Positions 1 to 32,048 of a stretch of DNA of 32,048 nucleotides are shown here, in pieces. The stretch covers positions 1-32,048 of the forward strand of contig JAJYJK010000027.1 of assembly GCA_021789555.1 (NCBI GenBank). Reading direction: 5' to 3'. Numbering within the stretch: the stretch's first letter is position 1; each line of letters starts with the position of its first letter. The notes beneath the pieces were generated by a model. The model saw only the letters and a list, made by a program, of their open reading frames with translations, was not told the DNA's origin and did no database searches. Source of the stretch: Nitrospirota bacterium. GTDB taxonomy: Bacteria; Nitrospirota; Thermodesulfovibrionia; Thermodesulfovibrionales; JdFR-88. A program made the translations under genes and the position numbers.

Positions 1-748
1 TCGCTCCAAGAGTTTTTAGTCCGCCAATGGTGCCGACGTGATAGACCTTCCTGAAAAAAATGTATAAAAATCCGCTTAAATCCGTGGCGATGCTGTAGAT
101 GAAGCCTCTCTGGGCGAGGACGAGGCTCCGAAGATAGAGATGCAGATAGATGAGAACCCCCCCGGCGAAAAAAAGCGCGCACCAGAAAATGGCCCCCCAT
201 CTCTTTTTTCCGATTGCGACGGCCCAGAAAGGCACGAGCGCTGGGAAGAGAAACAGGGCCAGGGTATGGTGGTTGCCGGAGCCAAGGCCGAAGAGGAAGG
301 CGATTACATAGAGCAGCCGGGCGTCGTCCTCCTCCCAGGCCCTGATACCCAGATAGAGGATGAGGAGGCCAAAAAAGGAATTCAGCGCGTAGACCCCCTT
401 TTGCTCCACCGACTGTTGATAGACCAGCGGCAGAAACACGGGCAGAAAGGCAAAGGAAAACGCCAGGGCGGCATTGCCGGTGATGCGTTTTATGAGTTTA
501 TAAAGCATAAGCCAGGCGAGAGTGGCGGATACGGCGCTCAGGAGCCCCACCCGGAAGGCTATGGAGCCCGCGGGCAGGAAGGTGAAGAGTTTCCCCAGGG
601 TGATAAAGAGGGGATAGCCGGGCGGCTGGGCGGAGCTAAGATAAAAACTTGCGGTGCTGAATAGCGGGCTGTCGGCCACATAAATGATTGGGGCCTGGCC
701 GAAGAGAAGTACGGCAAAGACGATAAAAGCCCCGGCTACTGCGGCCAA
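1..748 (-). CDS. DUF2723 integral-membrane glycosyltransferase (partial, C-terminus beyond window)
   Basis: I translated this frame by hand; it stays open from a TTG at 748 to the window edge (about 249 codons). After a first hydrophobic helix come an acidic D-S-P motif, a P-P-G-Y-P-L motif and F-R-x-x-L-L-S-A, then several membrane spans and a G-S-G-N-H-H-T motif. This order is typical of DUF2723, a relative of the GT39/PMT dolichyl- or polyprenyl-phosphate-sugar mannosyltransferases. Such proteins move sugar from a lipid carrier on the periplasmic side of the inner membrane. The TTG start overlaps the end of the upstream pilin gene by 13 nt, and a stop sits only seven codons further up, so translation is probably coupled to the pilin. 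Sitting behind two pilin genes, it could glycosylate pilin or another surface protein; that role is inference. The family call is firm; start and substrate are not. Confidence 0.8.
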   Translation of the reverse strand, partial: MAAVAGAFIVFAVLLFGQAPIIYVADSPLFSTASFYLSSAQPPGYPLFITLGKLFTFLPAGSIAFRVGLLSAVSATLAWLMLYKLIKRITGNAALAFSFAFLPVFLPLVYQQSVEQKGVYALNSFFGLLILYLGIRAWEEDDARLLYVIAFLFGLGSGNHHTLALFLFPALVPFWAVAIGKKRWGAIFWCALFFAGGVLIYLHLYLRSLVLAQRGFIYSIATDLSGFLYIFFRKVYHVGTIGGLKTLGA

Positions 749-1188
749 TTGCCTGTCTTGGTTCCGTTATACATTAGTGTGAGATTTCCGTCGCCAAGGA
801 CCGGGCCTGCTACGGGAGTAGCTGTTGCAGTGAAGGTCGGGGGAGGACCAGCGGTTGTCGTAAGCGTGTATTGGTAATTGTTTACCGAGCCTACGGGCGC
901 CTTCGGGTTGAAACATGTAAGCCAGCCAAAATCGTTGGCGGCAGGGCCTGGAACGGGCGGGGCCCAGTTATAAGGGCCTGCGCCTGGGGCGTATGCTGCG
1001 TTTTCGGCATAATACTGCTGAACACAGAGGGCAAGCCCTTGCAGGTTGGTCGTGGCCTCCTGCCTGGCTGCGCCCTTTTTATATCCCATGTAAGCCGGGA
1101 TTGCGATTGAGGCCAGTATGCCGAGGATGGCGATTGTTACGAGAAGCTCTATTAAGGTGAAGCCCTTATTTTTCCCGGTAATTTTCAT
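736..1188 (-). CDS. Type IV prepilin, PilE-like (second pilin)
   Basis: 150 aa. A short positively charged leader (nine residues ending in Gly) is followed by the class III signal F-T-L-I-E-L-L, with Glu5 of the mature protein and a hydrophobic helix up to about residue 35. This is the site cut and N-methylated by PilD. The C-terminal half, with Y-x-Y-x-L, F-T-A-T-A-T-P and G-x-L-T-L-x-Y-N-G-x-K, resembles the PilE-type minor-pilin domain. Two cysteines (C49 and about C92) could form a disulfide. It lies behind the first pilin gene after a terminator-like hairpin, and its ATG has no clear Shine-Dalgarno, so it is probably made at lower level. The downstream glycosyltransferase overlaps its stop codon. 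It may be a minor pilin or a pseudopilin. Confidence 0.9.
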   Translation of the reverse strand: MKITGKNKGFTLIELLVTIAILGILASIAIPAYMGYKKGAARQEATTNLQGLALCVQQYYAENAAYAPGAGPYNWAPPVPGPAANDFGWLTCFNPKAPVGSVNNYQYTLTTTAGPPPTFTATATPVAGPVLGDGNLTLMYNGTKTGNWPQ

Positions 1189-1226
1189 AGCGGTTTATGA
1201 TAGCTGATACACATAATTAAAAGGAA

Positions 1227-1248
1227 GGGCGCGGCTTTTGCCGCGCCC
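1227..1248 (-). terminator. Hairpin between the two pilin genes
   Basis: A perfect 9-bp GC-rich stem (1227-1235 with 1240-1248) closes a 4-nt loop. Read on the minus strand it is followed by a T-rich stretch (TTCCTTTTAATT). It lies about 20 nt after the stop of the first pilin gene. It would let the first pilin be made in excess while some transcripts read through to the second pilin and the glycosyltransferase. It may also protect the 3' end of the pilin mRNA. Confidence 0.75.
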
Positions 1249-1268
1249 CCATTTCCATTCCGGAGTGA

Positions 1269-1784
1269 TTACAATTGTGAGCACGTAATTGACGTTGTGA
1301 ATGTTGTTGTTGCTGGGTTACTCGAATCCGTAGTCACTGAGATAAGCATCGCAGTAGCGTTGTTCGCCTGATCACAGGCCCCAGTACTAGGAGATAAATC
1401 CGTGAAACTCATCTGTACTTGCCCCGGAGTAGCTTTGGCTACGGCGGCAGTACCGGCGCTTAGTGCAAAGGCGGGTTGAGCTGAATCCCAGGGGTCATAC
1501 TTGGAGGGCGGGGTGCCACCATTCATGGATACTACGGCAACTTTTGTCACATCAGTCGCGTCATAAGAAGCCTTGGACATCTCGGCTCTGACGTACCTCA
1601 CGGCGGCGTCATAGTTTTCATAGGCGGCGCGGCCCTTGGCGTTTTTCTGGTAGCCCATGTAGGCCGGTATCGCTATCGCGGCCAGTATGCCCAGGATGGC
1701 TATGACGACCAGAAGCTCGATAAGCGTGAAACCCTTGTTGTCTTTTTTTCTGCGGCTCATCGCCTTGAACATTGCCTTGAACAT
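1269..1784 (-). CDS. pilA: Type IV major-type prepilin
   Basis: 171 aa from the ATG at 1784, chosen because AGGAGG lies 5 nt upstream; the frame extends further up to a GTG without such a site. The basic leader ends in K-G, followed by F-T-L-I-E-L-L-V-V-I-A-I-L-G: the prepilin peptidase site, Glu5 and the hydrophobic alpha-1 helix. The protein continues with P-A-Y-M-G-Y-Q, then a variable, Thr/Ala-rich globular part with two C-terminal cysteines that could form the D-region disulfide loop. The sigma-54 promoter upstream, as for pilA in Geobacter, Pseudomonas and Myxococcus, and the hairpin right after the stop suggest strong, regulated expression. The pilA symbol rests on family and context; it could be another major-like pilin. 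Its membrane helix is nearly identical to that of the neighbouring pilin, which suggests duplication. Confidence 0.9.
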   Translation of the reverse strand: MFKAMFKAMSRRKKDNKGFTLIELLVVIAILGILAAIAIPAYMGYQKNAKGRAAYENYDAAVRYVRAEMSKASYDATDVTKVAVVSMNGGTPPSKYDPWDSAQPAFALSAGTAAVAKATPGQVQMSFTDLSPSTGACDQANNATAMLISVTTDSSNPATTTFTTSITCSQL

Positions 1785-1923
1785 CTTGTCCTCCTTTTGT
1801 CTTTTTGCCTTTTTTATCTTTACCGGCGCTTGAAAATCCTGTCTTTCAAATCCATTCCCCACTCAAAATCCCCTCTGGCTATCCACCTCCCTTTAAAAAT
1901 TTTCCAATCTTGCTCTTTCTTAA

Positions 1924-1939
1924 TGCAGGAGTCATGCCA
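1924..1939 (-). promoter_or_regulatory. Sigma-54 (-24/-12) promoter of the pilin gene
   Basis: On the minus strand the site reads TGGCATGACTCCTGCA. GG and GC are separated by exactly 10 nt, as RpoN requires (consensus TGGCAC-N5-TTGCA). Predicted transcription starts near 1913, leaving a leader of about 130 nt before the pilin ATG. RpoN control of pilA through PilS/PilR is established in other bacteria. Confidence 0.8.
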
Positions 1940-2014
1940 GAAAAAAAGCCTGAATTTACAATGAGTTATTGAAAGGGCATTTCAGGAGGTGACAAAAAAT
2001 GTCAAAAATTTGGC
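1936..2014 (-). promoter_or_regulatory. Upstream activator block of the pilin sigma-54 promoter (copy 1)
   Basis: This 79-bp block lies directly upstream of the -24 element. It aligns without gaps to 2654-2732 (about 55 of 79 identical by hand count). Identity is concentrated in islands: GAATTTAC, GTTAT, GCATTTCAGG and GTCAAAAAT. It contains the dyad TGACAAAAAATGTCA (1990-2004), 51 bp from the promoter box. Conserved islands at fixed spacing are what binding sites for a bacterial enhancer-binding protein would look like. A decayed duplication is the alternative. Confidence 0.6.
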
Positions 2015-2257
2015 CCGACAGTGTCAATAAAACGGATGCGATAACTCTATCCCCCTCCCCAACCCTCACCCACTGACGATATTTGAGCAGCCAATATGGA
2101 CAGGGCGTAATACAGGGTGACGGCCCACGATATTCAATATTAAGGCTCTTTTGAAATTCATGCGGGTATTTTTTTACTGGCCCATTAATAGCAGAAAAAC
2201 CTTACGGGCGGGAGGCGGTCTGTGGTTGAGGACGGTTTGGATTACCCATTGAAGAAC
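2015..2257. other. Intergenic stretch without a recognised gene
   Basis: No convincing coding frame or RNA gene is seen. It holds a short C-rich fragment near 2049-2072 that resembles the CCCTC-rich repeat found inside the activase gene and between leuB and leuD. Confidence 0.5.
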
Positions 2258-2367
2258 CCCGCGGCAGAGACCGCGGGGATTCTTAATGTAAGGAAATTTT
2301 TTATTTTTTATATTCGCTCGCTTGACCCCGTGGCAAGACCACGGGGAATACGCTCGCTATCCATTTA
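2258..2367 (-). repeat. Dispersed hairpin element, copy A
   Basis: Two GC hairpins (CCCCGCGG/CCGCGGGG near 2258-2280 and CCCCGTGG/CCACGGGG near 2335-2346) are joined by an A/T-rich linker and flanked by CGCTCGCT motifs. The reverse complement of about 2280-2367 matches 7426-7512 over nearly its whole length, apart from a few-base loop difference and scattered mismatches. It lies just downstream of the 61-aa minus-strand gene and may act as its terminator. Confidence 0.8.
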
Positions 2368-2370
2368 TCA

Positions 2371-2556
2371 CTATTCCAATCTGCGTCCGCAGCGGGGACA
2401 ATAATATATACGCTCAATGTCAAGCTTGCCAGTGATGCAGTCCTCCATTTCGAGGAATTCTGGACACCCCTGATCTTTACAGAGTCTGCAACCCTCTTTT
2501 TTGTCGTCCGACCGCCTGAAATCGTCCCAGAGTTGCCGTGATTCTTTGTCTATCAT
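2371..2556 (-). CDS. Small cysteine-rich (zinc-ribbon-like) protein, sigma-54 controlled
   Basis: 61 aa from the ATG at 2556, preceded by AGGAGG with 9-nt spacing; the frame is open upstream but without a better start. The protein begins with a charged helix-like stretch and has six cysteines: C-R-L-C, then C after four residues, one more in E-D-C, and a final C-P-R-C-G near the end. The paired CxxC motifs suggest one bound zinc (or another metal) in a rubredoxin-like knuckle fold. I do not recognise the family. About 75 nt upstream of its ATG is a near-consensus sigma-54 promoter that shares its upstream block with the pilin promoter. This is the main reason to believe the gene is real, and it suggests a role, possibly regulatory, in the same regulon. 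Confidence 0.6.
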   Translation of the reverse strand: MIDKESRQLWDDFRRSDDKKEGCRLCKDQGCPEFLEMEDCITGKLDIERIYYCPRCGRRLE

Positions 2557-2641
2557 GGCGTCAACCCTCCTGCTGCAAATCAACGCCTTTTAGCGTCCCT
2601 GTTCAAAAATCCTCTCTACCGCTCCTATCAATTATTATATC

Positions 2642-2657
2642 TGCATAATTTGTGCCA
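2642..2657 (-). promoter_or_regulatory. Sigma-54 (-24/-12) promoter of the 61-aa gene
   Basis: The minus strand reads TGGCACAAATTATGCA. It matches TGGCAC-N5-TTGCA at all but one base and has the required 10 nt between GG and GC. Predicted transcription starts near 2630, about 75 nt before the ATG at 2556. Confidence 0.8.
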
Positions 2658-2732
2658 GGCTAAAGTGTTGAATTTACCTCAGGTTATAGGGGTAGCATTT
2701 CAGGGTGTGGCAAAAGACGTCAAAAATCTGGC
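2654..2732 (-). promoter_or_regulatory. Upstream activator block (copy 2)
   Basis: This is the ungapped partner of 1936-2014, at the same distance from its own sigma-54 box. The dyad-like site TGGCAAAAGACGTCA is at 2708-2722, again 51 bp from the promoter element. It is the probable binding region of the activator shared with the pilin gene. Confidence 0.6.
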
Positions 2733-2760
2733 TGAAATGACGCTTTTCCCCCTGCCCCGG

Positions 2761-2816
2761 GCCTTCCGTGGGGCTTCGCCCTTCTACCGCCTTCCGGGGG
2801 CTTCGCCCCTTATGCC
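2761..2816. repeat. Two tandem 28-bp units with GGGGCTTCGCCC core
   Basis: Units at 2761-2788 and 2789-2816 both start GCCTTCCG and carry the self-complementary core GGGGCTTCGCCC, differing at a few bases. Each unit could form a tetraloop hairpin. This is repeat DNA in the 466-bp gap ahead of the activase gene; no coding sequence is supported here. Confidence 0.75.
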
Positions 2817-2867
2817 CTTCTCCTCCTTTATTGTTATAAACCCGCTATTCTGGTATTCTTTTTCCTA

Positions 2868-2931
2868 GAAACTATTTGTTTTTTTTAAAACGGGTGTTTT
2901 TTCCAAAAACTATTGTTTTTCTGAAAACGGG
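2868..2931. repeat. Imperfect direct repeat upstream of the activase gene
   Basis: GAAACTATTTG...AAAACGGG at 2868-2894 recurs at 2905-2931, 10 nt further on. The core is AAACTATT(T)GTTTTT plus AAAACGGG. The pair lies just ahead of a TATAAT-like hexamer (2949-2954) that lacks a good -35 box, so the repeats could be operator sites for an activator. A binding role is inference. Confidence 0.55.
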
Positions 2932-3022
2932 CGGCAAAGAGACCGCTTTATAATGACCTGAAGAATTTCATGCCGGGTTCTTCCGGGAGCGGGCAAAACG
3001 GGAGGTGTCCTTAAGGAGCGCC

Positions 3023-6000
3023 ATGTTTTACGCGGGCCTTGACGCGGGCTCTGTAAGCGTCAAACTTGTAGTCCTGGATGAAGACGGCGTCAAACTCAAG
3101 GCGCGTTATGAAAAGCACAGGGGAAGGCCGCTGGAGACCGCCCTTGAGTTTTTACGCCGGGCGGGCGTGGACGGCGTCGAATCTGAATATTCATTAAAAA
3201 TCACCGGCGGCGCGGGGAGGCTTGCCGCCAAAATTCTCGGGCTCGACCCCCTGAATGAAGTCGTCTGCCAGGCCGCATCCACCCTGAAATTCCATCCCCG
3301 CACAAGGAGCATCATAGAGCTTGGCGGCGAGGATTCCAAGCTCATCATACTCGGGAGCGCCGATGGCGGCGATAAAAATAAAAAAGGCAGGATTGCGGAT
3401 TTTTCGATGAACTCCGTATGCGCGGCCGGGACGGGCAGTTTTCTGGACCAGCAGGCCGAAAGGTTAAACCTTACGATAGAGGAGTTTTCAAGGCTTGCCC
3501 TGAAAAGTGAAAACCCCCCGCGGATTGCGGGCAGGTGCAGCGTCTTCGCCAAATCGGACATGATCCACTTGCAACAGATAGCCAGCCCCGTGGAGGACAT
3601 AGTGGCCGGCCTGTGCTTTGCCGTGGCCAGGAATTTCAAGGGTTCCATAATGAGGGGCAGGATGCTCGCGGGGCCGGTGTCGTTTCAGGGCGGGGTCGCC
3701 GCCAATCAGGGGATGGTGCGGGCATTCAGGGAAGTGCTGGAGATAGAAGAATTGTTTGTGCCGGAGGATTTCGCCCTGATGGGGGCATGGGGAGCGGCCC
3801 TCAAGGCGCTGGAAGAAAAAAACAAGGGGCCCCAGAAATTCGACCTCGCGAGGCTCCGCGAGTTCATAAAAAAGGAGAAGGAAATGACAGGCGGCCACCG
3901 GCCCCTTGTGCTTTCGGGCGACGGTTTTGCACAAAGACATTTACAAAACCCCTCACCGAAACCCTCTTCCCTCACCCCTGACCCTCTCCCGGCGGGAGAG
4001 GGGGAAAAGGTGAAACCCTCCCCTTTCAAGGGGGAGGGTTGGGAGGGGGTGTCCAAATGGGAGGGGGTGTCCAAAGAGGAGGCGCCCAAACGGGCCTGGC
4101 TTGGCATCGATGTGGGCTCCATAAGCACCAACCTGGCCGTTATTGACGATTATGGCCGGGTCCTTGCCAAGAGGTATCTCATGACGGCGGGCAGGCCCAT
4201 CGAGGCGGTGCGCGAGGGTTTCAAAGGCATCTGCTGCGAGTTAAAGGGAATTGACTCCGGGATGGGGCGCGAGATCTTCATAGCGGGTGTGGGCACGACC
4301 GGCTCCGGCCGGTACATGATCGCCGATTTCGTGGGGGCCGACGTTGTCAAAAACGAGATAACCGCCCAGGCCACCGCCGCCGTCTTTATCGTGCCCGAGG
4401 TGGACACCATCTTCGAGATAGGCGGGCAGGACTCCAAATACATAAGCCTCAGGGACGGCGTGATTGTGGACTTCGAGATGAACAAGGCCTGCGCCGCGGG
4501 GACGGGCTCTTTCCTCGAGGAGCAGGCCGAGAAACTGAACGTCAGCGTCAGAAATGAATATGCGGAGTGCGCCTTCAGGTCGAATAATCCCCTGAGACTG
4601 GGCGAGCGGTGCACCGTCTTCATGGAAAATTCCCTCATGGCGAACCTCAGCAGGGGGGCGGAGAAAGACGACCTGCTGGCGGGACTGGCATACTCCATCG
4701 TCCAGAATTATATAAACCGCGTGGTGGCCGCAAAGCCGATAGGGGAAAAGATCCTCTTCCAGGGGGGGGTGGCCTTCAACAAGGCGGTCGTCGCCGCCTT
4801 CGAGAAATACCTGGACCGGGAGATCGTGGTCCCCCCGCACCATGACGTCACGGGCGCAATCGGCATGGCCCTCATTGCAAAAAAGGAGTTTTTATCAAAA
4901 AATGCGGCAGCCGAAGGGGTGAAGACCCGCTTCAAGGGTTTCGAGCTCTCTGAAAGGAGTTACAGCGTCTCTTCTTTCCAGTGCAAGGGCTGCCCCAACG
5001 TCTGCGAGATAAACAGGGTGAAGATAGAGGGCGAGGAGGAGCATCTATATTACGGCGGCAGGTGCGAAAAGTATGATATAAGGCGGAAAAAAGCGGAGGA
5101 GCAAAAACTGCAAAACCTCTTTAAACTCCGTGAGGAGCTTTTGTGGAAACCCCACCTGGGGCACGCCCCTTCACCAGGGCGGCCTACGGTCGGGCTGCCA
5201 TATATCTTTTATTTTGAAGACCAACTCCCCTTCTGGAGCACCCTGCTTTGGGAGTGCGGGTTTAACGTGGAGGTCTCGCCGAAGACGAACCGCGAGATAA
5301 TAAACCTCGGGCTCGAAAGCGTGCTTTCGGAGGGTTGCTTCCCGGTGAAAGTGGCGCACGGGCACACAAAATACCTCATTCAAAAAGGGGTTGATGCGGT
5401 GTTCATGCCGAGCTTCATAAACTTAAACCATCCGGGGGGGGAATTTCAAAGCGGGCAGGCGTGCCCGGAGACGCAGACGATACCGTATGTGGCTGCAGCG
5501 GCGATAGACGGCCTCAAGCGAAAGCTCATAAGCCCCCCTGTAGATTTGAGCCGGGGACGCGATTACTTCTTTAATACTCTGAAAGATGCCTTTTTGCGGC
5601 GCTTCGGCATAAAGTCCGGCGTCTTAAGGCGGGCATTCGAGAAGGCGGCGGAGGCGCAGGCCCTTTTCGATTCGTCGATTGCCCGTAAAGGTAAAGAGAT
5701 ACTCTCCGGTCTCTCCCGGAAGACGGTCGTTGTCATGGGCAGAAGCTATAACGCGTTTGACCCCGGGATGAACCTGGAGATACCGGAGAAGCTTGCGGCC
5801 CTGGGTGTGCCGTCCATCCCGATGGATTTTTTGCCTCTGGATGAGGTGTCCATCTCAGGGGCCTGGCCGCACATCTACTGGCGCAGCGGACAGCGGATTC
5901 TGAAGGCCGCGAGGTTCACAAGGGGAAACCCGTTTCTTTTCCCGGTTTTCCTGGGCAATTTCTCCTGCGGGCCGGACTCCTTCGTCCTGAAATATCTCAA

Positions 6001-7429
6001 ACGGGAGCTCGAGGACAAAAAACCCTATCTGCATATAGAGATAGACGAGCACAGCGCCGACGCGGGGGCGCTGACCAGGCTTGAGGCCTTTCTGGACAGC
6101 CTGGAGGGATGGGAAAAATCCCGGGGGAAAGCCGACAAGGGCAAAAAGTATGATGTCTCCGCAGGTGAAAAAGTAAAAAACCCCGCCGCCGCGCGTAAAA
6201 ACAAAAAAGGCAGACATGGGGGCAGGACCATATATCTGCCCCGGATGTCGGACCACGCCTTTGCGCTGAAGGCCGGCCTGGAGCGTTCGGGGGCGCGGGC
6301 GGAAGTGCTGCCCCCGTCCGATGCGAAGACCCTCGAATACGGGGCCCGCTTCGTCTCCGGAAAGGAATGCTATCCCTACATGGTCACGACGGGCGACATG
6401 CTGAAGAAGGTCTACTCGGAAGATTTCAGGCCCGAGGGGTCCGCCTTCTTCATGCCCTCGGGCACCGGCCCCTGCCGGTTCGGCCAGTACAATGTCTTTC
6501 ACAAGCAGGTGCTGGAGAGCATCGGGCTTCACGAGGTGCCCATCTTCGCCCCGAACCAGGACGCGGGCTTTTACGAGGACCTGGGCATCATCGGCAGAGA
6601 CTTCGCCCTGACTGCCTGGAAGGGGATTGTGGCCATCGAACTGCTGATAAAATGCCTGCATGAGACGAGGCCCTATGAAGAGCGGGAAGGGGCCGCGGAT
6701 GCGCTCTATGCCGGTTATCTGCGGCATATCGAAGACGCGGTGAAAGGGGCAAACGGGAGGCTCGAAAAGGTGCTGCTTCGGATGAGGGAGGATTTCGCGG
6801 CGCTCCCCGGGGAAAAAAGAAACGCGCGGAAAAACGAAAACGGCGATGGTGAAAAGGTGAAACCCCTGATCGGGGTGGTGGGTGAGATATTTGTCCGCTC
6901 CAACCGGTTTTCCAATGAGGACCTGGTGAGGCGCATAGAGGCCCTGGGCGGGGAGGTCTGGCTGGCCCCGGTGGAGGAGTGGATATATTACATAAACCTG
7001 ATGGGGCTCAGGAAGGCGCGCGCGGGCAGGGACCTGCGGGCGCTCATGCAGATCAGCATGAAACGTTTTTTCCAGAAGAGGATAGAGCACGGGTTACAAA
7101 AACCCTTTAAACGGATGCTCAAGAGCCTGCCGGAGCCGGAAACGGCCGAAATCCTTGAAAAGGCCCGTCCGTATGTGGATGATTCCTTCGAGGGGGAGAC
7201 CGTGCTTAGCATCGGCAAGGCCGTGGACCTGGCCGGCAAGGGAGTGGCCGGGATCGTAAATGCGATGCCGTTTGGCTGCATGCCGGGCACGATTGTGACG
7301 GCGCTGCTGCGGGGCGTTAGCAGGGATTTCGGGGTGCCGGCGATAAGCGTCCCCTATGACGGGACGGAGTCCGCCACCACGATGCTCCAGTTGGAGGCCT
7401 TCATGGACCAGGCCAAAACACGGATTTAA
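3023..7429 (+). CDS. Giant acyl-CoA dehydratase activase-like protein (two ASKHA domains + DUF2229)
   Basis: 1468 aa from the ATG at 3023, chosen for AAGGAG four bases upstream; a GTG at 3005 lacks a usable site. Domain 1 (about residues 1-275) and domain 2 (about 358-630) are BcrAD/BadFG ATPases. Each has a D-x-G-S phosphate loop, an I-x-G-G-x-D-S-K motif and both cysteines that bind the bridging [4Fe-4S] cluster (C133/C172 and C490/C530, in C-A-A-G-T-G and R-C-x-V-F). A C-x2-C-x3-C cluster (C654, C657, C661) plus C681 follows, then a DUF2229 region from about residue 725 and a long C-terminal part resembling dehydratase subunits. In the HgdC/BcrAD family ATP hydrolysis drives low-potential electron transfer to a 2-hydroxyacyl-CoA dehydratase or benzoyl-CoA reductase. 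The substrate of the giant fused type is not known to me. Residues about 311-353 come from inserted repeat DNA. No partner subunit is encoded beside it. Confidence 0.9.
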   Translation: MFYAGLDAGSVSVKLVVLDEDGVKLKARYEKHRGRPLETALEFLRRAGVDGVESEYSLKITGGAGRLAAKILGLDPLNEVVCQAASTLKFHPRTRSIIELGGEDSKLIILGSADGGDKNKKGRIADFSMNSVCAAGTGSFLDQQAERLNLTIEEFSRLALKSENPPRIAGRCSVFAKSDMIHLQQIASPVEDIVAGLCFAVARNFKGSIMRGRMLAGPVSFQGGVAANQGMVRAFREVLEIEELFVPEDFALMGAWGAALKALEEKNKGPQKFDLARLREFIKKEKEMTGGHRPLVLSGDGFAQRHLQNPSPKPSSLTPDPLPAGEGEKVKPSPFKGEGWEGVSKWEGVSKEEAPKRAWLGIDVGSISTNLAVIDDYGRVLAKRYLMTAGRPIEAVREGFKGICCELKGIDSGMGREIFIAGVGTTGSGRYMIADFVGADVVKNEITAQATAAVFIVPEVDTIFEIGGQDSKYISLRDGVIVDFEMNKACAAGTGSFLEEQAEKLNVSVRNEYAECAFRSNNPLRLGERCTVFMENSLMANLSRGAEKDDLLAGLAYSIVQNYINRVVAAKPIGEKILFQGGVAFNKAVVAAFEKYLDREIVVPPHHDVTGAIGMALIAKKEFLSKNAAAEGVKTRFKGFELSERSYSVSSFQCKGCPNVCEINRVKIEGEEEHLYYGGRCEKYDIRRKKAEEQKLQNLFKLREELLWKPHLGHAPSPGRPTVGLPYIFYFEDQLPFWSTLLWECGFNVEVSPKTNREIINLGLESVLSEGCFPVKVAHGHTKYLIQKGVDAVFMPSFINLNHPGGEFQSGQACPETQTIPYVAAAAIDGLKRKLISPPVDLSRGRDYFFNTLKDAFLRRFGIKSGVLRRAFEKAAEAQALFDSSIARKGKEILSGLSRKTVVVMGRSYNAFDPGMNLEIPEKLAALGVPSIPMDFLPLDEVSISGAWPHIYWRSGQRILKAARFTRGNPFLFPVFLGNFSCGPDSFVLKYLKRELEDKKPYLHIEIDEHSADAGALTRLEAFLDSLEGWEKSRGKADKGKKYDVSAGEKVKNPAAARKNKKGRHGGRTIYLPRMSDHAFALKAGLERSGARAEVLPPSDAKTLEYGARFVSGKECYPYMVTTGDMLKKVYSEDFRPEGSAFFMPSGTGPCRFGQYNVFHKQVLESIGLHEVPIFAPNQDAGFYEDLGIIGRDFALTAWKGIVAIELLIKCLHETRPYEEREGAADALYAGYLRHIEDAVKGANGRLEKVLLRMREDFAALPGEKRNARKNENGDGEKVKPLIGVVGEIFVRSNRFSNEDLVRRIEALGGEVWLAPVEEWIYYINLMGLRKARAGRDLRALMQISMKRFFQKRIEHGLQKPFKRMLKSLPEPETAEILEKARPYVDDSFEGETVLSIGKAVDLAGKGVAGIVNAMPFGCMPGTIVTALLRGVSRDFGVPAISVPYDGTESATTMLQLEAFMDQAKTRI
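3955..4080 (+). repeat. Palindromic repeat inserted in frame within the activase gene
   Basis: The stretch contains the arms CCCTCTCCCGG / GGGAGAGGG, a second palindrome CCCTCCCC...GGGGGAGGG, and a perfect 18-bp tandem duplication (4040-4057 and 4058-4075). It encodes a low-complexity Pro/Ser/Gly/Glu linker between the two ASKHA domains. Similar C-rich palindromes occur at 12836-12895 and 22898-22971. The linker position explains why the insert is tolerated. Confidence 0.8.
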
Positions 7430-7512
7430 ATGGGTAGCGAGCGTATTGCCCGTGGACAAAAATTTGCCACGGGGTCAAGCGAGCGAATATGATAAAAAAA
7501 TTCCTTACATTA
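7426..7512 (+). repeat. Dispersed hairpin element, copy B (inverted relative to copy A)
   Basis: It reads TAAATGGGTAGCGAGCG..., then GCCCGTGG...CCACGGGG, TCAAGCGAGCGAATAT, an A-rich run and TTCCTTACATTA. This is the reverse-complement pattern of 2280-2367. The stop codon of the activase (7427-7429) lies inside the element's edge. The internal stem may serve as terminator for the activase transcript. Confidence 0.8.
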
Positions 7513-7539
7513 GCCTGGCCGTTTGCCATTAAGGAGGAC

Positions 7540-7572
7540 ATGGGGGCGCAACCCCATCTTGAGGGCGGGTAG
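7540..7572 (+). other. Possible 10-codon leader ORF with strong ribosome site
   Basis: AAGGAGG sits just before an ATG at 7540 that opens a 10-codon frame ending in TAG. The start lies in a small hairpin (ATGGGG/CCCCAT). It is upstream of the promoter at 7591, so it does not belong to the next transcript. It could be a remnant of a lost gene or chance. Confidence 0.2.
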
Positions 7573-7590
7573 GGCAAAAAGGGAATAAAA

Positions 7591-7619
7591 TTGAAACTTT
7601 CTCCCCGGAAGGGTATAAT
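7591..7619 (+). promoter_or_regulatory. Near-consensus sigma-70 promoter
   Basis: TTGAAA (7591-7596), 17-bp spacer, TATAAT (7614-7619). Predicted start is near 7626, about 73 nt ahead of the 31-aa ribosomal-type gene. Near-perfect boxes suggest strong constitutive expression. Confidence 0.85.
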
Positions 7620-7698
7620 TTAAGTCCGGGCAATCAGGGGGGAGTGAGGTTTACAGACCTTCAAAACCGGAATAGAATCCAATAAAGGAGGTGATGAA

Positions 7699-7794
7699 GT
7701 GGGAAGTGTTGTCAAATGGCGTAAGAAGAAAATGTCCAAACATAAACACAGCAAGCTCAGGAAGAAGATGAAATTCTCCAGAAGGAGCAAGTAA
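7699..7794 (+). CDS. AURKAIP1/COX24-domain mini-protein (bS22/mS38-like)
   Basis: 31 aa, starting at GTG 7699 with AAGGAGGTGAT directly upstream. The protein is M-G-S-V-V-K-W-R-K-K-K-M-S-K-H-K-H followed by K-L-R-K-K and a basic tail: about half Lys/Arg with the M-S-K-x-K-H-x-K-L-R-K core of the AURKAIP1/COX24 family. Family members include mitochondrial mS38 and the small actinobacterial ribosomal protein bS22, which bind rRNA on the small subunit. A ribosomal role here is inference from that similarity. The near-consensus promoter and strong ribosome site fit a highly expressed ribosome component. It is followed after 3 nt by a coiled-coil gene. At this length it is easily missed by gene finders. 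Confidence 0.85.
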   Translation: MGSVVKWRKKKMSKHKHSKLRKKMKFSRRSK

Positions 7795-7797
7795 AAA

Positions 7798-8004
7798 TTG
7801 AAGGAAGACATAATCCTAAGCGAAAAAATAGGGCTGCTTCAACAGGAGCTTGTGACCCTGACCGAAAAGCTCGCTACGTTTGAAAAGTCCCTGAAGGAAT
7901 TTGAAGAGACAGGCAAGGAGCTAAAGGCCCTAAAACTCTTCCTTGGAAGGCACTATCCTGAGTTCAAAAGAGAATATCCGGAGATAATCGAAAAACTCCG
8001 TTAA
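7798..8004 (+). CDS. Small coiled-coil protein, function unknown
   Basis: 68 aa from a TTG at 7798, three bases after the previous stop; the GGAG inside the end of the upstream gene can serve as ribosome site, so translation is probably coupled. The sequence is rich in Glu, Lys and Leu with heptad-like spacing over residues 8-48, then a short tail with H-Y-P-E-F. No cysteines, signal peptide or membrane segment are seen. I do not recognise the family. Cotranscription with a ribosomal-type mini-protein hints at a housekeeping or translation-related role, but that is weak inference. Confidence 0.7.
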   Translation: MKEDIILSEKIGLLQQELVTLTEKLATFEKSLKEFEETGKELKALKLFLGRHYPEFKREYPEIIEKLR

Positions 8005-8062
8005 TAAAAACCGGATTCGGGGACCTCTCTAAAATTGGCTTATTTTCACCCTCGGTCTATTC

Positions 8063-8185
8063 GTCATTCCGGGCCTGGTCCGTCCCGCCGGCGGCGGGAC
8101 AGTGACTTCAAATTCCATTTCAAGTAAAGTCGCTGGATACGGGGGCTGGAGCTTGCCCCGGACCGCGATACGGGGCCGGTATGAC
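8063..8185. repeat. Nomadic palindromic element between convergent genes
   Basis: The ends are inverted repeats (GTCATTCCGGGCC at 8063; GGCCGGTATGAC ending at 8185). Inside are a strong hairpin (GTCCCGCC/GGCGGGAC, 8082-8100) and a GCTGGATACGG motif. Elements with GTCATTCC ends are common non-coding repeats. This one fills most of the 216-bp gap between convergent genes and may double as a bidirectional terminator. Confidence 0.7.
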
Positions 8186-8220
8186 AGGCTTTCACAAAAA
8201 CATCGGTTTTGAGACAGACC

Positions 8221-9045
8221 CTAATCGAAACGGGTCACCATGATGCCGATGAAGGGCATCTTTTTCACGTAGTCCGCAAAGGGGATTTTCACCACTTCTC
8301 CTGTTTCTTCATAGCCACGCGAGGTTCCAGCGGGGCTGCCGGATGTTTTCTTCGAGCCGTGGGCGTGGATGAGGTAGACCTTTCCATCTCCGGCTTCCAG
8401 TATTATGCCCATGTGGCCTATTACTTCCTGGGCGGCCCTTCTTGCCGGGTCCTTGACAAAAAACACTATGTCGCCGCTTTTGAGCCGGGGCAGCGCGCCC
8501 TCTATTTCTCCGCGGGGCAGGACCAGGACGTTATCCACCCCCATCTCCTGAAACCGCCTGGTTGTGGCCACCGGTTCGGGTCTTCCCAGCGAGGCCGTGA
8601 TATTTCTCCCCCATTTGCCGCTGAGTATCATATCCAGCCCGTACCGGTAGCGGTCTTCATAATTCAGGACTTTCCCGTCCGGGCCGAGTCTGCCCACCGT
8701 CTTGAACCTCATGAGGAGGGCAAGGTTTCCGGCCCCTTCGGGTGTCGGCGAAAGCGCAAGCTCGACCGAGCGGAATACGAGATACATACAGTCGACCCGG
8801 TCATCGGCCACTATCGCCTTCCTGACAACGTAGAGGCCAAGCGGATTGGTGTCATAGGGGATGCCCACAAACCGCTCCGCAAAGAACGCAATCCTCTGGC
8901 CGGCGGACATGCCGTCTGCCTGCGCCTGCAGGCCGGCCGCTATTATATTCTTCCCGCGGCCGTCGAGGGCGTACCCCCGGGCCGGCAACACGCAGAAAAA
9001 GAGGACAAGAAAAACGGCCGGCGGCCTGAAGAGGTAACGGCTCAT
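8221..9045 (-). CDS. DUF1460 / N-acetylmuramoyl-L-alanine amidase-like protein, secreted
   Basis: 274 aa from the ATG at 9045, which places a standard signal peptide (hydrophobic core L-F-R-P-P-A-V-F-L-V-L-F-F, then A-R-G-Y-A) at the N-terminus; an ATG 22 codons upstream would bury it. Motifs: R-I-A-F-F-A-E-R-F-V-G-I-P-Y near residue 50, R-V-D-C-M-Y-L-V with the likely nucleophilic Cys, and I-G-H-M-G-I-I with the likely catalytic His. These fit the NlpC/P60-like papain fold of DUF1460, thought to cut peptidoglycan peptides or amide bonds in the periplasm. Activity is inferred. A TATAAT lies only 7 nt before the ATG, so a leaderless transcript is possible, but no -35 box is seen. The gene is divergent from the trehalose operon. 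Confidence 0.75.
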   Translation of the reverse strand: MSRYLFRPPAVFLVLFFCVLPARGYALDGRGKNIIAAGLQAQADGMSAGQRIAFFAERFVGIPYDTNPLGLYVVRKAIVADDRVDCMYLVFRSVELALSPTPEGAGNLALLMRFKTVGRLGPDGKVLNYEDRYRYGLDMILSGKWGRNITASLGRPEPVATTRRFQEMGVDNVLVLPRGEIEGALPRLKSGDIVFFVKDPARRAAQEVIGHMGIILEAGDGKVYLIHAHGSKKTSGSPAGTSRGYEETGEVVKIPFADYVKKMPFIGIMVTRFD

Positions 9046-9142
9046 CTGCTTATTATAACCCACTGCCCTCTTGCGGGTTCCAGATTCCCATTTTAAAATT
9101 CCCGTTAACATAGTACTATCTTTATAAGAGTGCTATTTTTGT

Positions 9143-9213
9143 AAAGGGGACCATCCCCCCAAGGAGACCAGTCCCATGGAACCGCTCCCCAAAGGGACCT
9201 GTCCCCAAGGAGG
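9143..9213. repeat. GGGAC/GTCCC short palindrome cluster
   Basis: Three related units occur between the divergent genes: GGGGACCATCCCC, GAGACCAGTCCC and GGGACCTGTCCC (9194-9205). Each is followed by AAGGAG or a similar motif. The last unit provides the AAGGAGG ribosome site for the next gene, 11 nt before its ATG. The cluster resembles dispersed GGGACAGGTCCC-type palindromes; folding of the mRNA leader could affect translation. Confidence 0.6.
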
Positions 9214-9224
9214 TTTACAGCGAC

Positions 9225-9911
9225 ATGAGGCCGAAGGTCAAGCCCGGCAAGGAAAGCGGGCTTTTTGAGTTCAGGGAGTGCAGGAAACTCCTCAAGGCGA
9301 CCGGAAAGAAGGCAAGAAACCTGGCGGAGTTGATGGAGCTCATCCGCACCGCCAGCGACGCCTCCATATACCATCATACCCAGGAATATTTTTTCAAGGG
9401 GCATATAGTCGAATACACAAACGATTTCGCCCAGTGGGTGGCCTCCGTTCTGGAGGCGAGGGTGCTCTCTGAAAACCTCTCGAGTATAGACCCCTTCCGG
9501 CAGAGCTCGGCCGAGGCCCTCCGCAGCGACTTTGCGAATTCGATATCCGCCTATCTGGAAAAATTCGGCGCGCCGGGCAACGTCCTGCCCGGTGAGGAGT
9601 TTTATTTCCAGGAATCCGTGACGATTGTCTTTCCGGCCGGCTTCAGAGCACTAAACCTTGCCGAGTTCCTGATGGCGATGCGCTTTGTGGATTCCCAGTC
9701 CATCTATTATCATTTTTACGAGGGCAGAAGAAGGCTCGAGGGGGTTGACGATTTTTCCAAATGGGTCGAGGCAACGCTCGGCCACAGGGACCTGGCCCTC
9801 CGGATCAGGGCGATTGACCCCTTCATGCACAGCATAGAGGGTGTAAGAGAGCATATCGTAAGCTTCGTCGAGGACGCGCTCAGGGAGGAAATCGAGGTGG
9901 GCGGCATATGA
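9225..9911 (+). CDS. DUF5752 family protein with two tandem domains
   Basis: 228 aa. It consists of two homologous halves of about 100 residues. Half 1 has F-E-F-R-E, N-L-A-E-L-M-E, S-I-Y-H-H, D-F-A-Q-W-V and I-D-P-F; half 2 has F-Y-F-Q-E, N-L-A-E-F-L-M, S-I-Y-Y-H, D-F-S-K-W-V and I-D-P-F in the same order and spacing. No signal peptide or membrane segment is seen, so it is cytoplasmic. Members called DUF5752 occur beside trehalose/glycogen genes as I recall; the biochemical role is unknown. It is the first gene of the operon and its stop overlaps the treT start (ATGA), implying coupled synthesis and perhaps physical association with TreT. A sugar-sensing or scaffold role is speculation. Confidence 0.75.
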   Translation: MRPKVKPGKESGLFEFRECRKLLKATGKKARNLAELMELIRTASDASIYHHTQEYFFKGHIVEYTNDFAQWVASVLEARVLSENLSSIDPFRQSSAEALRSDFANSISAYLEKFGAPGNVLPGEEFYFQESVTIVFPAGFRALNLAEFLMAMRFVDSQSIYYHFYEGRRRLEGVDDFSKWVEATLGHRDLALRIRAIDPFMHSIEGVREHIVSFVEDALREEIEVGGI

Positions 9912-11122
9912 TAAGCCAATACCGCGGCATCGCCCCGAAGGGGCAGCTTGAGCTGCTGAAAATCCTGGGGGAAAAATTCATGGGCAGGAGCATCCTCAAT
10001 GTGAATTCCACCAGGGCGGGCGGCGGGGTTGCGGAGCTTCTGCACCGGATAATGCCGATACTTGCCAGCATGGGGATGGATGCCCACTGGGAGGTCATCG
10101 AGGCCGACGACCGCTTCTTCGACATCACGAAAAAGATACATAACGCCCTGCAGGGCAATAAAGAGGATTTCAACGACGGGATGTGGGACCACCACTTCGA
10201 GATAAACAGGCAAAACGCGGAAAAGCTCGACCTGGCAGCGGACTTCGTCTTCATCCACGACCCGCAGCCCGCGCCCCTCATAAAATTCAGAAAACGGGGC
10301 CACTGGATATGGCGCTGCCATATAGACATGTCCACGCCGCAGCAGGATGTGGCCGGGCGCATAATGGACTATGCGCGTCTATATGAGGCCGCGGTCTTTT
10401 CAGTAGCGAAATTCGCGATGCTGCTGCCGATCCCGGAGTTTATAGTGCTCCCCTCCATAGACCCCTTGAGCGACAAGAACCGTGAGCTTGCGCCGGCTGA
10501 AATTGAAGAGACGGCCCAAAAATTCGACCTCCCGCCGGACAGGCCGATGATACTGCAGGTCTCCAGGTTCGACCGTTTCAAGGACCCGGTCGGAGTGATA
10601 AGGGCCTACCGGATAGTGAAAAAATACAACGATTGCATCCTGGTGCTCGCGGGAAGCCCCGCCAGGGACGACCCGGAGGGGGAGGCCGTGCTTGCCGAGG
10701 TGCAAAACTTCGCCGACGGCGACCCGGACATAAGGATATTGCTGCTGCCCCCCTTCAGTGACAAGGAGATTAACGCGCTGCAGAGACTGGCCACCGTAGT
10801 GTTTCAGAAATCGCTCCGGGAGGGGTTTGGGCTGACTGTCTCCGAGGCGATGTGGAAAGGCAAGCCGGTAATCGGCGGTGCCGTCGGGGGCATTCCCCAC
10901 CAGATCGTCCACGGTGTAAACGGTTTCCTCGTCTATTCGGAGGAGGGGGGCGCTTTCAGGGCGAGGCAGTATCTCAACAACGACGAGATGTTAAAGAGGA
11001 TGGGCGAGGCCGCGCGGGAACATATCAGGAACAACTTTCTCATCACCAGGCAGATCGGCGATTACCTCTCCATCTGTCTGGGGGCCGAAAGCGGCGGCAA
11101 GACGGTCATGGAGATTGGCTGA
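9908..11122 (+). CDS. treT: Trehalose synthase TreT (GT4, trehalose glycosyltransferring synthase)
   Basis: 404 aa, GT-B fold. The N-terminal V-N-S-T-R-A-G-G-G-V-A-E-L-L-H, then H-N-A-L-Q-G-N-K, F-I-H-D-P-Q-P-A-P-L-I and W-I-W-R-C-H-I-D are shared with archaeal TreT. The C-terminal domain has Q-V-S-R-F-D-R-F-K-D-P and the nucleotide-sugar binding motif E-G-F-G-L-T-V-S-E-A-M-W-K-G-K-P-V. TreT reversibly joins NDP-glucose and glucose to give trehalose in the cytoplasm. Length matches the family (about 410 aa). The start overlaps the DUF5752 stop by 4 nt, and the stop overlaps the TTG start of treZ. The nucleotide preference (UDP, ADP or GDP) cannot be read from the sequence. Confidence 0.92.
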   Translation: MISQYRGIAPKGQLELLKILGEKFMGRSILNVNSTRAGGGVAELLHRIMPILASMGMDAHWEVIEADDRFFDITKKIHNALQGNKEDFNDGMWDHHFEINRQNAEKLDLAADFVFIHDPQPAPLIKFRKRGHWIWRCHIDMSTPQQDVAGRIMDYARLYEAAVFSVAKFAMLLPIPEFIVLPSIDPLSDKNRELAPAEIEETAQKFDLPPDRPMILQVSRFDRFKDPVGVIRAYRIVKKYNDCILVLAGSPARDDPEGEAVLAEVQNFADGDPDIRILLLPPFSDKEINALQRLATVVFQKSLREGFGLTVSEAMWKGKPVIGGAVGGIPHQIVHGVNGFLVYSEEGGAFRARQYLNNDEMLKRMGEAAREHIRNNFLITRQIGDYLSICLGAESGGKTVMEIG

Positions 11123-13055
11123 GAGAGGGCCGGCCCCGGATGACTATCCCCAGGGCGCCTTTGCCGGCCGGGAAGGCGTTTTCTTTCGCGTGTGGGCGCC
11201 CAATTGCCGCGAGGTCTCGCTAAAGACCGTCTGGCCGGAAAAAGCCGTTTTACCGATGAGGCCGGCAGGGGACGGTTTTTTTGAGGTCAACGCCGCCGGG
11301 CTAAAACCAGGGGCAAGGTATTTTTACCTCCTTGACGGTGTAAAACAGAGGCCGGACCCGGCCTCCCGCTTTCAGCCGGAGGGCGTTCACGGCCCCTCGG
11401 AGGTGGTGGACCCGGCCGGCCATAAATGGCTGGATGGGGGCTGGAGAAACCGGCCCATCGGGGAGTACATCATCTATGAGCTGCATACAGGCGCATTCAC
11501 CCCGGAGGGGACATTCGGGGCGGCGGCAAAACGCATCCCGTACTTTAAGGAACTGGGCGTCACGGCGGTTGAGATAATGCCGGTGGCCCAGTTCCCCGGC
11601 CGGAGGAACTGGGGGTATGACGGCGTCTGCCCTTATGCGCCCCAAAACTCCTACGGCGGGCCGGAGGCGTTTAAATTTCTGATAGATGCGTTACACGGGG
11701 CCGGGATAGCCGTCATACTGGATGTCGTATACAACCACCTTGGGCCCGAGGGCAGTTATCTGGCCGATTACGGCCCGTATTTTACCGACACATACAAGAC
11801 GCCATGGGGAGCGGCGATAAACTATGACGGGTTTTTGAGCGATAATGTGCGCCGGTATTTCACCGGCAACGCCCTTTACTGGTTCAGGGAATTTCACATG
11901 GACGCGCTGAGACTGGACGCCGTGCACGGCATCTTCGATTCAGGCCCGAAACACATAGTAGAGGAACTAAGCGAGAAGGCCGACGCGCTTCAGAGGCGGA
12001 TGGGCAAACCGCTTTACCTCTTCATGGAGTCCGACCGTAACGACACCCGTTTCATAAGGCCCCGGACATTGGGAGGTTTCGGGGCGGACGCGCACTGGAA
12101 CGAGGATTTTCACCATGCCCTGCATGTGACGCTGACGGGCGAGAGGGACGGCTATTACATGGATTTCTCCGGGGCGGGCGATCTGTTAAAATCCTTTGCG
12201 GAGGGGTTCGTTTACACGGGACAGCATTCCATGTATAGAAGAAAAATGCACGGCAGCCCCTCGGCGGACATCCCGCCCGATAAGTTCGTGGCCTTCAGCC
12301 AGAACCACGACCAGGTGGGGAACAGGTTTCACGGCGACCGGCTTTCATACAGCCTGCCGCCCGAAAAACTGAGGCTGGCCGCCGCCCTGGTGCTGCTGGG
12401 CCCGTATATCCCCCTCATATTCATGGGAGAGGAGTACGGGGAAAAGGCGCCTTTCATGTACTTCATAAGCCATTCGGATGGACGGCTCGTCCAGGCGGTA
12501 AGGGAAGGCAGGCGCAGGGAATTCCACTGCTTCGGCTGGAAGGGGGAGCCCCCCGACCCCCAGAGCGAAGAGACCTTTTTCGGCTCGAAGATAAATCCGG
12601 AGGTGAGGGGGCAGCCCCCGCACGCGGAGTTGTTCGATTTCTACAGGAAACTCCTCCGCCTGAGACGTGAGATACCCGCTTTGAGGGCAGGCTCCAGACA
12701 GGGCATGACCGTCTGCCTCCAGCAAGACATACTGGTCGTGATGAGGCGTTTGGACAACGGGCGTTTGGACGAGGGGCGCCTGCTTGCCGCCTTCAATCTC
12801 TCCGGGCGGCCGGCCATGATTGCGCTCCCCGCAGGCCCTCACCTTCCGCTTCGCTCCTCCCTCTCCCCCGGGGAGAGGGTTGGGGTGAGGGAAGAAGGGC
12901 CGGAAATGAAAGAGTCAGGAATGAAAGAAACGGGCGGGTGGGAGGTTTTACTTCCCTTGCCCAGGGAAAGGCGGGCGGAGGATGATGGCAGGATGATGCT
13001 CGGCCCCTATGAGACGGTCCTTTTGAAATCCATCCGGGGCGGCGGCAATGGATAA
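11115..13055 (+). CDS. treZ: Malto-oligosyltrehalose trehalohydrolase TreZ (GH13)
   Basis: 646 aa from a TTG at 11115 overlapping the treT stop, with GGAG just upstream; no other start retains the N-terminal CBM48-like domain (F-F-R-V-W-A-P-N). The barrel has W-G-Y-D-G-V, D-V-V-Y-N-H-L-G-P, the nucleophile D268 in D-A-L-R-L-D-A-V, the acid E305 in F-M-E-S-D and the third acid D399 in N-H-D-Q-V-G-N. TreZ releases trehalose from maltooligosyl-trehalose made by TreY. The protein is somewhat longer than usual because residues about 574-597 come from an inserted C/G-rich palindromic repeat near the C-terminus, outside the catalytic barrel. The stop overlaps the next gene by 8 nt. Confidence 0.93.
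   Translation: MAERGPAPDDYPQGAFAGREGVFFRVWAPNCREVSLKTVWPEKAVLPMRPAGDGFFEVNAAGLKPGARYFYLLDGVKQRPDPASRFQPEGVHGPSEVVDPAGHKWLDGGWRNRPIGEYIIYELHTGAFTPEGTFGAAAKRIPYFKELGVTAVEIMPVAQFPGRRNWGYDGVCPYAPQNSYGGPEAFKFLIDALHGAGIAVILDVVYNHLGPEGSYLADYGPYFTDTYKTPWGAAINYDGFLSDNVRRYFTGNALYWFREFHMDALRLDAVHGIFDSGPKHIVEELSEKADALQRRMGKPLYLFMESDRNDTRFIRPRTLGGFGADAHWNEDFHHALHVTLTGERDGYYMDFSGAGDLLKSFAEGFVYTGQHSMYRRKMHGSPSADIPPDKFVAFSQNHDQVGNRFHGDRLSYSLPPEKLRLAAALVLLGPYIPLIFMGEEYGEKAPFMYFISHSDGRLVQAVREGRRREFHCFGWKGEPPDPQSEETFFGSKINPEVRGQPPHAELFDFYRKLLRLRREIPALRAGSRQGMTVCLQQDILVVMRRLDNGRLDEGRLLAAFNLSGRPAMIALPAGPHLPLRSSLSPGERVGVREEGPEMKESGMKETGGWEVLLPLPRERRAEDDGRMMLGPYETVLLKSIRGGGNG
12832..12895 (+). repeat. Palindromic repeat inserted in frame near the end of treZ
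   Basis: CCCTCACC...CTCCCTCTCCC and GGGGAGAGGGTTGGGGTGAGGG are complementary arms around a short centre. The stretch is read in frame as a Ser/Pro/Arg/Gly/Glu-rich segment not expected in TreZ. It is of the same family as the insert in the activase gene. Confidence 0.8.
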
Positions 13056-15507
13056 TAATAACCGCTATCTGGTCATACACGCCCATATGTACCAGCCGCC
13101 CAGGGAAAACCCCTGGCTCGAGGCCGTCGAGATACAAGACGGCGCGTATCCCTATCATGACTGGAACGAGCGCGTTACGGCGGAGAGCTACGCCCCGAAC
13201 GCCTATGCCCGCATACTCGATGAGCAGCGCAAGATCATCCGGATAGCAAACAACTACAGGAAGATAAATTTCAACTTCGGCCCTACCCTTCTTAGCTGGC
13301 TCGAGGAGCATTCAAAGCCTCTTTACGAGGCGGTCCTTGAGGCCGACAGGGCGAGCCGCCAGGAGCGTTCCGGCCACGGAAACGCCATCGCCCAGTGCTA
13401 CAACCACATGATAATGCCGCTTGCCACGAGGCGGGACAAGATAACCCAGGTCATCTGGGGCATCGAGGATTTCGTCCACCGTTTTTCGAGGCGTCCGGAG
13501 GGCATGTGGCTGCCGGAGACCGCCGTGGACACGGAGAGTTTGGAGATACTTGCCGCAAACGGCATCAAGTTCACCATATTGGCTCCGGGCCAGGCGCATT
13601 TCGTGAAACCCCCCGGCGGCACTGAATGGACGCATGCGGATGAGCGTTCGCTGGACATAAGGGTGCCTTACATGGTCAGGCTGCCCTCGGGGGCGGACAT
13701 AACGGTTTTCTTCTATGACGGCCCCGTCGCCAGGGGGGTTGCGTTCGAGGGGCTTTTGAGAAACGGGGTGCAGTTCGCGGAGCGGCTCGTGCAGATTTTC
13801 TCCGCCGGGGCAAAGGAAAATTCCTCCGGCCCTCCGGAGCTGGCCCATATCGCCACTGACGGGGAATCGTACGGGCACCACAGCCGTTTCGGGGAGATGG
13901 CCCTTGCCTACTGCCTTTACTATATCGAGAAGAACAATCTGGCGAAGATAACGAATTACGGCGAGTTCCTGGAGAAAAACCCTCCGGGCTGGGAGGCCAG
14001 AATAAAAGAAAACACCTCCTGGAGCTGCTTTCACGGGGTGGAGCGCTGGCGCTCGGATTGCGGCTGCAACACGGGCGGCCATCCGGGGTGGAACCAGCAG
14101 TGGAGGGCGCCTTTAAGAGAGGCCCTGGACTGGCTCGCCGGGGAGCTGGCCCGGAGCTTCGAGGAAAAGGGCGCGGCCCTTTTCAAGGACCCCTGGCTGG
14201 CCAGGGACCGCTACATAGAGGTGATCCTGGAGCGCTCCGATGAAAACACGGCCAGGTTCCTGGGCGAACACGCCGTAAAAGAGCTCTCCCCCCGGCAGCG
14301 GCTGGAGGCGATAAAGCTCCTGGAGATGCAGAGGCACGGCATGCTTATGTTCACTAGCTGCGGATGGTTCTTCGATGATATCTCCGGCATCGAGAGCCTC
14401 CAGGTGCTCCAGTACGCGGGCCGGGCCATTCAGCTGCATGAGAACCTCTGCGGCGGGGGACTCGAGGGGCCCTTTCTCCGGATACTTTCAAAGGCCAAAA
14501 GCAACGTCAGGAAGGCCGGCGACGGGGCCGGGCTTTACAACAAAGAGGTGAAGACAAAGGCCATCGATCTGGACAAGGTGTCGGTCCACTACGCCATAAG
14601 CTCCCTCTATGAGGATTACGCCCAAGTGCAGGGCCTTTACTGTTATGACGTGACAAGGCTGGGTTACAGGAAATTCGAGGAGGCCCAGGCGAGGCTCGCC
14701 GTCGGCGCGATAAATATCCGCTGCAGGATAACCGGGGAGGAGGGCGTAAAACGGTTTGCCGCCATGAAGACGGGCAGCTACGATATAAGCTGCGCGCTTT
14801 TGTCCCCTGGGAAAGAGGGGGAGTTCGAGGAATTCAAAAAAACCCTTTCCGGGCAGTTCCTGGGAGGGGATTTCGACGGCGCCCTGCGTGTAATGGACCG
14901 GTATGCGGGAGGCGTAATGTATTCCCTGAAAGACCTCTTCAGGGACGAGCAGAGAGAGATATTGTCCATAACGATGAAGGAGGGGATCGAAGAGGCCAGG
15001 CGCGTCTACAGGCGCATGTACTGGCAGGACCGCTTCCTGATGGCGCTCCTCAGGGATTTTGGCGCGCCCATTCCGAGGATTTTTCTGGCCACGGCTGAAT
15101 TCGCCCTTGGCTACGAACTCATGAAGGCCATTGAAGATGGGCCGGGAAATATGGAAAAGGCCGTGGAGCTCTACAGCGAGCTGACGGACTGGGGACTCCA
15201 GCCCGACCAGGTGGAACTTGAACTGCTCCTTCGCAGAAAACTTCTCGCCCTGTTTGAGCAACTGGAGGGAAAACCGGACCTGGATGGAGTGGAAAGGCTC
15301 AAGGGGCTTTTGAAATTTGCCGTTATGCTGCCCTTCACGGTCAATCTATGGGAGGGGCAAAACAAATACTACGAGATGTCCCGTTCCCTTTACCGCAAGA
15401 TGCGCGAGAGGCGGGACGATGAGGCGGCAAGGTGGGCCGGGGAGTTCAGGGAACTGGGCAAGGACCTCTATTTCAATACCGATGAGGTGTTCCATGGGGA
15501 ACACTGA
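13048..15507 (+). CDS. GH57 alpha-glucan-active enzyme with DUF3536
   Basis: 819 aa. The GH57 (beta/alpha)7 barrel forms the N-terminal part: motif 1 H-M-Y-Q-P-P (residues 13-18), G-M-W-L-P-E-T with a likely catalytic Glu near 157, and A-T-D-G-E-S-Y-G-H-H with a likely catalytic Asp near 271. The rest is a long DUF3536 helical region. GH57 enzymes act on alpha-1,4 or alpha-1,6 glucans as amylases, glucanotransferases or branching enzymes. DUF3536 members are uncharacterised to my knowledge, so the reaction is open; context suggests it trims or supplies maltodextrin for TreY/TreZ. No signal peptide, so cytoplasmic. It overlaps treZ by 8 nt and treY by 14 nt. Confidence 0.88.
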   Translation: MDNNNRYLVIHAHMYQPPRENPWLEAVEIQDGAYPYHDWNERVTAESYAPNAYARILDEQRKIIRIANNYRKINFNFGPTLLSWLEEHSKPLYEAVLEADRASRQERSGHGNAIAQCYNHMIMPLATRRDKITQVIWGIEDFVHRFSRRPEGMWLPETAVDTESLEILAANGIKFTILAPGQAHFVKPPGGTEWTHADERSLDIRVPYMVRLPSGADITVFFYDGPVARGVAFEGLLRNGVQFAERLVQIFSAGAKENSSGPPELAHIATDGESYGHHSRFGEMALAYCLYYIEKNNLAKITNYGEFLEKNPPGWEARIKENTSWSCFHGVERWRSDCGCNTGGHPGWNQQWRAPLREALDWLAGELARSFEEKGAALFKDPWLARDRYIEVILERSDENTARFLGEHAVKELSPRQRLEAIKLLEMQRHGMLMFTSCGWFFDDISGIESLQVLQYAGRAIQLHENLCGGGLEGPFLRILSKAKSNVRKAGDGAGLYNKEVKTKAIDLDKVSVHYAISSLYEDYAQVQGLYCYDVTRLGYRKFEEAQARLAVGAINIRCRITGEEGVKRFAAMKTGSYDISCALLSPGKEGEFEEFKKTLSGQFLGGDFDGALRVMDRYAGGVMYSLKDLFRDEQREILSITMKEGIEEARRVYRRMYWQDRFLMALLRDFGAPIPRIFLATAEFALGYELMKAIEDGPGNMEKAVELYSELTDWGLQPDQVELELLLRRKLLALFEQLEGKPDLDGVERLKGLLKFAVMLPFTVNLWEGQNKYYEMSRSLYRKMRERRDDEAARWAGEFRELGKDLYFNTDEVFHGEH

Positions 15508-18457
15508 AGAGGCCGCCGGCGTCCCCGCCATACCGGCGAGCACCTACAGGCTCCAGTTCAACCGGCTGCTGACCTTCGAGATGGCGAGGCGCATCGTGCC
15601 ATACCTGCAAGAACTGGGGATTACCTGCATCTATTGTTCGCCGTATTTCAAATCCCTGCCCGGCAGCCTGCACGGCTATGACATAATCAGGTACGATGAG
15701 CTGAACCCGGAGGTCGGCACGGCCGAGGAGTACGGGCAGTTCACCGGGGAGCTGTCCCGGCGCGGGATGCAGCAGATACTGGACATCGTGCCGCACCACA
15801 TGTGCATCCTGGGCGACAACCCCTGGTGGCAGAGCGTCCTTGAAAACGGACAAAGCTCCCCGTATGCGTCTTTTTTCGATATAGACTGGTCGCCGCCCCT
15901 CGAGGTCCTGAAGGGAAAGGTGCTCCTGCCGATCCTGGCGGACCAGTACGGGAAGGTGCTCGAGTCCGGAGAAATCAGGCTGGACTTCAAGGACGGGGCG
16001 TTTTTCATAGCCTGCAACAATAACCGCCTGCCCGTCGAGCCCCGTTCCTATGAGCTTGTCTTGAGGCGCGGGGTGGAGGAGCTTGAAAAGGAAATCCCCG
16101 AGAGCGCGGAATTCCAGGAGCTGATGAGCATAATTACCGCCCTCAGCCACCTCCCGGAGGCCGCCGAGACGGACCCGGAGAAAAAGAGGGAGCGAAACAG
16201 GGAGAAAGAGATCATAAAGCGGCGGCTCGCGGCGCTCCATGAATCCTCCGGCCACATAAGGCGGTTCCTGCAGGACAACATAAGGGTTTTTAACGGCGCG
16301 AAGGGCGACCGACGCAGTTTCGATCCCATGGACGGGCTTGTTTCCAGGCAGCCCTACAGGCTGTCCTTCTGGATGGTCGCCACCGACGAGATAAATTACC
16401 GCAGGTTCTTCGATATAAACGAGCTGGCGGCAATCCGGGTGGAGCAGCCGGAGGTGTTCAATGAAAGTCACCGGTTTGTCCTTGAGCTTATAAGACAGGG
16501 GAAAGTGACCGGCTTGCGGGTGGACCACCTGGACGGCCTCTATAACCCCGCCGAATACCTGCGGACCCTGCAGGAGAAGGCCTTCCTCGCCCGCATACCC
16601 GAGGATGTCCCTGAGGCCGAAAGGCAGGCCCTGGCGCAGTCCATTGAAAAGGGGATCATGAAGACGCCCCCCGCCATCCCGTTTTATATAGTGGGCGAGA
16701 AGATACTCCAGAAGGGGGAGCGGATACCGGAGGACTGGCCCATATTCGGCACGACCGGCTATGCGTTCATGAATTCCCTGAACGGGCTCTTCGTAAGGGG
16801 AGATAACGAAAAAATCATGGACGATATCTATTTCCGGTTTGCTGGCGGGAAGGTAAATTTCTCCGGGCTCCAATACCAGGCAAAAAAACTCATACTGGTG
16901 TCTTCCATGTCCGCGGAGGTAAACATCCTGGGCCACCGGCTCTACATGCTGGCCCAGAAATCGAGGCTCACGAGGGATTTCACCTTTCCGTCTCTCACGA
17001 AGGCGCTCTCCGAGGTCATCGCCTGCTTCCCGGTTTACAGGACCTACATAAGCTCCTCAGGCGTGACGGACAGGGACCGGCGTTACATAGAACAGGCCGT
17101 AAACAGGGCCAAGAGGCTGAACCCGAGCGTGAGCAACCAGATATTCCAGTTCATAAGGCAGGTGCTGGCGCTTGAATACGCCGAAGGGCTTTCCCCGGAG
17201 GAGAAGGCCGGGTGGTTCGACTTCGCGATGAGGTTCCAGCAGCAGACGGGGCCGGTAATGGCGAAGGGGATCGAGGACACGGCCTTTTACGTCTATAACA
17301 GACTGCTCTCCCTCAACGAGGTGGGCGGCTCGCCCGGCATCTTCGGCACCCCGGTTGAGACCTTTCACGGACAGAACATAGAGAGGAACAAATACTGGCC
17401 TTTTTCGCTTATCTCCACATCCACCCACGATTCCAAAAGGAGCGAGGACGTGCGCGCGCGGATAAACGTCCTTACCGAGATGCCCCGCGCCTGGCGCGAC
17501 GCCATTTCCAGATGGAAGCGGGCCAACAGGAAGAAAAAACCCTCCGTCGAAGGAAAGCCCGTCCCCGACAATAACGACGAGTATCATCTCTATCAGGTCA
17601 TGGTCGGCGTCTGGCCGCCAACCCCCCCGGATAATGAAGGGTTGGCCGATATGCGGCAGCGGATAAAACAGTACATGCTGAAGGCCGTGCGGGAGGCCAA
17701 GGTCAATACAAGCTGGATAAGCCCAAACAAGGAATATGAAGACGCGCTGAACACCTTTATAGACCGCATCCTTGGCCCCGCAGGCCATCATGGTCCCGCA
17801 GACGCCTTTTTGGGGGAGTTTACGGCCTTCTCGAGGACGGTCGCCTGGTACGGGATGCTAAACGGTCTTAGCCAGGTGCTCTTGAAGGCGGCAAGCCCGG
17901 GGGTGCCGGATTTCTACCAGGGCACGGAATTTTGGACGCTTTCCCTGGTGGACCCCGACAACCGCCGCGAGGTCGATTACGGGGCGAGGTCAAAGCTGCT
18001 CGAAGAGCTCAAGGCAAGGGAGGGCTCCCTGGGGAAGGTTGCACTTTGCCGTGAGCTGCTGGCGAATATGCAGGATTCCCGGGTAAAACTCTATGTCACC
18101 TGGAAGGCGCTTAATTTCAGGAAGGTTTTCCGGGATGTTTTTTCGGCAGGCCAGTACATCCCGCTTGAGTCCGGGGGGCAGATGAGACAGCACCTGTGCG
18201 CCTTCCTGAGAAAAGACGGGGGGAGCGTGATGGTTTGCGCCCCGAGGTTTTTCGTGGGGCTCGGGGCGCCGGGCAATGTTCCGACCGGCGAGGCCGTCTG
18301 GAAAGACACATTCGTGGCGCTGCCGGCCCCGATGAAATTCAAGGATGCCTTTACGGACAGGGTGGTGGCCGCAACGGAGATAAACGGCAGGCACGTCATA
18401 CCGCTAAAGGACCTCTTCAGCGATTTTCCCCTGTTTCTCGCAAACGAGACGGCATGA
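15494..18457 (+). CDS. treY: Malto-oligosyltrehalose synthase TreY (GH13)
   Basis: 987 aa from the ATG at 15494, which has GAGGTG 5 nt upstream; the frame is open much further up, but that part lies in the GH57 gene. P-A-S-T-Y-R-L-Q-F at residues 14-22 is the TreY hallmark. D344 in G-L-R-V-D-H-L-D-G-L is the nucleophile, E402 in Y-I-V-G-E-K-I the acid, and S-T-H-D-S-K-R-S-E-D-V supplies the third acid. P-G-V-P-D-F-Y-Q-G-T-E closes the barrel. TreY converts the reducing-end alpha-1,4 bond of maltodextrin to alpha,alpha-1,1, giving the substrate of TreZ. The upper end of family length reflects a large lid insertion with charged helices around residues 195-265. Confidence 0.94.
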   Translation: MGNTEEAAGVPAIPASTYRLQFNRLLTFEMARRIVPYLQELGITCIYCSPYFKSLPGSLHGYDIIRYDELNPEVGTAEEYGQFTGELSRRGMQQILDIVPHHMCILGDNPWWQSVLENGQSSPYASFFDIDWSPPLEVLKGKVLLPILADQYGKVLESGEIRLDFKDGAFFIACNNNRLPVEPRSYELVLRRGVEELEKEIPESAEFQELMSIITALSHLPEAAETDPEKKRERNREKEIIKRRLAALHESSGHIRRFLQDNIRVFNGAKGDRRSFDPMDGLVSRQPYRLSFWMVATDEINYRRFFDINELAAIRVEQPEVFNESHRFVLELIRQGKVTGLRVDHLDGLYNPAEYLRTLQEKAFLARIPEDVPEAERQALAQSIEKGIMKTPPAIPFYIVGEKILQKGERIPEDWPIFGTTGYAFMNSLNGLFVRGDNEKIMDDIYFRFAGGKVNFSGLQYQAKKLILVSSMSAEVNILGHRLYMLAQKSRLTRDFTFPSLTKALSEVIACFPVYRTYISSSGVTDRDRRYIEQAVNRAKRLNPSVSNQIFQFIRQVLALEYAEGLSPEEKAGWFDFAMRFQQQTGPVMAKGIEDTAFYVYNRLLSLNEVGGSPGIFGTPVETFHGQNIERNKYWPFSLISTSTHDSKRSEDVRARINVLTEMPRAWRDAISRWKRANRKKKPSVEGKPVPDNNDEYHLYQVMVGVWPPTPPDNEGLADMRQRIKQYMLKAVREAKVNTSWISPNKEYEDALNTFIDRILGPAGHHGPADAFLGEFTAFSRTVAWYGMLNGLSQVLLKAASPGVPDFYQGTEFWTLSLVDPDNRREVDYGARSKLLEELKAREGSLGKVALCRELLANMQDSRVKLYVTWKALNFRKVFRDVFSAGQYIPLESGGQMRQHLCAFLRKDGGSVMVCAPRFFVGLGAPGNVPTGEAVWKDTFVALPAPMKFKDAFTDRVVAATEINGRHVIPLKDLFSDFPLFLANETA

Positions 18458-18512
18458 ATGGATGCCGGGGTAAAATCAAAAATCCTCCAAACGGGGTAAT
18501 ATAGACCGGGTA

Positions 18513-20666
18513 ATGGAAGAATCGCTGGTCCATGAGCTTGCCCGGCTGGCGGGCGTCATGCCCTATTATTTCGATATGTGGGGCAACCGCCACGAAGTCT
18601 CTGTCGAGACCAAGAAGGCCCTCCTGAAGGCGATGGGCTTTCAGGCGGACCGCGGGAAGAGTCTCAGGCGGGAGATTGAAAAAAGGCTTTCCCCCCCGGT
18701 GCTTGAGCCCTCGATAGTCGCACGGGAAGACGTCGCGATAAATATACCCCTTTTCCTTCCCTCCTTTGCGGATGAGGCGGGTTTCCGCCTCTGTCTTGAA
18801 GACGAGAAAAAGAGCGTGGAAAAATTCTCCATCCGGCGCGCCCCGGAAGAGGTGCTGGATGCGCCCGGCGGAAGATACGGCAAATACGTCCTTCCACTGG
18901 GTCCGCTTAAAGAGGGCTACTATAGTCTTTCGGTCGCCGCGTCTTTCCGCGGCAGGAGGATAAAAGCGGGCTGCTTTCTGATAGTCACGCGGGGCGAGTG
19001 TTTCCTTCCTGACGGATACGGCAGGGCCTGGGGGATGACGCTCGCCCTGCATGAAATCCGCTCCGGCGGCAACTGGGGCATCGGGGATTTCAGGGATCTT
19101 AGGGCCCTTATCGACTGGATTTCGGGACTGGGAGGGGATTTCGCGGGCATACTGCCGCTCCATGACGTACCGCTGCCCGACAGGGTAAGCCCGTATTCGC
19201 CGCTGAGCAGGCTTTACCGTAACTGCCTGTTTCTGGACCTGGAAGGGGCGCCGGAGTTCGCTTCAATTAAAAATAAAAACAAAAAAGAGGCCGGGCCGGC
19301 CCTCGCGCGGGAGATAGCATCGCTCAGGCGCGCCAAATACGTGGATTACGCGGGGGTTTACGCCCTGAAGCAGCGCGTCCTCAGGCAGATGTTCCGGATA
19401 TTTTACAAGAAGCATTATCTGAAGCGCACCGAGAGGGGCCGGGCCCTTTCGACATTCAAAAAAAGGCAGGGGCAAAGCCTCCTGGACTATGCGACTTTCA
19501 TGGCCCTGGGCGAGGTTTTCGGGCAGGGCTGGAGGAACTGGCCCCCCGATTTCAGGGACCCGGACGGCCAGGCGGTGCGGAAATTCAGGAGGCGGGAGCC
19601 TCAGAGGGTCCTCTTTCATATATACGTCCAGTGGCTCATCGAAGGGCAACTAGGTGCACTCGCGCGGCGCGCGGCCGCGGACGGGATGCGGGCCGGCCTT
19701 TATTTCGACCTCGCCGTGGGGGTCATCGGCGGCGGTGCGGACGAATGGGGTTTCAAGGACTCATTCGCAATCGGGGCGGCCGCGGGCGCCCCGCCCGATG
19801 AATTCAACAGGGGGGGGCAGAACTGGGGTTTTTCTCCCTTCCTGCCCGAAAAGATGCGTGAAAACGGGTTTCGGATTTTCATCAAGACCATCCGCAAGAA
19901 CCTTGAGCATGCGGGGATGCTGAGGATTGACCATGCCCTGGGCCTCTTCCGGCTGTTCTGGATTCCGGAGGGCATGAAGCCCGTGGAAGGGGCATATGTG
20001 AAATACCCTTCGGAGGAGCTTTTGGCCATCCTGGCAATCGAAAGCAGGAGGGCGAAGGCGATAATCATAGCTGAAGACCTGGGGACGGTCGAGCCCGGCG
20101 TGCGCGAGGCCCTGATGGGCAGGAAGATGCTCTCCTACAGGCTTTTTTACTACGAGAGGCTCTACCCCTCGCCCGCGCTCACGCCGCCCGGGCAATATCC
20201 CCCGCGCGCCTTTTGCGCCGTCAACACCCATGACCTGCCGACCCTTTATGGATATTGGGCGGAAAAGGACATCGAGGTAAAACGCTCTTTATCGCTTTAT
20301 CCCTCGGAGCAGGCCCATATGGACGACCTTGCCGCGAGGAGAAGGGACAAGGAAATAATCATGGACACCTTGAAAAGAGAGGGGCTTATCCCGGATAATT
20401 ATACGATACCCGGCAAAATGAACGAAGAACTCATGCTTGCCATATACAGGCACCTGGGCAGGACGCCCTGCCTTTTCGTCGGTATGAGCCTTGAAGACTG
20501 GCTCCGGTCCGAGGAGCAGCCCAACCTGCCCGGCACGACGGACGCATATCCCAACTGGAGAATCAAGACCCCGGCCCCGCTTGAGTCTTTCATCGGCAAA
20601 GGGGGGGAGTTTTTTGCCAGGGCCTTTACGGATGAGGGCAGGGGGAGGGGAGGCAGGGGGCAGTGA
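18513..20666 (+). CDS. malQ: 4-alpha-glucanotransferase MalQ (GH77)
   Basis: 717 aa, about the size of E. coli MalQ, and with a similar extra N-terminal module (about residues 1-160). Catalytic residues: D473 (nucleophile) in L-R-I-D-H-A-L-G-L, E521 (acid) in I-I-A-E-D-L-G-T-V, and D574 in N-T-H-D-L-P-T. MalQ disproportionates maltodextrins in the cytoplasm and frees glucose, which could feed TreT while longer chains go to TreY. A 55-nt gap separates it from treY, the widest in this operon, and its ATG has no strong ribosome site. The stop overlaps the lgt start. Confidence 0.94.
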   Translation: MEESLVHELARLAGVMPYYFDMWGNRHEVSVETKKALLKAMGFQADRGKSLRREIEKRLSPPVLEPSIVAREDVAINIPLFLPSFADEAGFRLCLEDEKKSVEKFSIRRAPEEVLDAPGGRYGKYVLPLGPLKEGYYSLSVAASFRGRRIKAGCFLIVTRGECFLPDGYGRAWGMTLALHEIRSGGNWGIGDFRDLRALIDWISGLGGDFAGILPLHDVPLPDRVSPYSPLSRLYRNCLFLDLEGAPEFASIKNKNKKEAGPALAREIASLRRAKYVDYAGVYALKQRVLRQMFRIFYKKHYLKRTERGRALSTFKKRQGQSLLDYATFMALGEVFGQGWRNWPPDFRDPDGQAVRKFRRREPQRVLFHIYVQWLIEGQLGALARRAAADGMRAGLYFDLAVGVIGGGADEWGFKDSFAIGAAAGAPPDEFNRGGQNWGFSPFLPEKMRENGFRIFIKTIRKNLEHAGMLRIDHALGLFRLFWIPEGMKPVEGAYVKYPSEELLAILAIESRRAKAIIIAEDLGTVEPGVREALMGRKMLSYRLFYYERLYPSPALTPPGQYPPRAFCAVNTHDLPTLYGYWAEKDIEVKRSLSLYPSEQAHMDDLAARRRDKEIIMDTLKREGLIPDNYTIPGKMNEELMLAIYRHLGRTPCLFVGMSLEDWLRSEEQPNLPGTTDAYPNWRIKTPAPLESFIGKGGEFFARAFTDEGRGRGGRGQ

Positions 20667-21448
20667 TCCCATATCCGCGCATAAGCCCCACCATTGTCAG
20701 GGTCGGCCCGTTCGCCGTAAGGTGGTACGGGGTCATGTACATACTTGGGTTTGTGACCTCATACCTGCTTTTCCAATATCAGGTCAGGAAAAAGGAGATA
20801 AAGGGGCTCACGGCGCAGGTCGTGGAGAACCTGTATTTCTGGCTCATACTGTCGCTTGTCATCGGGGCCAGGGTGGGCTACGTGGTCTTCTACAACCTCC
20901 CTTATTACATTCACAATCCGCTGAGGGTCTTTGCGGTCTGGCAGGGGGGGATGTCCTTTCACGGCGGGCTTGCGGGGCTCGTGATATGCGGCGTCCTTTT
21001 TTGCCGGAGATACAGGCTGGATTTCTGGGAGATGGCGGACCTCATCGCCGCCACCGCGCCGCCCGCGCTCGGCTTCGGCAGGCTCGGCAATTTCATAAAC
21101 GGGGAGCTTTTCGGGCGGCCCTCGAACCTGCCCTGGGCGATGGTCTTTCCGCAGGGCGGCGACATACCGAGGCATCCCTCCCAGCTTTACGAATTTTTAC
21201 TTGAGGGGGTGGTGCTGTTTATTGTCCTGTGGAATTTGAAGGGCCGGCTGAAAAAAAGCGGGATGCTCCTTGCGGTCTTCCTCATCCTTTACGGGGTCTT
21301 CAGGTTTTCCCTGGAGTTCCTGAGGCAGCCCGACCCCCAGCTTGGCTTCATAATCGGCCCCTTCACGATGGGGCAGATACTCAGCTCGGCGATGATACTG
21401 GCCGGCGCCGCGCTGGCCTTGTGGCGCGGGAAGAAAAAGTCCTCATAA
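20663..21448 (+). CDS. lgt: Prolipoprotein diacylglyceryl transferase Lgt
   Basis: 261 aa from a GTG at 20663 that overlaps the malQ stop (GTGA). Several hydrophobic spans fit the seven-helix Lgt fold. Signature motifs: R-W-Y-G-x-M-Y near residue 20, G-G-M-S-F-H-G-G (H100), and G-R-L-G-N-F-I-N-G-E-L-F-G-R (R140 and neighbours), then F-R-F-S-L-E-F-L-R-x-P-D. Lgt transfers diacylglycerol from phosphatidylglycerol to the lipobox cysteine of prolipoproteins in the inner membrane. It has no metabolic link to the sugar genes; cotranscription is probably positional. A strong terminator follows about 100 nt downstream. Confidence 0.96.
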   Translation: MIPYPRISPTIVRVGPFAVRWYGVMYILGFVTSYLLFQYQVRKKEIKGLTAQVVENLYFWLILSLVIGARVGYVVFYNLPYYIHNPLRVFAVWQGGMSFHGGLAGLVICGVLFCRRYRLDFWEMADLIAATAPPALGFGRLGNFINGELFGRPSNLPWAMVFPQGGDIPRHPSQLYEFLLEGVVLFIVLWNLKGRLKKSGMLLAVFLILYGVFRFSLEFLRQPDPQLGFIIGPFTMGQILSSAMILAGAALALWRGKKKSS

Positions 21449-21548
21449 TTCATCATTTTTTCAGATTTCCTTCAAATTTCCTTCAGAGTTGCGGCTTATA
21501 CTGATAGCATAGACAAGGAAAAGATTCCCCCTTTTCTTCGAGTCAGGT

Positions 21549-21579
21549 AAAAAGGCCGGAAACCCTCCCCGGCCTTTTT
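21549..21579 (+). terminator. Strong rho-independent terminator after lgt
   Basis: An 11-bp stem AAAAAGGCCGG / CCGGCCTTTTT (21549-21559 with 21569-21579) closes a 9-nt loop and ends in a T run. The A run on the other side makes it potentially bidirectional. It ends the treT-lgt operon. Confidence 0.88.
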
Positions 21580-21703
21580 ATTTTCAGGTGAAACCCTCTC
21601 CCAGCATTTTTTTCACAATCTATTCATTTTCGCTTCAATTTTTCTTCAAATTATTTTTTTATGATTCAGATGTAGTTGGCTTAGCTTCTTTCCTCCTAAC
21701 TTT

Positions 21704-21729
21704 GGCCGGGCATAAAAGCCCGGCCTTTT
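21704..21729 (+). terminator. Second plus-strand terminator-like hairpin
   Basis: An 8-bp stem GGCCGGGC / GCCCGGCC (21704-21711 with 21718-21725) and a 6-nt loop are followed on the plus strand by TTTTCTT. Read from leuB on the minus strand it is followed by A/G, not T. The 334-bp gap between lgt and leuB therefore has two plus-strand hairpins about 125 bp apart and no recognised gene. Confidence 0.6.
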
Positions 21730-21782
21730 CTTGGCAGATGCAGGGACGGGCAAGGGGAGTTTTACCTGCCGCGCCCGGTCTT

Positions 21783-22853
21783 TCAGACCGCGATTTCGGA
21801 GGTTATCTTTGCGGTCAGGTCGCCCACTTCCCGGGTGCCCATGCCCATCCGGCCTGCCGCGAGGCTTTTTATATGTTTTCCGGTCATTTCCATGACCGCG
21901 GCCTCTATCGCCCTGGCGGCCTTCTCTTCGCCCAGGTGTTCGAGCATCATGCCGCCGGCGCATATTGCGGCCAGGGGGTTTATGACGTTTTGCCCCTTGT
22001 ACTTCGGGGCCGAGCCCCCGATCGGCTCGAACATGGAGACGCCCGCCGGGTTGATGTTGCCGCCGGCCGCGATGCCCATGCCGCCCTGGATCATGGCGCC
22101 CAGATCGGTGATGATGTCCCCGAACATGTTGTCCGTGACGACGACGTCGAACCACTCCGGGTTTTTCACGAACCACATCGTAATGGCGTCGACGTGGGCA
22201 TAGTCGGTCTTGATGTCCGGGTATTCCGGGGCGATCTCATGGAAGGCCCTCTCCCAGAGGTCGAAGGCGAACGTAAGGACGTTTGTCTTTCCGCAGAGGG
22301 TGAGCTTTTTGCGCCTGTTTCTTTTCCGTGTGAACTCGTATGCGTATCTCAGGCACCTCTCGACGCCCTTCCTTGTATTAATGGATTCCTGTATCGCCAC
22401 CTCGTCGGGGGTGCCTTTTTTAAGCGTGCCGCCCGCCCCCGCGTAGAGCCCCTCGGAGTTTTCCCGTATCACCACGAGGTCTATGTCTCCGGGGCCCTTG
22501 TCTTTCAGCGGGCACTCGACGCCCGGGTAGAGTTTTATCGGGCGCAGGTTGATGTACTGGTCCAGCTTGAAGCGCAGTTCAAGGAGGATGCCTTTTTCCA
22601 GGATGCCGGGTTTTACGTCGGGATGGCCTATTGCGCCAAGGAATATGGCGTCGTGGCGTTTCAGCTCCTCGAGGGCGCCCGCGGGCAGGACTTCGCCCGT
22701 CTTTAGATACCGCTCGCCGCCGAAATCGTAATTGGCGTAGTCCAGCTTGAAGCCGAACCGGCCCGCGGCCGCATCGAGCACCTTTATCCCCTCGGCTATC
22801 ACCTCGGGGCCGGTCCCGTCGCCGGGTATGACCGCGATCTTGTAAGATTTCAT
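21783..22853 (-). CDS. leuB: 3-isopropylmalate dehydrogenase LeuB
   Basis: 356 aa; the ATG at 22853 is preceded by GGAGG. I-P-G-D-G-T-G-P-E-V at the N-terminus, L-R-F-K-L-D-x-Y-I-N-L-R-P, V-V-I-R-E-N-S-E-G-L-Y, and V-T-D-N-M-F-G-D-I-I-T-D (metal-binding Asp residues) mark the beta-decarboxylating dehydrogenase family. The E-N-S-E-G-L-Y loop type and pairing with a short LeuD indicate LeuB over isocitrate dehydrogenase. It oxidises and decarboxylates 3-isopropylmalate to 2-oxoisocaproate with NAD in leucine synthesis. It lies 134 bp downstream of leuD, in the same direction. A homoisocitrate or 3-methylmalate dehydrogenase is a less likely alternative. Confidence 0.92.
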   Translation of the reverse strand: MKSYKIAVIPGDGTGPEVIAEGIKVLDAAAGRFGFKLDYANYDFGGERYLKTGEVLPAGALEELKRHDAIFLGAIGHPDVKPGILEKGILLELRFKLDQYINLRPIKLYPGVECPLKDKGPGDIDLVVIRENSEGLYAGAGGTLKKGTPDEVAIQESINTRKGVERCLRYAYEFTRKRNRRKKLTLCGKTNVLTFAFDLWERAFHEIAPEYPDIKTDYAHVDAITMWFVKNPEWFDVVVTDNMFGDIITDLGAMIQGGMGIAAGGNINPAGVSMFEPIGGSAPKYKGQNVINPLAAICAGGMMLEHLGEEKAARAIEAAVMEMTGKHIKSLAAGRMGMGTREVGDLTAKITSEIAV

Positions 22854-22897
22854 TTTAGCGCAGGTCCTCCATTAAATTTTTAAAAATCCTTTTTAAA

Positions 22898-22971
22898 ATC
22901 CCCTCCCAGAGGGGAGGGGATTAGGGGAGGATGACTCCCTATCCCAACCCTTTCCCTCAAGGGAAAGGGTT
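22898..22971. repeat. Two palindromes between leuD and leuB
   Basis: AATCCCCTCCC/GGGGAGGGGATT (22898-22922) and AACCCTTTCCC/GGGAAAGGGTT (22946-22971) form strong stems in the leuD-leuB gap. Sequence style matches the C-rich palindromes inside the activase and treZ genes. They may lower expression of leuB relative to leuD or stabilise mRNA ends. Confidence 0.75.
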
Positions 22972-22987
22972 TCACTAAAATCAGTAT

Positions 22988-23485
22988 CTATTTGCGGCTT
23001 GCCGCCAATTTTTTCCTGGTCCATTCGACGAGGCCCCCGGCCTCTATCAGCTCTCGCATGAAGGGAGGGACGGGATTTGCGGCGAACTCCCCCTGGCTGG
23101 TGCGGATGCGGCCGCTTTCGGTGTCTATCTCTATTATGTCGCCTTCGAGCACGTTTTCAAAGAGTTTCGGGCATTCGAATATGGGAAGCCCTATATTGAA
23201 GGCGTTTCTGAAGAATATGCGTGCGAAGCCTTTGGCCACAACGGTGCTTATGCCGGCGGCCTTGAGCGCCAGGGGGGCGTGCTCCCTCGAGGAACCGCAG
23301 CCGAAATTCTTCCCCGCCACGATTATGTCTCCGGGCTTTACCTTCTTGGGGAAGTCCTTGCCGGCATCCTCCATGACGTGTTTTGCAAGCTCCGCGGGGT
23401 CGGAGGTATTTAGATACCTGGCCGGGATTATCGCATCCGTGTCCACGTCATCCCCGAACTTCCAGACCCTTGCCTTTATTATCAT
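22988..23485 (-). CDS. leuD: 3-isopropylmalate dehydratase small subunit LeuD
   Basis: 165 aa, the short type common in archaea and many anaerobes. V-W-K-F-G-D-D-V-D-T-D-A-I-I-P-A-R-Y-L, the swivelling-domain motif G-K-N-F-G-C-G-S-S-R-E-H-A-P, and F-A-R-I-F-F-R-N-A-F-N-I-G-L-P are all present. With LeuC it isomerises 2-isopropylmalate to 3-isopropylmalate. leuC is not in the window; since nothing colinear lies upstream (the next gene is divergent), it must be encoded elsewhere. The ribosome site (GGGGG, 9-10 nt before ATG) is weak. A small hairpin (GAGACC/GGTCTC, 23511-23527) lies in the leader. Confidence 0.92.
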   Translation of the reverse strand: MIIKARVWKFGDDVDTDAIIPARYLNTSDPAELAKHVMEDAGKDFPKKVKPGDIIVAGKNFGCGSSREHAPLALKAAGISTVVAKGFARIFFRNAFNIGLPIFECPKLFENVLEGDIIEIDTESGRIRTSQGEFAANPVPPFMRELIEAGGLVEWTRKKLAASRK

Positions 23486-23638
23486 TTTGCAAAAACCCCC
23501 TTTCTAAGACAGAGACCATAAAGGTCTCGACTGAAGACAAATTTTATAACAGAAACGGCGAAAATTTCACGTAAAATCCGGCAGGGTCTTTCAAAGGGCA
23601 CGCAAACCGTATTATGATGTTACTTGGGTGAGATTGAA

Positions 23639-24877
23639 ATGGACATGAAACTTGCCATACTCGGCCTTTACATCGTGAAAGAGGGTTTTGAATACCTTGC
23701 CAGTTACCTGAATTTCAGGCATTTACAGAGGGCTGGGGCCAGGGTGCCGCCTGAATTCGAGGGGAAAGTGGATGAAAATGTCGTCGGGAAGATGGTGCGA
23801 TATGAGGCCGAAAGGACGCGTTTCGGCTTCTTTTCGGGCGCGGTGGACAACGCCGCGGCCGTCGTCTTCATATGGGGCGGCGTGCTAAATGTTTACAACT
23901 CCTGGATTGCGGGGCTGGGCCTGCCCTTTGCGGCCTCCGGCTGGCTCTTTTTCCTGCTCCTTTTTTATGCCGGAGAGTTTTTGGAGGCGCCCTTAAACCT
24001 CTATCACACCTTCCGGATAGAAAACAAGTACGGGTTTAACACGATGACCCCCGGGCTCTGGGTCTCCGACCTGGTGAAATCGCTCCTCATTGCCTCGGCT
24101 GTCATATCGCTGCTGGCCTTTGCCGGTTTCGGCCTCATCCGGTGGAGCCCCCGGCACTGGTGGTTCTGGGTCTGGGGGTTTCTGTTTGTATTCGGCATCT
24201 TCATGATGTACATATCGCCTTATGTGATCGAGCCCCTCTTCAATAAATTCGTCCCGGTCGAGGACGAGGCCCTGAGAGAAAAGATCGCCCGGATGGCGGG
24301 GAAGGCGGGGATAAAGGTAAGCAGGGTCCTGAAGGTGGACGCCTCCAGGCGAAGCAGGCACACCAACGCATACTTTACCGGCATCGGCAAGACCAAGAGG
24401 ATCGTGCTCTATGACACCCTCCTTCAGGGTATGGACCATGACGAGGTCCTCTCGGTCCTCGCGCACGAGATCGGCCACTGGAAGAAAAGGCACCTGCTTA
24501 AGATGATGGCCGCGTTCGAGGCGGCCTCGTTTGCGGGCCTCTGGGTCGCAAGCAGGCTCGTCCGGGGCGATGTCCTTACCCGGATATTCGGCATAAACGC
24601 AGAGACGCTCTTCGCCAAACTGGTGATACTCGGCCTCATCGCCGGGATCGTCTCGCTGCCCCTGAAGGCCGCGGCAAATTATCTTTCTAGGGCGCATGAG
24701 AGGCAGGCGGACGCCGAATCCTTCCGGCTTGCGGGCGGCCCGGCCATGATAAGCGCCCTGGTGAAACTCTCCAGGGAGAACCTCTCCAACTTAAACCCGC
24801 ACCCCCTTTACGTCGCCCTCTACTATTCGCATCCCCCCGTGGCCGAGAGGATTAGATACCTCGAAGCGATGAAATAA
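23639..24877 (+). CDS. M48 family metalloprotease, Ste24/CAAX protease-like
   Basis: 412 aa from the ATG at 23639; a TTG five codons upstream is an alternative. Several hydrophobic helices cover the first 220 residues with the Ste24 motif N-L-Y-H-T-F-R-I-E-N-K-Y-G-F-N. The zinc site H-E-I-G-H (H276, E277, H280) follows, with third ligand E354 in A-H-E-R-Q-A-D-A. The C-terminal H-P-P-x-x-E-R-I completes the family signature. These are inner-membrane zinc endopeptidases; eukaryotic Ste24 trims prenylated proteins, and bacterial members probably serve membrane-protein quality control. It is divergent from leuD and followed by the sulfur locus with its own promoter. Confidence 0.9.
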   Translation: MDMKLAILGLYIVKEGFEYLASYLNFRHLQRAGARVPPEFEGKVDENVVGKMVRYEAERTRFGFFSGAVDNAAAVVFIWGGVLNVYNSWIAGLGLPFAASGWLFFLLLFYAGEFLEAPLNLYHTFRIENKYGFNTMTPGLWVSDLVKSLLIASAVISLLAFAGFGLIRWSPRHWWFWVWGFLFVFGIFMMYISPYVIEPLFNKFVPVEDEALREKIARMAGKAGIKVSRVLKVDASRRSRHTNAYFTGIGKTKRIVLYDTLLQGMDHDEVLSVLAHEIGHWKKRHLLKMMAAFEAASFAGLWVASRLVRGDVLTRIFGINAETLFAKLVILGLIAGIVSLPLKAAANYLSRAHERQADAESFRLAGGPAMISALVKLSRENLSNLNPHPLYVALYYSHPPVAERIRYLEAMK

Positions 24878-24910
24878 GGTTTCAAGCGCTTTTTCGGGCC
24901 GTTTTGCGCC

Positions 24911-24940
24911 TTGACAATAGGATTCAGAGATGCTTATATA
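24911..24940 (+). promoter_or_regulatory. Sigma-70-type promoter of the dsr-sqr locus
   Basis: Perfect -35 TTGACA (24911-24916), then TATATA (24935-24940) at 18 bp or TTATAT at 17 bp. The start would be near 24947, leaving about 33 nt to the dsrE ATG with its GGAGGTG ribosome site. Confidence 0.75.
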
Positions 24941-24979
24941 TTAACACATGAATATAAATACGGCAGGGAGGTGATAAGG

Positions 24980-25348
24980 ATGCCGGAGGGAAAGGAAAAG
25001 ACGTTTACGCTGTACCTGGCCAGTTCGCCCTATTCCTATGAGAACGCCTACACGGCGGCAAGGATTGCCGGGGCCGCCCTTGAGAAGGGGCACAAGGTGA
25101 ACCTCATAGCCTCAGGGGACGGGGTGTATTGCTTTTTGAAGGGGCAGAAGGCAAAGGGGATAATGAATGCCGTGGAAAAGTTCTCCTCGCTTATATCGAA
25201 AGGGCTGAAGGTCTACCTCTGAGGGGGCTGTCTGAACTTCCGCCGTGCGGCGAAAGACGACTACATTGAGGGCGCGGAGGTGGGCTCGATGAAAGGCCTC
25301 TTTAAGACGATGCGCGAGACCGACGTATGGCTGAATCTGGGGGCATAG
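24980..25348 (+). CDS. dsrE: DsrE/TusD-family sulfurtransferase with UGA-encoded selenocysteine (Sec81)
   Basis: 122 aa if the TGA at 25220-25222 is read as selenocysteine; 80 aa if it stops. The ATG at 24980 follows GGAGGTG. The first part has the DsrE/TusD fold start (S-S-P-Y-S-Y-E-N-A-Y-T-A-A-R-I-A) and G-D-G-V-Y. Then comes G-L-K-V-Y-L-[UGA]-G-G-C-L, exactly where DsrE/TusD proteins have V-Y-x-C-x-x-C-x with the catalytic cysteine (Cys78 of E. coli TusD and A. vinosum DsrE). After the TGA the same frame encodes the remaining family C-terminus (D-Y-I-E-G-A-E-V-G-S-M, then D-V-W-L-N-L-G-A) and ends in TAG. This gives a U-x-x-C redox motif (Sec81, Cys84). DsrE carries persulfide sulfur as part of a DsrE2F2H2 hexamer; dsrF and dsrH follow. 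A nonsense mutation is the alternative, but without the C-terminus the protein lacks its active site. Confidence 0.87.
25220..25256 (+). promoter_or_regulatory. UGA codon and bacterial SECIS-like hairpin
   Basis: The TGA (25220-25222) is followed after 14 nt by an 8-position stem, CTTCCGCC (25237-25244) with GGCGAAAG (25249-25256). One C-A mismatch is present and the loop is GTGC. The loop starts 22 nt after the TGA with G first and T second. Bacterial SECIS elements bound by SelB lie within the coding sequence shortly after the UGA and need a G in the first positions of a small apical loop, which fits. Judged by eye, not by a folding program. Confidence 0.7.
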
Positions 25349-25361
25349 GAGGTTTTGACCG

Positions 25362-25712
25362 ATGAAAGTAGGGATGATACTCAGGAGGCCGCCTTACGGC
25401 GATATAAATGCCGCCGAGGCCGTGAGGCATGCGCTGGGGGCCGTCTCGGATGACCTTGGCGTCTCTTTATTGCTGCTTGACGGCGGGGCCCTTCTGGCGC
25501 TCAAGGGCCAGGACGAGGGGCAAACGGAATACACCAACCTCGGGGCCGTCTTGAAGGACTGCATCGAGATGGGCGTGGAGGTCTTCGCGGACGAAGGGTT
25601 TTTAAAGGGGTGTAACATCGCCGCCGCAGACCTCGTTGAAGGCGTAAAGCCCGCGGATTCAAAAATGATATCCGCCCGGCTGCGGGCTTCCGACAAGATA
25701 ATGATCTTTTAA
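25362..25712 (+). CDS. dsrF: DsrF/TusC-like subunit
   Basis: 116 aa; AGGAGG, overlapping the end of dsrE, lies 10 nt before the ATG. The N-terminal M-I-L-R-R-P-P-Y-G-D-I-N-A-A-E-A-V-R-H-A-L is the DsrF/TusC signature, followed by L-L-L-D-G-G-A-L-L-A-L-K-G-Q. In DsrEFH and TusBCD this subunit has no known catalytic cysteine and completes the hexamer. This one has two cysteines (D-C-I-E and K-G-C-N), not in a family active-site position I know. Between dsrE and dsrH with gaps of 13 and 19 nt, it is certainly cotranscribed. Confidence 0.88.
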   Translation: MKVGMILRRPPYGDINAAEAVRHALGAVSDDLGVSLLLLDGGALLALKGQDEGQTEYTNLGAVLKDCIEMGVEVFADEGFLKGCNIAAADLVEGVKPADSKMISARLRASDKIMIF

Positions 25713-25731
25713 CGGGAGGTTTTAAAGAAAA

Positions 25732-26010
25732 ATGATAATAATCGTAAAAAGCGCCCCGGACACGCCGGATGGCAGAAAGGGCATTGAGCTGGCCTCCGGG
25801 ATGGGAGCGGACCTTGTGCTGATCCAAAACGGGCTCTATTTTGCCGGCTCGGATGTGTTGCAGGGTTTCGCCGGAAAGATATTCGCCCTTGAAGATGACG
25901 GAAGGCTTAGGGGCATCCGGCTCGAAAAGGGCAGCGGGATTGAGGCCATAGACTATGATGCGTTTGTTGATCTGGCGGCGGCAGAGGACCATGCAATAGG
26001 CGCCTTCTGA
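25732..26010 (+). CDS. dsrH: DsrH/TusB-like subunit lacking cysteine
   Basis: 92 aa. I-I-I-V-K-S-A-P near the N-terminus and L-V-L-I-Q-N-G-L-Y-F-A-G match the TusB/DsrH pattern (K-S-P...; L-L-x-x-D-G-V-Y-A-A), and length and position after dsrF agree. In A. vinosum DsrH a conserved Cys20 takes part in sulfur handling; this protein has no cysteine anywhere, with G-R-K-G-I-E-L-A at the corresponding place. So DsrH may be structural here, leaving chemistry to the selenocysteine of DsrE. The ribosome site GGGAGG lies 12 nt before the ATG. Confidence 0.82.
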   Translation: MIIIVKSAPDTPDGRKGIELASGMGADLVLIQNGLYFAGSDVLQGFAGKIFALEDDGRLRGIRLEKGSGIEAIDYDAFVDLAAAEDHAIGAF

Positions 26011-26108
26011 GAGTCTTTTGTTTTTTGATTGGTTTTTGATCAAAGTGGGGGGTAAAGTTTTTTAAAAAAACCGGGTAGTATTTTGACGGTATTATGGGGG
26101 ATGAGGCG

Positions 26109-27314
26109 ATGAAGAGGATAGTTGTCCTTGGGAGTTCCTTCGGCGGGCTCACCGCCGCATTCGATCTTAAAAGGTTTTTGGGCAAGGACGCCGCAATCAC
26201 CGTAGTCAGCGACGACGACAGGTTTGTCTTCCTGCCCTCCCTGCCCTGGCTGATTATGGGCCATAGGAGGCCGGAGGACATCACGCTTAAGGCGGCGGAC
26301 ATCCTGAAGCCCAGGGGGATCGATTTTCTGCACGAGGCCGCGGTCCGCGTGGAGCCCGAGGCATCGAAGGTTTTCACGGCCGCCGGAGAGAGTGGGAATG
26401 AGAGTGAAATCCCTTACGATTACCTTGTGATATCGACCGGGCCGTCTCTGGCTTTCGACGAGATACCGGGCCTCGGCCCCGATAAGGGCCACACAAACTG
26501 CACCTTCACCCTTGACCACGCCGTAAACACCCATGCCGCCTGGAAGAAAATACTCGAAGACCCAGGCCCCGTGGTGGTCGGCTCCTCGCAGGGGGTGAGC
26601 TGTTTTGGCCCCTCCTATGAGCTGGCCTATGAGATGGATGCCGAACTCAGGCGCCGCAATATGAGACACCGGGTGCCGCTGATATATCTCACATCGGAGC
26701 CCTACCTGGGCCATATGGGCGTCGGAGGTCTCGGCAATTCAAAGCGGTTCTTCGAAGACACATTCGCGGAAAGGGAGATAAAGTGCATGGTCAACCAGGC
26801 AATCGAAGAAATTGCGCCCGGCGAGGTCAGGCTGAAAGACGGCACGAAACTCCCCTTCAAGTTCGCCATGATCGCCCCGCCTTTCAAGGGGGTCCCGGCT
26901 GTGGCCCCGCTTGGAAACCCGCGCGGCTTTATCCCCGTGGACAAGCAGTACAGGCATACCAGATACAAAAACATCTTCGTGGTCGGCGTCGCCGTGGCCA
27001 TAGCCCCTCCGGAGCCCACGCCCGTGCCAACCGGCGTTCCGAAGACGGGTTTCATGACGGTGAAGATGGCAAAGACCGCCGCGGCCGTGATCAAGGCGGA
27101 GGTGAAAAACGAGACCCCGCCTTCCCCCGGAGAGCTGAACGTCGTGTGCATCATGGACATGGGCAACACCGCGGCCCTCATGAAGGGCGACCCCGTCCTG
27201 CCGCCAAGGCGAAAATCAGTTACAAAGAAGGGGGCCCAATACAAGGCGCTGAAGATCGCTTTTGAAAGGTATTTCCTCTTCAAGATGAAGCACGGATTCA
27301 GCAATCTTCCATGA
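26109..27314 (+). CDS. sqr: Sulfide:quinone oxidoreductase-type flavoprotein
   Basis: 401 aa from the ATG at 26109, which puts the FAD motif I-V-V-L-G-S-S-F-G-G-L at the N-terminus; an ATG 15 nt upstream lacks a ribosome site. The three cysteines expected of SQR are at the right spacing: C131, C165 (G-V-S-C-F-G-P-S-Y-E) and C347 (V-V-C-I-M-D-M-G), compared with 128, 160 and 356 in Acidithiobacillus. G-F-I-P-V-D-K lies in the FAD domain. The C-terminal F-E-R-Y-F-L-F-K-M-K-H-G is the amphipathic membrane anchor of the family. SQR oxidises sulfide and passes electrons to the quinone pool, leaving persulfide or polysulfide. About 100 nt after dsrH, it probably feeds or drains sulfane sulfur handled by DsrEFH. 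The subtype is not assigned. Confidence 0.85.
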   Translation: MKRIVVLGSSFGGLTAAFDLKRFLGKDAAITVVSDDDRFVFLPSLPWLIMGHRRPEDITLKAADILKPRGIDFLHEAAVRVEPEASKVFTAAGESGNESEIPYDYLVISTGPSLAFDEIPGLGPDKGHTNCTFTLDHAVNTHAAWKKILEDPGPVVVGSSQGVSCFGPSYELAYEMDAELRRRNMRHRVPLIYLTSEPYLGHMGVGGLGNSKRFFEDTFAEREIKCMVNQAIEEIAPGEVRLKDGTKLPFKFAMIAPPFKGVPAVAPLGNPRGFIPVDKQYRHTRYKNIFVVGVAVAIAPPEPTPVPTGVPKTGFMTVKMAKTAAAVIKAEVKNETPPSPGELNVVCIMDMGNTAALMKGDPVLPPRRKSVTKKGAQYKALKIAFERYFLFKMKHGFSNLP

Positions 27315-27368
27315 GGCCCGCCATGTCTGCATATCAGCCTGTCATATCGGAATATCGGGGAACATAGA

Positions 27369-29729
27369 ATGCAAAAATTTTCACTTGTCCGTTTCAGTGT
27401 CGAGCACCCGAAACTGGTTGTGGTCCTGTCGGTGCTTATCACCATGCTCTTCGCAACACAGTTCCCGAAGATCAGGACGGACACCAATCCCAAGAACATG
27501 CTCCCCGCGACCTCCGATGTGCGCGTATGGAACAACGAGGTGGAAAAGACGTTCGGCCTTTACAAGGACGTCATAGTCCTTGGCATCCGCAACGAAAAGG
27601 GCGTCCTGAACGCGGCCACCCTGGCCTCGATGCAGAGGATAACGGACCGGATACTCGGGCTGAAGGGGGTCGCGGCAAGGGATGTGTCCTCATTCGGGAC
27701 AATAGACAACGTTACAATGGATCGGGCGAAGGATCGGACGGGGGACGGCGGCACGCTAGAAGTCGGCCCGCTCATGCCGGATGCGCCGAAGACCCAAACC
27801 GGCATTGATTCATTGAGGCGGGAGCTTTACGGCAACCCGCTCTTTATCGGCCGGATCATCTCCGGGGACGCGAAGATGGCCGCGATTTACGTGCCCCTGG
27901 AGAAGGGCGCCAACGGCAAACTGGTCGCCGACGCCATAAGGCGGATAGTGAGGCAGGAGGGCGGGCAAAAAGCAGGTGATGAATACTATGTCGCGGGCGA
28001 CCCGGTCGCCCGCGATACATTCGGCGTCGAGATGTTCAGGCTGATGGCAGTCTTCGCGCCCATAGCCGGCATGGTGATGTTTCTTATCCGGTATCTCATG
28101 TTCAGGGACCTCTTCCTCAGTATCACGCTCATGATGGACGCCATGATGAGCATAATATGGAGCATGGGGCTCCTTATCGGGCTTGGGTTTCCCATCCACA
28201 TCATGAGCTCGATGGCGCCGGTGTTCCTGATGGCGATTGCGACCGACAGCATGCACATCTTTAACGAATTCTACTTCCGCTTCAGGCAGCTAAGGGACAA
28301 GAAGGCGGCGATAATAGAGACGATGCGCGCGGTGAGCCGGCCGGTCCGGAATACCGCGCTGGCGACGGCGGCCGGTTTCACTGTCCTTTTATTCATGCAC
28401 ATTGTGCCCGTAAGAATTTTTGGCGGGCTGGTGGCCTTCGGCACGCTCTGCCTGAGGCTCTTCAGTTTCAGCTTCATACCCGCGATGTTTACCTTTGTGA
28501 AGGCTGAGAAGCTGGAAAAGATCGCCCGGTCGGAAGACGCGGATTCGGACAAAACGGCCCGGTTCCTGAAGAAGCTTGCCGGGTTTGGCATTCGCAAACC
28601 GGCGGCAACCGTCGTCATCGGCTTCCTGTTATTTATGGTGGCGGTCGTCGGAATAACAAAGACAAATATCAATAACAACCTTGTCGAATGGTTCAAGAAA
28701 GGCAGCGATGTGCGCGTGGCGGACACGGTAATCAACCGGTCCCTCGGCGGCACCTCCACAGGCTATATAGTATCGATCTCCAATGAAGACGGTTACATAA
28801 AAACTCCGGCAGCGATGCGCTATATCGAGGGGCTGCAAAGAGACCTGGAGAAATTGCCCGTCGTCGGCAAGACCACCTCAGTTGCGGATTACGTGAAGCG
28901 GATAAATTTCGTGCTCCACGGAAATGACCCGAAATATTTCGCGGTGCCGCCCACGGAGCAAATGATTGGACAGTATCTGTTTCTTTTCTCGATGTCCGCG
29001 AAGCCCTCGGACCTCGATAACGTGGTCGACTATCCCTTTGAGAAGGCGAACATCTGGGTCCAGCTTAAGACGTGGGACGCGCGGGCGATGAGGGACGTCA
29101 TAAGGGAGGTTGGCCGGTACAAGGCCGCGCATGCCACCCCGATGGATTTCAAGCCCGCGGGGATCGCCTACTTCAACCTGGTATGGAACAACGAGGTGCT
29201 CTGGGACATGGTGAAGGGGTTTATGCTGGCGCTTATTGTCGTATTCGCCATCCTGGCCTACGACTTCCGCTCCGTGAAATGGGCGGTTGTCGGATACATG
29301 CCGCTTCTGTTCACCATCGTCCTTATTTACGGTGTTATCGGGTTTAGCGGGAAAAACTTTGACATGCCGATATCGGTGCTCTCCACCCTTTCACTTGGCA
29401 TGGCCGTGGATTTTGCGATCCATTTTGTAAGCAGGTTCAGGCAGAGGCTCTCCGAATCCTTGCCCGCGGGGGCCGGAGGGGTCGGGAAGGCGCAGATAGC
29501 GGAGGCCCTTCTGTGGACCGCGCAGAGGCCCGGCAAGGGGATTTTGCGAAACGCCGTTCTCTTTGCATCCGCATTTTCAGTGATGCTCTTCGCGCCCCTT
29601 ACGCCCTACATCACCGTGGGGGCGTTCATTGTGAGCATGATGCTGCTTAGCGCCCTTATGACCATAATCTATCTGCCCGCGCTGATAACGCTCGGCAGCG
29701 GATGGCTCTTTAAAGGAGGGACAAGATGA
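27369..29729 (+). CDS. RND/MMPL family transporter
   Basis: 786 aa. A first membrane helix (about residues 14-33) is followed by a periplasmic loop, a helix bundle around residues 220-380, a second helix near 400 with a second large loop, and a final bundle near 620-785: the duplicated RND arrangement. Acidic residues in A-T-D-S-M-H-I-F-N-E-F and G-M-A-V-D-F-A-I-H-F-V sit where MMPL/HpnN proteins have their proton-relay positions. These exporters use the proton gradient to move lipids or hydrophobic compounds. The next two genes encode a LolA-like periplasmic protein and an outer-membrane barrel, so the three may form a lipid or hydrophobic-compound route across the envelope; substrate unknown. 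No clear ribosome site at its ATG. Confidence 0.88.
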   Translation: MQKFSLVRFSVEHPKLVVVLSVLITMLFATQFPKIRTDTNPKNMLPATSDVRVWNNEVEKTFGLYKDVIVLGIRNEKGVLNAATLASMQRITDRILGLKGVAARDVSSFGTIDNVTMDRAKDRTGDGGTLEVGPLMPDAPKTQTGIDSLRRELYGNPLFIGRIISGDAKMAAIYVPLEKGANGKLVADAIRRIVRQEGGQKAGDEYYVAGDPVARDTFGVEMFRLMAVFAPIAGMVMFLIRYLMFRDLFLSITLMMDAMMSIIWSMGLLIGLGFPIHIMSSMAPVFLMAIATDSMHIFNEFYFRFRQLRDKKAAIIETMRAVSRPVRNTALATAAGFTVLLFMHIVPVRIFGGLVAFGTLCLRLFSFSFIPAMFTFVKAEKLEKIARSEDADSDKTARFLKKLAGFGIRKPAATVVIGFLLFMVAVVGITKTNINNNLVEWFKKGSDVRVADTVINRSLGGTSTGYIVSISNEDGYIKTPAAMRYIEGLQRDLEKLPVVGKTTSVADYVKRINFVLHGNDPKYFAVPPTEQMIGQYLFLFSMSAKPSDLDNVVDYPFEKANIWVQLKTWDARAMRDVIREVGRYKAAHATPMDFKPAGIAYFNLVWNNEVLWDMVKGFMLALIVVFAILAYDFRSVKWAVVGYMPLLFTIVLIYGVIGFSGKNFDMPISVLSTLSLGMAVDFAIHFVSRFRQRLSESLPAGAGGVGKAQIAEALLWTAQRPGKGILRNAVLFASAFSVMLFAPLTPYITVGAFIVSMMLLSALMTIIYLPALITLGSGWLFKGGTR

Positions 29730-30532
29730 GGCGTCTTTGTTTTTTCACTTTCTTTGCCGTGTTCGCGGTGCTTCTTCCGGCGGGCGCGTTTGCCGCTCCC
29801 CTTTCCGCCAATGAGGTGATGGCAAAATCGGATGCCGCCTATTACTACCCCGGCAGGGATTTCAAGGCCAGGATGGTCATGAGGCTTGTGAGCGCGGGCG
29901 GGCAGCAGAGGCTGAGGGAGTTCACAATGCTCAGGAAAAATTACGGCCCGCCCGGCGGCAGGCAGAAATATTTCATATATTTCTTCCGGCCGGCCGACGT
30001 AAAGGACATGACCTTCATGGTCTACAAATACCCGGACAGGGACAGCGACAGGTGGCTCTACATCCCGGCCCTGAACATGGTCAGGAGGATCGCCGCCCAG
30101 GACAAGAGGTCGAGCTTCGTGGGCTCGGACTTTTCCTACGAGGACGTCTCCGGCAGGAACGTAAACGAGGACACGCATACCCTGGCAAGGGAAGAAAAAA
30201 TAGGCCCGAGGGACTGCTATGTGGTCAAAAGCACGCCCAAAACAGCGGACGTCGAATACAGTTATAAACTCTCCTGGATCGACAAGGCCACCTACTTGCC
30301 CCTGAGGGAGCAGTATTTCGACAAAAGGGGCGAACTGTATAAAGTGTTCATGGCGGATGAAGTGAAGACAATTAATGGCCTTCCGACCATAATGAAAAGG
30401 ACGATGAAAAACGTGCAAAGCGGCCACTCGACCGTCGTCGAGTTCGAAAAGGCCGCCTATGATCTGGGCCTGCCGGACAACCTCTTTTCCGAGCGCTTCC
30501 TGAAACAGCCGCCTCGGAAGTGGATAGAGTGA
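29726..30532 (+). CDS. LolA-like outer membrane lipoprotein-sorting family protein
   Basis: 268 aa. A signal peptide (R-R-L-C-F-F-T-F-F-A-V-F-A-V-L-L, cut after A-F-A near residue 23) sends it to the periplasm. The rest is a beta-rich LolA/LppX-type half-barrel with R-W-L-Y-I-P-A-L-N-M-V-R-R-I, S-S-F-V-G-S-D-F-S-Y-E-D and D-K-A-T-Y-L-P-L-R. Proteins of this type lie next to RND exporters and are thought to carry lipid-like ligands. The start overlaps the RND stop (ATGA), so the two are made together. The single mature cysteine (R-D-C-Y) has no known role. It is not the canonical LolA of lipoprotein transport, which is shorter. Confidence 0.87.
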   Translation: MRRLCFFTFFAVFAVLLPAGAFAAPLSANEVMAKSDAAYYYPGRDFKARMVMRLVSAGGQQRLREFTMLRKNYGPPGGRQKYFIYFFRPADVKDMTFMVYKYPDRDSDRWLYIPALNMVRRIAAQDKRSSFVGSDFSYEDVSGRNVNEDTHTLAREEKIGPRDCYVVKSTPKTADVEYSYKLSWIDKATYLPLREQYFDKRGELYKVFMADEVKTINGLPTIMKRTMKNVQSGHSTVVEFEKAAYDLGLPDNLFSERFLKQPPRKWIE

Positions 30533-31797
30533 ATTTTCGTTTTCCGTTTTTCCCAGCGCTTGCGCTCCTCTTCGCCGGAAGCGTCTTTACCGGAAACGCC
30601 TGGGCGGTAAACATTGCAAAGGACGTGACGCTGGATGGATTCTTGCAGGGCAATTACTCGGCCGACACCGCAAGGGAAAACCCGGACGGGGATTATTTCA
30701 AGCTGGCCGAGGAGCGCCTCCAACTGAAACTCGAGGCGAACAAAGACCCCATTCGCGTATTCGTAAAAGGAGATTTCTTCCATGACTGGGTCGGTGAAAA
30801 TGCCCGTTCGGAGCTGCGCGAGGGTTTCATAAAGTACACATCCGATAAGTGGGACGCCCGCATCGGAAGACAGATAATCACGTGGGGCGTCGGGGACCTC
30901 GTATTCATAAACGACGTCTTCCCGAAGGATTACGACGCCTTTTTCTCCGGCAGGCCGCTTGAATATCTCAAGAGGGGGGTCGACGGCGCGAAGTTCGGCC
31001 TCTATCCGGGCCTTGCCTCTTTCGATATCGTGGTCATTCCTTTTTTCACGCCGGGCAGGTTTCCCTCTTCCGACAGGTTCTGGCTCTTTGATCCAATGCC
31101 GCAGATAACGGACAGGCCTGAAGAGAGGCCCCCGACAAGCCTTAAAGACACGGAGGTCGCCCTGCGCGCATACCGGCAGGTGGCGGGCTTCGATACGTCC
31201 GCCTATTATTACAGGGGTTTTTTCAGACAGCCCTCGGCTATTCCGGATAACCTGCTTGCACCGACGAAGCTTAACCTTATTTTCCCGGAGCTGTCGGTCT
31301 GCGGCGCAAGCGCGCAGGGAAGCGCGCTTGGCGGCGTGGTGTCCCTGGAGGCGGGCTATTACGAATCCAGGCAGAACGAAAGCGGGCAAAACCCCTTCAT
31401 GCCGAATTCACAGACGCGTTTTCTCGTCGGCTATCAGAGGCAGCCCTGGACGGATTTCACCGCAGGAGTTCAATATTATGTCGAGTATATGCAAAATTAC
31501 TCTGAGTATCTGGCAAACCTGCCGCAGGGCATTCCCGCAGTGCCCAAGTGGAATGACCTTATGAGCCTGCGCCTTACGCAGATGCTCCGCAACCAGACGC
31601 TTAAACTCTCATGGTTCATGTTTTACAGCCCGGCGGTTGGCGATTACATGCTCAATCCCGAGGTCAAGTATAATTTCACGGACAGCATCTGGGCCGCAGT
31701 GGGCGGCAATATCTTCGGCGGCGGAAACAAGGCAAGCCAGTTCGGACAGCTCGCCAGGGACAATAACACGTATGTCCAGATAAGGTACGAGTTTTAG
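30529..31797 (+). CDS. DUF1302-like outer-membrane beta-barrel protein
   Basis: 422 aa from the GTG at 30529 (GGAAG 8 nt upstream, overlapping the preceding stop); a GTG three codons earlier is possible. A signal peptide ends at G-N-A-W-A. The body shows alternating beta-strands rich in aromatic residues, the motif R-Q-I-I-T-W-G-V-G-D-L-V-F-I-N-D-V-F-P-K-D, and a C-terminal Tyr-Glu-Phe, the BAM-recognition ending of outer-membrane barrels. DUF1302 proteins occur with RND exporters and LolA-like or DUF1329 proteins. It probably forms the outer-membrane end of that export or lipid-transfer route. Family call by pattern; substrate unknown. Confidence 0.82.
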   Translation: MNFRFPFFPALALLFAGSVFTGNAWAVNIAKDVTLDGFLQGNYSADTARENPDGDYFKLAEERLQLKLEANKDPIRVFVKGDFFHDWVGENARSELREGFIKYTSDKWDARIGRQIITWGVGDLVFINDVFPKDYDAFFSGRPLEYLKRGVDGAKFGLYPGLASFDIVVIPFFTPGRFPSSDRFWLFDPMPQITDRPEERPPTSLKDTEVALRAYRQVAGFDTSAYYYRGFFRQPSAIPDNLLAPTKLNLIFPELSVCGASAQGSALGGVVSLEAGYYESRQNESGQNPFMPNSQTRFLVGYQRQPWTDFTAGVQYYVEYMQNYSEYLANLPQGIPAVPKWNDLMSLRLTQMLRNQTLKLSWFMFYSPAVGDYMLNPEVKYNFTDSIWAAVGGNIFGGGNKASQFGQLARDNNTYVQIRYEF

Positions 31798-32048
31798 CGA
31801 GGAGACCGAAAATAGTTTTTCTTTCGCAGTAAAAGACAGTTTTTACCTCGTGAACTGAAGGTTTATGTATCGTCTCCTTCCTGAAACCGGAACTTGTTCG
31901 ATTTTTGATAATTTTTTATTTCCCCTTCTGATATGTAATAAACCTGTCAAGTGGGTGCCTTTTCCTAGCTTTCTGATATTATCTCCTTTGAGTATGTGAA
32001 CTTCGAGCAGAGCAGCAGTAATAAACGACGGTAGATCACTCTGATATA
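31798..32048. other. Non-coding tail of window
   Basis: A/T-richer than the rest. A weak stem GTAAAA/TTTTAC near 31830-31847 lies after the DUF1302 stop and might end transcription. No gene can be supported before the window ends. Confidence 0.4.

Follow-up and report, generated by a model that had tools for sequence, protein, structure and literature searches.

An in-frame UGA at the cysteine position of DsrE

Does the in-frame TGA of a dsrE-like gene end a short protein, or is it read as selenocysteine (Sec), and in the latter case what would a selenium-containing DsrE do next to a sulfide:quinone reductase (SQR)? The question was raised by a first-pass annotation of the window (here, the whole stretch of 32,048 nucleotides that was analyzed), which had placed a single TGA exactly at the sulfur-carrying cysteine of the DsrE family, with the C-terminus continuing in the same frame to a TAG and dsrF starting 13 nt past it. 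Table 1 shows the features of the locus, and these readings held. The frame contains one TGA, at codon 81, and a terminal TAG; its translation of 122 residues includes the motif L-U81-G-G-C84, and the distance to dsrF is as described. When dsrE was aligned with DsrE homologues, U81 sat at the DsrE Cys, including that of more distant members such as the gammaproteobacterial VVCVAAALRRG proteins, which is the arrangement (UGA where homologues carry Cys) by which bacterial selenoproteins are recognized. In profile searches the Pfam DsrE domain (PF02635; 67.8 bits against a cut-off of 22.7) spanned the TGA (residues 10 to 116; E value of 1.2e-18), and this domain together with UxxC is the makeup of a DsrE-like selenoprotein.

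Table 1. Features of the dsrE locus, with positions in the window
Feature	Position	Strand	Evidence
RBS region (cagggaggtgataagg), before the dsrE start	24964-24979	+	Read directly in the sequence
dsrE-like gene; 122 residues if UGA is Sec, 80 if UGA is a stop	24980-25348	+	Translation; Pfam DsrE
In-frame TGA, putative Sec81 of U-x-x-C	25220-25222	+	Codons of relatives; alignment with DsrE Cys
Predicted SECIS stem-loop	25238-25255	+	Covariation, invariant loop G, pair counts, synonymous constraint
Predicted SECIS stem	25238-25243 / 25250-25255	+	
Predicted SECIS apical loop (CGUGCG)	25244-25249	+	
dsrF/tusC-like gene; Asp at the position of DsrE Sec81	25362-25712	+	Pfam DsrE, 8.7e-11
dsrH/tusB-like gene; no cysteine	25732-26010	+	Pfam DsrH, 4.7e-10; translation
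Sulfide:quinone reductase gene; Cys-containing, not Sec	26094-27314	+	phmmer to 3hyv, E value of 5e-95
MMPL/RND-family membrane protein gene, often downstream in relatives	27369-29729	+	Pfam MMPL, 1.9e-21

Codon 81 across relatives

In a survey of 396 Nitrospirota genomes, ca. 95 had the TGA form (rows with GAT or GAC at this place belong to the neighboring DsrF and were left out of the DsrE counts). Codon 81 was TGA in 105 distinct proteins. Close relatives with TGC or TGT (Cys), which the first-pass annotation had suggested looking for, numbered four, and relatives with neither UGA nor Cys, which it had named as evidence to the contrary, were absent: no third residue was found among 109 distinct close DsrE relatives, gaps aside. 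Going by the codons compared, this TGA/Cys pattern is far beyond chance. All of the 28 closest relatives in the genome collection had TGA at codon 81; they are Nitrospirota or bacteria grouping with Nitrospirota, plus one Deltaproteobacteria/Myxococcota MAG. A wider search among Desulfobacterota-type relatives gave only 2 TGA forms in 395 genomes, one of which (L169) is a candidate.

As judged from the pooled differences from the window 3' of the TGA (383, 119, and 1178 at codon positions 1, 2, and 3, respectively), the dsrE region after the UGA is evolving as protein-coding sequence under purifying selection. These data bear on the possibility that dsrE is a pseudogene, reduced to an 80-aa fragment by a nonsense mutation or a sequencing error, which would fit an in-frame TGA as such and a relative (L038/G242) whose frame is broken just past the TGA. 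A random nonsense mutation had been considered improbable from the start, and the recurrence of the same TGA in so many distinct sequences, with coding evolution continuing downstream, agrees with that view. With the TGA present in ca. 100 separate assemblies, a sequencing error at this codon is excluded. Together with the SECIS covariation and the Sec machinery described below, these observations refute the pseudogene, to which we assign a very small probability.

In a tree of 118 sequences, 101 Sec proteins fell into one group whose support (93/54) is not firm and whose sister is formed by the four Cys orthologues. A separate Sec group, from three genomes of another family, was located beside a Cys relative, and the Sec label requires two changes on the tree. 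With its root drawn at the midpoint, the tree allows either direction of the Sec/Cys change.

The survey also revealed variants of the protein. A second Sec-DsrE subfamily, with the motif DIUTGC (L093 to L096, L103, and L139 to L163; 30 sequences), has the same dsrF-dsrH-sqr neighborhood. More than one TGA match was present in four genomes (G120, G272, G296, and G334), with one Sec-DsrE of each subfamily in G120, G272, and G334. A separate lineage characterized by FAUGTCLKARG (L097, L164, and L165, from G006, G016, and G025) is sister to the Cys form in G371 and has an SQR-like match close downstream. Nearly all relatives retain both U81 and C84; L131 (G316) has UGTS, with Ser replacing the second Cys of the motif. 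In L038 (at ca. 3223) and at the same place in L106 (G242), bases are missing just past the UGA and the frame is broken, by either a real loss or an assembly error.

A predicted SECIS element inside the coding sequence

A hairpin with a 6-bp stem and a 6-nt loop lies inside the dsrE coding sequence at nt 19 to 36 counted from the U of the UGA (18 nt on). The second base of the loop was G in 95 of 95 distinct sequences and the third was U in 91 of 95. Compensatory pairs were found in the stem, 24/31 being C-G, U-A, or A-U and 21/34 being U-A or C-G. Over 30 representative rows, 93% of the pairs in the structure were standard, covariation was 0.514 (against 0.208 when shuffled and at most 0.238 with slid partners), and 29 cells had changes on both sides, compared with 8.7 after shuffling. 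Constraint was visible in the codons as well. Among 60 close orthologues, those of the stem were nearly frozen (CGC for R88 in 60 of 60, CGT for R89 in 56 of 59, and GCG for A91 in 56 of 57), while the third base of most other conserved dsrE codons was almost free, and the mean relative entropy of the codons was 0.41 over the hairpin versus 0.86 outside. The four Cys orthologues kept the 5' side and had lost the 3' arm.

The copy in the window has one C-A mismatch, and its folding energy alone was no better than that of shuffled sequences (z score of -1.05). Because this single hairpin is unremarkable in energy, the case for SECIS rests on comparison, and by that comparative evidence the hairpin after the UGA is a SECIS element. 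A stem-loop of this kind shortly 3' of the UGA, its loop G conserved, is what is sought in a selenoprotein gene and is found here, the window copy alone being weak. In the DIUTGC subfamily the hairpin has the same geometry and the loop GGUCUU, which resembles the SECIS loop of Escherichia coli fdhF.

Selenocysteine machinery and decoding of the UGA

The genome to which the window belongs (2.85 Mb; 98.8% complete) was searched for the selA, selB, selC, and selD genes, as had been proposed, and contains selA, selB, selD, and a tRNA-Sec with the anticodon UCA, the set needed to call a selenoprotein. Its selD (L007, G000:C66) is itself a selenoprotein gene, with an in-frame TGA near the N terminus. 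A second tRNA-Sec candidate (C101) turned out to be a tRNA-Cys. Among Nitrospirota, selB was detected in 91 of 95 TGA-carrying genomes and in 86 of the remaining 301, with no correction for kinship (Fisher P = 4e-34). One of the four TGA genomes without selB, G310, has selA; both genes are missing from the assemblies of G041 (96% complete) and of G034 and G084 (74 to 77%), so that G041 is the exception that incompleteness does not explain.

If UGA had been reassigned throughout the genome, for example to Trp or Gly, a TGA within a conserved frame would be expected with no Sec involved. However, UGA is an ordinary stop in 10 of the 20 genes of the window and terminates some 17 to 20 of the related dsrE genes; since UGA is also a normal stop, the genetic code is not reassigned. 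The presence of Cys as the sole alternative at codon 81 and of a tRNA-Sec with a UCA anticodon also argues against reassignment, which is refuted by TGA serving as a stop in the same genes and which we hold to be even less probable than a pseudogene. From the comparative sequence data, we consider it nearly certain that the UGA is read as Sec. Sec81 would be inserted by SelB and tRNA-Sec(UCA), directed by the bacterial SECIS hairpin.

Operon context

The gene order dsrE(Sec)-dsrF-dsrH-sqr is conserved in relatives. In the two main subfamilies, dsrE was followed at each TGA locus by a DsrF-like gene, then by DsrH in nearly all loci, SQR in most, and MMPL often. The SQR shares with 3hyv the Cys of GVSCFGP and the Cys of the C-terminal CIxDxG; by this homology, the neighbor of dsrE is a genuine sulfide:quinone reductase with both catalytic Cys kept. 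Sec in this SQR, a candidate prompted by a weak match to the seleno-SQR model NF049943, was rejected. No in-frame TGA was found inside SQR in the loci checked, the only one (L012) being upstream of the start. NF049943 (type III SQR, selenoprotein subtype) is also a selenium variant in sulfide oxidation, but the SQR described here is Cys-only and scored 93 of 525 bits, far below the cut-off.

The genome has dsrA, which was present in 87 of 95 TGA genomes versus 92 of 301 others, again with no correction for kinship. A separate Cys DsrE relative was present as well in at least 23 TGA genomes, in several of them a few kilobases from dsrA. Because the Cys form coexists with it in these genomes, Sec-DsrE is a system of its own and does not simply replace the Cys form.

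Fold and active site

The predicted structure of DsrE (mean pLDDT of 81) matched YchN, the subunits of Allochromatium vinosum DsrEFH, and those of TusBCD; the closest solved sequence was YchN, which has C-x-x-C. Curated models gave low scores. The TusD/DsrE equivalog TIGR03012 reached 20.7 bits against a cut-off of 89.25, and orthology to TusD by this model was rejected; the YedF model TIGR03527 matched weakly (17.5 bits, cut-off of 110). The DsrF-like protein had 27.5 bits with the TusC model (cut-off of 94) and the DsrH-like protein had 38 bits with the TusB model (cut-off of 49). The first-pass annotation had described a full dsrEFH-sqr operon. This description stands as regards gene order and fold, with dsrE, dsrF, and dsrH adjacent and the DsrE and DsrH families represented as in a DsrEFH complex, but not as regards orthology, all three proteins being below the curated TusBCD cut-offs. 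The label DsrEFH thus fits by fold and gene order.

In A. vinosum, Cys78 of DsrE binds sulfur and donates it to DsrC, and function in vivo depends on this residue as well as on Cys20 of DsrH (PMC3397948). The essential DsrH-Cys20 is absent here, the DsrH of the window having no Cys at all, and in related DsrF the codon aligned to Sec81 is GAT or GAC. In DsrEFH type II, sulfur transfer takes place on a single DsrE residue, Cys67 (PMC13293266). The locus also departs from that type, with Sec in place of Cys67 and no adjacent tusA or yeeE in the window. Since DsrH lacks Cys and the DsrF-like protein carries Asp in place of Sec, the best candidate for sulfur carrier in the DsrEFH-like complex is Sec81.

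Proposed function

We propose that Sec81 stands in for Cys78, the residue of DsrE/TusD that carries the persulfide, with Cys84 as its partner in U-x-x-C. To judge from fold and gene order, Sec-DsrE and the DsrF-like and DsrH-like proteins probably assemble into a complex of the DsrEFH type. Sec81 would take up the sulfane sulfur made by SQR, in selenopersulfide form (Se-S), and hand it to a cytoplasmic TusA- or DsrC-type acceptor, feeding dissimilatory sulfite reductase. Cys84 could release the sulfur by Se-S bond formation, and from general selenol chemistry, selenium would be expected to speed loading and release and to resist irreversible oxidation. The explanation as a whole, a Sec-decoded DsrE with a selenopersulfide relay from SQR, seems likely to us. 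The relay function by itself is plausible, and we lean slightly toward it. It is much less certain than Sec because UxxC resembles the motif of thiol oxidoreductases and of YchN/YedF more than that of the single-Cys DsrE/TusD.

The main rival to the relay is a redox enzyme in which Sec is inserted and a selenol-thiol pair serves to reduce persulfides, polysulfides, or other products of SQR. The motif U81-G-G-C84 is of the thioredoxin-like redox type, with both residues in nearly all relatives, the closest solved sequence has C-x-x-C, and PMC1088965 places a DsrE-like protein with UxxC among thiol-dependent redox selenoproteins. However, the conserved dsrF and dsrH partners and the gene order match sulfur transferase complexes, the residue equivalent to Sec81 is the one employed by those DsrE homologues for which sulfur transfer is proven (PMC3397948, PMC13293266), and L131 has Ser for Cys84. 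A UxxC persulfide reductase is therefore possible, but we regard it as rather unlikely. Sec-DsrE might also handle selenium instead of sulfur, delivering or detoxifying selenide or selenopersulfide. The DsrE domain protein YedF is tied to selenium metabolism (PMC5322559), and its model matches weakly. Set against this are the conserved sulfide:quinone reductase gene next to dsrE and the co-occurrence with dsrA, which make this role quite improbable.

Chances appear evenly balanced that Sec-DsrEFH is a dedicated acceptor of SQR-made sulfane sulfur, beside the separate Cys-DsrEFH of the dsr cluster, that was overlooked in Nitrospirota because gene callers stop at UGA. If true, sulfide oxidation would here involve a sulfur relay based on selenium. 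The four close Cys orthologues provide natural Sec/Cys pairs for direct comparison.

Comparison with known systems

DsrE-like selenoproteins with UxxC have been known since 2005, and Sec-DsrE is therefore not a new kind. The reports by Zhang and Gladyshev of 2005, 2006, and 2008 describe them from the Sargasso Sea, GOS, and Desulfovibrio vulgaris (PMC1088965, PMC1794560, PMC2398784), and the protein also features in reviews of 2022 and 2026. The first-pass annotation had described them as proposed in metagenomic surveys, but they are an established bioinformatic family beyond metagenomics (PMC1088965, PMC1794560). Shared with those reports are the DsrE family, Sec in UxxC, and a SECIS downstream of the UGA; in the text available they deal with single genes and no operon, in contrast to the dsrE-F-H-sqr operon conserved across Nitrospirota.

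A. vinosum DsrEFH (type I) and E. coli TusBCD have the same three-gene set, fold, and carrier position (Cys78 corresponding to Sec81), whereas the proteins described here have Sec for Cys, the extra Cys84, and a DsrH without Cys20, score far below the TusD and TusC cut-offs, and are linked to sqr and not to a dsr cluster. DsrEFH type II, from cable bacteria and sulfate reducers, is common in dsrAB-bearing Nitrospirota (PMC13293266, from 2026). That survey found Cys in 99.3% of 985 genomes and ascribed the exceptions to sequencing error, and type II is linked to tusA and yeeE, while here there is Sec and a link to sqr (PMC13293266). Gene calls stopping at UGA would not be expected to capture Sec-DsrE proteins whole in such a survey. 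By implication, surveys of DsrEFH that rely on gene calling with the standard code would miss or shorten a large Nitrospirota group, with a bearing on which sulfate reducers can oxidize sulfur.

In the open-licence literature, whose silence is weak evidence, no earlier description of Sec-DsrE was found for Nitrospirota or for a dsrEFH-sqr operon, and a lineage-wide Sec-DsrEFH-SQR operon, with two versions of SECIS and often beside a second, Cys DsrE, appears to be undescribed there. DsrE-like selenoproteins, listed so far as single entries in databases, are here placed in a conserved operon with an obvious partner enzyme, which gives a concrete, testable hypothesis for their role.

Other genes of the window

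Elsewhere in the window, genes were named by reading only. Positions 9908 to 20666 hold a glycogen/trehalose-type carbohydrate block with glycosyltransferase, trehalohydrolase- and trehalose synthase-like, GH57-like, and 4-alpha-glucanotransferase-like genes. Two type IV pilin-like genes are located at 736 to 1862 on the minus strand, and a CoA-enzyme activase-like protein of 1474 aa is encoded at 3005 to 7429 on the plus strand.
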